Positions 1-56,040 of a stretch of DNA of 56,040 nt are shown piece by piece; positions within the stretch are counted from its first letter, which is position 1; every line of letters begins with the position of its first letter. Origin of the DNA: Actinomycetota bacterium. GTDB taxonomy: Bacteria; Actinomycetota; Acidimicrobiia; Acidimicrobiales; JAJPHD01. The notes under the pieces were generated by a model that saw only the letters and a list, made by a program, of their open reading frames with translations, did not search any database and was not told where the DNA came from. Position numbers and translations under genes: made by a program. The stretch lies in NCBI GenBank assembly GCA_021325455.1, contig JAJPHD010000005.1, positions 1 to 56,040 on the forward strand, in the 5' to 3' direction.

Positions 1-376
1 CGATCGGCCGCCTCCGCCCACCACATGGCTACCTCACACCACCGACCCGGTGGTGGATGCTCAGGCCCTGGCCCTCACCGGGGCTCCGGAATGCGGTATC
101 CAAGTACGGTGCACTACGGCATCTACGTAACCAACCCCAACGGGCCGTACGCCCACCTTCTCGCCGAGGGCCTGAACGACGCATGGCCAGATCATCGCCT
201 TCGTCCGCAACGTGCGGACGTAGTGAAGGTCAATGGCAAGGGGACCGGGACGGTCTTCTCCAGGGACGCGGTCTGGAGCACGAACATTAGCGCCCGAGGC
301 GCGTCCTCCCCACCCTGGCACGTGCTCTGTTAGGGGCACCCTACCTTGGCATGGTACCGGAATACTGCTCCGATCT
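1..376. other. Stretch with no recognisable gene
   Basis: Short open frames exist on both strands (for example 25-333 on plus), but none has a recognisable domain, a ribosome binding site or the leaderless promoter signature seen elsewhere in the window. It could be decayed accessory DNA. Base composition is visibly less GC-rich from about 330 onward, where the broken toxin-antitoxin pair begins. Confidence 0.5.
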
Positions 377-395
377 GGTACACTGAGCTTGTACC
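377..395. promoter_or_regulatory. Inverted repeat, probable toxin-antitoxin operator
   Basis: GGTACA, a 7-nt spacer (CTGAGCT), then TGTACC: a perfect 6-bp inverted repeat just upstream of the -10 hexamer of the antitoxin gene. YefM-family antitoxins are known to autoregulate through palindromes with a TGTACA-like core, so this is the likely YefM-YoeB operator. The role is inferred. Confidence 0.55.
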
Positions 396-403
396 GGATA
401 GAG

Positions 404-409
404 TAGCAT
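404..409 (+). promoter_or_regulatory. -10 hexamer of leaderless antitoxin gene
   Basis: TAGCAT with 6 nt to the GTG at 416. This fixes the otherwise doubtful antitoxin start, because an ATG at 408 opens a different frame that stops after 21 codons. Confidence 0.55.
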
Positions 410-415
410 GCCACA

Positions 416-686
416 GTGGCGATCAGTGCTAGCGAGGCGCGTTCGCGCCTGTTCCCACTCATCCAGCAGGTGAACGACGACCATCTCCCCGATGAGGATC
501 AGCTCCAAGGGCGGGGACGCAGTGCTCATGGCGGCTGACGACTTCGATTCCTGGCAAGAGACGATCTACTTGCTGCGGTCTCCGGCCAATGCCCGCCGGC
601 TCATGGAAGCCGTCGCCCGGGACAAGGCTGGCGAGGTCACCGTCGTGAAGACCGTGAAGGAACTGCAGGCTTTGGCCGACGAGTAG
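416..686 (+). pseudogene. yefM: YefM/Phd-family antitoxin, frameshifted
   Basis: The first part, read from GTG 416, gives VAISASEARSRLFPLIQQ and the N-terminal Phd/YefM DNA-binding domain. The second part, read from about 492 in another frame, gives RISSKGGDAVLM and then [17 protein letters not shown], the conserved YefM centre and toxin-binding tail, ending at TAG 684-686. The two halves join only if one base is removed around the C4 run at 487-490, so the gene carries an apparent +1 insertion (or a sequencing error in a homopolymer). Intact family members are about 85-90 residues, which matches the repaired length. It overlaps the toxin gene, as is usual for this pair. An intact YefM would neutralise YoeB and repress the operon. 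As read, no full antitoxin can be made. Confidence 0.8.
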
Positions 687-955
687 TGCGGAGCATCCAC
701 TTCGACCCCGATGCCTGGGACGACTTCTTGTACTGGCTCGGCGCTGACCGGAGGATGGCGACAAGGATCACGCGCCTGATCGGTGACATCCAGCGCGACC
801 CGTTCACTGGGATAGGCAAGCCGTAGCCCCTCAAGGGCGACCTGTCTGGCTACTGGTCCCGCCGCATTGATGACGAGCATCGTCTCGTTTACCGGGCTGA
901 CGACAAGGAAGTGAAGATCCTCAAGGCGCGCTACCACTACTACTACAGCGACTGA
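686..955 (+). pseudogene. yoeB: YoeB/Txe-family mRNA interferase toxin, internal amber stop
   Basis: The frame from GTG 686 reads [17 protein letters not shown] and later [15 protein letters not shown] and ARYHYYYSD, a clear YoeB/Txe RelE-fold toxin of 89 residues. Codon 47 is TAG (824-826) inside GKP*PLKG. In E. coli YoeB this motif is GKPEPLK, and its Glu46 is a catalytic residue; the one-residue offset makes codon 47 the equivalent position, so GAG to TAG is the simplest change. The other catalytic residues (Arg and His of HRLVY and RYHY) remain in frame downstream. The normal product would be a ribosome-dependent mRNA endonuclease. The start overlaps the antitoxin stop (TAGTG), so the pair was translationally coupled. 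Function is lost unless the stop is suppressed. Confidence 0.88.
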
Positions 956-1032
956 GCCGAGATCCCTCCCCGGGGGGCAGGTCCGGCTGTAGGCGATCCT
1001 CGGTGGCGCTCCGACCAGTCGATCTACGTCGA

Positions 1033-1063
1033 TCTGCGTGGCTGCCACAGGCAGCCACGCAGA
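1033..1063. terminator. Strong perfect hairpin, probable bidirectional terminator
   Basis: A 14-bp perfect inverted repeat (TCTGCGTGGCTGCC / GGCAGCCACGCAGA) with a 3-nt ACA loop. It lies between the dead toxin gene (plus) and tRNA-Arg (minus, transcribed toward it), so it could end both transcripts. Neither side has a U tract, which is common for actinobacterial terminators. Confidence 0.6.
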
Positions 1064-1118
1064 CATCAGTAAACCCGAAAGCGCCAGGTGTAAGGCCCCT
1101 TGACCTGCACTTATCCAG

Positions 1119-1191
1119 CGCGCTCGGAGGGATTCGAACCCCCAACCTTCTGATCCGTAGTCAGATGCTCTATCCGTTGAGCTACGAGCGC
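1119..1191 (-). tRNA. tRNA-Arg (anticodon ACG)
   Basis: The minus strand folds as a 73-nt cloverleaf. The acceptor is GCGCTCG/CGAGCGC, the anticodon stem is TCTGA/TCAGA around loop CTACGGA, and the T loop is TTCGAAT. Anticodon ACG is at plus 1156-1158 and would be deaminated to ICG to read CGN codons. CCA is not encoded. Confidence 0.95.
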
Positions 1192-1292
1192 AGTCTGTGG
1201 CCCACCGCCGGCTGACCTCCGCACGGGGGGCACCACCCATCATAGGTCTCGCCACCTGGCCGAGCCGCCGGCATCGCCCCCTCGGGGCCCAG

Positions 1293-1381
1293 CGGAGAGG
1301 GAGGGATTTGAACCCTCGGACCCAGTTTCCCAGGTCAACTCATTAGCAGTGAGCCCGATTCGGCCGCTCTCGCACCTCTCC
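1293..1381 (-). tRNA. tRNA-Ser (anticodon GCT)
   Basis: The minus strand gives an 89-nt tRNA with the long variable arm typical of serine. The acceptor is GGAGAGG/CCTCTCC with discriminator G, and the anticodon loop CTGCTAA has GCT at plus 1345-1347, reading AGC/AGU. The T loop is TTCAAAT. CCA is not encoded. Confidence 0.95.
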
Positions 1382-1517
1382 CTGGGCCCCAGGGTAGTCG
1401 ATGGCAGCCCTCGGTTCGATCCCGGCCGGCCGAGGCCAAAGGCCCAGGTAGATGGCAGACCCGCTCCTGGCCAGGACCCGGGCGGAGGCCGCCCGATGCC
1501 CTCGTCCCACCCCCCCT

Positions 1518-2183
1518 TCAGGAACCCGGGACCGGCCTCCCCCACCGGGCCACCGCCGGCGGCGGCTCCACTCCTTCGGGCACGTCTGCGGACCGCTCCG
1601 GCGAACCGGGGAGCAGCCTCAGGGGCAGCACCCCTGCCCACAAGGCCTGGCCCAGGTCGGCCTCGTCGTCCAGCGGTGGACCGCTACGCCTCTTGGCCGA
1701 GGCCTCCTCGATCTCCAGGGCCACCACCCGCGTGGAGGCCAGCTCGTGCCTGGTCGACTGGCGCACCTCGGCGCCCCTCCCGGGAGCCATATGGTCGACG
1801 ACCAGGTCGAGAGCCTCCTGCTTCTCGGTAGCGTCGGTGACAACCCTCACCGGGCCGAAGACCACGGCCGACCGGTAGTTGAGCGAATGGTGGAAGGGGG
1901 AGCGGGCCAGCACCAGGCCATCGACCAGGGTGACGGTGGCGCAGGCCCGCTGGGCTTCGGCCGCCCTCCGCAGCAACCCGCTCGCCGGCGAGCCGTGCAG
2001 GTACAAGGTGTCCCCCTTGCGGGCGTAGATCATGGGCAGCACGACGGGACCGCTGGAGGTGGCCACCCCGACGTGAGCGACCAGGCCCTCGTCCAGCACC
2101 CCCCAGACCGTCTCCCGCTCGTAACTGGCCCTCTCGGGGTACCGGTGGACCTGGGTTCTGGCAGTATTGTTATAGTACGACAT
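1518..2183 (-). CDS. Pyridoxamine 5'-phosphate oxidase-like flavoprotein (NimA-type)
   Basis: 221 residues. The N-terminal region, with [13 protein letters not shown] and then [13 protein letters not shown], followed by [19 protein letters not shown], matches the split-barrel FMN-binding fold of the Pyridox_ox_2/NimA-like family. These are cytosolic flavin enzymes of mostly unknown substrate; some reduce nitroimidazoles. The last 40 or so residues are proline-rich and probably disordered. The ATG start lies one base from the start codon of the divergent MocR regulator, a placement that suggests the regulator controls this gene. Other members of the fold use PLP-related substrates and the neighbour is a PLP-binding regulator, so a vitamin B6 link is possible but not shown. 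Confidence 0.75.
2171..2176 (+). promoter_or_regulatory. -10 hexamer of the MocR gene
   Basis: TATAGT, 8 nt before GTG 2185. It lies inside the first codons of the divergent flavoprotein gene, so repressor bound here would affect both promoters. Confidence 0.55.
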
Positions 2184-2184
2184 A

Positions 2185-3603
2185 GTGGAAGTACCAGTAC
2201 ATTACCCCATCGGCGGGTCCACTGCCCGGGAGGTGGTGGCCAGCGTCGAAGCCGCCCTCGCCAGCGGTGGGCTGTCACCCGGCCAGCGTCTGCCCACCGT
2301 GAGGGACCTCGCCGCCTCCCTGGGGCTCAGCCCGGCCACCGTGGCCTCCGCCTACCGGGACCTGCGCAGCCGGGGCCTGGTGGTTGGCGAGGGCCGGCGG
2401 GGCACCCGGGTGAGGGACCGCCCGCCTCTTCGCTTCGTGGCTCCGGTCTCTGCACCCCCCGGGACCCGGGACCTGGCCAGCGGGAACCCCGATCCGGCCC
2501 TGCTGCCGGACCTGGCAGCCGCCGCCCGGCGAGCCGCCGCCCGGCAGGCACCCGGCCTCGAACCGGCGGGTCCCCGGAGGGGCGCCAGGCAGGGACGACC
2601 CTCCGGCGCCTCCCTGGGCCATCCCCCCCAGCCCCGGCCCCTCCCCCGGCTCTACGGTGCCCCCGCCCTCCTGCCCGAGCTGGCCGACCTGGCCCGGGAG
2701 CACCTGGCCGCCGACGGCATAGATCCTGCTCACCTCGCCGTGGTGAGCGGGGCGCTGGACGGGGTGGAGCGAGCCCTGGCCGCCTGGTTGCGCCCCGGGG
2801 ACGCCGTGGTGGTGGAGGACCCCGGTTACGCCTACATCTTCGACCTGCTGGCCACCATGGGCCTCCGGGGCGTGCCCGCCGCCATGGACGAAGAGGGGCT
2901 GGTGCCCGGGGCCCTGGCCCACGCCCTGGCCGGAGGGGCCCGGGCGGTGATCGCCACCCCCCGGGCCCAGAATCCGACCGGGGCAGCCTGGACGGCCACC
3001 AGGGCCTCGGAGCTGGCGGCGGTGGTCTCCCGCTTCCCCGACACCCTGCTCATCGAGGACGACCATGCCGGCCCGGTAGCGGGCTCGGCCGCCCTGACCC
3101 TGGGCCCCCGGGCCCGTTGGGCGACCGTGCGCTCGGTGTCCAAGTCCCTCGGTCCCGACCTGCGCCTGGCCCTGATGGCCGGCGACCAGACGACCATCAG
3201 CCGGGTGGCTGGACGCCAGGCCCTGGGCCCGGGCTGGGTCAGCCACCATCTCCAGGAGATGGTGGCGACGCTGTGGTCCGACCCTGCCACCCAGGCCCTC
3301 CTCACCAGGGCCGAGACCGCCTATGCCGAGAAGCGCCGGGCCCTGGTCGCCGCCCTCGGCCGCCAGGGCATCCCTTCGACGGGCCGCTCGGGCCTCAACG
3401 TCTGGGTTCCCGTGCCAGCCGAGCACCCCGTGGTGGCCGGGCTGCTCGAACGCGGCTGGGCGGTGTCCCCGGGAGAGCGCTTCCGGCTGGCATCCCGCCC
3501 CGGTGTGCGCGTCACGGTCTCCACCCTCCAGCCCCAAGAGGCGGACCGGCTCGCCGCCGACCTGTCCGCCTGCCTGCGGGCACCGCCGGCCCGGTCCGCC
3601 TAG
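2185..3603 (+). CDS. MocR/GntR-type PLP-dependent transcriptional regulator
   Basis: 472 residues. Residues about 8-78 form a GntR winged helix ([20 protein letters not shown]). Residues about 95-470 form a fold-type I aminotransferase domain with AQNPTG at 261-266, EDDHAG at 291-296 and the expected PLP-binding lysine in SVSKSLG (K320). EDDHAG in place of the common EDDY resembles the PtsJ-like branch of MocR proteins, which regulate vitamin B6 salvage genes; that assignment is tentative. Residues about 115-150 are an unusual Arg/Gly/Pro/Gln-rich insert just before [11 protein letters not shown], where relatives have a short loop. The start GTG is supported by TATAGT 8 nt upstream. It probably represses or activates itself and the divergent flavoprotein gene. 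Confidence 0.85.
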
Positions 3604-3689
3604 CAGCCGTCGCCGCCAGGCAAGGCTGCCCCATCCCGCCTCAAGGCAGCTCGGCCGCCGGCGGGCCGGGACCCGGGCATGCTGGGACC

Positions 3690-4208
3690 ATGCGCGCTGT
3701 CGTGCAACGGGTGACCAGAGCCGAGGTCCGGGTCGGCGGGACGGTGGTGGGAAGGATCGGCCCGGGGCTGTGCGCCCTGGTGGGGGTGACCCACGGCGAC
3801 GACCGGTCCACCGCCGACCGCCTGGCTCTCAAGCTCTGGCACCTGCGAGTGCTGGACGACGGCACCGGGACCATGAACCGCTCCCTGGCCCAGGTCTCCC
3901 ACGACGGTGGGCGGGCCGAGGTGCTGGTCGTCTCCCAGTTCACCCTCTATGCCGACACCACCCGGGGCCGGCGCCCCTCCTGGGTGGAGGCCGCTCCCGC
4001 CGGCGTCGCCGAGCCCTTGGTCGAGCGGGTGAAGGCGGCGCTGGAGGAGGTGGGCGCCACCGTGGCGACGGGCCGCTTCGGGGCCCACATGGAGCTGGAC
4101 CTCGTCAACGACGGTCCCGTCACCATCCTCCTCGAGACCCCCCCTCGTCCCAGTGCCAACGCCGTCTCCTCCAGGGGTGGGAGAATGGAAGACGGGTCAG
4201 GACCGTGA
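3690..4208 (+). CDS. dtd: D-aminoacyl-tRNA deacylase
   Basis: 172 residues, slightly longer than the usual 145-150 because of a C-terminal tail after about residue 150. It starts [15 protein letters not shown], has the SQFTLYADT active-site strand (SQxTL) and the NDGPVT cross-subunit Gly-cisPro motif, all diagnostic of Dtd. The enzyme hydrolyses D-amino acids and glycine mischarged on tRNA, in the cytosol. The ATG has a weak leaderless-type hexamer (CATGCT) ending 6 nt upstream and no Shine-Dalgarno. The following lipoprotein gene begins about 10 nt downstream and may be co-transcribed. Confidence 0.95.
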
Positions 4209-4218
4209 GGTGCAAGGC

Positions 4219-4812
4219 GTGATCACCAAGTCGTGGCGAGGCTCCGGGCTGGCAGGGACAACGTTGGCCGGTTGCGCCCTCGCCAGCTGCTTCCTCGCCA
4301 GCTGCTTCCTCGCCGCCTGCCATCCCATTGCCGGCACCGTCCCCGGGGCCCTCATCCCCACCCCGGTGCCGGAGCCCGCCGTCTACGGCCGGCCCCGTTC
4401 CCCCTTCACCGTGTCCTTCCTGGGTCGCCCCCGACCCTCCGGGCGCCATCCCGACGGGCTGGCCGGTGTCCCCGGAGTGGCCTGGACCGAGGCCTGGCGC
4501 TACTGGGCCATCCGTCACGGCGTCCGGGAGCAAGAGACGGTGAGGGTGTGGAGGATGGAGAGGCGCCTGAGCGGCTCCCAGGCCGCCGCCTACCTCCGCA
4601 GCTCACTCCCCGGGGGCCGGCCCACCGTGGTCTCCAACCGCCCCGCCCGCCGCGACCTGACGCGTTGCGCTCGCGCCCGCTGCCAGGGTTACACAGGAAA
4701 GCTGGAGGTGGCAGGCCGCTCCACCATCTACTCGGTGTCGGTCAGCGGGGTGAACGGCACGGCAGCCTCCGACGTCCTGAACTCCTTCGCCGTCGGCGTC
4801 CGTCATCGCTGA
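4219..4812 (+). CDS. Putative lipoprotein with repeated lipoboxes
   Basis: 197 residues from GTG 4219; GTG 4210 is an alternative. A basic N-terminus (ITKSWRGSG) leads into a hydrophobic stretch holding four L-A-[GSA]-C boxes spaced five residues apart, with cysteines at about 19, 24, 29 and 34. The last (LAAC before HP) is the likeliest lipidation site. The remainder is Pro/Arg-rich with a C-terminal segment ending YSVSVSGVNGTAASDVLNSF; I recognise no domain. Two further cysteines (CARARC) could form a disulfide outside the cell. It is probably exported and anchored in the membrane. Its position directly after dtd suggests shared transcription, not shared function. Confidence 0.6.
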   Translation: MITKSWRGSGLAGTTLAGCALASCFLASCFLAACHPIAGTVPGALIPTPVPEPAVYGRPRSPFTVSFLGRPRPSGRHPDGLAGVPGVAWTEAWRYWAIRHGVREQETVRVWRMERRLSGSQAAAYLRSSLPGGRPTVVSNRPARRDLTRCARARCQGYTGKLEVAGRSTIYSVSVSGVNGTAASDVLNSFAVGVRHR

Positions 4813-4826
4813 GCACCACAGGGCCG

Positions 4827-5186
4827 CTACTTGAGGTCGGCCGGCTCCTCCCCCGCGTCGCGCAGGTGCCGGGCCAGATGCCGGTAGACGCCTTGGCGAT
4901 CTGAGGCGGGGATATCGCTCCCGCCCCGGGCGCCGTTCAGCACGCCAATGCCGCTGGTGCAGGCCCGTACGTTGGCGGCCCCCACATTCCCTCCCGAGTC
5001 CACCTCGTGGTGGATGAACTTGTAGCTCGCCTTGACGTCCGGGTCACCCCCCGGATCGGTCCAGGCATAGGCGCGCCGGAGGGTTCGCGCCTTGGCGTCA
5101 CCGAGCTTCGTCTCCATGCGGTTACCGGACCACGACGCGCCGGATGTTTCCGTGGAATGGGACCGGATGGGACCACGCTTGGCCAT
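4827..5186 (-). CDS. Stand-alone phage prohead-protease-associated domain protein
   Basis: 119 residues. The C-terminal half (SYKFIHHEVD, AANVRACTSGIGVLNGARGG, IPASDRQGVYRHLARHLRD) matches a small domain otherwise found attached to phage prohead proteases and related head-morphogenesis proteins. Here it stands alone, with a basic Ser/Thr-rich N-terminus and no protease, portal or capsid gene near by. It may be a prophage relic or a domesticated gene; its biochemical role is unknown. It is convergent with the lipoprotein gene, 14 bp apart. No clear Shine-Dalgarno is visible before the ATG. Confidence 0.6.
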   Translation of the reverse strand: MAKRGPIRSHSTETSGASWSGNRMETKLGDAKARTLRRAYAWTDPGGDPDVKASYKFIHHEVDSGGNVGAANVRACTSGIGVLNGARGGSDIPASDRQGVYRHLARHLRDAGEEPADLK

Positions 5187-5409
5187 CTACTACTACTAAC
5201 CTTTCCGCACCCGGTCGCGCCAGCAACTCCGGGGTGCGAATCTCCTGACCCCGCCCACATCCCGGCCCGTCACCTTGGTGGTGATCGCCCTCCTGCAAGG
5301 GAGAAGCGGTCTCACCGGCACAACGGACCCCGATCGCAGCCGGCCCCCAGCCACCAGCGGCTGTGGGCGGCCATGAACCGGTCAGGACAAAGGGCCACGA
5401 TGGCGACCC

Positions 5410-5778
5410 TCAATGGCTGGCCTCGTAGGCCTCGAGGACGGCGCGGGGAATGCGGCCCCGGTCACTTATCTGGTGGCCCTTGCTCCGCGCCCACTCACGC
5501 ACCTCCTGACTGTTAGCTGCCGTGCCGGAACGCCGGGCCCGCCGGGCCCGCTTGGCCGGGGCCGGCTCCGCGGCCCGGGACCGGGTGCCGCGCCGGCGAC
5601 CAGCCCTTGCCGGCCGGCCGATGTTGGCATACCTGCCCACCTGGTCCTGGAACTCAGCGAGATGCTCGGCACACAGCTCGATCTCATAATCACGACTGTC
5701 CAAGCCGAAGCGGACGGTTTCTATCGCCTCGCTCCCGTCGATGTCGCACTTGAGCACCTCTATCGTCTCTCTTGCCAT
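5410..5778 (-). CDS. lsr2: Lsr2 nucleoid-associated protein
   Basis: 122 residues from MARETIEVL. The N-terminal half is the dimerisation domain with DIDGSEAIETVRFGLD. A basic linker follows, and the C-terminal DNA-binding domain ends SKGHQISDRGRIPRAVLEAY with the RGR motif that inserts in the minor groove of AT-rich DNA. Lsr2 is an actinobacterial H-NS analogue that silences foreign AT-rich DNA. An upstream ATG at 5874 in the same frame is rejected because AGGAGG sits 10 nt before the ATG at 5778 and because family members start here. The leader upstream (5779-5985) is unusually AT-rich for this window, which fits autoregulation. It sits beside accessory genes of the kind it normally silences. 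Confidence 0.95.
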   Translation of the reverse strand: MARETIEVLKCDIDGSEAIETVRFGLDSRDYEIELCAEHLAEFQDQVGRYANIGRPARAGRRRGTRSRAAEPAPAKRARRARRSGTAANSQEVREWARSKGHQISDRGRIPRAVLEAYEASH

Positions 5779-5973
5779 CGGAAGACAACCTCCTCGTGGA
5801 TCGAACAGACGATAGCAGCACGCGCACAAAAAACCTGCCGCATTCATCCCCGGTGGGCGGGGCCATCGAAGCAATTGTGCCTCGAGAAACGAAAGGAGGT
5901 CCGCCTGCAGCCGCCCCTGGTTTGTGACAAGGTGGAAGGCCGTGCTCCCGACCGCCCTCGGGACAGCGCCCTT

Positions 5974-5979
5974 TACGGT
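5974..5979 (+). promoter_or_regulatory. -10 hexamer of the 5986 gene
   Basis: TACGGT, 6 nt before ATG 5986. It selects this ATG within a much longer open frame. Confidence 0.5.
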
Positions 5980-5985
5980 GCGGCG

Positions 5986-6363
5986 ATGGACCTAGAGGCC
6001 TTCTACGAAGCGGATGAGCGCCGGCGGGCGTCGGTGGAGATCGAGTTGGGCCGCGACTGGCACGATGCCAGCGGGACTCGCTATGAGCTGTCCTGGATAG
6101 AGGACACCGGCGAGCTCTATGCCATGCGGGAACCGCAGGCCGAGGGGGCGGTGGTCGATCCGTGGGGCGATTGGATTGCCGCCTCGCTACCAACCGAGGC
6201 CCTGACGGTCAGGGTTCTCGGCCACCTTCCCACCCGCGCTGCCCTGGAGGAGGTCCTGGCCGGATGGGAGGATGCCATGGGCCAGCCCAACAGCATCGGA
6301 TGGGTGCTGGAGGCCCTCCACCGGGCCGGGGTGCGCCCGGAGGGAGAGCCCTCTCCGGAATAG
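5986..6363 (+). CDS. Conserved hypothetical protein, 125 aa
   Basis: Acidic, soluble protein starting MDLEAFYEADERRR and containing RYELSWIEDTGELYAMREP. I recognise it as resembling an uncharacterised actinobacterial family but cannot name a function. There is no signal peptide or membrane segment. The frame is open far upstream (from 5413), but the ATG at 5986 is chosen from composition and from TACGGT ending 6 nt before it. Its 3' end overlaps the tail of the convergent coupling-protein gene by 177 bp. It is divergent from lsr2. Confidence 0.65.
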   Translation: MDLEAFYEADERRRASVEIELGRDWHDASGTRYELSWIEDTGELYAMREPQAEGAVVDPWGDWIAASLPTEALTVRVLGHLPTRAALEEVLAGWEDAMGQPNSIGWVLEALHRAGVRPEGEPSPE

Positions 6364-8193
6364 CCACCAGCGCGGTTCGGCGCCCGGGGCCATCAAAGGC
6401 CTTTCCCATCGGCGCAGGCGCCCACCGCTGCCCGGGTGACGGGGTCTGGCCCGCCGAGCGAGGTCCTTCTCGAGGAACCACGGCCGCAGCCGAAGGCGGG
6501 CTGGCGGAAGGTGTCCGTACACGAGAAGGCCCTCGCCGGGCCGGATCCGCCGGATGGCATCGGCCGGAGCCAGGCGCCGGGGGGACACCGCCCTCGTCAC
6601 GGACGAACGGCCGTCGGCGTCGGTGGTGGTGGACGCCTGGGTCGCCTCCCCCTCCCCGAGGAGGGCACTCACATGATCCAGGGTGGTCGGGTCGGATATG
6701 CCCGAGAGGATCACCTTGGCCCGGTGGTTGTTCACGACGGTGGCCGCCCTCTTCCCGTAGCGGGCCGCCACCTGGGCCATGTCCTGCCAGATGGAGACCA
6801 GCTGTATGCCCTGTCCCGCCGCCGTGGCCGCCAGGCCGTCCAGGTCAGCCAGAGGAGCGATGTTGGCCGCCTCGTCCAGCACCACCAGCAGCGGGGGTGC
6901 CAGCGGCTGGTGCTGGCGCGCCACTCGCTCATAGGCCGAGAGCAGCACCTGGCTGACCAGGGCCGTGAATGCCGGGCGCAGACGCCTCTGCTCGTGGGCG
7001 GGGGCGCATACCAGCAAGGTGTGCGACCCCCCGTCCAGGAGCGTGGCCGGGCTGATGTCCGAGCGCGCCGACGAGGACGCCACCGCCGGGTCGGCAAAGG
7101 CCTCGAGCACGGTCTCCGCGGTGGTGTACACCGAGCTCCTCTGGCGCTCCTCCCGCCGCCAGCTGGCTGTGGCCGCCTGCAAGGCCTCCGGCTGGCCCAG
7201 GCAGACCAGGATGCGCTCCACCTCATCCTCCTCCTGCTCGTCGACCCAGCGCACCACGTCCGCCATGCCGAGCCCGGCGCCGGCCGCCGCCAGCAGGAGG
7301 GGAGCCAGCAGCTTGGCGGCAGTGGCGTACCAGAAATCAGCATCGGCGGGGCCCTCCCCGGTCCTGGCCTCCCCGCACAGGGCGGCCGCCATACGGCGCG
7401 CCCCCTCCCACGTGCTGGCCCCCGAGAGGGGTGACCAGCCGCTCGAGGGCAGGCCCGTGCTTGCCGCCGGGTCGTAGAGCCACACCTGGCCGCACCGCTC
7501 CCGCCAGGCCAAGGTGTCCCGCACCAGGTCGGTCTTGACGCTCGTGGCCAGCACCGGGCCCTGCCACTCCAGGATGGCGGGAACGGCGAAGCCGGAGGTC
7601 TTGTGGGTCTGGGTGGGACCCACCACGATCACGGACTGGCCCCGTTCGGCGGCCAGCAAGCGCCGCCCGGACCGGCCCAGGGTGAGACGGCCTCCCGTTG
7701 CCTGCCCCACGACCAGCGCCCGCAGGTCCCCAGGCCGGGCCCAGGAGGCCGGCGCCGAGGGCGGCCGGCTCGCCCCCAGCCACCTCCGGGGTCTCCCCCC
7801 GACCGCCCGTGACGGGCCCGCCGCCCGCCGGGCCGCGCTCGAGCCGGTCACCAGGACGGCTCCGCCCAGGAGGACCATGCCCGCCAGGGCCCCGTAGAAG
7901 GGGACCGGCCCGGGCAGGAGCCTCCTGGCGGGGTAGGGCCAGGCTAGGGCGGGGTGGGCGGGGTGAGCCACCAACCCGGCCAGGATCGCCGGGAACCACC
8001 GAGCAGGGACCCGGGGCCAGGTCCCCCCGGCCAGGCGGCCGGCCACCTCACCCGCCGCCCAGGCCATCAAGCCCGCCAGGGCCACCAACCCCCCGAGCAC
8101 CATCCCCGAGCGGGTCAGGGCGTCATGGCCGGAGGGGCCGGGGAGGCGGTGCCGGGGCGAGCCGGGGCTACCTGGTTGCTTCCACCCGCTCAC
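6187..8193 (-). CDS. Type IV secretion coupling protein (VirD4/TraG-like)
   Basis: 668 residues. There are two N-terminal membrane regions (about 30-50 and 98-116), then a nucleotide-binding domain with P-loop GPTQTHKT at 192-199, and Walker B VVLDEAAN at about 430 followed by QLVSIWQDMAQ and VNNHRAKVILSG of the TraG/TraM-recognition type. Such ATPases link DNA or protein substrates to a type IV channel at the inner membrane. The P-loop lacks the usual glycine before Lys (TQTHKT instead of xxSGKT). Family homology fades after about residue 578; the last 90 residues run antisense to the 5986 gene and look like read-through. The start overlaps the end of the VirB4 gene by 26 bp, so it is the last gene of the module operon. 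Confidence 0.85.
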   Translation of the reverse strand: MSGWKQPGSPGSPRHRLPGPSGHDALTRSGMVLGGLVALAGLMAWAAGEVAGRLAGGTWPRVPARWFPAILAGLVAHPAHPALAWPYPARRLLPGPVPFYGALAGMVLLGGAVLVTGSSAARRAAGPSRAVGGRPRRWLGASRPPSAPASWARPGDLRALVVGQATGGRLTLGRSGRRLLAAERGQSVIVVGPTQTHKTSGFAVPAILEWQGPVLATSVKTDLVRDTLAWRERCGQVWLYDPAASTGLPSSGWSPLSGASTWEGARRMAAALCGEARTGEGPADADFWYATAAKLLAPLLLAAAGAGLGMADVVRWVDEQEEDEVERILVCLGQPEALQAATASWRREERQRSSVYTTAETVLEAFADPAVASSSARSDISPATLLDGGSHTLLVCAPAHEQRRLRPAFTALVSQVLLSAYERVARQHQPLAPPLLVVLDEAANIAPLADLDGLAATAAGQGIQLVSIWQDMAQVAARYGKRAATVVNNHRAKVILSGISDPTTLDHVSALLGEGEATQASTTTDADGRSSVTRAVSPRRLAPADAIRRIRPGEGLLVYGHLPPARLRLRPWFLEKDLARRARPRHPGSGGRLRRWERPLMAPGAEPRWWLFRRGLSLRAHPGPVEGLQHPSDAVGLAHGILPSGQDLLQGSAGGKVAENPDRQGLGW

Positions 8194-9430
8194 GTCCCCT
8201 CCCCCCTCCGGTCATCTCGGCGTCGGTGTCGGTCATGGCCCGCTCGGCATCGCTCATGACGTGCTCCACCAGGAACGACTCCCGGCCCACCTTCCACAGG
8301 GCCACTCCCCGCCGGAGCAGGGGGAGCAGGGCCGCCTCGGCCCCCGTGAGGCCCACCCAGGCGGCCGAGCTCTCCACCTCGCCCGGCGGCTGGGCATAGA
8401 CCACGACCGTCTCGGAGTCGGCCAGCAGGCCCTGGGCCGCCTTCGTGGCCTCGGAGCCGTCGTTGCCGGCGGCGGCCAGGTCCGAAGCGTGGTGCACCAC
8501 GGCCACGTTGGCCACCCCCCAGGCCCGGGAGAGCTTCCACGAGGCCTGCAGCCACCGGGCCACACCGGGCCGGGCCAGGATGGCCCACGCCTCGTCCACC
8601 ACGAACAGGCGCTGGCGGCCGGGGCCGCCGGCGAGGAAGGCCGCCAGCCAGGCCAGGGCGCAGGTCATGAGGATGCCGAGCGCCTCGGAGTGGTAGAGGG
8701 GGGAGAGGTCGAGCACCACGAGAGGGCCAGACAGGTCGACCCCGGGAGTGGTCGGGGCGTCGAACATGCCGGCCAGGTCTCCGTGCACGAGGCGGCGAAG
8801 CTCCAGGGCCATGTCACGCCCGTCCTCCTGCAGGGTCCTGACATCGGTGCACAATGCTCTGGCCGCCTGAGGCCTGGGCGACAGGAGGGCCTCCATCACA
8901 AGGGGGATGGTGGGCGGGCCGTCACCCTCGCCGGCGGCCTCGATGGCAACGTCGAGCGAGGCCCGCTCCCGGGGCGAGAGAGGTCGCCCCCAGGACCCCT
9001 CGAGCAGCGCCTCCAGCAGCTCGGCTCGGCTCCCTCCCAGGTCCAACGGGTTGAGCCGAAGGGAGCCCGCCGGCTCCAGGCGCAGGGGCTCGACCCCCGA
9101 GGCCCGGGCCAGCCCGGAGTACTCGCCCTTCGGGTCGATGACCCAGGCCTGGCGCCCCAGCAGGGACTGGCGCCAGAGGTAGGACTTGATGAAGGCGCTC
9201 TTGCCCCTCCCTATCTGGCCCATGACGACCATGTTCGGGTTCGAGATCACGCCGGCCCCATAGAGGCAGAAGGGGTCGTAGCGGAAAGCCCCTCCCAGGC
9301 AGTCGGCCCCGATGACCACGCCGTCCCCGGGCAGCCCCGGGCTGGAGAGGAACGGGTAGGCGGCCCCGAGGTTGGCGGTGGTGGCCCGGTGGGCGGGCGG
9401 GACGCGGCTGAGGACGGGTGGCGGCCTCAC
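8168..9430 (-). CDS. VirB4-type conjugation ATPase (C-terminal ATPase part)
   Basis: 420 residues from a GTG whose GTGA overlaps the stop of the preceding gene. The P-loop GQIGRGKS is at 71-78, followed by YLWRQSLLGRQAWVIDPKGEY; LVVLDLSPLY and Walker B RLFVVDEAWAIL come later, and a conserved C-terminal segment reads VVVYAQPPGE. This is the ATPase half of VirB4/TraC proteins, which energise type IV secretion. Classical VirB4 is about 800 residues; here the N-terminal part is missing and probably corresponds to the upstream SCO6880-like gene, so the functional unit may be split in two. A longer in-frame start at 9856 is rejected, since it lies within the SCO6880-like gene. Confidence 0.88.
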   Translation of the reverse strand: MRPPPVLSRVPPAHRATTANLGAAYPFLSSPGLPGDGVVIGADCLGGAFRYDPFCLYGAGVISNPNMVVMGQIGRGKSAFIKSYLWRQSLLGRQAWVIDPKGEYSGLARASGVEPLRLEPAGSLRLNPLDLGGSRAELLEALLEGSWGRPLSPRERASLDVAIEAAGEGDGPPTIPLVMEALLSPRPQAARALCTDVRTLQEDGRDMALELRRLVHGDLAGMFDAPTTPGVDLSGPLVVLDLSPLYHSEALGILMTCALAWLAAFLAGGPGRQRLFVVDEAWAILARPGVARWLQASWKLSRAWGVANVAVVHHASDLAAAGNDGSEATKAAQGLLADSETVVVYAQPPGEVESSAAWVGLTGAEAALLPLLRRGVALWKVGRESFLVEHVMSDAERAMTDTDAEMTGGGRGRERVEATR

Positions 9431-10944
9431 TGCAGCCCCCGCCCCAGGGGGAGGGTCCAGGTGAAGGCCTCGTCCTGCTGGCCGTAGAGACGGACCAGCT
9501 CGAGATGGGCCCGGGCGGCGGCCTGCTCGAGCCGGCCACAGTCCCTCTCCAGCCGTTCCGGTGAGGTGCCGGTGACGGTGACGTACCCGGAGAACCGGTA
9601 CTCGGCATGGCCATCGGCCAGCTCCATCTCTCGGCGGGCGACCACCTCCGCCTCCCGGTGGCGACGGGCGGTGGTGAGGAAGCCGGCCCGGCGGCGAAGG
9701 TCGGTGTCGGCGAGATCGGCCACCCTGGCCTGGCGCACCTGGCGGGCCGACCGCCTCGGGCTGATCGGCTCCATGATGAGGGAGACGGCGTGGCGGGCCC
9801 CGGAATGGAGCAGCAGGGGGACGAGGAACCCCGGGCCCACCGGGAGGCGGGGCCATTCCGCCACCCAGTACGTGGCATGCCAGGTCGCCTCCGTCCGGTA
9901 GGCGGTCCAGGTGGCCTCGCTGGCCGTCGGCCAGGGCCAGAGGGGTCCGCCGCCCCCTTCGGCCCTGCCCGGGTCGGTCTCCAGGGGCCGGCGCAGGGCC
10001 CGGGCCAGCGCCTCGGGCCCGAGCACGCCCAGCACCATCACCCCCGCCTGGTCGAGCTGGGACATCAAGGCATGCACCTCCTGGTCGAGGAGCTCAAAGG
10101 GCCCTGGCGCCCTCCGGCCCGCTCGCAGGGGCCCGTCCCCCCGGAGGGACATGGCCAGCAGCACCTCGTGGTGGCAGGCCCGGCGGCCCACCCCCGCCAC
10201 CACCTCGGCATAGGAGCGGGCCGCCGCCCCCTTGGTCTCCAGGGTTCCTCCGGGGACCCCGGCGGGCACCCCCGTCCCTCCGGGGTGGCTGCGCGCCACC
10301 CACTGGAGGCGGTGCACCGGGCTTCCCTGCCTGGCCATGCCGGCCAGGACCCCCGACCAGGCCGAGACCCGGGACTGCTGCTCCTCGGCCCCGAGAAGGG
10401 CGAAGGACGGCCCCGCGGCGCTCACCACCGCCGTGTAGGTCCCCGCCTCGGCATCCGCCACCACGCCCATGCGCAGGCCCCCGGACCCGGCGAGAGGTGC
10501 CAGCACGCGGCAACCTCGAAGCGGCCGGGGAGCCAGCCTTGCCCCATGCCCCTGGGCCCGGACCGGCTGGCCAGGCGCCAGGCGGGCCGCGGGGACGGCC
10601 CCCCGGGGTGCAGTCACGGGGACCAGGGTCCCGAGCGTGGGGACCTTCGACCGGTGCCGGCGCCATGGGCTGCCGAGCACCCAGCCGGCCACCACCGGGA
10701 CCCACTCCTCGGGGGTCCTGCCCCAGAGGGGGAGGTGGGCCACCGCCAGCCCCGCCGCCACGGCCAGCCCGGCGCCGGCCAGCCCGCCACCCCCGGTCCC
10801 GCTGCGCAGGCATACCACCGCCGCCACGAGGGAGGCGGCCACGGCAGCCACCTGGCCTCCCCGCCACCCCGCGATCAGCCCCCTCCGCTCCAGGGGCCCG
10901 AGGCGGTAACGGGCCGCCCCCCTGTCATCACCACCCGGGGCCAC
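9427..10944 (-). CDS. SCO6880-family conjugation protein (VirB4 N-terminal-like)
   Basis: 505 residues from GTG 10944; longer in-frame starts fall inside the upstream gene. Two N-terminal membrane helices (about 22-45 and 50-72) precede a large cytosolic domain. Its C-terminus (RLEQAAARAHLELVRLYGQQ and FTWTLPLG) resembles the end of the N-terminal domain of VirB4, the step just before the ATPase domain encoded by the next gene. Proteins of the Streptomyces SCO6880 type occur beside VirB4 in actinobacterial integrative elements. It overlaps the membrane-protein gene upstream by 17 bp and the VirB4 gene downstream by 4 nt, so stoichiometric, coupled synthesis is likely. Confidence 0.72.
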   Translation of the reverse strand: MAPGGDDRGAARYRLGPLERRGLIAGWRGGQVAAVAASLVAAVVCLRSGTGGGGLAGAGLAVAAGLAVAHLPLWGRTPEEWVPVVAGWVLGSPWRRHRSKVPTLGTLVPVTAPRGAVPAARLAPGQPVRAQGHGARLAPRPLRGCRVLAPLAGSGGLRMGVVADAEAGTYTAVVSAAGPSFALLGAEEQQSRVSAWSGVLAGMARQGSPVHRLQWVARSHPGGTGVPAGVPGGTLETKGAAARSYAEVVAGVGRRACHHEVLLAMSLRGDGPLRAGRRAPGPFELLDQEVHALMSQLDQAGVMVLGVLGPEALARALRRPLETDPGRAEGGGGPLWPWPTASEATWTAYRTEATWHATYWVAEWPRLPVGPGFLVPLLLHSGARHAVSLIMEPISPRRSARQVRQARVADLADTDLRRRAGFLTTARRHREAEVVARREMELADGHAEYRFSGYVTVTGTSPERLERDCGRLEQAAARAHLELVRLYGQQDEAFTWTLPLGRGLQ

Positions 10945-12325
10945 GACCCTCCTCCCGTCCCTCGTCCTGGCCCGTCTCCTCTCGCCGCAGCTCCCCGGGC
11001 TCCGGCCGCCTATGGCTCTCCCGCCTGCCCGGCCCCGGCCCGGGGCCGCCACCCGGGGAGCCCGCCCCGGGGGCGGTCGGACCCGAACTGGCCGGGGAGC
11101 CGTCGGCCGGGCCCTCGGATGCCGGGGCAGGGGAGGCCGAACCCCCTGGGGCAGGGTCGCCCGAGGCCGAAGCCCCTGGGGCAGGGTCACCCGAGGCCGA
11201 AGCCCCTGGAGCAGGGCCACCTGAGGCTGAGCCCTCATTCCGTGGGGGGCCTGGGGACCCGGACTCGGCGAACAGGTCGGGCGGGAGCTCCCAGCCCCGG
11301 GGGGCGTCGGCCCAGGGCAGGACGACGGTGTCCGAGAGCCCCGTGCCGGTGGCGCCCACGGGCGGCTCCCAGGCGGCGTCGGCCAGCCCGGCGCCTCCTA
11401 GGAGGGCCGGGGCGGCCAGGCGCGCCGGCCGGGCCAGCGCCGACGCCGCCCGCCGTCCCAGCTGGCGACCGCTGCCCTCGAGGTGGGCCACCGAGCCCGC
11501 CTCCACCACCGGGACCAGCCGCAGGAGGGCGAAGGGGCTGGCCACGGCCAGGCCCAGCAGGGCCGTCCCCTCCACGACGGCGGCCGGCCCGGCCCCCCGG
11601 CCAGGACGAAGGAGGGCGGCGGCGGCCAGCACCAGCACCGCCACGATCACCAGCTTGGCCACCACCAGGGCCCCGAGGGTCTCAGCCAGCCGCCTGGCCC
11701 AGGCGGCAGTGGGGGGCCACACGAGGCCCGCCAGCGCCAGGGGGACGAAGAGGACCGCCACCTCGATGGCAGCCGACCGCACCACCAGCTCGAGCCAGAG
11801 CAGGAGGGCGCCGAGAGCCAGGATGAGCAAAAGGGCGAAGGTCACGAAGGCGGGGAGGGCCCCGCTGCCGGTGAGAGCGGCGAGCCGGCCCAGGGGGACC
11901 AGGCCGTCCAGGAAGTGGCGGGCATCGAGGCCGGTGCCCCGGGCCAGGGTCGTGCTCAGGTCGTCCACGGCTGCCACGCCCAGACGGACCAGCTCCACGG
12001 CCACGGCACCGAGGAGAAGGCCCAGGGGAAGGTAGACGAAGGCGCTGCGCACCAGCTGGCCGGCGTCCTGGCGGACGACGGCCTGCAGGGCTGACACCAG
12101 GAGCAGGGGGACCGCCACCACGGCAGCCAGCTCCAGCATCACCCGGTAGTGGCTGGTGAAGAAGGCCGCCCCCAGCTCGGGCCGGCTGGAGGCCCCAAGG
12201 GCGCGGCCGGCGTGGGAGAGGAGCCAGCCGGCCCCGGCGGCCACCCACCCGTTGACGGCCTCCAGAGCATGGCGGGCCAGGTAGCCGGCCACGGCCCCCC
12301 CGGGCCCCTCCCCCAGGGCGCCCAT
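10928..12325 (-). CDS. VirB6/TrbL-like polytopic membrane protein
   Basis: 465 residues from ATG 12325. About six transmembrane segments lie between residues 55 and 310, including LELAAVVAVPLLLVSAL, FVTFALLLILALGALLLW, IEVAVLFVPLALAGLVW and [15 protein letters not shown]. This is the layout of TrbL/VirB6 channel components of type IV secretion. The C-terminal third is a cytosolic or external low-complexity tail with tandem G-D-P-A-P-G-A-S-A-S units and a charged end. Its ATG overlaps the stop of the preceding small gene by one base (TGATG). A longer frame from 12472 is rejected, since it lies in that gene. Confidence 0.75.
   Translation of the reverse strand: MGALGEGPGGAVAGYLARHALEAVNGWVAAGAGWLLSHAGRALGASSRPELGAAFFTSHYRVMLELAAVVAVPLLLVSALQAVVRQDAGQLVRSAFVYLPLGLLLGAVAVELVRLGVAAVDDLSTTLARGTGLDARHFLDGLVPLGRLAALTGSGALPAFVTFALLLILALGALLLWLELVVRSAAIEVAVLFVPLALAGLVWPPTAAWARRLAETLGALVVAKLVIVAVLVLAAAALLRPGRGAGPAAVVEGTALLGLAVASPFALLRLVPVVEAGSVAHLEGSGRQLGRRAASALARPARLAAPALLGGAGLADAAWEPPVGATGTGLSDTVVLPWADAPRGWELPPDLFAESGSPGPPRNEGSASGGPAPGASASGDPAPGASASGDPAPGGSASPAPASEGPADGSPASSGPTAPGAGSPGGGPGPGPGRRESHRRPEPGELRREETGQDEGREEGRGPGW
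11121..11240. repeat. 30-bp tandem repeats in the TrbL-like tail
   Basis: Two near-identical 30-bp units (11151-11180 and 11181-11210) are flanked by diverged copies at 11121-11150 and 11211-11240. They encode ten-residue units of the type G-D-P-A-P-G-A-S-A-S, so copy-number changes keep the reading frame. Confidence 0.85.
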
Positions 12326-12624
12326 CAGTGGACGCCCTGGCCGGCGTGGAAGAAGAAGTTCACTATGCCGGGGGCCGCCCCCACCACCAGGGCCGCCAGC
12401 CCGGACACCACAACCGCCCGCCGGCCTGCCACCGACTGGTGGTAGTTCTGCGAGTGGGCGCCCAGGGCCCACACGGCGGCACCCAGGAGCAAGCCGATCA
12501 GGGCCAGCACCAGGGCCCAGCCCCCTATGCCGTTGGCCAGCCGCTGGAGGACCGCCCCCCCGGGCAGCTCGGAGGGGTTGGCGTGCAGGGTCACCCTCCC
12601 GCCGTGCAGCAGCAGTCCGGTCAT
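12325..12624 (-). CDS. Small membrane protein, DUF6112-like, T4SS component
   Basis: 99 residues with two hydrophobic segments (GWALVLALIGLLLGAAVWAL and AVVVSGLAALVVGAAPGIV) around a conserved GAHSQNYHQSVAGRRA loop. Proteins of this shape precede VirB6-like genes in actinobacterial conjugation loci; size and topology recall a VirB2-like subunit, but that equivalence is not shown. The second Met (12624) is chosen because AAAGGAG lies 8 nt upstream, although 12642 is also in frame. It is the first gene of the minus-strand operon, divergent from the cell-wall hydrolase gene. Confidence 0.72.
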   Translation of the reverse strand: MTGLLLHGGRVTLHANPSELPGGAVLQRLANGIGGWALVLALIGLLLGAAVWALGAHSQNYHQSVAGRRAVVVSGLAALVVGAAPGIVNFFFHAGQGVH

Positions 12625-12706
12625 GTCATCGGCTCCTTTCATGCGCTCCTTGCCGGTGCGGGCACGATATTAGAGCCTATTTCATGTTGTTTCAACTGTC
12701 ATGATG

Positions 12707-12712
12707 TAGGAT
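12707..12712 (+). promoter_or_regulatory. -10 hexamer of the hydrolase gene
   Basis: TAGGAT, 8 nt before GTG 12721, in a short AT-rich divergent intergenic region. Confidence 0.5.
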
Positions 12713-12720
12713 GGCTCCCC

Positions 12721-13770
12721 GTGAAGCTCGTCGCCGCCCTGCTCGCCATCCTGGCCCTGGGCGTGGTGGCGGCGGCCGGAGGTGCCCTGGGCATGGGCTC
12801 CCTGACCGGGCCCCTCCCGGCGGGGCCGGCCATCCCCCGCCCCAGCCGGGCGGCTCTGGCGGCCATCCCCGCTCCCTACCTCCACCTGTACCAGGGGGCC
12901 GCCAGGACGTGCCCCGGGCTTCCCTGGACGGTCCTCGCCGGCATCGGCACCGTCGAGTCGGGCAACGGCCGCAGCCTCAGCCCGGGCGTGCGCTGGGGGT
13001 CCAACCCGGCCGGGGCGGAGGGCCCCATGCAGTTCGAGCCAGCCACCTTCGCCCTCTACGCCCGGCCCGTGCCCCCGGGGGGGAGGCTGCCCCCGTCGCC
13101 CTACGACCCCGCCGACGCCATCTACGCCGCGGCCCGGGACCTGTGCGCCAACGGAGGGGGGAAGGCGGCCGGCCTGCGCCAAGCGGTGTACGCCTACAAC
13201 CACGCCGACTGGTACGTGGCCGAGGTGCTTGCCTATGCCTCCTCCTACTCGGCTTCCGCTCCCACCGGCCCCGGCGCCGCCGGCCGGGGCGGGGTCCCGG
13301 GGGCGGGGCCGGGGGGCCCTGCCGGCTGGGCACCCAGCCCAGCCGCCACCACCGCCCTCCGCTACGCCCTGGCCCAGGTGGGCAAGCCCTACCGCTGGGG
13401 CGGGGAGGGCCCCACCGGCGTCGACTGCTCGGGGCTCACCCAGGCCGCCTACCGGACCGCCGGCGTGTCCCTGCCCCGGACCGCCCAGGCCCAGTTCGCG
13501 GCGGGCCCTCACCTCCCACGGGGTGCCCCTCTCCGTCCCGGCGACCTCGTGTTCTTCGGCTCCTTCACCGCTGGGGTGCAGCACGTGGGCCTCGTGGTCC
13601 ACCCCTCGGGAGTCATGGTCGACGCCCCGCACCCAGGCGCCGTGGTGAGGAGGGAGTGGTTCCCGCCCCGACCGGGGGCACCCTGGGGAGGCGAGGTCTA
13701 CCTGGGAGCAACGGACCCGGCACCGGCCCGGCCCGGCCTGGTTCACCTGGCCGGCAGCCGGTCCCGGTAG
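12721..13770 (+). CDS. Secreted lytic transglycosylase/NlpC-P60 peptidoglycan hydrolase
   Basis: 349 residues. The N-terminal signal or anchor is KLVAALLAILALGVVAAAGG. Residues about 50-165 form a lysozyme/transglycosylase domain with the catalytic Glu in GIGTVESGNG and a GPMQFEPATF motif. A Gly/Pro-rich linker follows. Residues about 215-330 form an NlpC/P60 (C40) endopeptidase with Cys in VDCSGLTQAAY and His in VQHVGLVV. This two-domain layout matches VirB1/TcpG-like enzymes that open the wall for conjugation machines, and it is divergent from the type IV genes, so it belongs functionally with them. Its stop codon is part of the -10 hexamer of the next gene. Confidence 0.88.
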   Translation: MKLVAALLAILALGVVAAAGGALGMGSLTGPLPAGPAIPRPSRAALAAIPAPYLHLYQGAARTCPGLPWTVLAGIGTVESGNGRSLSPGVRWGSNPAGAEGPMQFEPATFALYARPVPPGGRLPPSPYDPADAIYAAARDLCANGGGKAAGLRQAVYAYNHADWYVAEVLAYASSYSASAPTGPGAAGRGGVPGAGPGGPAGWAPSPAATTALRYALAQVGKPYRWGGEGPTGVDCSGLTQAAYRTAGVSLPRTAQAQFAAGPHLPRGAPLRPGDLVFFGSFTAGVQHVGLVVHPSGVMVDAPHPGAVVRREWFPPRPGAPWGGEVYLGATDPAPARPGLVHLAGSRSR

Positions 13771-13773
13771 GCT
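13768..13773 (+). promoter_or_regulatory. -10 hexamer overlapping the hydrolase stop codon
   Basis: TAGGCT; its TAG is the stop codon of the upstream hydrolase gene. The GTG of a 12-codon open frame lies 6 nt downstream (13780). Confidence 0.5.
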
Positions 13774-13779
13774 GCCAGT

Positions 13780-13815
13780 GTGGTCCTGGCGCTCCCCGCT
13801 AGGGAACGGCTGTGA
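13780..13815 (+). CDS. Putative leader peptide coupled to the sensor kinase
   Basis: An 11-residue frame (GTG, then VLALPARERL) ends in TGA 13813-13815, which overlaps the GTG start of the kinase gene (13812-13814) as GTGA. A -10-like TAGGCT ends 6 nt upstream, so the messenger would begin exactly at this GTG. Ribosomes would then reach the kinase start by termination-reinitiation, which would explain why the kinase lacks both a Shine-Dalgarno and a good leaderless hexamer of its own. Existence and role are inferred from position alone. Confidence 0.4.
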   Translation: MVLALPARERL

Positions 13816-15191
13816 CGAGCCAGCAGAACTTCCTGATCATCGTGGCGGTGGTGGCTGCCATCGCCTTCTCGGCCCTGGTCGTGGCGGGGGGGCTGCTCCT
13901 GGCCCGGCGCGGCCTCAAGCGGCGGCTGGCCAAGCTGGCCACCAGGCTCACCGATGAGCCCCTGGCGACCATCCTCGCCGCCAGCAGGGCCCAGGGCGTC
14001 CCCGACTTCGCCGACGAGGACGCCCGCCTGGACTCCACCCTGGAGCGGCTGGAGCGGGCCGTCGAAGGGGCCACGGAGGCGGTGGCCCTGGCCGGCGAGG
14101 ACGCCGTGCGCCTACGGCAGGCCCTCGACGCCATGCCCCAGGGGGTGATCGTGTGCGGGGAGGACGGCCGGGTCCTGTTCCGCAACTCCCAGGCCATCGC
14201 CCTGGTCGGCAGCCGGCACGCCGACGCCATAGCGGCCCGGACGGTGGAGGAGATGCTGGCCGCCTCGGCTGCGGGGACCCCCGGGGACAAGACCCTGGAC
14301 CTCTACGGGCCGCCCAGGCGGGTCCTCACCGTGCGCACCGCGCCCATCGACGACGGACGCCGTCACTTGGGGGTCATCGCCGTGCTGGAGGACATCACCG
14401 AGCGCCGCCGCCTGGAGGCCGTGAGGAGGGACTTCGTGGCCAACGTCAGCCACGAGCTCAAGACCCCGGTGGGCGCTCTCGGGCTCCTGGCCGAGACCCT
14501 GGCGGCTGAGCGGGACCCCACCGTGGCCAGCCGGCTGGCCGACCGCATGCAGACCGAGGCCTTCCGGGTCAGCCGCATAATCGACGACCTGCTGGACCTG
14601 TCCCGCATAGAGGCCGAGGAGGCACCCGTGCGGGAGCCCACGTCGGTCAACCTGGTCATGGCCGAGGCGGTGGAACGGGTCCGGCCCGCCGCCGAGGCCC
14701 GTCGGGTCACCCTCATCCTGGACGAGCCCGAGGGCCCGGTGGTGGTGCTCGGGGACCGCCGCCAGCTCGTGTCCGCCCTGTACAACCTGCTGGACAACGC
14801 CATCAAGTACTCCGACGAGGGCTCCCAGGTCACTTTCTCCGGTCGGGTCGAGGACGGCTCGGTTCTCCTGGCCGTGAGGGACCACGGCATCGGCATCCCG
14901 GCCCGCGACCGGGAGCGCATATTCGAGCGCTTCTACCGGGTGGACCAGGGCCGTAGCCGCCAGACCGGGGGCACGGGGCTGGGCCTGGCCATCGTCCGCC
15001 ATGTGGCCCACAACCACGCCGGCCAGGTCACCCTGGAGTCCCTCGAGGGCGAGGGCTCCACCTTCACCCTGCGCCTGCCCGTCACCGAGCTGCCTGCCGC
15101 TCCCGGGGCTCCCGGGCCGCCACCCTCCGGCACCGAACTGGAGACCGGCGAGGCCTCGGCCGAGGTGGGCAGCGCCTTTCTCTCCCCATGA
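13812..15191 (+). CDS. senX3: Sensor histidine kinase, SenX3-like
   Basis: 459 residues. One N-terminal membrane helix (FLIIVAVVAAIAFSALVVAG), a PAS-like domain at about 100-200 (ALDAMPQGVIVCGEDGRV), a HisKA domain with phospho-acceptor His214 in NVSHELKTPVGA, and a HATPase domain with N box LLDNAIKYS and G boxes GIGIPARDRERIF and GTGLGLAIV. It resembles SenX3/PhoR kinases that sense phosphate limitation in actinobacteria. The regulator gene follows with an ATGA overlap, so the two are one unit. No phosphate-transport genes are near, so the signal is inferred from family only. Confidence 0.85.
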   Translation: MTSQQNFLIIVAVVAAIAFSALVVAGGLLLARRGLKRRLAKLATRLTDEPLATILAASRAQGVPDFADEDARLDSTLERLERAVEGATEAVALAGEDAVRLRQALDAMPQGVIVCGEDGRVLFRNSQAIALVGSRHADAIAARTVEEMLAASAAGTPGDKTLDLYGPPRRVLTVRTAPIDDGRRHLGVIAVLEDITERRRLEAVRRDFVANVSHELKTPVGALGLLAETLAAERDPTVASRLADRMQTEAFRVSRIIDDLLDLSRIEAEEAPVREPTSVNLVMAEAVERVRPAAEARRVTLILDEPEGPVVVLGDRRQLVSALYNLLDNAIKYSDEGSQVTFSGRVEDGSVLLAVRDHGIGIPARDRERIFERFYRVDQGRSRQTGGTGLGLAIVRHVAHNHAGQVTLESLEGEGSTFTLRLPVTELPAAPGAPGPPPSGTELETGEASAEVGSAFLSP

Positions 15192-15928
15192 GCAGCCCCC
15201 AGGCCACCGTCCTCGTGGCCGAGGACGAGGACTCCTTCGTCGATGCCCTGGCCGTCGGGCTGAGACGGGAGGGCTTCCTGGTGGAGGTGGCCCGGGACGG
15301 GCCCCAGGCCGTCGAGATGTTCGACGCCACCCACCCTGACCTCATCCTGCTCGACCTCATGCTGCCCCGCATGTCGGGTCTGGACGTGTGCCGGGAGATC
15401 CGGTCCCGCTCCAACGTGCCCATCATCATGGTCACCGCCAAGAGCGAGGAGATCGACACCGTGGTGGGCCTCGAGGTGGGCGCCGACGACTACGTGACCA
15501 AGCCCTACAAGCTGAGGGAGCTGGTGGCCCGCATGCGGGCGGTGCTGCGCCGGGTCCCCCAGCCCGACGAGGAGCCTGGCGACGCCGAGGGGGTGCTGGC
15601 CGTCGGACCGGTCCATCTGGACCCCGATCGCCACCAGGTGAAGGTCCGGGGCGAGGAGGTCCGCCTCCCCCTCAAGGAGTTCGAGCTGCTCGAGCTCCTC
15701 CTGTCCAACGCCGGGCGCGTGCTCACCAGGGACGTGCTCATAGACCGGGTCTGGGGGCCCCACTACGTGGGGGACACCAAGACCCTGGACGTGCACGTGA
15801 AGCGGCTGCGGGCCCGGATAGAGGAGGACCCCTCCAACCCCAAGCTCATAACCACCATCCGCGGCCTGGGCTACCGCTTCGAGGCCCCCGAGCCAGTACA
15901 GGGGCAAGGCCGGGGCCACGAGGGCTAG
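15188..15928 (+). CDS. regX3: OmpR-family response regulator, RegX3-like
   Basis: 246 residues. The receiver domain at 7-120 has acidic pocket AEDED, phospho-acceptor Asp56 in LILLDLMLP, Thr in IIMVTAK and Lys in YVTKPYK. The winged-helix DNA-binding domain at about 135-237 has VRLPLKEFELLELLL and ends TTIRGLGYRFE. The ATG overlaps the kinase stop (ATGA), giving coupled translation. Cognate of the adjacent SenX3-like kinase and likely controls phosphate-responsive genes. Confidence 0.88.
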   Translation: MSSPQATVLVAEDEDSFVDALAVGLRREGFLVEVARDGPQAVEMFDATHPDLILLDLMLPRMSGLDVCREIRSRSNVPIIMVTAKSEEIDTVVGLEVGADDYVTKPYKLRELVARMRAVLRRVPQPDEEPGDAEGVLAVGPVHLDPDRHQVKVRGEEVRLPLKEFELLELLLSNAGRVLTRDVLIDRVWGPHYVGDTKTLDVHVKRLRARIEEDPSNPKLITTIRGLGYRFEAPEPVQGQGRGHEG

Positions 15929-15940
15929 CGCCGCCTTGCC

Positions 15941-15946
15941 TAGTCT
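15941..15946 (+). promoter_or_regulatory. -10 hexamer of the Fur-family gene
   Basis: TAGTCT, 6 nt before GTG 15953. Confidence 0.55.
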
Positions 15947-15952
15947 GGGCCC

Positions 15953-16393
15953 GTGAGCTCCACCCGGACCGAGGCACTAGTCGGGACCTTGCGCCAGCAC
16001 GGGTGGCGGGTCACCAGCGCCAGGCGGGCCGTGATCGCCGCCCTGGTGGAGGCCGAGGGCCACATGACGGCCGACCAGCTGGCCGAGAAGGTCCAATCGA
16101 ACCAGCCCGACGTCCACCTGTCCACCGTCTACCGGACCCTCGAGGCGCTGGAGCAGGTGGGCCTCGTGGACCACACCCACCTGGGCCACGGGCGGGCCGT
16201 GTACCACCTGGCCGATGACCCCCACCAGCACCTGGTCTGCGATGGGTGCGGGGCCGTCATCGAGGTCCCCGACGACACCTTCACCTCCCTGGCCGACACC
16301 CTGCGGCGCTCCCACGGGTTCACCATAAGGCCCAGCCACTTCGCCGTGCTGGGCCGCTGCGCGGCCTGCAACCAGGGGCAGGCATCGGGGTGA
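15953..16393 (+). CDS. Fur-family metal-dependent regulator
   Basis: 146 residues. The winged helix has GWRVTSARRAVIAALVEAEGHMTADQL and the recognition segment HLSTVYRTLEALEQVGLV. Metal ligands include the HQHLVC cluster and two CxxC pairs (CDGC and CAAC) that form a structural zinc site. Family members sense Fe (Fur), Zn (Zur), Ni (Nur) or peroxide (PerR); the sequence alone does not decide, though the complete CxxC pairs fit Zur or Fur best. Transcribed alone from a leaderless promoter between regX3 and serS. Confidence 0.85.
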   Translation: MSSTRTEALVGTLRQHGWRVTSARRAVIAALVEAEGHMTADQLAEKVQSNQPDVHLSTVYRTLEALEQVGLVDHTHLGHGRAVYHLADDPHQHLVCDGCGAVIEVPDDTFTSLADTLRRSHGFTIRPSHFAVLGRCAACNQGQASG

Positions 16394-16436
16394 GCGGTCA
16401 GGAGGGCCGGGCGCCAAGGCGTCATTTGGCCCCCGA

Positions 16437-16442
16437 TAGCGT
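16437..16442 (+). promoter_or_regulatory. -10 hexamer of serS
   Basis: TAGCGT, 6 nt before GTG 16449. Confidence 0.55.
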
Positions 16443-16448
16443 GATCCC

Positions 16449-17783
16449 GTGATCGACCTGCGCCGCTTGGGCGAGCCGGAGTACCGGGCCGGGATAGAGA
16501 AGAAGGGCTGCCCGGGGGACCTCCTCGACCGGGCAGTGGAGACCGACCGGGCACATCGGGCCCTCCAGGCCGAGGCCGAGTCCCTGCGGGCCGAGCAGAA
16601 GTCCCTCTCCCGGGCCATCGGCACCTCGAGCCCCGAGGAGCGGGCGGGGCGGATCGCCGCCGCCTCCGCCGTGAAGGAGAAGCTGAGCCGGGTCCAGGCC
16701 GAGCTGGCCCAGGTGGAGGCCACCCTGGCCGACCTGGCCCGCCGCATCCCCAACCCCGCCCACCCCTCGGTGCCGGCGGGTGGGGAGGAGGACGGCGAGG
16801 TGGTGAGGCAGGTGGGTGAGGCCGGCGGGCCGCCTCCCGCCTTCGACCATGCCGACCTGGGTGAGCGCCTCGGGCTGGTGGACACCCGACGGGGGGTGAA
16901 GGTGAGCGGCTCCCGGTTCGCCTACCTGATGAGGGAGGCGGTCCTCATCGAGCTGGCGCTGGTCCAGTGGGTCATGGGCCGCCTGGTGGCGGCGGGGTTC
17001 GTCCCCGTGGTCCCGCCCGTGCTGGTGCGCGAGGCCACCATGGAGGCGGCGGGCTTCTTCCCCACCGACCGGGCCCAGGTCTACGGGGCGGGCAGCGCCG
17101 ACCCCGGGGGCGCCGCCGAGGAGGGGGAGGAGAGGGAGCTCTACCTGGTGGGCACCAGCGAGGTACCGCTGGCCGGGCTGCACATGGGCGAGATCCTGGA
17201 GGAAGCTGACCTGCCCCTGCGCTACGGGGGGTTCTCCACCTGCTTCCGGCGGGAAGCCGGCACCTACGGTAAGGACACGAGAGGCATCTTCAGGGTCCAC
17301 CAGTTCGACAAGGTCGAGATGTTCTCCTACGCCCACCCGGAGCGGTCCTGGGAGGAGCACGAGGCCCTGCTGGCCCTGGAGGAGTCCCTGGTGGCGGCCC
17401 TGGGGCTCCCCTACCGGGTGGTGAACATGGCGGCTGGCGAGCTCGCCACCACGGCGGCCAAGAAGTACGACATCGAGGTGTGGCTCCCCTCCGAGGGGCG
17501 CTACCGCGAGATCACGTCGTGCTCGAACTACACGGATTTTGCCGCCCGCCGGGCGCGCACCCGCTTCCGCCCCGGCGAGGGCGGGGGGACGCGCCTCGTC
17601 CACACCCTCAACGGCACCGCCTGCGCCGTGGGCCGGACCCTCGTGTTCCTCTTCGAGCACTACCAGGACGAGGGCGGGGCCTTCGTCGTCCCCGAGGTCC
17701 TGCGTCCCTACTGCCACCTCGAGCGGGTGGACCGGGCGGCAGCCGACCGTGGTAGGGCGGGGGCCGGAGATAACCTGGCCTGA
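16449..17783 (+). CDS. serS: Seryl-tRNA synthetase
   Basis: 444 residues, about the normal length. The N-terminal coiled-coil arm (about 25-105) binds the long variable arm of tRNA-Ser. The class II core follows, with TSEVPLAGLH, motif 2 in FSTCFRREAGTYGKDTRGIF, QFDKVEMF, and motif 3 in NGTACAVGRTLVFLFEHYQ. It charges tRNA-Ser and tRNA-Sec with serine. A short acidic/Gly insert (GAGSADPGGAAEEGEE) near residue 220 is a lineage variation. The start is supported by the adjacent hexamer. The ABC transporter gene begins 1 nt after the stop but has its own promoter-like hexamer. Confidence 0.97.
   Translation: MIDLRRLGEPEYRAGIEKKGCPGDLLDRAVETDRAHRALQAEAESLRAEQKSLSRAIGTSSPEERAGRIAAASAVKEKLSRVQAELAQVEATLADLARRIPNPAHPSVPAGGEEDGEVVRQVGEAGGPPPAFDHADLGERLGLVDTRRGVKVSGSRFAYLMREAVLIELALVQWVMGRLVAAGFVPVVPPVLVREATMEAAGFFPTDRAQVYGAGSADPGGAAEEGEERELYLVGTSEVPLAGLHMGEILEEADLPLRYGGFSTCFRREAGTYGKDTRGIFRVHQFDKVEMFSYAHPERSWEEHEALLALEESLVAALGLPYRVVNMAAGELATTAAKKYDIEVWLPSEGRYREITSCSNYTDFAARRARTRFRPGEGGGTRLVHTLNGTACAVGRTLVFLFEHYQDEGGAFVVPEVLRPYCHLERVDRAAADRGRAGAGDNLA
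17771..17776 (+). promoter_or_regulatory. -10 hexamer of the ABC transporter operon
   Basis: TAACCT, 8 nt before GTG 17785, lying within the last codons of serS. Confidence 0.45.
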
Positions 17784-17784
17784 C

Positions 17785-18750
17785 GTGCCCGCCATCGAGG
17801 TAGAGGGACTCGTCGTGCGCTACGGGTCCCGCGCCGCGGTGGACGGGGTCTCCTTCACCGCCGAGGCAAGCCAGGTGCTGGCCGTGCTCGGGCCCAACGG
17901 CGCCGGCAAGACCACGACCGTGGAGACCCTGGAGGGCTACAGGCGGCCCGCCGCGGGCCGGGTGCGCGTGCTGGGCCTGGACCCCCGGGGCGACCATCGG
18001 GCCCTGGCCCTCCTCATGGGGGTGATGCTCCAGCGGGGCGGCCCCTACCCGCGCCTCGATCCCCGCCGGGCCCTGCGGCTCTACGCCTCCTACTACCCGG
18101 ACCCCGCCGATCCCGACGACCTCCTGGAGCGTCTCGACCTGGGCCGGGTGGCCACCACCCCCTACCGGCGCCTCTCGGGGGGGGAGCAGCAGCGGCTCTC
18201 CCTGGCCCTGGCCCTGGTGGGCAGGCCCCGGGTGGCCTTCCTGGACGAGCCCACGGCCGGGGTGGACCCGGCGGGGCGCCTGGCCATCCGGGAGGTGGTG
18301 AGGAACCTGCGCCGGGAGGGCACCTGCGTGCTGCTCACCACCCACGAGCTGGACGAGGCCGGGCGCATGGCCGACCGCGTGGTGATCCTCGACCGCGGCC
18401 AGGTGATGGCCGAGGGCACCCCCGCCGACCTGATGGCAGCGGGGGCGGGCCAGGAGATCCGCTTCGGGGCGCCGGCCGGGCTGGCCGTCGACGAGCTGGC
18501 CGCCGCCCTCTCGGCCCCCGTCGTGGAGGAGAGGCCCGGCGAGTACCGGGTGGAGACGGCAGCCACCCCGGCGGCGGTAGCGGGGTTGACGGCCTGGCTC
18601 GCCGAGCGGGACCTCCCCCTGGCCGACCTCCGGGCCGGCCGCCAGAGCCTCGAGGACGTGTTCTTCCGGCTGACAGCGGGGGCGGAGCGGCTCAGCGACG
18701 ACCATGGCGGCGACGGCAGGCGCCGCCGAGGGGTGGGGGCGCAGCGTTGA
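17785..18750 (+). CDS. ABC exporter ATP-binding protein
   Basis: 321 residues. Walker A GPNGAGKTT, Q loop near MLQRGGPYPR, signature LSGGEQQR, Walker B VAFLDEPT and switch His in TTHELDEA. The C-terminal about 90 residues form the extension seen in DrrA/CcmA-like exporters. With the permease encoded next (TTGA overlap) it forms an ABC-2-type exporter. In several actinobacteria a similar transporter sits beside cytochrome-oxidase assembly genes, as here next to heme A synthase; a role in heme or oxidase biogenesis is possible but unproven. Confidence 0.9.
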   Translation: MPAIEVEGLVVRYGSRAAVDGVSFTAEASQVLAVLGPNGAGKTTTVETLEGYRRPAAGRVRVLGLDPRGDHRALALLMGVMLQRGGPYPRLDPRRALRLYASYYPDPADPDDLLERLDLGRVATTPYRRLSGGEQQRLSLALALVGRPRVAFLDEPTAGVDPAGRLAIREVVRNLRREGTCVLLTTHELDEAGRMADRVVILDRGQVMAEGTPADLMAAGAGQEIRFGAPAGLAVDELAAALSAPVVEERPGEYRVETAATPAAVAGLTAWLAERDLPLADLRAGRQSLEDVFFRLTAGAERLSDDHGGDGRRRRGVGAQR

Positions 18751-19535
18751 CAGCCACCCCCGCCACTGCCCCGCCCGGAATGACCCCCGGGCCGGCACCG
18801 TTCCGCCACTACCTGCGGGCCACCCTGGCCCATGCTCGGACCGAGGTGAGCCTCACCCTGTCCCAGAGCGAGCAGCTGCTCGTGAGCCTTGGCCTCCCGA
18901 TCATCCTGCTCGTGGCCTTCACCTACATCCCCATCGGGTCGGTGGGCAGGGTCCATCGCATCGACTTCGTCGCTCCGGGGATACTGGCCCTGGCCGTCAT
19001 GTCCACCGCCATGGTGGCCCTCGGCATCGGCACCTCGTTCGAGCGCAGCTACGGGGTCCTCAAGCGCCTGGGCTCCACGCCCCTGGGCCGGCCGGGGCTG
19101 ATAGCGGCCAAGACCTGCTCGGTCCTCGCCATCGAGGGGGTGCAGGTGGTGGTCATAGGGGCGGTGGCGGCCGGCCTGGGCTGGAGGCCCCCCGCCGACC
19201 CGGGCCCGGCAGTGGGGGCCTACCTGCTCGCCACCTTGGCCTTCGCGGGGCTGGGCATGCTGCTGGCCGGCGCCCTGCCCTCCCACCTGGTCCTCGGGGT
19301 CGCCAACGGGCTGTGGGTCGTGCTCCTCCTCCTCGGGGGCATGATCTTCCCGCTCGGCCTGCTGCCCGGGGGATTGCAGGACCTCGGCCGGGCTCTGCCG
19401 GCCGCCGCCCTCTCCACGGCCTTGTACCGCACGGTGGGCGTCGGAGGCGGGGTGCCGGTGTGGGCATGGGCGGTGCTGGCGGCCTGGGGGGTGGCAGCAC
19501 CGGTGACGGCGGTGCTCATGTTCCAATGGGAATAG
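18747..19535 (+). CDS. ABC-2 type permease
   Basis: 262 residues from TTG 18747, whose TTGA overlaps the stop of the ATPase gene. About six membrane segments are visible, among them [53 protein letters not shown] and [15 protein letters not shown]. Arrangement and length fit ABC-2 exporters of the DrrB type. Functional partner of the preceding ATPase. Confidence 0.88.
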
Positions 19536-19604
19536 GCCGCCGGCCCCGGTCCGAGGAGGCGGCGGGCCGGGGGCAACGATGGCCGTTCCGCTCCGGAGCT
19601 GGCC

Positions 19605-19610
19605 TAGCAT
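19605..19610 (+). promoter_or_regulatory. -10 hexamer of ctaA
   Basis: TAGCAT, 8 nt before GTG 19619. The purine run between them (AGGGGGA) might also act as a weak ribosome site, so leaderless use is less certain here. Confidence 0.4.
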
Positions 19611-19618
19611 CAGGGGGA

Positions 19619-20572
19619 GTGCTCCGCTACGGCCGGCTTCGCCCCGGGCCCCGGCTCTTCCGCCGCCTGGCCCTCATGTCGGTGGTCGCCCTGTCGCTCA
19701 TCATCATCACCGGGGCCGCCGTCCGCCTGACCGGCTCCGGCCTCGGGTGCCCGGACTGGCCCACGTGCTACCAGCACCGGGTCGTCGCGGCCTGGGCCTT
19801 CCACCCCATGGTGGAGTTCACCAACCGCATCATCACGATCTGGGTGGTGGTCGTGGTGGCCCTGACCACGCTGGCCGCCGCCCTGCGCCGCCCGTTCCGC
19901 TCGGACCTGCTGTGGCTGTCGGGCGGCTTGGTGGCAGGGGTGGTGGGCCAGGCCGTCCTGGGCGGCCTCACGGTCCTCTTCAAGCTGGACCCCTCGCTGG
20001 TCATGGCCCACTTCGCCCTGTCCATCGCCATCCTGGCCGACGCCGTGGTCCTCCTCTACCGGGCCGCTCACGAGCGGGTGCCGGCCCAACCCATGGTGGG
20101 CCGCCAGCTGGTGTGGGCCGGCCGGCTCATGCTGGGGCTGTTGTGCCTGGTCATCCTGGCCGGCACCGCCACCACCGGGACCGGACCCCATGCCGGCAAC
20201 GCCCATGCCCGGCGCCTGCCCTTCCCCTTCCACGCCACGGCCGAGTTCCATGCCACCCTCGCCGTCATGCTGATCGGCCTCACCGTGGGCATAGTGCTGG
20301 CCGCCCACCAGTCGGGGATGCCCCTCGGCGTGCAGCGCCGCTCCCGCCTGCTCCTCGAGGTCATGGCCCTCCAGGGCGCCATCGGCTACAGCCAGTACTT
20401 CCTCCACGTCCCCGCCGGGGTGGTGGAGCTGCACATAATCGGGGTCACCCTGCTCTGGATCGTGGCGGTCCGCTTCCACCTGGGCCTGTTCGCCCGGCCT
20501 GCGCTGGACCTGTCGCGCCGTCCCGCCCTCGACAAGGTCGAAACGGTACCCTCCCTGGCCGGGCCGGCCTGA
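19619..20572 (+). CDS. ctaA: Heme A synthase
   Basis: 317 residues with about eight membrane helices. It starts [10 protein letters not shown]; a [19 protein letters not shown] segment carries the conserved Cys pair of the first external loop. Histidines in FTNRI-adjacent [20 protein letters not shown] and ELHIIGV sit at positions expected for heme ligands of the COX15/CtaA family. The enzyme oxidises the C8 methyl of heme O to give heme A for aa3-type oxidases, at the membrane. The long open frame upstream of GTG 19619 overlaps the permease and is rejected. Confidence 0.92.
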
Positions 20573-20613
20573 CCGCTCCCGTGCCGCGCTCGCCGGCCAT
20601 GTCCCTGCCGATG

Positions 20614-20619
20614 CAGAAT
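20614..20619 (+). promoter_or_regulatory. -10-like hexamer of clpS
   Basis: CAGAAT, 6 nt before ATG 20626. Its first position departs from TANNNT. Confidence 0.35.
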
Positions 20620-20625
20620 CGTGCC

Positions 20626-20931
20626 ATGCCCACGTCGTCTCCGGTAACGGCCCCGACCAGGGTCGACCAACCCGAAGCGGGAACGGTCATCACCCCGGAC
20701 CGGCCCTGGGTGGTGATCGTGTGGAACGACCCCATCAACCTCATGTCCTATGTCACCTTCGTGTTCCAGAAGCTGTTCGGCTACAGCCGCGAGAAGGCGA
20801 CCAAGCTCATGCTGGACGTGCACCACAAGGGCAAGGCCGTGGTGTCGAGCGGGCCGCGGGAGCGGGCCGAGCTGGACGTCTTCCGCCTGCACGAGCACGG
20901 CCTGTGGGCCACCATGGAGCACGATCAGTGA
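20626..20931 (+). CDS. clpS: ClpS adaptor protein
   Basis: 101 residues. The core [28 protein letters not shown] and [12 protein letters not shown] is diagnostic of ClpS, with the Asp/Asn pocket (NDPINLM) that binds N-degron residues. ClpS delivers N-end-rule substrates to ClpAP or ClpCP in the cytosol. The first gene of a four-gene chain joined by GTGA overlaps; the next gene, of the DUF2017 family, is the usual actinobacterial neighbour of clpS. Confidence 0.95.
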
Positions 20932-21389
20932 TCCGGGCCCGGCTGCGGCGAACCCGGGACGGGCGCTTCGTGCTCCGCCTCCCCGGCCAGGAGAGGGAGC
21001 TGCTGCGATCCCTGCCTGCCCAGCTCCGGGACCTGATCGCCGCCGGGGACCCCTCCACCCGCCGGCTCTTCCCGCCCGCCTACCCCGAAGACGACGAGGC
21101 CGAGGTGGAGTACCGCCGCCTGGTGGGGGACCAACTACTGCAGTCCCACCAGGGCGCCCTCCAGGTCCTCGAGGACACCGTGGACGCCACCGAGCTGGAC
21201 GAGGACCAGCTCACCGCCTGGCTCGGGGCCCTGAACGACCTCCGCCTGGTACTCGGGACCAAGCTGGAGGTCACCGAGGACTTCCAGCCCCTGCCCCCCT
21301 CGGACCCGAGGGCTCCTGCCATGGCGACCTATGTGTACCTGAGCATGCTGCAGGAGAACCTGGTGGAAGCACTGGCGGCCTCCGGGTGA
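20928..21389 (+). CDS. DUF2017-family protein
   Basis: 153 residues starting [18 protein letters not shown], with [15 protein letters not shown] and the C-terminal [19 protein letters not shown] and [15 protein letters not shown]. It is mostly helical and soluble. Family function is unknown, but the gene nearly always follows clpS in actinobacteria, suggesting a role in regulated proteolysis. Its GTG overlaps the clpS stop and its own stop overlaps the next start (GTGA both times). Confidence 0.85.
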
Positions 21390-22252
21390 CGGACCACCTC
21401 CTGGTCCGGGCGGCCCCCGGCGTGGACCTGGCTGTCGACCTCTGGCCCGGGCGGCACAAGGGCCTCCTGCTCGTGCACGGGCTGGCCTCCAATGCCCGGC
21501 TCTGGGACGGGGTGGCAGGGCGCCTCTGCGAGCTGGGCCACGCCGTCGCCGCCCTCGACCAGCGGGGCCACGGGCGCTCCAGCAAGCCCGAGGGAGGCTA
21601 CGACTTCCCCACCGTCTGCCAGGACCTGGTCGCCGTCATGGGAACCCTGGCCGAGCGGGGACCGGCCTGGGACCGGCCAGTGGTGGTGGGCCAGTCCTGG
21701 GGGGCCAACGTGGCCCTGGAGCTGGGATGGCGGGAGCCGGACCTCGTCTCGGGTGTGGCCCTGGTCGACGGGGGCCTCAGCGACCTGTCCTCCCGCTTCC
21801 CCACCTGGGAGGCGTGCCGCCGGGCGCTGGCCCCTCCCCGCCTGACGGGGCTCCGGGCGGGGGACTTCGAGGCCTCCATCCGCCGGCTCCATCCCGACTG
21901 GGACGACCGGGCGGTGAGGGCCACCCTGGCCAACGTGGAGGTGAGGGCGGACGGCACCATCGCTCCCTGGCTCACCTTCGAGCGCCACATGCAGATCCTG
22001 GAGGCCCTGTACCGCCACCGGCCCCGCCGGCGCTTCCCCGAGATGAAGGTGCCGGTGTTGGTGGTGCCGGCCGACACGGGGGATGGGGCCTGGACCAAGG
22101 AGAAGCGGGCCGGGGTGGAGGAGGCCGAGGCCACCATCCCCGCCGTGCGGGTCCGGTGGTTCGCCCCCTCCGACCACGACGTCCATGCCCAGCACCCCAA
22201 GGAGCTGGCCGACGTCCTGCACGAGGCGGTGGCGGAGGGGTTCTTCGGGTGA
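21386..22252 (+). CDS. Alpha/beta hydrolase
   Basis: 288 residues. LLLVHGLASNARLWDG gives the oxyanion-hole HG motif, then ALDQRGHGRSSKP, nucleophile elbow VGQSWGANVALE with Ser in GQSWG, Asp in VVPADTGDG or nearby, and catalytic His in SDHDVHAQHP. These are hallmarks of small-molecule esterases or lyases of the alpha/beta fold. Substrate unknown. Fully embedded in the clpS chain by GTGA overlaps at both ends. Confidence 0.88.
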   Translation: MTDHLLVRAAPGVDLAVDLWPGRHKGLLLVHGLASNARLWDGVAGRLCELGHAVAALDQRGHGRSSKPEGGYDFPTVCQDLVAVMGTLAERGPAWDRPVVVGQSWGANVALELGWREPDLVSGVALVDGGLSDLSSRFPTWEACRRALAPPRLTGLRAGDFEASIRRLHPDWDDRAVRATLANVEVRADGTIAPWLTFERHMQILEALYRHRPRRRFPEMKVPVLVVPADTGDGAWTKEKRAGVEEAEATIPAVRVRWFAPSDHDVHAQHPKELADVLHEAVAEGFFG

Positions 22253-23562
22253 GCCCCGGCTCGTGGCCACGGCTGCTCACGATCATGGGCTCGGGGGAGA
22301 CCAGCCCGACCATGGCCAAGACCCACCGCCAGCTGCTGGGCCGCCTCGGCCCTCCCCCCGTGCCGGCGGTGGTGCTGGACACGGCCTTCGGCTTCCAGGA
22401 GAACGCCGACGACATCGCCGCCCGGGCCCAGGACTACTTCCGGGAGAGCGTGGGGGCCGAGATCGAGGTGGCCACCCTGCGCTCGGCCGAGGGCCTGGAC
22501 CCCGCCCGGCGAGCGGCCTGGCTGGCCCGCATCCGGGACGCCCGCTACGTCTTCGCCGGCCCGGGGAGCCCGAGCTATGCGCTGCGCCAGTGGGGGCCGG
22601 CGGGCCTGGAGGGCCAGCTGAGGGAGAAGCTGCGCCCCGGGGGCACCGGCGGGGGGATCACCTTCGCCAGCGCCGCCGCCCTCACCCTCGGGGCCGCCAC
22701 CGTGCCCGTCTACGAGATCTACAAGGTGGGGGAGGCGCCCCGCTGGCTGCCGGGCCTGGGCGTGCTGGAGGAGGCGGGCCTCAGGGCTGCCGTCATCCCC
22801 CACTACAACAACGCCGAGGGCGGCAACCACGACACCCGCTATTGCTACCTGGGGGAGCGCCGGCTGTCCCGGATGGAGGAGGACCTGGAGGAGGGGGTTT
22901 TCGTCCTGGGGGTCGACGAGCACACCGGCCTCGTCCTGGACCTGGACGAGGGATCGGCGACGGTGGTGGGCCTCGGCGTGGTCACGGTGAGGGCCCGGGG
23001 CCGCTCGGCCGAGATCCCCACCGGGTCCACGGTGCCCATCACCTCCCTGGCCGAGCGGGCCGAAGAGCTGGGCCACCGGCCGGTCCCGGCGTCGGGCCCC
23101 GGGGTCGTCCCGGGCCAGGCCGGCCCTCCCGGCACGGGGTCCTCTGGCCCGGCCGTGCGCCCCGCCGCCTCACCCCTGCTGGCCACGGTCTCGGACCTCC
23201 AGGCCTCCTTCGACAAGGCGGTGGAGGCCCGGGACACCGAGGGCGCCGTGCGGGCCATCCTCCAGCTGGACCAGGAGCTGGTGGACTGGTCCCGGGACAC
23301 CCTCCAGTCCGACGAGCTCGACCGGGCCCGCGACGCCATGCACGCCATGGTGGCATCGCTGGGACGCCTGGCGGAGAGGGGAGCCAGGGATCCCCGCCAG
23401 GTGGTGGGCCCGTTCGTGGACGCCCTGCTCGAGGAGCGGGCCCAGGCCCGGGCGGAGCATCGCTACGCCGATGCCGACCGCATCCGCGACCGGCTGGTGG
23501 AGGCGGGCATCGAGGTCCGTGACAGCCCCTCGGGCACAGAGTGGCTCCTGGCGGCCTCCTAG
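22249..23562 (+). CDS. Peptidase S51/GATase1-like domain fused to a CysRS C-terminal-type domain
   Basis: 437 residues. Residues 1-270 start LLTIMGSGETSPTM and contain ARYVFAGPGSPSYALRQW and GITFASAAALTLGA, the layout of type 1 glutamine amidotransferase-like/peptidase S51 proteins, with the nucleophile Ser expected in FASAAA. After a Pro/Gly linker (about 285-310), residues 310-437 are helical and end RYADADRIRDRLVEAGIEVR and DSPSGTEWLL, like the DALR-type C-terminus of cysteinyl-tRNA synthetase. No CysRS catalytic core (HIGH or KMSKS) is present. The fusion may bind tRNA or be a recruited helical domain. Last gene of the clpS chain, followed by tRNA genes. Confidence 0.72.
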   Translation: MSPGSWPRLLTIMGSGETSPTMAKTHRQLLGRLGPPPVPAVVLDTAFGFQENADDIAARAQDYFRESVGAEIEVATLRSAEGLDPARRAAWLARIRDARYVFAGPGSPSYALRQWGPAGLEGQLREKLRPGGTGGGITFASAAALTLGAATVPVYEIYKVGEAPRWLPGLGVLEEAGLRAAVIPHYNNAEGGNHDTRYCYLGERRLSRMEEDLEEGVFVLGVDEHTGLVLDLDEGSATVVGLGVVTVRARGRSAEIPTGSTVPITSLAERAEELGHRPVPASGPGVVPGQAGPPGTGSSGPAVRPAASPLLATVSDLQASFDKAVEARDTEGAVRAILQLDQELVDWSRDTLQSDELDRARDAMHAMVASLGRLAERGARDPRQVVGPFVDALLEERAQARAEHRYADADRIRDRLVEAGIEVRDSPSGTEWLLAAS

Positions 23563-23627
23563 AGGCCCGGCCGTCCCTCTGCCCAGCGAGCGGACCCGGT
23601 CGCCGATCGGCTGGTGGCGCTGCCTGC

Positions 23628-23633
23628 TAGGCT
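23628..23633 (+). promoter_or_regulatory. -10 hexamer of the tRNA cluster
   Basis: TAGGCT, about 25 nt before tRNA-Glu. The spacing would give a short 5' leader for processing by RNase P. Confidence 0.45.
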
Positions 23634-23658
23634 GACGGGCGCCCGTGCGAGGGTACGA

Positions 23659-23734
23659 GCCCCCATCGTCTAGCGGCCCAGGACGCCGCCCTTTCAAGGC
23701 GGTAGCACGGGTTCGAATCCCGTTGGGGGTGCCA
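23659..23734 (+). tRNA. tRNA-Glu (anticodon TTC), CCA encoded
   Basis: Acceptor GCCCCCA/TGGGGGT with discriminator G at 23731 and encoded CCA at 23732-23734. Anticodon stem CCGCC/GGCGG around loop CTTTCAA; TTC at 23693-23695. T loop TTCGAAT. Confidence 0.96.
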
Positions 23735-23765
23735 AGCCCCGGGGACTCGGGCCGAACACAAGCAG

Positions 23766-23840
23766 GGACCTGTGGTGCAGCTCGGAGTGCACGCCGGCCT
23801 GTCAAGCCGGAGGTCGCGGGTTCAAATCCCGTCAGGTCCG
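23766..23840 (+). tRNA. tRNA-Asp (anticodon GTC)
   Basis: Acceptor GGACCTG/CAGGTCC, discriminator G. Anticodon stem CCGGC/GCCGG around loop CTGTCAA; GTC at 23801-23803. T loop TTCAAAT. The 3' end is not followed by CCA. Confidence 0.95.
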
Positions 23841-23859
23841 CTGGCTCCCGCGGGAGCGG

Positions 23860-23935
23860 GGTCGGGTAGCTCAGTTGGTAGAGCGCGCGCCTGAAAAGCG
23901 CGAGGTCACCGGATCGATACCGGTCCCGACCACCA
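23860..23935 (+). tRNA. tRNA-Phe (anticodon GAA), CCA encoded
   Basis: Acceptor GGTCGGG/CCCGACC, discriminator A, encoded CCA at 23933-23935. Anticodon loop CTGAAAA. The T loop reads ATCGATA, so position 54 is A instead of the near-universal T. Confidence 0.94.
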
Positions 23936-24022
23936 GGAACACCCCGATGCGAGCAGCGGACGCAGAGGCCGCCGTCCAGGCCGCCGACCGGCTCGTCGGG
24001 TTGGCCACGCAGGTCGTCGCCA

Positions 24023-24982
24023 TCATCGGGCCGCGGTCCTGGTGACGGGTACGTGCTCGAAGCCCCGGAGGACCATGAGGGGCCGCCGCACGGGTGGCCG
24101 TGAGAGGACCAGGTCCGGGTAGCGGTGGGTGAGCTCCCCGAAGACGAGCCGCCCTTCGAGCCGGGCGAGCGCTGCCCCGAGGCAGTGGTGGATACCGAGG
24201 GAGAAGGCCAGGTGCCGGGAGGCATCAGGCCGGTCGATGAGCAACTGCCCGGGGCGCTCGAAGGCATCGGGGTCCCGGTTGGCACCGCCGAGGGCCACGA
24301 GGACCACATCGCCTCTCTTGATGGCTCGCCCCTCCAAACCGAGGTCCTCTGTGGCGATCCTCGAGGTGATCTGGACGGGGCTGTCATAGCGCAGCAGCTC
24401 CTCGACCGCCCCAGGGAGGAGCGCCGGTTCCTCCCCGAGCCGCCGCCACGCCCCTTCCTCACCCAGCAGGGCCACCGTCCCGTTGCCGATCAGGTTCACC
24501 GTCGTCTCGAAGCCGGCCACGAGGAGGAGCAGCGCCGTGCCGATCAGCTCCGTTGAGCTGAGCCGGTCGCCGCCGTCCTCCGCGGCGATGAGGGCGGACA
24601 GCAGGGTGTCGTCGGGGTCGGCCCGGCGGCGCTGGGCCAGGTCGCGCAGGTAGGCAGTGAGCGCCAGCTCCGAGGCACGCGTCCGGGCCTCGTCGCTGAT
24701 CTCGGGGTCCAAGGTGGCGGCGAGGTCCTGCCCCCAGGCCCGGAAGCGGGCCTGGTCGTGTGCGGGGACGCCCAGCAGGTGGCAGATCACGGCAATGGGG
24801 AGGGGGAAGGCCACGTCGTCGATGAGGTCGAAGCCGGCGACGGTGTCGAGGGGCGTGAGCAGCCGGTCCAGGACCTCACGGATGAAGGGCTCGAGCCCGG
24901 CAATGCGGCCGGGGCTGAAGGCGCTCGACACCAGCATCCGCAGCCACGCCGAGCCGGGCTGACCGGCCGGGCCGACGGCCAA
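24023..24982 (-). pseudogene. Cytochrome P450, 5'-truncated
   Basis: 319 residues are open. The C-terminal two thirds of a bacterial P450 are intact: I helix LLLVAGFETTVNLIG, ExxR in VEELLRYDSPVQ, and the heme loop FSLGIHHCLGAALARLEG with the ligand Cys. Homology begins abruptly at LRMLVSSAFSPGRI (about residue 14, near 24943). Bacterial P450s are about 400 residues, so roughly the first 90 (A-C helices, usually leading to a DPPEHTRLR-like motif) are missing. The residues before the break (GPAGQPGSAW) do not fit. No ribosome site or promoter precedes it. The gene ends 88 bp from tRNA-Phe, a common integration site, so it may be a remnant of an inserted or deleted segment. Confidence 0.75.
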
Positions 24983-25268
24983 CCCGGCTCCCTGCCCACA
25001 CAGCCCCCCATGCCGCCGCGCCGCCGGCGCGCCGGGGAAGCACAGGCGACCATTCGCTCTTCAGGGGAACGCCGCCGTGGTCGGCGGTGTCGGGTACCAC
25101 GTGAGCGCCTCCGCGGACCAGCTGCGAAGAAGGCTCACCCGGAGCCGGTGAGACCGGCGACCGGGCCGCTGGCCGCCGCCAGGTGGGCGAGCCCGGGTTG
25201 CCCGCTGGCCACGTCAGGGTCATCCGGCAGGGCCTGCCTCGTGCAGGGGGGAAGGAGAGGTGAGGGGG
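24983..25268. other. Intergenic stretch, no gene seen
   Basis: No convincing frame. It contains a CTCACC/GGTGAG inverted repeat (25134-25139 and 25147-25152) that could form a hairpin, and the AAGGAG ribosome site of the next gene near its right end. The missing 5' end of the P450 is not found here in any frame. Confidence 0.5.
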
Positions 25269-26246
25269 ATGATGAGGGGTGGGCGGCCAGCCATGGTGCT
25301 GGCAGGGGGGGCCGTGCTGGCGGGGTCGCTGCTGGTCGTGGGGCCAGCCGGAGCCACAAGGGCAGGGCCGGCCGGGCCCGGGGCAGGCTCAGGCGCCAGT
25401 GCGTGGGTGGCGCCGGCGGCCGGGCACGACACCCCAGCCGGCTTCTGGTACGGGACCGACAGCTGGCCCATCGCCGTCAGCTCCCAGCGCCCCTACCGCG
25501 AGCCCGTCATCGGCGGCTACTACGGCGGCTACATCGGGATGGCGGGCAACTGGGCCCACTGGCTCGGTTGCGGGGGGCAGCTGGCCTGGTCCGCCACCAA
25601 TGCCGCCCAGGCCAACACCAACCTCACCACCTACCACGTGGGGATCGGCACAGGCGTGTACTGGTTCATGGGCGGCCCGGGGGTCGACCCCCACTACAGC
25701 GGGACCACCGCCGAGGCCTACGCCTGGGGGCGGGCCCAGGCCCGGCGCGCCGTGTGGGACATCGGCTTCGACCACGTCACCTACCCGGTGGTGTTCATGG
25801 ACGTCGAGCTGCCGGGGATCCCTCCGGCTCCTGACAACGGCTGGAACTCGGTGTACACCTCGCCGTGCAGCGGCCGGGTGAGGACGTACCACGTCCCTCC
25901 GCAGGTGGACCGGGCCGATTTCAACGGGTTCTGGGACTACATCAGGTACCACACCCGCTTCACACCCGGGGTCTACTCCTCGCCCGGTGTCTGGGCCTCC
26001 ATCTTCGGCACCGGCAGCGCCTCCTACATCCCCCACACCGACGAGTGGACCTACATGGACGACACCGACAGCCTGGCCGACCCCCCCTCGGGCTGGTGCC
26101 TCCCCTCCACATCGACCTGTGCCCGGTTCTTCGGAGGGGTCACCGCCTCGGCCCCCCAAGCCCTCATGTGGCAGTGGTCGGGGGGCGGGGGCACCCACAA
26201 CGGCTACGGGGACTTCGACCAGATCGACGCCAACCGCCAGCCCTAG
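25269..26246 (+). CDS. Secreted protein, glycoside-hydrolase-like (GH25/DUF1906-type) fold
   Basis: 325 residues. The Sec signal peptide is MVLAGGAVLAGSLLVVGPAGA. The mature part has GFWYGTDSWPI, then VIGGYYGGYIGMAGNW, YHVGIGTGVYWFMGG, and YPVVFMDVELPG, where the D-x-E pair resembles the active-site strand of GH25-like barrels; it ends ALMWQWSGGGG and DFDQIDANRQ, also typical of that fold. Four cysteines occur in the mature chain. Substrate is unknown (cell wall is plausible). ATG 25269 is chosen over GTG 25260 because AAGGAG is better spaced. Its TAG stop shares a CTAG palindrome with the stop of the convergent methyltransferase. Confidence 0.6.
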   Translation: MMRGGRPAMVLAGGAVLAGSLLVVGPAGATRAGPAGPGAGSGASAWVAPAAGHDTPAGFWYGTDSWPIAVSSQRPYREPVIGGYYGGYIGMAGNWAHWLGCGGQLAWSATNAAQANTNLTTYHVGIGTGVYWFMGGPGVDPHYSGTTAEAYAWGRAQARRAVWDIGFDHVTYPVVFMDVELPGIPPAPDNGWNSVYTSPCSGRVRTYHVPPQVDRADFNGFWDYIRYHTRFTPGVYSSPGVWASIFGTGSASYIPHTDEWTYMDDTDSLADPPSGWCLPSTSTCARFFGGVTASAPQALMWQWSGGGGTHNGYGDFDQIDANRQP

Positions 26247-27322
26247 GGCCGTGCCTCGTAGACGATGTTGAACGGTGTCTCGGCCACCCGCCGGAACCCG
26301 CTGAAGCCGGCGCCGACAACGATGTCGCGTATGCGCCTCTCACCTGCTTGGGCCCCGAGAGCCAGCCCCACCTCCTGGGAGAGGGAGCAGGGCGTGCACA
26401 AGAGGGTGGAGAAGGCGTAGTAGGCCCGCCCGACAGGGTTGAGGTTGTCCTCGATCCGGTCACCCGCCGCCGGCTCCACGATCATCCACGTGCCGTCGGC
26501 GGCCAGCGCCTGGAGCACGTGACGGGCCGCCCCGGCGGGGTCCCCCATGTCGTGCAGGCAGTCGAACATGGTCACCAGGTCATAGCTCTGGCCCGGGAAG
26601 GAGGCTGCGGGGGCGACCTCGAACCTCACGTCGACGCCGGGCCCGGCTGCGGCCGCCCGCTGGCGAGCCGTCGCTATCGACCCGCCGTGGTAGTCATAGC
26701 CGACGAAGCTGGAAGCCGGGTAGGACCGGGCCATCAACAGGGTCGAGGCCCCGTGCCCGCACCCGACGTCGGCGACCCGGATCCCCCTCTCCAGCTTGGG
26801 CACCACCCCTTCCAGAGCAGGCAGCCACTCCGTCACCAGGTGGGCGTGGTAGCCGGGCCGGAAGAAGCGCTCGCAACCCTCGTGCACGTCGGGGACGTGG
26901 TCGTGCCAGCCCACCCCCTCTCCGGTCCTCACGGCCTCGGCGATCCGGGGCGAGTCCAGGACCGAGCCCAGGGCGATCTGAAAGAACCCGGGCAGGAAGG
27001 CGGGGCTGGACTCGTCGGTCAGGGCCACAGCCTGCTCGGCGCCCAGCGAGTACCGGCCTGTACCGGGCTCGTAGGCCACGAAGCCCCCTGCGGCCTGGGC
27101 GCACAGCCACTCGGCCACGTAGCGCTCCGACGTGCCCGTGCGCTGAGCCAGCTCCTCGGGGGTCAGCGGCCCCGCCTCGGCCAGGGCCCGGTAGAGCCCG
27201 AGCTTGTCCCCCATGACCACCAAGGCTGTGTTGAGCGTTGCCCCCACCTCGTCGACGGCCCGGTACACGAACGCCATCAGCTTGTCGGGGTCCAGCACGG
27301 TCGGCTGGCGAACGGTCGTCAT
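26243..27322 (-). CDS. SAM-dependent methyltransferase with N-terminal winged helix
   Basis: 359 residues. Residues about 25-115 form a helical/winged-helix dimerisation domain (LYRALAEAGPLTPEELAQRTGTSERYV). Residues about 165-340 form a class I methyltransferase with motif I VADVGCGHGASTLLMA, acidic residue in FVGYDYHGG and post-motif YDLVTMFDCLHDMGDP. It resembles the Rv2258c-like group; the acceptor is unknown. AGGAGG lies 6-8 nt before the ATG, so this is a leadered gene, with a TetR-type operator in the upstream region suggesting it is inducible. Confidence 0.85.
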   Translation of the reverse strand: MTTVRQPTVLDPDKLMAFVYRAVDEVGATLNTALVVMGDKLGLYRALAEAGPLTPEELAQRTGTSERYVAEWLCAQAAGGFVAYEPGTGRYSLGAEQAVALTDESSPAFLPGFFQIALGSVLDSPRIAEAVRTGEGVGWHDHVPDVHEGCERFFRPGYHAHLVTEWLPALEGVVPKLERGIRVADVGCGHGASTLLMARSYPASSFVGYDYHGGSIATARQRAAAAGPGVDVRFEVAPAASFPGQSYDLVTMFDCLHDMGDPAGAARHVLQALAADGTWMIVEPAAGDRIEDNLNPVGRAYYAFSTLLCTPCSLSQEVGLALGAQAGERRIRDIVVGAGFSGFRRVAETPFNIVYEARP

Positions 27323-27365
27323 GGCTCCCTCCTCGGCCCGACCCCAGCCCGGTCTGGGAGCCTAC

Positions 27366-27387
27366 GTTAGCAGCTTACACTGTTAAC
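27366..27387. promoter_or_regulatory. TetR-like inverted repeat before the methyltransferase
   Basis: GTTAGCA, 8-nt spacer, TGTTAAC: a 22-bp imperfect palindrome (one mismatch between 7-bp arms) lying 44-65 bp upstream of the methyltransferase start. Shape and sequence resemble TetR-family operators. No TetR gene is in the window. Confidence 0.5.
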
Positions 27388-27456
27388 GGCAAGGCCCAGT
27401 AGTGCATGTCGGACGCCCCAAGGAACCCCCCGCTCCCCAGCCCCCAGCAAAGACGG

Positions 27457-27732
27457 CTACGCGCTACGGGTGAGGGCGCGGTAGCTCAGCTCGAGACAGG
27501 TGACCTCGAAGCGACGGCCCGGCACGGGGTGCCCGAAGCCGACCACCCGGTCACCCTCCCGGAAGGTCGACGCCCGCCTGCCCAGCCCCTCGGCGCAGGT
27601 GGCATCGAAGAAGGTCTGCTCGTGGCCCGGGCCGCTCCCCACCAAGGCGAAATGGCAGGCGGCCATGCCGTCCGGGCCGAACACCACTTCCGGTGCTTCA
27701 GCGAGAGTCCCTGCGAAGAAGATCCTGTCCAT
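27457..27732 (-). CDS. Small single-stranded-DNA-binding-like (OB-fold) protein
   Basis: 91 residues starting MDRIFFAGTLAEAPEV, with ACHFALVG and REGDRVVGFGHPVPGRRFEV, the strand pattern of a short SSB/OB domain without the acidic C-terminal tip of a housekeeping SSB. A longer in-frame start at 27801 is rejected; AAGGAC lies just upstream of 27732. It could act in recombination or plasmid-type replication, or be an SSB paralogue; function is not shown. Confidence 0.6.
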   Translation of the reverse strand: MDRIFFAGTLAEAPEVVFGPDGMAACHFALVGSGPGHEQTFFDATCAEGLGRRASTFREGDRVVGFGHPVPGRRFEVTCLELSYRALTRSA

Positions 27733-27844
27733 CCCAGTCCTTGTTGAGCTCTCCTCCCTTCGACTCACCACGTTCATCCTCGGTTTCCATCCTAGGAGCA
27801 TGGGGGAACCAGGGAGTGCATACCAAAGCGGCTGGCGGCCCCGG

Positions 27845-28558
27845 CTAGGAGCTGGTCCCTCCGGCCCGAAGCCTGTCGGTGGGCGGGCCGCCCGCCGAGC
27901 GGAAGCGAGCCTTCAGGGCCGCCAGCTCGGAGGCAGGGACCTCCCGGGGCTCGTGGCCACCCACCAGGGCGGCCGCCGCCTCGTTGGTGGCCCACAGCCG
28001 TACCCACCCCGGTGTGGCGGACCGGCTGGCCACCACCACCGGCACCTCGGGACTGCCTGACTCCGGGGCGAAGTCGGTGGCCAGGTCGCACAGCTCCAGG
28101 AGGTCGGCATCCGCCCCGGCGTCGGCGGCTATGTCCTCGGGCTGAGCCTGCCCCTCCAGGCGCAGCACGACCAGCACCCGGTCCTCGGCCAGGGAGTCGA
28201 CCAGCTCGATGCGGGCCCCGGCCAGCGGTCCCGTGGTGGGAAGCGGGGTCGAGGCCAGGACCCAGCGGGACAGGGTCTTGAGCACGTCCCGGACCGAGCG
28301 CATGCCGAGGGGGGGGACCACCGTCGAGCCCTCGGCCATGACCGAGCACAGGGCCCGCAGGGCCGCATAGGTGCGCCGGGGCCCGGCCACGCCCGAGTCC
28401 CGGAGCCCGGGCGTGAGCACCTCGGCCAGGGCCGACAGGGCCTCCCTGGTCGCCTCCACCAGCTCCTGCTCCTCGTCGCAGAGGTCCGATCCCTGCACCG
28501 CCAGGGCGGCATCCCGCAGCTCGCGAAGCTGCTCGATCAGCTTGCTCCAGTCGTCCAC
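27845..28558 (-). CDS. Hypothetical protein, 237 aa
   Basis: Starts at GTG 28558 (VDDWSKLIEQLRELRDAAL); no recognised domain. It is predicted soluble, with an N-terminal coiled-coil-like stretch and a central segment ELVDSLAEDRVLVVLRLEG. GAGACT ends 6 nt before the GTG, matching the hexamer seen before purF. Divergent from the phosphodiesterase-family gene; a shared 90-bp regulatory region suggests joint control. Confidence 0.6.
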   Translation of the reverse strand: MDDWSKLIEQLRELRDAALAVQGSDLCDEEQELVEATREALSALAEVLTPGLRDSGVAGPRRTYAALRALCSVMAEGSTVVPPLGMRSVRDVLKTLSRWVLASTPLPTTGPLAGARIELVDSLAEDRVLVVLRLEGQAQPEDIAADAGADADLLELCDLATDFAPESGSPEVPVVVASRSATPGWVRLWATNEAAAALVGGHEPREVPASELAALKARFRSAGGPPTDRLRAGGTSS

Positions 28559-28564
28559 CCCAGG

Positions 28565-28570
28565 AGTCTC
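28565..28570 (-). promoter_or_regulatory. -10-like hexamer of the 28558 gene
   Basis: GAGACT on the minus strand, 6 nt before GTG 28558. Confidence 0.35.
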
Positions 28571-28635
28571 GCCCGCCACCCGCCCGGTGGCAATCCGCCC
28601 CCGGGCCCGGGCCGTCGTTGCCCCGGCGCCGGCAG

Positions 28636-28641
28636 TACGCT
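28636..28641 (+). promoter_or_regulatory. -10 hexamer of the phosphodiesterase gene
   Basis: TACGCT, 7 nt before ATG 28649. Confidence 0.5.
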
Positions 28642-28648
28642 TCGGGGC

Positions 28649-29755
28649 ATGGACATGGTGCGGCCCGACTACGAGGGCGCCTCGGTCGCCGGCCTCGTAC
28701 CTGCCCTCCTCGGCTCCGCCGACGCGTCCTGGCTGCCTGCCTGCGTGGAGGGAGCCTCCGCCGTTGTCCTCCTGGTGCTGGACGGCCTGGGCTGGGATGC
28801 GGTCCGGGAGCACGCTGCCGACCTCCCCGTGATCGCCGGCCTGGAGGGCGGGCCCATCACCACCGTCGCCCCCTCCACCACCTCTGCCGCCCTCCCCTCC
28901 ATCACCACCGGGGCGCCGCCGGCCGAGCACGGCCTGGTCGGCTACCGGATGAGGCTTGCCAAGGGCATCCTGGACGTCTTGAAGTGGGAGCTGGAGGACG
29001 GCCGCAAGGGGCCCCAGCCCTCCACGGTGGCCCCCGTGGAGGCCTTCTGCGGCCGGTCGGTGCCGGTGGTGACCAGGGAGGACTTCCTCGGAGGTGGCTT
29101 CACCGACGCCTTCATGAGGGGGTCGCGCTTCTACGGGTGGCGGATGCCCTCCAGCATCGCCGTGACCGTCGGCCGGCTGGTGCGGGCGGGCGAGCGCTTC
29201 GTGTTCGCCTACTACAACGGGGTGGACTTCGTGGCCCACAAGTACGGCCTGCGGGACCAGTTCTTCCCCTCCGAGCTGGCCTGCACCGACCACCTGGTGG
29301 GGGCGCTGATCGAGGCCCTGCCCGCCGAGGCGGCCCTGGTCGTGACCTCGGACCACGGCCAGGTCCATCTGGGCGAGCAGCTCCCCCTGGACCCCGTCGC
29401 CAGCCTCGTGGAGGCCTGTGCCGGTGAGGCCAGGTTCCGGTCCCTGCATGCCCCCCCCGGCGCCGCCCGGGACCTCCTGGAGGCCAGCAGGGAGGCCTTC
29501 GGGGACCGGGCCTGGGTCCTCTCACGAGAGCAGCTGGTGGACGAGGGCTGGCTCGGCCCCAAGGCACCGGGGACGGAGGTGCTCGGCCGCCTCGGGGACG
29601 TCACCCTGGCCGCCCGGGACCCCATCGGCTTCGCCGATCCCGCCCACCAGGGCGAGTGGACCATGCGCAGTGGGCACGGCAGCCTCACGCCGGCCGAGAT
29701 GCTGGTCCCCCTGGTCGCGGCCCGGGGCTCGGGTCAGCGCCGGTTCCCGACCTGA
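28649..29755 (+). CDS. Alkaline phosphatase-superfamily phosphodiesterase/nucleotide pyrophosphatase
   Basis: 368 residues. Metal and nucleophile motifs of the type I phosphodiesterase family appear in order: VVLLVLDGLGWDAV, then the Thr nucleophile in APSTTSAALPSITTG, YYNGVDFVAHKYG (Asp, His ligands), VVTSDHGQVHLG and a late MRSGHGSLTPAEMLVPL His ligand. These enzymes hydrolyse phosphodiesters or nucleotides with two metal ions. No signal peptide is seen, so it is probably cytosolic. Substrate unknown. Confidence 0.85.
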   Translation: MDMVRPDYEGASVAGLVPALLGSADASWLPACVEGASAVVLLVLDGLGWDAVREHAADLPVIAGLEGGPITTVAPSTTSAALPSITTGAPPAEHGLVGYRMRLAKGILDVLKWELEDGRKGPQPSTVAPVEAFCGRSVPVVTREDFLGGGFTDAFMRGSRFYGWRMPSSIAVTVGRLVRAGERFVFAYYNGVDFVAHKYGLRDQFFPSELACTDHLVGALIEALPAEAALVVTSDHGQVHLGEQLPLDPVASLVEACAGEARFRSLHAPPGAARDLLEASREAFGDRAWVLSREQLVDEGWLGPKAPGTEVLGRLGDVTLAARDPIGFADPAHQGEWTMRSGHGSLTPAEMLVPLVAARGSGQRRFPT

Positions 29756-29835
29756 CGGCCGCTTGCGAGCCGGCCCCCGCAGGTGGCCAGGCGGGGCCCC
29801 GGCAGAGGCCCGTCATTCTGCTCCTGAACGTTCGG

Positions 29836-29841
29836 TAAGCT
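29836..29841 (+). promoter_or_regulatory. -10 hexamer of the dehydrogenase gene
   Basis: TAAGCT, 6 nt before GTG 29848. Confidence 0.55.
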
Positions 29842-29847
29842 GAGCCC

Positions 29848-30942
29848 GTGCGCCTCTTCGAGCGGATCCACGGGGAAGACCACGAGCAGGTCGTCTACTG
29901 CCACGACCGCCGAAGCGGCCTGCGGGCCATCATCGCCATCCACTCCACCCGCCTCGGGCCCGCTCTCGGAGGGACCCGCTTCTACCCCTACCAGGCCGAG
30001 GAGGATGCCCTCGAAGACGTGCTGCGCCTCTCCCGGGGCATGACGTACAAGGCGGCGGCGGCCGGCCTGGACCTGGGCGGGGGCAAGGCCGTGATCATCG
30101 GTGACCCGGCCGTGCTCAAGTCGGAGGCCCTGCTGCGCACCTACGGGCGGTTCGTGGACAGCCTCGGTGGGCGCTACGTCACCGCAGAGGACGTGGGGAC
30201 CACCCAGGCCGACATGGACCTGATCCGCCGAGAGACCCCCCACGTGGCTGGGGTGAGCCAGTCCCTGGGTGGGTCCGGTGACCCCTCGGCCGCCACCGCC
30301 TTCGGGGTCCTGCAGGGGATGAAGGCCGGGGCCGCCCACCTGTGGGGCTCGCCCCACCTGGCCGGGCGCCACGTGGTCGTGGCGGGGGTGGGCAAGGTGG
30401 GCTACGGCCTGGCCCGCCACCTGGTGGAGGAACGGGCCCGGGTGACCGTCGCCGACGTCTCGAGCTCCGCCCTGGACCGGGCCCGGGTGGACCTGGACGT
30501 GGAGGTGACCGGGGTGGAGGAGGCCTACTCCACGCCCTGTGACATCCTGGCCCCCTGCGCCCTCGGGGGCACCCTCGACCACGGCACCATCCCCAACCTC
30601 AAGTGCGCCCTGGTAGCGGGGGCGGCGAACAACCAGCTGGCCGACCCGGGCTGCGCCAAGCTCCTGTCGGACATGGGCGTGGTCTGGTGCCCTGACTTCA
30701 TCATCAACGCCGGGGGCATCATCAACATCGCCGAGGAGCTGGGCGGCTACAGCCGTGACCGGGCCTTCGCCCGCATCAAGGGCATCTACGCCACCACGGC
30801 GGCCGTCCTGGCCGCCGCCCAGGCAGAGGGGACCACCACCGCCGAGGCCGCCGACCGCCTGGCCGAGAGCCGCATAGGAGAGCTGGAGCGCCTGGCATCC
30901 CTTCGCGTCAGGCCCCGGAGGGGCTACCCGGCGGCAGGGTAG
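29848..30942 (+). CDS. Leucine/valine-type amino acid dehydrogenase
   Basis: 364 residues, the usual length. Substrate domain: LGPALGGTRFYPY, then Lys68 in GMTYKAAAAG and catalytic Lys80 in DLGGGKAVI, the same numbering as Bacillus leucine dehydrogenase. NAD domain: VVVAGVGKVGYGLARHL, later LVAGAANNQLAD and FIINAGGIINIAEE. It reversibly deaminates branched-chain amino acids to 2-oxo acids with NAD+. Sequence alone does not separate leucine, valine and phenylalanine specificity. Convergent with pyrE, 4 nt apart. Confidence 0.9.
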   Translation: MRLFERIHGEDHEQVVYCHDRRSGLRAIIAIHSTRLGPALGGTRFYPYQAEEDALEDVLRLSRGMTYKAAAAGLDLGGGKAVIIGDPAVLKSEALLRTYGRFVDSLGGRYVTAEDVGTTQADMDLIRRETPHVAGVSQSLGGSGDPSAATAFGVLQGMKAGAAHLWGSPHLAGRHVVVAGVGKVGYGLARHLVEERARVTVADVSSSALDRARVDLDVEVTGVEEAYSTPCDILAPCALGGTLDHGTIPNLKCALVAGAANNQLADPGCAKLLSDMGVVWCPDFIINAGGIINIAEELGGYSRDRAFARIKGIYATTAAVLAAAQAEGTTTAEAADRLAESRIGELERLASLRVRPRRGYPAAG

Positions 30943-30946
30943 GCCT

Positions 30947-31513
30947 CTAGTCCTCGTAGGAGAACCCGAGGTCGGGAGCGGTCACCAGGGCCCGGAAGGC
31001 GATCCCCTCCTCCTCGGCCAGGGCGGCGCAGGTCCCTCCCCGGTCCACCACCGCCAGCATCATGACCGGGTGAGCCCCCGCCTCCCGCACCGCCCGGGCC
31101 GCCTCCAGGAGCGAGGTCCCTCTCGTCACGGCGTCCTCGGTGAGCACGACCTTGTCACCCGGGTCGAGGGCGCCGGCGATCCGGCCTCCCCCGCCGTGGC
31201 CCTTGGCCTCCTTGCGCACGCTGAAGCACTTGAGCGGCCGGCCCCGGGCTGCCGCCACGCCCGCCGCCACGAAGGCCACCGGGTCGGCGCCCATGGTGAG
31301 CCCGCCCATGGCGGTCACCTCGTCGGGGACGAGGTCCAGGACCGCCTCGGCCACCAGCAGCATGCCCCCCGGCCGGCAGATGGTCTGCTTGGCGTCCACG
31401 AACCACTCGCTCCTCCGCCCTGACTTGAGCACGAAGGAGCCGCGGCGCACCGAGTGCTCGAGCAGGTGGGCCACGAGCGCACCCCGCCGGCCGGCGGCCC
31501 GGGCCTCGCTCAC
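30947..31513 (-). CDS. pyrE: Orotate phosphoribosyltransferase
   Basis: 188 residues. SGRRSEWFVDAKQT and the PRPP loop VVLTEDAVTRGTSLLEA identify OPRT, with GGLTMGADPVAF between. It joins PRPP and orotate in UMP synthesis. The PRPP loop carries Ala and Arg (DAVTRG) where many enzymes have DVVTTG. The GTG overlaps the purM stop (GTGA), so this pyrimidine gene is the end of the purF-purM operon and shares its PRPP-consuming regulation. Confidence 0.92.
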   Translation of the reverse strand: MSEARAAGRRGALVAHLLEHSVRRGSFVLKSGRRSEWFVDAKQTICRPGGMLLVAEAVLDLVPDEVTAMGGLTMGADPVAFVAAGVAAARGRPLKCFSVRKEAKGHGGGGRIAGALDPGDKVVLTEDAVTRGTSLLEAARAVREAGAHPVMMLAVVDRGGTCAALAEEEGIAFRALVTAPDLGFSYED

Positions 31514-32544
31514 GGCTCGAGGACCACCCGGCCCGTCCCCGCCACCACCCGCCCCACCACCACGGCGTCCTGGCCCCGGCCGGCGAGGAGGGCCAGGGCC
31601 TCGCCGGCCACCTCGGCATCGACCACCAGGACCATCCCGATGCCGAGGTTGAAGACCCCCGCCATCTCGGAAGGGTCGACCCCGCCGGCCTGCTCGATCT
31701 CGGTGAAGATGCGGGGCACCTCCCAGGCCCCCCGCTGGACGAGGGCGTCACAGGTTGAGGGCAGTACCCGGGCCAGGTTGCCCGGCAGGCCGCCGCCGGT
31801 GATGTGGGCGGCGGCGTGCAGGGAGCCGGCCGGGAGGGCCTGGCCCAGGGCCAGCACCGAGGGTGAGTAGATGACCGAGGGCCTGAGCAGCTCGTCGGCC
31901 AGGCTGTGGCCGGCGCCCTCCCAGGCCGGGCCCCTCAGGTCCCGGCCGGCCTCCTCCAGCAGCACCTGGCGGGCCAGCGAGTAGCCGTTGGCACGCAGGC
32001 CCGGGGAGGCCAGGCCCACCAGGGCGTCGCCGTCCCTAACCCGGCCCGGACCGAGGATGCCGGCCCGCTCCACCACGCCGACGGCAAAGCCGACCAGGTC
32101 GAAGGAGCCGGCCCGCCCGGGGTGCTCGGCCATCTCCCCCCCTATGAGGGCGCAACCCGCCTCCCGGCACCCCTGCGCCACGCCGGCCACCACGGCCTCG
32201 GCCACCGCCGGCTCCAGGTGGGACGTGGTGTAGCAGTCCAGCAGGAAGAGGGGCCGGGCCCCGGTGCAGGCCAGGTCGTCCACGCACATCGCCACCAGGT
32301 CGATGCCGATGGTCCCGTAGCGGCCAGTCGCCTCGGCCACCACGGCCTTGGTCCCCACCCCGTCGGTGCTGGCAGCCAGGACCGGCTCGCTCCAGGACCC
32401 CGGCCGCAGGGCGAAGAGGCCGGCGAACCCACCCGGCCCGTCCAGGACCTCGGGCCCGAACGTGGAGCGCAGGGCGGGGCCGATGCGGGCCACGGCCTCC
32501 TCGCCGGCCGCGATGTCCACCCCGGCGGCGGCGTACCTACCCAC
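31510..32544 (-). CDS. purM: Phosphoribosylformylglycinamidine cyclo-ligase
   Basis: 344 residues, normal for AIR synthetase. It has AAGVDIAAGEEAV, ASTDGVGTKA, GIDLVAMCVDDLACTGARPLF, GGEMAEHPG and the C-terminal HITGGGLPGNLARVLP. It makes 5-aminoimidazole ribotide with ATP in the purine pathway. Its start overlaps the purF end by 8 bp and its stop overlaps the pyrE start, so the three are one operon. Confidence 0.96.
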   Translation of the reverse strand: MGRYAAAGVDIAAGEEAVARIGPALRSTFGPEVLDGPGGFAGLFALRPGSWSEPVLAASTDGVGTKAVVAEATGRYGTIGIDLVAMCVDDLACTGARPLFLLDCYTTSHLEPAVAEAVVAGVAQGCREAGCALIGGEMAEHPGRAGSFDLVGFAVGVVERAGILGPGRVRDGDALVGLASPGLRANGYSLARQVLLEEAGRDLRGPAWEGAGHSLADELLRPSVIYSPSVLALGQALPAGSLHAAAHITGGGLPGNLARVLPSTCDALVQRGAWEVPRIFTEIEQAGGVDPSEMAGVFNLGIGMVLVVDAEVAGEALALLAGRGQDAVVVGRVVAGTGRVVLEP

Positions 32545-34054
32545 AGCCCGGGCCGCCTGCCACCGCCGGCTCCAGCACCCCCTTGCCCAGGTGGGCCGGC
32601 ACCGGCACCGGGTAGCATCCCGTCAGGCAGGCGTCGCAGAACCCGCCTCCGGGGGCGCCGATGGCCTCCTGCAGGTCCTCCAGCGAGAGAAAGGCGATGG
32701 AGTCCACGCCGAGGAAGCGGCCCATGTCGCCGAGGTCCCGGCCCGAGGCGAGCAGCTCGGCGCGCTCGGGGGTGTCGATCCCGTAATGGCATGGCCAGCG
32801 AAAGGGAGGGGAGGAGATGCGCAGGTGTATCTCCCTGGCCCCCGCCTCCCTCAGCATGGCGACCGTGGCCCGCTGGGTCGTCCCTCTCACCAGGGAGTCG
32901 TCCACCACGACCAGGCGCCGGCCCGCCACGTTCTCCCGGAGGGGGTTGAGCTTCCGCCGCACCCCGAGGTCCCGGGCCCGCTGGTCGGGAGCGATGAAGG
33001 TCCGGCCTATGTAGCGGTTCTTCACCAGCCCCTGCCCGTAGGGGATGCCGCTGCGGCGGGCATAGCCCTCGGCGGCGGGCAGGCCGGACTCGGGCACCCC
33101 CATCACCAGGTCGGCCTCCACGGGGGCCACCTCGGCCAGGAGCTCCCCCATCCGCCGGCGGGCACCGTGCACCTCCTGGCCGTACAGCCGGCTGTCGGGA
33201 CGGGCGAAGTACACGAACTCGAAGATGCAGAGCCGAGGGTCGACCCTGGCCTCCGGAAAGGGCCAGAGCGAGCGGAGCCGGCCCTTGCTCACGACCACCA
33301 TCTCCCCCGGCTCCACCTCCCGCACGAAGCTGGCTCCAACCACGTCCAGGGCGGGGGACTCGGAGGCCAGCACCCATCCCTGCCCCAGCCTGCCCAGGCA
33401 GAGGGGACGGAAGCCGTTGGGGTCCCTCGCCCCCACCAGCAGGCTCGTGTCCATGGCCACGAGGGAGAAGGCCCCCTCCAGCAGGGGCAGGACCTCGGCG
33501 AGGGCATCGACCAGGGCCGGCCCTGCCCCCCTCCGGTCCGCGAGGCGGGCCGCCACCATCTCGGCCATCAGGTCCGAGTCGGTGGTGACGGCGCCGCCGA
33601 GCATCCCCGCCCGGGCCGCCAGAGAGACCGTGTTGGTGAGGTTGCCGTTGTGAGCCAGGGCGAAGTCCACCGAGCCCGTGGAACGGTACACGGGCTGGGC
33701 ATTGCGCCAGGTGCTGGACCCGGTAGTGGAGTACCGGGTGTGGCCTATGGCGAGGTGGCCGGGGAGGCCCGACAGGGTGCGCGGGTCGAACACGTTGGTG
33801 ACCAGGCCCATGTCCTTCACGACCGTCACCGCCTCCCCGTCGGACACGGCCATGCCGGCGGACTCCTGCCCCCGGTGCTGCAGGGCGTACAGGCCGTCGA
33901 AGACCAGCTGGGCCACGGGGAGGGGGTGGGCCCCGGCGTCCGGGGAGGAGCCCCCCGGGGCCGGCATGGAGATGCCGAACACCCCGCAGGCCTCCTTGGG
34001 CCGGTCGGCACCCGGGGGTCGGCCGGGATGGGACCGATCGCGACCGCCCTGCAC
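32537..34054 (-). CDS. purF: Amidophosphoribosyltransferase
   Basis: 505 residues from GTG 34054. A 22-residue propeptide precedes the catalytic Cys of KEACGVFGI, which becomes the N-terminal nucleophile of the glutaminase domain. Then YALQHRGQESAG, IGHTRYSTTG and AHNGNLTN. The phosphoribosyltransferase domain has RRLVVVDDSLVRGTT (PRPP loop). Cysteines in CHYGIDTP and GGGFCDACLTG fit the Fe-S-binding type. It catalyses the first committed step of purine synthesis. A longer start at 34204 is rejected because GAGACT lies 6 nt before GTG 34054. Confidence 0.95.
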   Translation of the reverse strand: MQGGRDRSHPGRPPGADRPKEACGVFGISMPAPGGSSPDAGAHPLPVAQLVFDGLYALQHRGQESAGMAVSDGEAVTVVKDMGLVTNVFDPRTLSGLPGHLAIGHTRYSTTGSSTWRNAQPVYRSTGSVDFALAHNGNLTNTVSLAARAGMLGGAVTTDSDLMAEMVAARLADRRGAGPALVDALAEVLPLLEGAFSLVAMDTSLLVGARDPNGFRPLCLGRLGQGWVLASESPALDVVGASFVREVEPGEMVVVSKGRLRSLWPFPEARVDPRLCIFEFVYFARPDSRLYGQEVHGARRRMGELLAEVAPVEADLVMGVPESGLPAAEGYARRSGIPYGQGLVKNRYIGRTFIAPDQRARDLGVRRKLNPLRENVAGRRLVVVDDSLVRGTTQRATVAMLREAGAREIHLRISSPPFRWPCHYGIDTPERAELLASGRDLGDMGRFLGVDSIAFLSLEDLQEAIGAPGGGFCDACLTGCYPVPVPAHLGKGVLEPAVAGGPGCG

Positions 34055-34060
34055 CCCCCC

Positions 34061-34066
34061 AGTCTC
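34061..34066 (-). promoter_or_regulatory. -10-like hexamer of purF
   Basis: GAGACT on the minus strand, 6 nt before GTG 34054. Same hexamer and spacing as before the 28558 gene. Confidence 0.4.
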
Positions 34067-34165
34067 GCGCACCGGGACCCGACGCCGGGGCGCCCGGGCG
34101 GGGAGGCGGCCCCCCTCCGCAGCGGGCCGAGGCCGGCGCGGGCGGGCCGGCATCCCGCCGCCGTC

Positions 34166-34171
34166 TACCGT
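34166..34171 (+). promoter_or_regulatory. -10 hexamer of the PHP-domain gene
   Basis: TACCGT, 7 nt before GTG 34179. Confidence 0.5.
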
Positions 34172-34178
34172 CCCGGCA

Positions 34179-35018
34179 GTGATCGACCTGCACACCCACT
34201 CCACGGTCTCCGACGGTAGCGACCCTCCGGCTCAGATCGTGGCCCTGGCGGCGGCGGCCGACTGCCGGGCGGTGGCCCTCACCGACCACGACCGCCTGGA
34301 CGGCGTCCCCGAGGCCAGAGCGGAGGCCGCCCGCCGGGGCCTGGAGCTGGTGGCGGGGTGCGAGCTGTCATGCGTGTGGGGGCCGGGCACCTTCCACCTG
34401 CTCGTCTACTTCCTGGAGCCCGGGCTCGGGCCCCTCCAGGAGCACCTCACCACCCTCCAGGGCCAGCGCGACGAGCGCAACCATCGCCTCGTGGCCCGGC
34501 TCCAGGAGCTGGGCCTGCCCATCACGTTCGAGGAGGTCGAAGCCGAGGCCGGCGGGGCCGGCATCGGCCGGCCCCACGTGGCTGCCGTCTTAGTGCGCAA
34601 GGGAGTGGTGGCATCGGTGGCAGAGGCCTTCGACCGCTGGCTGGCCAAGGGGAAGCCCGGCTACGTGAGAAAGGCCACCCTCGAGCCCGGCGAGGCCATC
34701 GACCTGGCCCTGGCCAGCGGGGCCGTCCCCGTCCTGGCCCATCCCCACAGCCTGGGCCTGGAGCCGGGCGGGCTCGGCCCGACCCTGAGGGAGCTGTCGG
34801 AGCGGGGCCTGGCCGGCGTCGAGTGCCATTACGGGGCCTACCAGCCAGAGGAGCGGGCCGGGCTCACGGCCCTGGCCGGGCGCCTGGGCCTGGTGGCCAC
34901 GGGGGGATCCGACTATCACGGCCGCTACAAGCCGGACCTCTCCGTGGGCACGGGACGGGGGGACCTGGAGGTGCCCGATGCCGTCATCGACTCCTTGCGG
35001 GAGCGGCGGGCGGCCTGA
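34179..35018 (+). CDS. PHP-domain phosphoesterase (RNase AM-like)
   Basis: 279 residues. [17 protein letters not shown] gives the HxHxxxSDG metal motif; further ligands are in [24 protein letters not shown] and GGSDYHG. It belongs to the short PHP family related to E. coli RNase AM/YciV, which removes 5' nucleotides from RNA or acts on pAp; the substrate here is unproven. Lies between purF and purL on the other strand and overlaps the purL end by 35 bp. Confidence 0.88.
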
Positions 35019-37314
35019 GGTCCCGCCGGGCGGGCGCCCCCCCGCCCATGGCCGCGGCGATGGCATCGTGCCAGGCGGAGCGCACCTCGTCCACGGCCAG
35101 GTCGAGGAGGTGCCCGATGACCACCCGGTCGCCCTCGGCCCGGCCCAGCCGGCTCCAGGGGACGCCGGCCTCCTCCGCCCCTTCGATGACCCGGGCGGCG
35201 TCCCGGGTGCAGATCACGACCCGGCTCGGGGACTCGGCAAAGAGCTCGGCATGGTCGCCGATCCCCGGTGCCACCAGCCCCACGCCGCTGCTGGCGGCCA
35301 TCTCGGCCAGAGCCACGCCCAGTCCCCCGGCCGAGACGTCGTGGACGCCCAGCACCGGCCCCTTCTCCCCGGCCAGCTGGGACCCGACCCACCCCGCCAC
35401 CAGGCGGCACAGCCTCAGGTGGAGGCCCAGGTCGAGGCCGGGCAAGCTCCCGCCGCGGTGCCGGCGGAGGCAGGTCGCCCAGCGGGACCCGGCCAGGTTG
35501 GGCTCGGTCTTCCCGAGGAGGACCAGCTCGGCCCCCTCGGCCAGGCCGATGCCGGGAGGAGGATGGGCCAGCCGCCCGATGAGCCCCACCACTCCCACCA
35601 CGGGCGTGGGGTCGATGTCGCGCCCGCCGGTCTCGTTGTAGAAGCTCACGTTCCCGCCCACGACCGGTATCCCGAGGGCCCGGCAGGCGTCCGAGAGCCC
35701 GTCCACGATCCCCGAGAGCTGCCACATCACCTCGGGGTGCTCCGGGTTCCCGAGGTTCAGGCAGTTAACGAGGGCCGCCGCCTCGGCACCGGCACAGGAG
35801 ACGTTGAGGACCGACTCGGCCACCGTCGAGGCGGTGCCCAGACGGGGGTCGAGGGCGCACCAACCGGCGTTGCCGTCCGTGGACAGGGCCAGGCCCCTCC
35901 CGGTGTCGGGCAGGCCGGGGGCCGAGAGCCTGAGCACGGCGGCGTCCCCGCCTGGGGGCCCCACCGTGTTCAAGAAGAGCTGGTGGTCGTACTGGCTCCA
36001 GACCCAGGAGGGATCGGCGAGCAGGCGGACCAGGTCGGCGCCGCAGTCGGCGGGAGGCGGGAGCCGGCCGGGGTCGTCGGCCCGGCGGACCTCCAGGTCT
36101 GCGGGCGGGCGGGCGGGGCGGTCGTAGACGGGGCCCTCCTCGGCCAGGGAGGCGGCAGGCACGTCGGCCACCACCGGCCCCTCCCAGCCGTCCAGGACCC
36201 GCAGGCGGCCCCCCTCTGTCACCCGGCCGACCTCGGTGGCCCGCACCTCCCACCGCCGGCACACCTCGAGCACGGCCGGCAGGTCTGCAGGGCGGACCAC
36301 GGCAAGCATCCGCTCCTGGCTCTCGCTGGTCATGACCTCGAAGGGCGCCATGCCCGGCTCCCGTCGAGGGACGGCGGCCACGTTCACGTCCATGCCCGTC
36401 CCCGCACGGGAGGCCGTCTCGCTGGTGGCGCAGGCCAGCCCGGCCCCCCCCAGGTCCTGCAGGCCCACCAGCAGCCCGGACTCCAGCAGCTCCAGGCAGG
36501 CCTCGATCAGGCGCTTCTCCTCGAAGGGGTCGCCCACCTGCACGCTGGGCCGCTTGGCCAGCTCCTCGGCGAGGGAGGAGGGGGCACCGGGGGGGACGGG
36601 AGGGGCCTCCGGGCCGGCTCTGGGGGGAGCGGCCTCCTCGGTGGTAGCACCGAAGCCGGCCGAGGCCAGCACGCTCACCCCCCCTATGCCGTCCCGGCCC
36701 GTGCTGGCGCCGAGGAGGAGGACCAGGTTCCCCGCCCCCGACGCCCTCGCCAGCACCAGCCGGGAGGCGGGCATCAAGCCCAGGCAGAGGACGTTCACGA
36801 GCGGGTTGCCGGCGTAGGTCTCGTCGAAGAGCACCTCCCCGCCGACGGTCGGCACCCCGACGGCGTTCCCGTAACCGGCTATGCCCCTCACCACCCCTCC
36901 GAAGATCCAGCGTGACCTGGCGTCCTCCAGGGGGCCCATCCGCAACGAGTCCATGAGGGCGATGGGGCGGGCCCCCATGGTGAAGATGTCCCTCAGGATC
37001 CCCCCCACCCCGGTGGCCGCCCCCTGGTAGGGCTCGATGGCCGAGGGATGGTTGTGGCTCTCGATGCGCACCGCCACCGCCAGCCCCCCGCCGGCATCGA
37101 TGACCCCGGCGTTCTCGCCCGGCCCGACCAGCACCGCGGGCCCGTCGGTGGGCAGCCGGCGCAGGTGGAGCCGTGACGACTTGTAGGAGCAGTGCTCGCT
37201 CCACATGGCGGCGTACATAGCCAGCTCGAGATGGTTGGGGGCCCGGCCCAGGATGGCGGCGATGGCGCCCGCTTCCCCGTCGCTCAACCCCAACTGGCGA
37301 TGGAGGCTTTCCAC
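34984..37314 (-). CDS. purL: Phosphoribosylformylglycinamidine synthase subunit II
   Basis: 776 residues, the small PurL type that needs PurS and PurQ (both present). [15 protein letters not shown], then [33 protein letters not shown] and [10 protein letters not shown] are diagnostic. It forms FGAM using ATP and ammonia channelled from PurQ. The start is GTG 37314, since TACGTT ends 6 nt upstream and relatives begin at the matching helix ([14 protein letters not shown]); the alternative GTG at 37356 would add 14 residues. Separated from purQ by a plus-strand gene. Confidence 0.95.
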
Positions 37315-37320
37315 GGCGCC

Positions 37321-37326
37321 AACGTA
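37321..37326 (-). promoter_or_regulatory. -10 hexamer of purL
   Basis: TACGTT on the minus strand, 6 nt before GTG 37314; moves the start 42 nt downstream of the longest frame. Confidence 0.5.
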
Positions 37327-37392
37327 CCCGGGTGGGGTCAAGGCGCCGAGGCGCACCTCGGGGAGGCGTTGAGGATCCTTGCCCTGATAGGC

Positions 37393-37398
37393 GATACT
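37393..37398 (+). promoter_or_regulatory. -10-like hexamer of the 37405 gene
   Basis: GATACT, 6 nt before ATG 37405. Faces the purL promoter 66 bp away. Confidence 0.45.
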
Positions 37399-37404
37399 GC
37401 CTCA

Positions 37405-37836
37405 ATGCCCCGCTCCGACCGGCCCGCCCCGGGCTCCCGCTCCCCCATGTCGGCAGAGCACAAGGAAGCCCTGAAGGCGGGCCGGAGCGAGAGCCGGGCG
37501 GTGCGCCGGTACCTCGAAGCCCTCGACCGCAACCGTCCCCGCCGGGGCCGGCGGCGCACGTCCGAGGCCATCCGCCAGCAGCTCGAGAGCGTCGAGAAGC
37601 GCCTGGAGGACGCCGAGCCCTTCGAGCGCCTGCACCTCCTGCAGGAGCGCCGTGACCTGGAGGCCGAGCTGGCCAGCCGGGACCAGGGCGTGGACCTGGC
37701 CACCCTGGAGGAGGAGTTCGTCCGGGTGGCCGCCGCCTACTCGGCCCGCAAGGGCATCTCCTACTCCACCTGGAGGGAATGGGGGGTGGAGGCCGCCGTG
37801 CTGCGGCGGGCCGGCATCACCCGAGGCCAGCAGTAG
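37405..37836 (+). CDS. Conserved hypothetical protein within the purine cluster
   Basis: 143 residues, strongly charged. RRYLEALDRNRPRRGRRRT, then a coiled-coil-like QLESVEKRLEDAEPFERLHLLQ segment, and a C-terminal AAYSARKGISYSTWREWGV followed by LRRAGI, which looks like a small helix-turn-helix-type tail. It resembles an uncharacterised actinobacterial family; function unknown. It splits purL from purQ on the opposite strand, ending 13 bp from the purQ stop. Confidence 0.7.
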   Translation: MPRSDRPAPGSRSPMSAEHKEALKAGRSESRAVRRYLEALDRNRPRRGRRRTSEAIRQQLESVEKRLEDAEPFERLHLLQERRDLEAELASRDQGVDLATLEEEFVRVAAAYSARKGISYSTWREWGVEAAVLRRAGITRGQQ

Positions 37837-37849
37837 CCGGTCCCACCGG

Positions 37850-38530
37850 CTACCGTCGGGCGAGGAGGCGGCCCGCCCGCAGCAGGTTGGCGAGCAGCAC
37901 GGCCCCGTCGGGGGAGCCGAGAAGGCCCCGGTACGCCCGCTCGGGGTGCGGCATGATCCCCACCACGTTGCCCTCGTCGTTGGCGACACCGGCGATGCGG
38001 TCCACCGAGCCGTTGGGGTCCTCCTCGTAGCGCAGGACGACCCGCTCCTCCGCCCTCAGCCTGGCGAGGGTCCCGGCATCGCAGGCGTAGCTGCCCTCGA
38101 AGTGGTTGATAGGCAGCCGGAGGGTCCGGCCCACCTCGAGGCCAGCGGTGAGGACCGATCCTGGCGAGGCCACCTTCACCCCGACGGTGGCGCAGATGAA
38201 GGCCAGGCCCCGGTTGCGCTGCAGGGCCCCGGGCAGGAGGCCCGCCTCGGTCAGGACCTGGAAGCCGTTGCAGATCCCCACCACGGGGCCGCCCGCGGCG
38301 GCGAAGTCCCTGACGCCGTCCATGACAGGGGAGAAGCGGGCCAGGGCCCCGGGCCTCAGGTAGTCGCCGTGGGCGAAGCCGCCGGGGAGCACCACGGCAT
38401 CCACGTCCCCGAGGGCGGCGGAGCCGTGCCACAACAGGCGAGCCGACCCTCCGAGGGCCTCCACCGCCTCCACCACGTCGTGCTCGCAGTTGGTGCCGGG
38501 GAAGACCACGACCCCCACGGTGGCGGTCAA
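37850..38530 (-). CDS. purQ: Phosphoribosylformylglycinamidine synthase subunit I (glutaminase)
   Basis: 226 residues. Class I glutamine amidotransferase with FPGTNCEHDVVEAV, LPGGFAHGDYLRPGALAR, nucleophile Cys in GICNGFQVL and C-terminal His/Glu in IMPHPERA. It supplies ammonia to PurL. Begins with TTG overlapping the purS stop (TTGA). Confidence 0.96.
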   Translation of the reverse strand: MTATVGVVVFPGTNCEHDVVEAVEALGGSARLLWHGSAALGDVDAVVLPGGFAHGDYLRPGALARFSPVMDGVRDFAAAGGPVVGICNGFQVLTEAGLLPGALQRNRGLAFICATVGVKVASPGSVLTAGLEVGRTLRLPINHFEGSYACDAGTLARLRAEERVVLRYEEDPNGSVDRIAGVANDEGNVVGIMPHPERAYRGLLGSPDGAVLLANLLRAGRLLARR

Positions 38531-38787
38531 AGGTCCTCCCCCGGGCTCACCCAGACCTGGGCCTCCTCGATGACGGGGTTGGCGAGGAGCCGTTGGCAGA
38601 GCTGCTCCACGCGCCGGCGGGCGGCGTCCTCGTCGGGGGCCTCGACCGCCAGGCGGATGGCCTTGCCCATGCGCACCTCCCCCACGTCGGTGAAGCCGAG
38701 GGCGGGCAGGGCGGCCTCGACGGTGGCCCCGGCAGGGTCGGCGATCCCGGGACGCAGGCGGACCTCCACCAGCACGGGGAACCTCAC
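38527..38787 (-). CDS. purS: PurS subunit of FGAM synthase
   Basis: 86 residues. FPVLVEVRLRPGIADPAG, then ALGFTDVGEVRMGKAIRL and a C-terminal LLANPVIEEAQV match PurS, the small dimeric bridge between PurQ and PurL. A second GTG 17 nt upstream, made by a local duplication, opens a six-codon frame that ends on this start. Confidence 0.95.
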   Translation of the reverse strand: MRFPVLVEVRLRPGIADPAGATVEAALPALGFTDVGEVRMGKAIRLAVEAPDEDAARRRVEQLCQRLLANPVIEEAQVWVSPGEDL

Positions 38788-38815
38788 TGACCGGCGAGCC
38801 TCACTGACCGGTGAA
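38782..38815. repeat. 17-bp tandem duplication at the purS start
   Basis: Units 38782-38798 and 38799-38815 match at 15 of 17 positions and share CCTCACTGACCGG. On the minus strand each unit carries GTGAGG; the inner one is the purS start. Confidence 0.8.
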
Positions 38816-38817
38816 GG

Positions 38818-39750
38818 TCACGACGCCCCCGGCCGGTCCTCCGCCTCCGCCGCTCCGTGGCGAGCCAGCGGCTGGCCGTCCCAATCGGCCAGCGGGCTCC
38901 CGGTGAGGAGCTGGAAGGCGGTGGCATAGCGCTCGGAGCTGGCCCTCACCACCTCCTCGGGCAGGTGGGGAGGGGGGGGGCTCTTGTCCCACCCCGAGGC
39001 CTCCAGCCAGTCCCGGACGGGCTGCTTGTCGAACGACGGCGGGGTGCTGCCCGGCGCCCACCGGTCGGCGGGCCAGAACCGCGAGGAGTCCGGGGTCAGG
39101 ACCTCATCGCAGATGGCCAGCTCGCCGTCGATGAAGCCCAGCTCGAACTTCGTGTCGGCTATCAGTATCCCCCGCTCGGCGGCCCAGGCGGCGCCCCTCT
39201 CGTAGGCGGCCAGGGCCAGCTCCTCGGCCGCCCGGGCCGTCTTGGCCCCCACCAGCTCCGCCGCTTGCTCACGGCTGATGTTCTCGTCGTGGCCGGTGGT
39301 GGCCTTGGTCGAGGGGGTGAAGACGGGCTCGGGTAACCGGTCCGACTCCGAGAGGCCGGCCGGCAGGGGCGTGCCGTGCATGGTGCCGCTGGCCCGGTAC
39401 TCCTTCCAGGCCGAGCCGGACAGGTAGCCCCGCACGATGCACTCGATGGGCAGCATGTCGGCCCGCCGGACGAGCATGGCCCGGCCCGCCAGGTCATCGC
39501 CCAGCTCGGACGCCTCGGGGGGGAAGTCGCCGGGGGCGGTGCTCACCAGGTGGCTGGGGGCCAGGTCGGAGAGCAACCCCAGCCAGAAGGCCGTGAGCCC
39601 GGTGAGGACCTTGCCCTTGCCGGGCACCGGCTCGGGCAGCACCACGTCGAAGGCCGAGATCCGGTCCGAGGCCACCATCAGCAGGAGCTCAGGACCCGCC
39701 TCGTAGATGTCGCGCACCTTGCCCGAGTAGGTCAGTCTCAAGCCCATCAT
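38818..39750 (-). CDS. purC: SAICAR synthetase
   Basis: 310 residues, the long actinobacterial type. It has YSGKVRDIYEAG, VASDRISAFDVVLPEPVPGKG, PIECIVRGYLSGSAWKEY, GHDENIS and IADTKFELGF with DEVLTPDSSRFWP. It joins CAIR and aspartate. The start is ATG 39750 or the adjacent ATG 39747; GGAGGA precedes and the purB stop overlaps (ATGA), so purC is translated with purB. Confidence 0.95.
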   Translation of the reverse strand: MMGLRLTYSGKVRDIYEAGPELLLMVASDRISAFDVVLPEPVPGKGKVLTGLTAFWLGLLSDLAPSHLVSTAPGDFPPEASELGDDLAGRAMLVRRADMLPIECIVRGYLSGSAWKEYRASGTMHGTPLPAGLSESDRLPEPVFTPSTKATTGHDENISREQAAELVGAKTARAAEELALAAYERGAAWAAERGILIADTKFELGFIDGELAICDEVLTPDSSRFWPADRWAPGSTPPSFDKQPVRDWLEASGWDKSPPPPHLPEEVVRASSERYATAFQLLTGSPLADWDGQPLARHGAAEAEDRPGAS

Positions 39751-41060
39751 TCCTCCTCCGCTATCTGGTCCAAGGCGTCCACCGCCAGGTGGGCGTGGCG
39801 CAGCGCCCGCTCGAGGCTGAAGGCCTCCTCCAGCGCTCCCTCGGGCAGCACCACTTCCCGGTCCTCCTCCAGGACGGCCCGGAGGGGCCGCTTCTCCTCC
39901 CATGCCCTCCTGGCGTCCCTCTGCACGATCCGGTAGGCGCTGTCCCGGGGCAGGCCGGCGCCGACCAGGGCCAGCAGCACGGGCTGGGAGAAGACCAGCC
40001 CTCGGGAAGCCTCCAGGTTGGCGAGCATACGGTCGGGGTGCACCACCAGCCCCTCCACCAGGTCCGTGGCCTTCCGCAGGAGGTAGTAGGTGACCAGGCT
40101 GGCGTCGGGGAGCACCACCCGCTCCACCGATGAGTGGGAGATGTCCCGCTCGTGCCACAGGGCCACGTCCTCGAGGCCGGCGCTCAGGTACCCCCTCAGG
40201 AGGCGGGCCAGCCCGCACAGGCGCTCGGAGAGGACAGGGTTGCGCTTGTGGGGCATGGCCGAGGAGCCCTTGGCCCCCGAGCCGAACGGCTCCTCCACCT
40301 CGGCCACCTCGGTCCGCTGCAGATGACGGACCTCGGTGGCCAGCGTCTCCACGGTGGCCCCCGCCGAGGCACAGGCCCACAGGTACTCGGCGTGGCGGTC
40401 CCGGGCCACCACCTGGCTGGCGGGGACGGGCCGGAGGCCAAGGGCGGAGCAGACGTAGGACTCCACCGCCGGGTCGACCTCGGCATAGGTCCCGACGGCA
40501 CCGGACAGCTTGCCCACCGCCACCGCCTGGCGGGCGGCGCGCAGCCGGGCCCGGTCCCGGTCGGCCTGCAGGCACCACAGGGCCAGCTTGGAGCCGAAGG
40601 TGGTCGGCTCGGCGTGCATCCCGTGGGTCCGCCCCGCCATGGCCACCTCGGCCAGCTCCCGGGCCCGTCGCTTGAGCGCGCCCACCAGGGCGGAGGCGGC
40701 TCCGAAGAGGAGGTCGGCGGCGTCGGCCAGCGTGGCGCACAGGGCGGTGTCCACCACGTCGGAGGAGGTGAGCCCGTAGTGGACCCACCCGCCGGCGGGC
40801 GGCCCGATGGCAGCCTGCACCACGTCCACGAAGGCGGCCACGTCGTGGTTGGTCACGGCCTCCCGCTGGGCCACCGCCTCCACGAGGTCGGCGTCGACCT
40901 TGGGCGCGGCCCGCCGCACCTCGGCGGCGTCGGCCCCGGGCACCACCCCTATCCGGGCCCAGCCCTCCACGGCGAGGACCTCGACCTCCAGCCAGCGGCC
41001 CAGCCTGGCCTGGTCGGTGAAGAGGGCGGCCATCTCCGGCAGCGAGTAGCGAGGTATCAC
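39747..41060 (-). CDS. purB: Adenylosuccinate lyase
   Basis: 437 residues. It starts [13 protein letters not shown], with [25 protein letters not shown] and the family signature [15 protein letters not shown] carrying the flexible active-site loop. It releases fumarate from SAICAR and from adenylosuccinate. GTG 41060 is chosen by alignment to the family N-terminus; a longer frame (41264) overlaps purE and is rejected. Confidence 0.95.
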
Positions 41061-41100
41061 CGGCCACCCACCCCGACCACGACGGGCCCCTGGCCCCTGC

Positions 41101-41547
41101 TCACCGGGCGCCCGCGGCCCGGAACTCCTCCAGCTTGGAGGCCAGGTCCGGGTCCGACACGGCCATGATCTCCACCGCCAGCACGGCGGCATTGGCCGCC
41201 CCGTCCACGGCCACCGTCGCCACCGGGATGCCGCGGGGCATCTGCACCGTGCTGTACAGGGCATCCACCCCGGAGAGGGCGCTGCCGGAAAGGGGGACCC
41301 CGATCACGGGCAGGGTGGTATGGGCCGCCACCGCCCCGGCCAGGTGGGCCGCCATGCCCGCCCCGCAGATGAGGGCGCCGTAGCCGGCGTCCCTGGCCTC
41401 CCGGGCAAAGCGCGCCACGGCGTCGGGCGTCCGGTGGGCGGAGAGCACCTGCTCGTCAGCCTCGACACCGAAGCGCTCGAGCATCTCCACCGCCGGGCGC
41501 ATCCTCTGCGCGTCGCTGCCCGAGCCCATGATCACCCCGACCTTCAC
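41101..41547 (-). CDS. purE: N5-carboxyaminoimidazole ribonucleotide mutase
   Basis: 148 residues, class I Pur[50 protein letters not shown] and [13 protein letters not shown] are the conserved active-site loops. It interconverts N5-CAIR and CAIR. Class I enzymes need PurK, which is not in this window. Its GTG overlaps the purD stop (GTGA). Confidence 0.95.
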
Positions 41548-42797
41548 CTGACAGCCTCCCTTGCCGCCTCTTTCGCTATGTCACTCCGGAAGTGCAGCCC
41601 GCGCCAGTTGATGCGACTGGCCGCCCGGTAGGCCCTATCCCTGGCCACGCCCAGCGTGGGCCCCAGGGCCGTCACGTCCAGGACCCGGCCCCCGGCGGTG
41701 ACCAGGCGCCCCTCGACGTCCCAAGCGGTGCCGGCGTGCAGCACCTGCACCCCTTCTACCAGACCCGCCTCCTCCACGCCCGTTATGGGGTCACCCCGGC
41801 GGGGGGCGCCCGGGTAGCCGGCGGCGGCCAGCACCACCGTCACACAGGCCTGGTCGCTCCAGGCGGGCTCGGTCCGCAGGTGGCCGGCGGCGGCCTGGGC
41901 CAGGAGGTCGGCCAGGTCCACGCCGGGAACCAGCCGGGGCAGCACCACCTGGGCCTCGGGGTCCCCGAAGCGGACGTTGAACTCGACCACCTTGGGACCC
42001 GCGGCGGTGAGCATGAGGCCGGCGTAGAGGACCCCCCGGTAGTCGATGCCCCGCCGGCGCAGCTCGGCCAGGAGCGGCTCCACGGCCCGGTCCATCACCT
42101 CGTCCACCACGTCGGGGCCGGCCCCGGGGACGGGGGAGTAGGCCCCCATGCCGCCCGTGTTGGGGCCCGTGCCCCCCTCCCCCACCCGCTTGAAGTCCTG
42201 GGCGGGGACGAGGGGAAGCGCCCGCCGGCCGTCGCACAGCGCCAGCAGGGACAGCTCGGGCCCGGCCAGGCCCTCCTCCAGGACCACCCTCCGGCCGGCC
42301 CCGCCGAAGGCCTGCCCGCTCAGCTTGGCAGCGAGGTCAGCCTCCGCCTCCTCTAGCGAGTCCGTCACCAGCACGCCCTTGCCCGCGGCCAGCCCATCGG
42401 TCTTCACCACGTAGGGAGGAGGCTGGCTCCTCAGGTGGGCCAGGGCCGGCTCCAGCGCCTCGAAGGTGGCATGGCGGGCGGTGGGCACGCCCGCCGTGGC
42501 CAGCAGCTCCTTCATCCAGGCCTTGGACCCCTCGAGCCGGGCCCCGTCCGCCCCCGGCCCCAGCACCAGGCGCCCCCGGGCCCGCAGGCGGTCGGCCAGG
42601 CCGTCCACCAGAGGTGCCTCGGGGCCCACCACCACCAGGTCGGCGTCCACCTCCTCGGGTGGTCCCGGCACGCAGGCCGTGCCGGGGGCGCCGGCCATCC
42701 CGGGGTTGCCCGGGGTGACCAGGACCTCTGCCGACCGGGCCAGGGCCAGGGCCAGGGCGTGCTCCCGCCCTCCGGCCCCTACGACCAGGACCCTCAC
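41544..42797 (-). CDS. purD: Phosphoribosylamine-glycine ligase
   Basis: 417 residues, ATP-grasp enzyme. [56 protein letters not shown], and [16 protein letters not shown] with DLL are characteristic. It makes GAR from phosphoribosylamine, glycine and ATP. Starts at GTG 42797, overlapping the purA stop (GTGA). Confidence 0.96.
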
Positions 42798-44080
42798 GCC
42801 GCCACGCGCACGTACTGGTCCCGCCCGGGGCCCACCCCCACCACGCTCACGGGCACGCCGGCCAGGTCGGCAAGCAGGTCCACGTAGTCCCGCGCCGCCC
42901 GGGGCAGGTCGCCCGGACTGGTCGCTCCCGAGAGGTCGGCCTGCCAGCCCGGGAGCTCCTCGTACACCGGGGTCACCCGGTGCAGCACCGACTGGTGGTA
43001 GGGCATGTGCTGGTACCGGCGGCCCTCCACCGGGTCGTCGTAGGCCACGCAGACCCGCAGGACGGGCAGGGTGTCGAGCACGTCCAGCTTGGTGAGCGCC
43101 AGCTCGGTGAGGGAGTTGAGGCGCACGGCGTGGCGCAGCATGACGGCATCGAACCAGCCCGGCCGGCGCCGGCGCCCGGTGTTGGTCCCGAACTCCCGGC
43201 CCCGCTCCACCAGCACGTCCGCCTCCTCGCCTCCGAGCTCGGTGGGGAAGGGGCCCGAGCCGACCCGGGTCACGTAGGCCTTGGCGATGCCGATGACGCT
43301 GGTGATGTCCCTCGGCCCCACGCCGGCTCCGGTGCACGCACCTCCGGCCACGGGGTTGGACGACGTCACGAAGGGATAGGTGCCGTGGTCGAGGTCGAGG
43401 AAGGTGGCCTGGGCCCCCTCCAGCAGCACGTTGCGGCCCGCCTCCAGGGCCTCGTGGACCAGCCCCACCGAGTCGGCCACCATGGGGGCCAACCGGGGAA
43501 GGTACTCGCCCAGGTAGCGCCCGGCGATCTCGTCGGCGGAGAGCGGGAGGCGGTTGTACACCTTGGCCAGCACCGCGTTCTTCTCCTTGAGGGCGGCATC
43601 GAGCTTCTGGCGGAAGATCTTCTCGTCCAACAGGTCCTGCACCCGCAGCCCCACCCGGGCCGCCTTGTCGGCGTAGGCGGGTCCGATGCCCCGCCGGGTG
43701 GTGCCCAGCTGGTTGCGCCCGAGGTAGCGCTCGGTCAGCCGGTCCAGCTCCCGGTGCCAGGGCATGATGAGGTGGGCGTTGCCGCTCACCCGCAGCCGGG
43801 AGCAGTCGATGCCCTTGGCCTCGAGGGAGTCGACCTCGGCCAGCAGCACCCCCGGGTCCACCACCACGCCGTTACCTATGACCGGCACCGTCCCCGGGTA
43901 CAGCACCCCGCTGGGGACCAGCTGCAGGGCGAAGGTCTCCCCCCCCACCACCACGGTGTGCCCGGCGTTGTGGCCCCCCTGGTAGCGGACCACGAGGGCC
44001 ATGTCCTTGGCGAGCAGGTCGGTGACCTTGCCCTTACCCTCGTCACCCCACTGGGTCCCGACGACGACCGTGGCGGGCAC
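42794..44080 (-). CDS. purA: Adenylosuccinate synthetase
   Basis: 428 residues. [18 protein letters not shown] (GTP-binding and catalytic Asp), [38 protein letters not shown], and [20 protein letters not shown] are diagnostic. It converts IMP and aspartate to adenylosuccinate with GTP. First gene of the purA-D-E-B-C-S-Q run, with TACACT 6 nt before its GTG. Confidence 0.97.
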
Positions 44081-44086
44081 GCCGGG

Positions 44087-44092
44087 AGTGTA
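44087..44092 (-). promoter_or_regulatory. -10 hexamer of purA and the downstream pur run
   Basis: TACACT on the minus strand, 6 nt before GTG 44080. Confidence 0.55.
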
Positions 44093-44128
44093 CTCCGGGC
44101 CGGGGGCCGAGCCCCGGCCCGGCGGGTC

Positions 44129-46621
<2,493 letters not shown>

Positions 46622-46650
46622 GCGGTCCACCTCGTTCTACGATCAATAAA

Positions 46651-46671
46651 CTTGACATGAATGTTAGCAAG
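46651..46671. promoter_or_regulatory. HAIR-like operator (HspR site) before clpB
   Basis: CTTGACA, 7-nt spacer, TAGCAAG, matching the HspR consensus CTTGAGT-N7-ACTCAAG at the CTTG/CAAG ends with exact spacing. It lies 30-50 bp upstream of the clpB start in an AT-rich island. Confidence 0.65.
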
Positions 46672-46849
46672 TTCAGGACCGGCCCTATTCCCTTCCTGCC
46701 GGACAACCCGAGCCTCACCCCAGTGTGACCGCCTCCGTACCGGGGCGCTGATCGTCCTCTCACCCCGCCCGGCGGGCCCCCGGTGGCACGGGAGGGTGTG
46801 AAGGGGAGGGCCTCCCCAACCCCCTGAGCCCCGGCGCAGGCAGGAGGGG

Positions 46850-47797
46850 CTAGGAGAGCCTGGCTCCCCAGCTGGTGGTAACCGTCTGGCCCGGCTCCAG
46901 GCGGATGACCCCCTCACCGCTCTGGAAGGCGTTGGGCGGGCAGGTCATGGGCTCACATCCGAGGCCGAGCCGGCGGCGCTCCGGCGCCAGGGTGTCGCCG
47001 GTGTAGATCTCGATGATCGGGAAGCTGGAGTCCACCCAGATCTCGGCCCGCCGCCCGTCCGTCCCCGTGAGGCGGGCCCAGGCCCGGCCCTCCCCGTCCC
47101 GGGCCAGGTCCGTGAAGGCGAAGTCCACCTGCTGGCCACCCAGCTGGCGGCCCCGGCGGAAGTCGAAGGCGGTGCCCTCGACCGGCTCCGTCCCCGTGGG
47201 GAGCTGGCGGACGTCATCGGTGACTATCCGGGTGGAGGCGTCCAGCTCCAAGGTGGCGTCGTCGATGTGCCCCTGCCCCGGGGAGAGGTAGGGATGCTGG
47301 CCGCAGCCGTAGGGACAGGCCTGCCTGCCCCGGTTGGTGGCCGTGGTGCGCACCGTGAGCCCGTCCTCCCCGAGGGAGTAGCTGACCGCCACCTCCAGGG
47401 TGAAGGGCCACCCCTGCAGGGGGTAGAGGGTCGTGCCCATGACCACGCTGGACTCGCCCTCGTCCAGGACCAGCCACGGCCTCCAGCGCAGGAAGCCGTG
47501 GATGGCATTGTGCTTGTCGGGCTCGGTGATGGCCACCTGGTAGTCGGTCCCCTCGAAGGAGTACCGCCCGTCGGCCAGCCGGTTGGGCCAGGGGATGAGC
47601 GGGGTCCCGTGAGCCCCGTCGCACATGGCATCCAGGGGGTAGGGGTCGAGGACGTTGCGGTCCCCCACCCGGTACTCACGTACCCCTCCTCCGACCTCCA
47701 CCACGGTGGCGCGCTGGTCCCCGAAGGAGAGCTGGACCTGGCGGCCCGAGGGCGGCCACCCCTCCCCGCCGGGACCGGTCACCGCCGGCCCCGCCAC
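46850..47797 (-). CDS. galM: Aldose 1-epimerase family protein
   Basis: 315 residues. YRVGDRNVLDPYP, PLIPWPNRLADGRYSFEG, the catalytic His in NAIHGFLRW, CGQHPYLSPG (second His), and late IEIYTGDTL are the mutarotase family motifs. It interconverts alpha and beta anomers of hexoses or handles sugar phosphates. It overlaps the hspR end by 19 bp, so it is transcribed as the tail of the heat-shock operon, an unusual partner. Confidence 0.85.
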   Translation of the reverse strand: MAGPAVTGPGGEGWPPSGRQVQLSFGDQRATVVEVGGGVREYRVGDRNVLDPYPLDAMCDGAHGTPLIPWPNRLADGRYSFEGTDYQVAITEPDKHNAIHGFLRWRPWLVLDEGESSVVMGTTLYPLQGWPFTLEVAVSYSLGEDGLTVRTTATNRGRQACPYGCGQHPYLSPGQGHIDDATLELDASTRIVTDDVRQLPTGTEPVEGTAFDFRRGRQLGGQQVDFAFTDLARDGEGRAWARLTGTDGRRAEIWVDSSFPIIEIYTGDTLAPERRRLGLGCEPMTCPPNAFQSGEGVIRLEPGQTVTTSWGARLS

Positions 47798-48165
47798 AGC
47801 ACGGGCGCCTGGCTCACCGGTACCAGCTCCCGGCGGTAGAGGCGGTGGGTGCTCTCGACCGCCTCTCTGGCCTCCCGCCGGGCCTCGGCCAGCTCGGCCC
47901 GCAGCCGCTCCACCTCGTCCTCGAGCTCCATGACCCGCTTCACCCCCTCGAGGTTAAGCCCTGCCGCCGTCAGGTCCTGAATCCGGCGCAGGCGCTCGAT
48001 GTCCTCGTCGCTGTAGCGGCGGCTCCCCCCACCGGTCCGGGCCGGGTCAACCAGCCCCCTCCTCTCGTAGATGCGCAGGGTCTGGGGGTGCACCCCGGCC
48101 AGCTCGGCTGCCACTGATATCACGTAGACGGCCCGGGTGTGCCGGGGCCGGCGGGCCGCCTTCAC
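47779..48165 (-). CDS. hspR: HspR heat-shock repressor (MerR family)
   Basis: 128 residues. The MerR winged helix starts VYVISVAAELAGVHPQTLRIYERRGLV, with RYSDEDIERLRRIQDL, followed by a coiled coil (MELEDEVERLRAELAEARRE). HspR binds HAIR inverted repeats and represses dnaK and clpB until DnaK, its co-repressor, is titrated by unfolded proteins. Matching sites lie before dnaK and clpB here. Its GTG overlaps the dnaJ stop (GTGA). Confidence 0.95.
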   Translation of the reverse strand: MKAARRPRHTRAVYVISVAAELAGVHPQTLRIYERRGLVDPARTGGGSRRYSDEDIERLRRIQDLTAAGLNLEGVKRVMELEDEVERLRAELAEARREAREAVESTHRLYRRELVPVSQAPVLWRGRR

Positions 48166-49310
48166 GCGCTACGCCCCCGGGGCGGCGACTCGTTGAGCGT
48201 CCCGGCCAGGGCCTCCACGGCCTGACGCTGGGCGTCGTTCAGTTTGGTCGGCACGGTCACCTCCACCGTGACCAGCAGGTCCCCGGGGCCCTTGGCCCGG
48301 CCATTGCCGGAGGGGACCCCATGGCCCCGGACCCGGAAGGTCCGGCCCGAGGGCGTGCCGGGGGGAATGCGCACCGTGACCGGCTCGTGCAAGGTGGGGA
48401 CGGTGATGGTGGCACCCAGGGCCGCCTCGGGGAAGCTGACCGGGACCACCACGGTGAGGTCCCGGCCCCGGCGACCGAACACCGGGTGGGGCCCCACCCG
48501 TACCAACACGAAGAGGTCACCGGGGGGACCGCCGTTGCGCCCCGCCCCACCCCTGGCCTTGAGCCTGATCCGCTGCCCGTCCTCCACCCCGGGAGGTATG
48601 CGCACCCTCACCTGGCGGGCCCGGCGCTCCACGCCGCTGCCCCGGCACGTGGGGCAGGGCTTCTCCACGATCAACCCCCGCCCCCCGCACTGGGGACAAG
48701 GCATGCTGAAGGAGAACAGGCCCTGGTTGTCGTCGACGACCCCGCGGCCGTTGCAGTTGGGGCAGATGCTGGGCGAGGTGCCCGGGGCGGCACCCGTGCC
48801 GCCGCAGGTGCTGCAGCTGGCGTCGCTGGTCACGTTCACCGTGGTGGTGACGCCCTCCACGGCCTCCTCGAAGGAGAGGTGGAGCTCGGCCTCCAGGTCG
48901 GCCCCCCGCTGGGGCCCGGAGGCGGCCCGACCGCTCGGGCCTCCCCGGCCGCGGTTGAAGATCCCGCCCAGCAGGTCGCCCAGGTCGTCCACCCGGAAGC
49001 TGAACCCTCCCGGCCCCCCAGCCGCCCCGCCGGCCCCGCCCCCGAAGGGCCCTCCCCCGCCGCCGAGGCGGGCCCCGATGGGGCCCATGGCCCGGACCTC
49101 GTCGTACTCCTTGCGCTTGGCCGCATCCCCGAGCACGTCGTAGGCGGCTGAGATCTCCTTGAACCGCTCCTCTGAGCCCGGGTGGGCATCGGGGTGGTAC
49201 TGCTTGGCCAGCTTCCGGTAGGCCCGGGTTATCTCCTTCTCAGAGGCCGTCTTGGGCACCCCGAGCACGGCGTAATAGTCCTTCTCGAACCACTCCCTCT
49301 GGGGAGCCAC
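48162..49310 (-). CDS. dnaJ: DnaJ co-chaperone
   Basis: 382 residues. J domain about 10-75 with HPD in KQYHPDAHPG; Gly/Phe-rich region (GGGGGPFGGGAGG); four zinc motifs CSTCGGTG, CPNCNGRG, CPQCGGRG, CPTCRGSG; C-terminal substrate domains to SPPRGRSA. It stimulates the DnaK ATPase and delivers substrates. GAGGAGGG precedes the GTG; it lies 12 nt after grpE. The DNA is full of short GGC/GGG runs that encode the Gly-rich linker. Confidence 0.97.
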   Translation of the reverse strand: MAPQREWFEKDYYAVLGVPKTASEKEITRAYRKLAKQYHPDAHPGSEERFKEISAAYDVLGDAAKRKEYDEVRAMGPIGARLGGGGGPFGGGAGGAAGGPGGFSFRVDDLGDLLGGIFNRGRGGPSGRAASGPQRGADLEAELHLSFEEAVEGVTTTVNVTSDASCSTCGGTGAAPGTSPSICPNCNGRGVVDDNQGLFSFSMPCPQCGGRGLIVEKPCPTCRGSGVERRARQVRVRIPPGVEDGQRIRLKARGGAGRNGGPPGDLFVLVRVGPHPVFGRRGRDLTVVVPVSFPEAALGATITVPTLHEPVTVRIPPGTPSGRTFRVRGHGVPSGNGRAKGPGDLLVTVEVTVPTKLNDAQRQAVEALAGTLNESPPRGRSA

Positions 49311-49322
49311 CCGTGCCCTCCT

Positions 49323-50044
49323 CTAACCCTTCACCTTGACCATGGCCGGCCTCAGCACCCGGCCCCTCCAGCGGTAACCGGCCCGCAGGACCTCGGTCAC
49401 CTCTGGCGTGCCCCCCTCCCCTCCCGGCTCGTGCATGACCGCATCGTGCTCCTTCGGGTCGAAGGGCTGGCCCTGGGGGTCGATCCGCTCCAGCCCCTCC
49501 TTGGTGAGAACCTCGGTCAGCGCACCCGACACCTGGGCCAGGGCCCCGGCCTCGGCCGCCCCTGGGCTGGGCGTCCCCGCCACCTCCCCCTCCCCTTCCT
49601 CCGTCCTGCCGTCGGAAGGCGAGTAGGTGGGCGCCGACACGTGGGCCAGAGCCAGGTCAACCGTGTCCAGCACCGGCAGGAGCTTGAGCACCAGGCCTTC
49701 GGCCGCCCGGTCCACCTGGTCAGCCTGCTGCTTCACGACCCGCTTGCGGTAGTTCTCGAAGTCGGCCTGGAGCCGGCGCAGGGCGTCGAGGTACTCGTCG
49801 CGCTCGGCGGCGGCAGCCGCCGCCGGGTCGGGCGCCTCCTGCACCTCTTGGGCTGCTTCTGCGGCTGCCTCCTCGGCTGGCCCCTCTCCAGGCGGCGCCT
49901 CTCCGGACGGCACCTCGGGAGGAGCTTCGGAGCCCTCCTCTGGCATCGCCCCGGCGGCGACGTCGGGCGGCGTTCCACCGCCGCCCGACGCCGGCTCCTC
50001 GAACGGGGCGTCCGCAGGTGTCGAGCGATCCTGGCGAGAGCCGC

Positions 50045-50048
<4 letters not shown>
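49323..50048 (-). CDS. grpE: GrpE nucleotide-exchange factor
   Basis: 241 residues, long for GrpE because of an N-terminal Ala/Pro/Glu-rich tail (about 1-80) with repeated E-A-P-P units. The coiled coil starts [23 protein letters not shown], then [12 protein letters not shown], and the beta domain ends [23 protein letters not shown]. It exchanges nucleotide on DnaK. Start GTG 50048 overlaps the dnaK stop (GTGA). Confidence 0.96.
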
Positions 50049-51913
<1,865 letters not shown>

Positions 51914-51954
51914 TAGTGGGTGCCTCCATTGCTATCGTGGTTCTGTCGTTGGTC

Positions 51955-51960
51955 AGTATA
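51955..51960 (-). promoter_or_regulatory. -10 hexamer of dnaK
   Basis: TATACT on the minus strand about 41 nt before the ATG, giving a leader of roughly 35 nt with a GGAGG ribosome site. Confidence 0.6.
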
Positions 51961-51966
51961 GCGAAA

Positions 51967-51987
51967 CATGAGCGTCGTCCGCTCAAT
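51967..51987. promoter_or_regulatory. HAIR-like operator before dnaK
   Basis: CATGAGC, 7-nt spacer, GCTCAAT: an inverted repeat with the HAIR spacing and a GAGC/GCTC core, placed just upstream of the -10 hexamer, where bound HspR would block initiation. Confidence 0.6.
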
Positions 51988-52027
51988 TCCCATTCTCGCT
52001 CACGATAGCTGGCCTCCTCTCCCCCGC

Positions 52028-52033
52028 TAGCCT
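52028..52033 (+). promoter_or_regulatory. -10 hexamer of gpmA
   Basis: TAGCCT, 8 nt before GTG 52042. Confidence 0.5.
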
Positions 52034-52041
52034 TACCCGGC

Positions 52042-52731
52042 GTGCCCACCCTGATCCTCCTCCGCCACGGGCAGAGCCCCTGGAACGCCGCCAAGCGCTT
52101 CACCGGGTGGACCGACGTGGGCCTCACCGAGGCCGGGGAGGCGGAGGCCCGCTCGGCCGGGCAGGCCCTGGCCCACTCCGGGGTCGATGCCGACGTGGTG
52201 CACACCTCCCTCCTGGTGCGGGCCATCGCCACCGCCGAGCTGGCCCTGGGCCAGGCGGGGCGCTCCTGGATACCGGTTCGCCGCCATTGGCGGCTGAACG
52301 AGCGCCACTACGGCGCTCTCCAGGGTGCCACCCACGCCGAGATGGAGGAGCTGCACGGGGCAGAGCAGGTCCACCTCTGGCGGCGCAGCTACGAGGTCCG
52401 CCCCCCCTTGCTGGCCTGGGACGACGAGCGCCACCCCCGTTTCGACCCGCGCTATGCCCGCCTGGCCCCCGACCTGCTGCCGGCGGGGGAGTGCCTGGCC
52501 GACGTGGTGAGCCGCCTCCTCCCCTACTGGTACGACGCCCTGGTCCCCGACCTCCGCCTGGGCCTGGTCGTGCTGGTGGTGGCCCACGGCAACAGCCTGC
52601 GGGCCCTCGTCAAGCACCTGGAGGCCATCCCCGACGAGGACATCCCGGGCCTGGAGATCCCCACCGGGGTCCCCATCCGCTACGAGCTGGATGAATCGCT
52701 GGCGGTGAAGGACAAGCTGGAGGTGGCTTAG
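52042..52731 (+). CDS. gpmA: 2,3-bisphosphoglycerate-dependent phosphoglycerate mutase
   Basis: 229 residues. [12 protein letters not shown] (phospho-His), [32 protein letters not shown] and [16 protein letters not shown] are diagnostic of the cofactor-dependent enzyme. It interconverts 3- and 2-phosphoglycerate in glycolysis. Divergent from dnaK; the stop overlaps the end of the convergent Fe-S protein gene by 4 nt. Confidence 0.95.
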
Positions 52732-54815
52732 GGCCCGGCCCCCTGCGGGGCGCCCGGTGGCATCTCGCCGAGAGAGGGCTCCATCACCTGGGCTATGTCG
52801 AGCACCCGGAGCGCCTCCGGGGCGGTGCCGGCGGCCTGGCGCTCCTTCACGGCATCGTCCAGCATGATCATGCAGTAGGGGCAGGCCACCCCGACCACAT
52901 CGGCCCCCGTGGAGAGGGCCTCGTCGGTGCGCTCGGCGTTGATGCGCTTGCCTATGCGCTCCTCCATCCACATCCGGGAGCCGCCCGCCCCGCAGCAGAA
53001 GGTCCGCCTGCCGTGGCGGTGCATCTCCACCGAAGTGAGGCCGGGGACCGCCTCCAGGACCGAGCGGGGGGCCTGGCGGACGTCGTTGTGCCGGGCCAGG
53101 TAGCAGGGGTCGTGGTAGGTGACGCTGCGGTCCTGGGGGGCCGAGGGGCGCAGGCGGCCCTCGGACACCAGGCGGGACAGCAGCTGGGTGTGGTGGATGA
53201 CCTCGAAGTCCCCGCCGAGGGCCGGGTACTCCCGGGCCAGGGTGTTGAAGCAGTGGGGGCACCAGGCCACGACCTTGCGGGCCCCCACGCCCTTCAGGGT
53301 CTCGATGTTCTGCTGGGCCTGGGTCTGGAACAGGTACTCGTTGCCCATGCGCCGGGCCGGGTCGCCCGTGCACGACTCCTTGGGGCCGAGGACGGCGAAG
53401 GAGACGCCGGCCCGGTGGAGGACCCGGGCCAGGGCCTGGGTGGCCCTGCGGGCCCGCTCGTCCAGGGCGCCGGCGCAGCCCACCCAGAAGAGGTACTCCA
53501 CCCCCTCGGGGATGGAGTCCCCCACCACCGGGACCTCGAAGGGCAGGCCCTCGGCCCAGTCCAGGCGGTGGCTGGACCCGAGGCCCCAGGGGTCCCCCCG
53601 GTTCTCCACGTTGCGCAGCATGGTGCCAGCCTCGGTGGGGAAGCTCGACTCCATGAGGACCTGGTAGCGGCGCAGGTCCACGATGGTGTCGACATGCTCG
53701 ATGTCCACCGGGCATTGCTCCACGCAGGCCCCGCAGGTGGTGCAGGACCACAGCACGTCGGGGTCGATGACCGAGGGCACGAGGCTGATGCCGGTGTGCC
53801 CCTTGGCATCCCCGTCGCCCCGCCCGAGAAGGGCGGGGGCGCTGGCGAAGAGGTGGTCCCGCAGGTTCATGATCAAGAGCTTGGGCGAGAGGGGCTTGGC
53901 CGTGGCCCAGGCGGGGCACTGGTCCTGGCAGCGGCCGCACTCCGTGCAGCTGTAGAAGTCCAGGTACTGCTTCCAGGTGAGGTGCTCGATCCGGCCCGCC
54001 CCGAAGACGTCCTCCTCCGAGATCTGCTCGGGGTCCATGTTGGGCGTGGTGGCGAGGGGGCCGAGGGCCTTGGGCCGCCGGGAGAGGAGGACGTTGAGCT
54101 CCGAGACGAAGATGTGGAGGTGCTTGGAGTAGACGACCAGCACGAAGAAGCCCCAGATGACGGCGATCTGAGCCAGGATGAAGGCGGTCTCGATCCCGGC
54201 GTTGGCCCCCCCGTGGCCGAAGGGCGCCAGCGCCAGGCCCACGCCGTGGGAGGCGAAGGTCCACCACGTGTGCCCGTAGGGGAAGGTGCCGTCGTTGTAC
54301 TGCGCCCCCCGGTACAGCCACAGCGTGGCAATCACCAGGAAGATCAGCCCCAGCACGGCCCAGGCCAGCCCGGTGTGAGAACCGTAGAACCGTGACTCCC
54401 GGCCCCTCTCGTGGGGGTTGCGCACCAGGCGGATGACGGCAAAGGTCACCACGGCCGCCAGCACGAGGAAGGCGAAGAAGTCCTCCACGAACCCGAGCCC
54501 GGCGGTGTGGCCCACGAACGGGAAGGCGAAGCGACGGTAGAAGAGGTCGCCATAGACCTCGACGATCGTGAACAGCAGGGCTATGAAGCCCCAGAAGGTG
54601 AAGAAGTGGGCCACGCCGGGCACGCTCCAGCGCAGGAGCTTGCGCTGGGCGAAGACGTCCGTGACCTCGGCCCACAGCTGCCGGGGCAGACGGGCCAGGC
54701 GCCCGGGGGCCTCCCGCCCGGCCAGGGCCAGGCGCACCAGGAAGGCCGCCCGCCAGGCCACGAAGCCGGCGCCGACGGCAGTGACGGCGAAGCCGATGGC
54801 GAGTCGGAGGGGCAT
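52728..54815 (-). CDS. Membrane-bound Fe-S oxidoreductase (HdrD/CCG-type)
   Basis: 695 residues. N-terminal NarI-like membrane domain with about five or six helices ([87 protein letters not shown]) containing candidate heme His. Two 4Fe-4S clusters in [12 protein letters not shown] and [12 protein letters not shown]. Two CCG domains, the second with [21 protein letters not shown]. This is the layout of actinobacterial HdrD-like quinone-linked oxidoreductases; donor and acceptor are unknown. TAGGAT ends 8 nt before the ATG. Confidence 0.88.
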
Positions 54816-54823
54816 GGAGGCCG

Positions 54824-54829
54824 ATCCTA
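54824..54829 (-). promoter_or_regulatory. -10 hexamer of the Fe-S oxidoreductase gene
   Basis: TAGGAT on the minus strand, 8 nt before ATG 54815, overlapping the last codons of dcd. Confidence 0.5.
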
Positions 54830-55447
54830 CTCGTCGGTAACTTGGCCCCTGGCCTGGCGGAGGTCGGGTTGACGGGCTGGGGGCGAGGCGAAGTTCTCGT
54901 GGTAGCGGCTGGGCGTGGGACCCCGCTGGTGCTGGTACTTGGACCCCACGGCCTGGGACCCGTAGGGCTCGTCGGCGGGGGTGCTCATGCGCAGGAAGCT
55001 GATCTGGCCGATCTTCATCCCGGGGTAGACCTTGATGGGCAGGTTCGCCACGTTGGACAGCTCCAGGGTCAGATGACCTGAGAACCCGGCGTCCACGAAG
55101 CCGGCGGTGCTGTGGATGAGCAGGCCCAGGCGCCCGAGGGAGCTCTTTCCCTCCAGCCGGCCGACCAGGTCGTCCGGCAGCGCCACCCGCTCCCGCGTGG
55201 ACCCCAGCACGAACTCCCCCGGGTGCAGCACCAGGGCCTCCCCGTCGGGGACCTCCACCAGCTCGGTGAGGTCATCCTGGCTCAGGCGCACGTCGATGAC
55301 GGCCAGGGTGTGGTTGCGGAACAGGCGGAAGTAACGGTCCACGTGCAGGTCCACAGAGGAGGGCTGCACGCAACCCGGCCCCAGGGGATCGATCACCACC
55401 CGCCCGGCGGCCAGCTCCTCCCGGATGGTGCGGTCGGACAGGATCAC
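54827..55447 (-). CDS. dcd: dCTP deaminase
   Basis: 206 residues. [21 protein letters not shown] start, [51 protein letters not shown] with catalytic Glu in LTLELSN, and a C-terminal [13 protein letters not shown]. It makes dUTP (or dUMP in bifunctional members) from dCTP. The C-terminal tail beyond 180 is basic and variable. Start supported by the hexamer 7 nt upstream. Confidence 0.95.
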
Positions 55448-55454
55448 GCGAGGG

Positions 55455-55460
55455 ACGATA
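55455..55460 (-). promoter_or_regulatory. -10 hexamer of dcd
   Basis: TATCGT on the minus strand, 7 nt before GTG 55447. Confidence 0.5.
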
Positions 55461-55476
55461 CAGTAGCCCTCGACCT

Positions 55477-55547
55477 GCGGGCGTAGTTCAGAGGCAGAAC
55501 ATCAGCTTCCCAAGCTGAGAACGCGGGTTCGATTCCCGTCGCCCGCT
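55477..55547 (+). tRNA. tRNA-Gly (anticodon CCC)
   Basis: 71-nt cloverleaf: acceptor GCGGGCG/CGCCCGC, discriminator T, anticodon stem TCAGC/GCTGA around loop TTCCCAA, giving CCC; T loop TTCGATT. CCA is not encoded. Divergent from dcd. Confidence 0.93.
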
Positions 55548-55734
55548 CGGGGAGAAAGTGCTGGTCAGACCCACATGGCCCCCTGGTGTGGGCCGCCGCG
55601 GCGGATGAGAATGGTGCTCGGTCGCCCGCCGAGCCCGAACTTTCATTGGTGCCACAGAGCCCGCGGGTCAGACCCCGATCTTTCAGCCCAGGATCGACAG
55701 ATGCCCTTGAAATAAGGGGAAATCCGCGAGAAGG

Positions 55735-55792
55735 GCTCCTCTACCTGGGAGGATGGAGTTTGTAGAACGACACCCGGGCCCAGGAGAGGAGC
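55735..55792. promoter_or_regulatory. Long hairpin before the transposase
   Basis: GCTCCTCT-A-CCTGGG at 55735-55749 pairs with CCCAGGAGAGGAGC at 55779-55792, a 14-bp stem with one bulged A and a 29-nt loop. It ends 9 nt before the transposase GTG. Insertion elements often carry such a hairpin to block read-through transcription into the transposase. Confidence 0.5.
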
Positions 55793-55801
55793 ACCTACAA
55801 G

Positions 55802-56040
55802 GTGAAGGCTACACCGAAGCTGTTCGAGGTCCCCGACACGGTGGTGAAAGGCCCAGCCTGCAGGTGGCCCGCCCGGTGGTGGCAGCCAGCGAGGACTCGG
55901 TGACCGGCGTGGCTGGCGTGGTGCTGTGGGGAGAGCTGCTGGATCACCTGGGAGTGGTGGACGAAGCCGACCGCAGGGAGCTTCGCCCCATCGGGCCGGG
56001 GGGCTACTCGGGGGGCGAGTGCTATAGGGCCGTGGTGGAG
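55802..56040 (+). pseudogene. IS1380-family transposase, 5' part, frameshifted and cut by the window end
   Basis: The GTG frame gives VKATPKLFEVPDTVVKGPA. The homology then continues in another frame as LQVARPVVAASED, then VTGVAGVVLWGELLDHLGVV and LRPIGPGGYSGGECYRAVVE, typical of the N-terminus of IS1380 transposases from actinobacteria. The switch lies around 55845-55860, so one base is missing (or two extra), and the copy is inactive unless frameshifting is programmed. The catalytic region lies beyond the window. Together with the hairpin upstream it marks the left end of an insertion element adjoining tRNA-Gly. Confidence 0.7.

Follow-up and report, generated by a model that had tools for sequence, protein, structure and literature searches.

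A chromosomal type IV secretion module and an unlinked MOBF relaxase that may together form one host-owned conjugation system

The secretion module and its place in the chromosome

The window is the whole stretch of DNA that was analysed, 56,040 nucleotides on one contig of a source genome of 2.95 Mb in 28 contigs. In the window, we found five co-directional genes on the minus strand, running from 12642 down to 6187 in the order DUF6112, SCO6881, SCO6880, VirB4 and T4CP1, and a cell-wall hydrolase gene that diverges from DUF6112 and has the divergent promoter region in common with it. The features are listed here with gene starts that are estimates.

6187..8193, minus strand: T4CP1, a VirD4-like coupling ATPase (PF02534, 3.8e-35; TraG-D_C, 2.5e-22)
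8168..9427, minus strand (start probably near 9403): VirB4 ATPase domain (NCBIfam VirB4 families, to 8.7e-14; weak in Pfam)
9427..10947, minus strand (start uncertain): SCO6880-family protein with a membrane hairpin and a VirB4 N-terminal-like domain (NF042935, 3.1e-63)
10928..12472, minus strand (start probably near 12328): SCO6881-family VirB6/TrbL-like channel protein (NF047967, 4.8e-17; conserved in syntenic loci)
12325..12642, minus strand (start 12642 or 12624): DUF6112 small membrane subunit (PF19607, 2.8e-5)
12670..12703, plus strand: private repeat element with a 10-bp period and TTTCATGTTG-type units, between DUF6112 and the hydrolase gene (EM motif score 21.2)
12721..13770, plus strand (start estimated): SLT and NlpC/P60 wall hydrolase with a signal peptide (PF00877, 4.7e-20; PF01464, 2.5e-4)
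13812..15191, plus strand: senX3-type sensor kinase, a conserved chromosomal neighbour that anchors the locus
15188..15928, plus strand: regX3-type response regulator, a conserved chromosomal neighbour

An earlier note on this DNA had described a six-gene type IV secretion system (T4SS) module, and profile matches bear out all of its parts; however, the hydrolase gene lies on the plus strand, and two of the six genes appear to encode a single component. When an AlphaFold model of the SCO6880-family protein (pLDDT 74, built from 28 sequences) was searched with Foldseek, significant matches were limited to R388 TrwK/VirB4 structures (14 chains, with E between about 1e-8 and 1e-7), and we therefore read the SCO6880 and VirB4 genes as two parts of one VirB4. 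A putative VirB3/VirB4-N role is assigned to the SCO6880-family protein. In an alignment of 12 orthologues, the VirB4 Walker A motif GQIGRGKS and the DEAW motif are invariant or nearly so, and dN/dS for VirB4 is 0.07–0.16 in pairs of near relatives. The T4CP1 P-loop reads GPTQTHKT, with the glycine before the lysine replaced and the Walker B motif DEA intact (alignment of 12 orthologues), and the P-loop is altered in a subset of orthologues. DUF6112 is 57–74% identical across 13 aligned orthologues and, by its size, could be VirB2-like. No VirB8-like subunit was recognised among the module genes. Judged by its sequence, this is a genuine, intact type IV secretion module. We rejected the wall hydrolase as a universal part at this position, as the gap is too short in most relatives, and we rejected Lsr2 as a system component, as it has no match at the relatives' loci.

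Conjugation genes are generally regarded as belonging to mobile elements. The module is flanked by chromosomal genes, senX3-regX3 on one side and Lsr2 on the other, as the earlier note had stated, and the same five genes are found in the same order, divergent from senX3-regX3, in other families of the order (apparently Acidimicrobiales). This synteny holds at eleven loci in one set and at most of 80 named loci whose contig reaches far enough, with fur and serS often lying beyond senX3-regX3. It reaches diverged members with small genomes, including a single-contig genome of 2,158,157 bp, which, judged by its size, is apparently Acidimicrobium ferrooxidans, and others of about 2 Mb; the genomes analysed are mostly metagenome assemblies. 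An ICE would be expected to carry an integrase and att sites with its transfer genes, to be present sporadically and to insert at varied sites. We found no convincing att-like repeat flanking the module in 900–14200 and no integrase among the genes read around the module (1–16500), where the earlier note had seen none either, or around the genome's own trwC, and the module sits at the same place beside senX3-regX3 in many families. Most mobile VirB4 copies group together, apart from the chromosomal ones (support 94 by a quick tree method, with some long branches).

The unlinked relaxase and its ties to the module

No relaxase is present among the genes read in 1–16500, as the earlier note had claimed for the window; the genome, however, does encode one. 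A profile search found a MOBF (TrwC) relaxase of 912 aa at G000:C22:88125-88904, on a contig other than the module's, so the lack of a relaxase is true of the window and not of the genome. The relaxase searches covered MOBF, MOBP and MOBQ; no MOBP relaxase was found in the source genome, and no MOBQ relaxase in 59 genomes that include it. In most of the relatives' loci examined, trwC lies directly downstream of pafB-pafC, which encode WYL-domain regulators (HTH_PafC is confirmed in Pfam); in the source genome a few genes lie between pafB-pafC and trwC. In many families a second coupling ATPase of about 460 aa (T4CP2; PF02534) is tail-to-tail with trwC, and in the source genome it lies apart from the trwC contig, at G000:C17:351526-352617. 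At least one PF02534 protein is present in 30 of 30 genomes tested, and more than one in all but two of them.

The nicking centre, an N-terminal Tyr and an H...PHLHxH triad, is kept in all 25 chromosomal TrwC copies (21 of the conserved group and four of family f16), even in genomes of 1.4–2.2 Mb. The helicase Walker A motif (P-loop) is absent from these 25 copies, apart from one probable chance match (L202) and with two of the open reading frames cut by contig ends, and it is present in 19 of 19 other TrwC proteins (13 from within the order and six from outside it). The source-genome TrwC has the catalytic Tyr and His triad, and its helicase P-loop is gone. Several chromosomal copies are merely about 390–490 aa long. 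A conjugative MOBF relaxase without a helicase is unusual. The dN/dS of the TrwC domain is 0.19–0.20, indicating purifying selection, and VirB4, a T4CP, a VirB6-like channel and a catalytic relaxase are all encoded and intact in one genome. Some relatives have additional mobile TrwC genes; mobile copies form one group separate from the chromosomal ones (support 96 by a quick tree method, with some long branches).

To relate the two loci, we counted TrwC matches in 395 genomes from the match tables. TrwC was matched in 65 of the 65 genomes with a strong VirB4 match (E ≤1e-130, a cut-off that we chose) as compared to 133 of the 330 others (Fisher 6e-23, kinship ignored). With any VirB4 match as the criterion, the counts in the same genomes were 149 of 157 and 49 of 238, again ignoring kinship. 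VirB4 and TrwC distances are correlated across 21 genomes (Mantel r 0.83, p 0.0001), and the correlation persists when SenX3-RegX3 is allowed for (partial r 0.80, n=14). Family f16, to which Acidiferrimicrobium sp. IK (locus L130) belongs, has trwC directly divergent from DUF6112. At a locus from another class of the phylum (L231), the same module is accompanied by a tyrosine integrase, an HTH_17 protein and an SLT hydrolase as well as by a TrwC whose helicase is complete, and in four further genomes from outside the order, one of them Salsipaludibacter albus, the best TrwC and the module share a contig, about 13–25 kb apart.

The two loci are also linked by a DNA element. In the regions upstream of DUF6112 at 79 loci, an EM search found a repeat with a 10-bp period and the consensus TTTCATGTTGTTTCATGTTTTTTC, with a log-likelihood of 655 as compared to 78 in shuffled sequences. 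The repeat at 12670..12703 is the sole motif match in the window, and nowhere in the 2.9-Mb source genome other than at 12670–12702 does the core pattern match with at most two mismatches. Among the 131 motif matches across 1.48 Mb of module loci, 128 are within 450 bp of DUF6112. In a scan of 504 kb around relaxase and second-T4CP loci with a matrix trained on the module promoters, every one of the 17 matches fell at a trwC 5' end in a non-mobile locus (10 such loci, plus one in f16 whose intergenic region had also served for training); mobile trwC loci gave no match. The motif was likewise not found in modules from other classes or ICEs, in six mobile modules from within the order, or at eight senX3-regX3 loci that lack the module. 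At the source-genome trwC the match is weak (score 12.5) and overlaps the start codon, and the diverged members of families f23 and f33 that we examined mostly have no clear copy. We conclude that the element, which lies upstream of DUF6112 and, in many relatives, of trwC, probably controls both together. A role as a senX3/RegX3 autoregulatory site is unsupported, since the element is missing at the eight module-less senX3-regX3 loci; support is also lacking for a –10 box at a constant spacing from it, and the module showed no PafBC (RecA-NDp type) promoter motif above background.

Taken together, six lines (co-occurrence, co-evolution, the DNA element, adjacency, origin and joint molecular change) suggest that the module and relaxase loci belong together.

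Possible roles of the paired loci

On balance, we think it more likely than not that a conjugation system was captured from an integrative element, became a permanent part of the chromosome ahead of the divergence of the order's families and was split over two loci. The locus in the window would supply the membrane channel, the VirB4 motor and T4CP1, and the pafB-pafC-trwC locus, often with T4CP2 adjoining, would supply a MOBF relaxase that has kept its nicking centre and lost its helicase motor. TrwC would nick a chromosomal oriT (none was found), another motor, either a host helicase or T4CP2, would unwind the DNA, and T4CP1/VirB4 together with the VirB6-like channel would export the relaxase-bound strand to a neighbouring cell. 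The likeliest job of the system would be to transfer chromosomal DNA from cell to cell, with intracellular DNA movement and protein export as less likely alternatives. Against this reading stand the missing oriT and VirB8-like subunit, the unusual loss of the relaxase helicase, the weak or missing motif copies noted above, co-occurrence counts that ignore kinship and the Streptomyces Cmd cluster, a resembling system whose deletion left plasmid transfer unaffected (PMC2782261). The pafBC neighbourhood hints at a possible link to DNA damage, because in mycobacteria PafBC is the regulator of the DNA damage response and is switched on by single-stranded DNA (PMC5656591, PMC11804915), but the module has no PafBC promoter motif above background.

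The main rival, which we consider unlikely, is that the apparatus serves DNA movement within the cell or at cell division, in segregation or in the clearance of trapped DNA, with the relaxase serving site-specific nicking or resolution. The precedent is the Streptomyces Cmd cluster, whose chromosomal proteins resemble VirB4, SCO6880 and SCO6881 and whose deletion affects sporulation and chromosome segregation and leaves plasmid transfer unaffected (PMC2782261), and the lost relaxase helicase speaks against classical long-range transfer. However, a catalytic nickase is retained here alongside a second coupling protein, and in family f16 the relaxase adjoins the module. It seems quite improbable that the system is an ICE-derived secretion machine for proteins (effectors or wall enzymes), with TrwC as cargo or an unrelated survivor: relaxase-less clusters are usually taken as protein exporters (PMC3158045) and a wall hydrolase gene adjoins the module here, but no effector genes were seen at the locus, and a MOBless protein exporter would have no relaxase partner, whereas here a MOBF relaxase is co-inherited and, in relatives, its gene has the upstream motif in common with the module. 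Protein secretion is made less likely because the nickase is retained, with its centre conserved in each of the chromosomal copies surveyed, and is coupled to the module, whose private element precedes trwC in many relatives.

Mobilizable elements are known to use a T4SS in trans (PMC3158045), and the additional mobile TrwC genes of some relatives would fit a chromosomal T4SS that serves visiting relaxases as a resident helper, the chromosomal TrwC being incidental. We regard this as very unlikely, as vertical inheritance across the order and purifying selection favour a benefit to the host, and in small genomes a lone TrwC is retained at a conserved site of its own. A decaying ICE that has lost its integrase and oriT is nearly excluded: the missing integrase and att sites, the lost helicase P-loop and the altered T4CP1 P-loop of some orthologues agree with decay, but gene order and place are constant across many families, dN/dS is 0.07–0.20 and the genes persist in genomes of 1.4–2 Mb. 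We reject the relic of an integrative element that the earlier note had offered as one possibility, since the genes are intact in most genomes and retained even in these small ones. Its other possibility, domestication, gains support from the synteny beside senX3-regX3 across many families, which it had proposed as a check, from the lack of an integrase or att sites and from purifying selection; the system is chromosomal, vertically inherited and kept by selection, as judged from synteny, co-evolution and dN/dS values of 0.07–0.20. The earlier note would have taken a relaxase and att sites elsewhere that pair with the module as refuting its reading; such a relaxase exists, but what it indicates is a conjugation system that is split and fixed in the chromosome, not an ICE. 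Our verdict is that the module is neither a relic nor truly relaxase-less, and that it belongs to a domesticated, chromosomally dispersed conjugation system.

Comparison with known systems

The nearest concept is the archaeal Ced. In Ced/Ted DNA import (Beltran et al., 2023, PMC9905601), the chromosome has taken over conjugation machinery for the exchange of cellular DNA, as was shown there and is suggested here. The archaeal systems are pilus-based importers without a relaxase, whereas the present system is bacterial and has a conserved MOBF relaxase, two coupling proteins and separate loci. The authors of the Ced study were aware of no further case in which such machinery had been domesticated to transfer DNA (PMC9905601). 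We put forward, tentatively, that this could be a bacterial counterpart of Ced and the first vertically inherited, chromosome-encoded bacterial conjugation system that serves the cell. In it, the chromosome would be nicked by a MOBF relaxase that lacks a helicase, a minimal T4SS together with two coupling proteins would hand the strand on to kin cells, and the unlinked loci would be coordinated by a private operator, possibly along with PafBC, which senses single-stranded DNA. Among open-access papers on Acidimicrobiia with relaxase or conjugation we found no report of the system, most subscription papers being outside the search.

A DNA-export machine normal to mobile elements would then be a fixed, inherited part of the chromosome and may give built-in passage of chromosomal DNA between cells. 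If this is true, a host-owned, order-wide system would offer a route of gene exchange in a largely uncultured group that includes small, streamlined genomes. There are cultured carriers, Acidiferrimicrobium sp. IK and, apparently, Acidimicrobium ferrooxidans, so the question is directly testable.

The Streptomyces cmdABCDEF cluster (SCO4126-4131, PMC2782261) is, like the present module, an actinobacterial chromosomal cluster that encodes VirB4-, SCO6880- and SCO6881-like proteins. It differs in its reported role in sporulation and segregation, and no relaxase partner has been described for it and no senX3-regX3 synteny or private motif is known. T4SS-type actinobacterial ICEs (PMC3218068; L231) match the module in gene content and gene order and likewise have an SLT hydrolase and a MOBF relaxase; in contrast to the present system, where no integrase was seen, the relaxase P-loop is lost and the loci are unlinked, they hold an integrase and a helicase-bearing relaxase in one cluster. 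From its sequence the present system looks built to work like a conjugation system, yet it is neither an ICE nor a clustered conjugative system. A published clustering rule requires a relaxase within 60 ORFs of VirB4 and T4CP (PMC3158045) and would split the present system into one MOBless T4SS and one orphan MOB cluster; since both halves seem to be inherited together as a single system, the rule would misfile it, and if our reading is true, annotation rules that demand relaxase and T4SS as neighbours can overlook such systems. In the source genome the relaxase is on another contig than VirB4, and in family f16 and at L231 it lies near VirB4 and T4CP as the rule requires.

VirB4 modules outside the order

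When we looked at genomes outside the order, we found close VirB4 modules in G418, G433 (family f82), G671 (family f107) and G581 (same class), with E-values of 1e-160 to 1e-172. There was no match to the MOBF relaxase TrwC in G418, G671 or G581; in G433, TrwC matches are present, but only more distant ones. It is possible that the systems of these four genomes are relaxase-less or otherwise paired.

Module variation in relatives

In two loci of relatives, short VirB4-like fragments lie upstream of an intact VirB4 (8336-8494 in L072 and 7307-8147 in L212), and in a third, L094, the spacing from SCO6880 to VirB4 is about 9 kb. These irregularities may be insertions or duplications within the module.

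In many of the module VirD4 proteins (T4CP1, window 6187-8193, and its orthologues), H, Q, M, R or Y takes the place of the glycine that precedes Lys-Thr in the P-loop (GPTQxGKT), whereas the second coupling protein adjoining trwC mostly has GPPRSGKT.

Genes around the module

5410-5779, minus strand: Lsr2 gene, adjoining the coupling-protein end of the module
16449-17783, plus strand: serS
492-953, plus strand: Phd/YefM-like antitoxin, then YoeB-like toxin reading frame, read by eye

We found no Lsr2 at the module locus of relatives. The window serS shares only about 36% identity with its counterparts at the equivalent position in relatives, and its orientation relative to regX3 is opposite to theirs; it is possibly a xenologous replacement. 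By eye, the YoeB-like toxin frame is broken by an in-frame TAG near 824.
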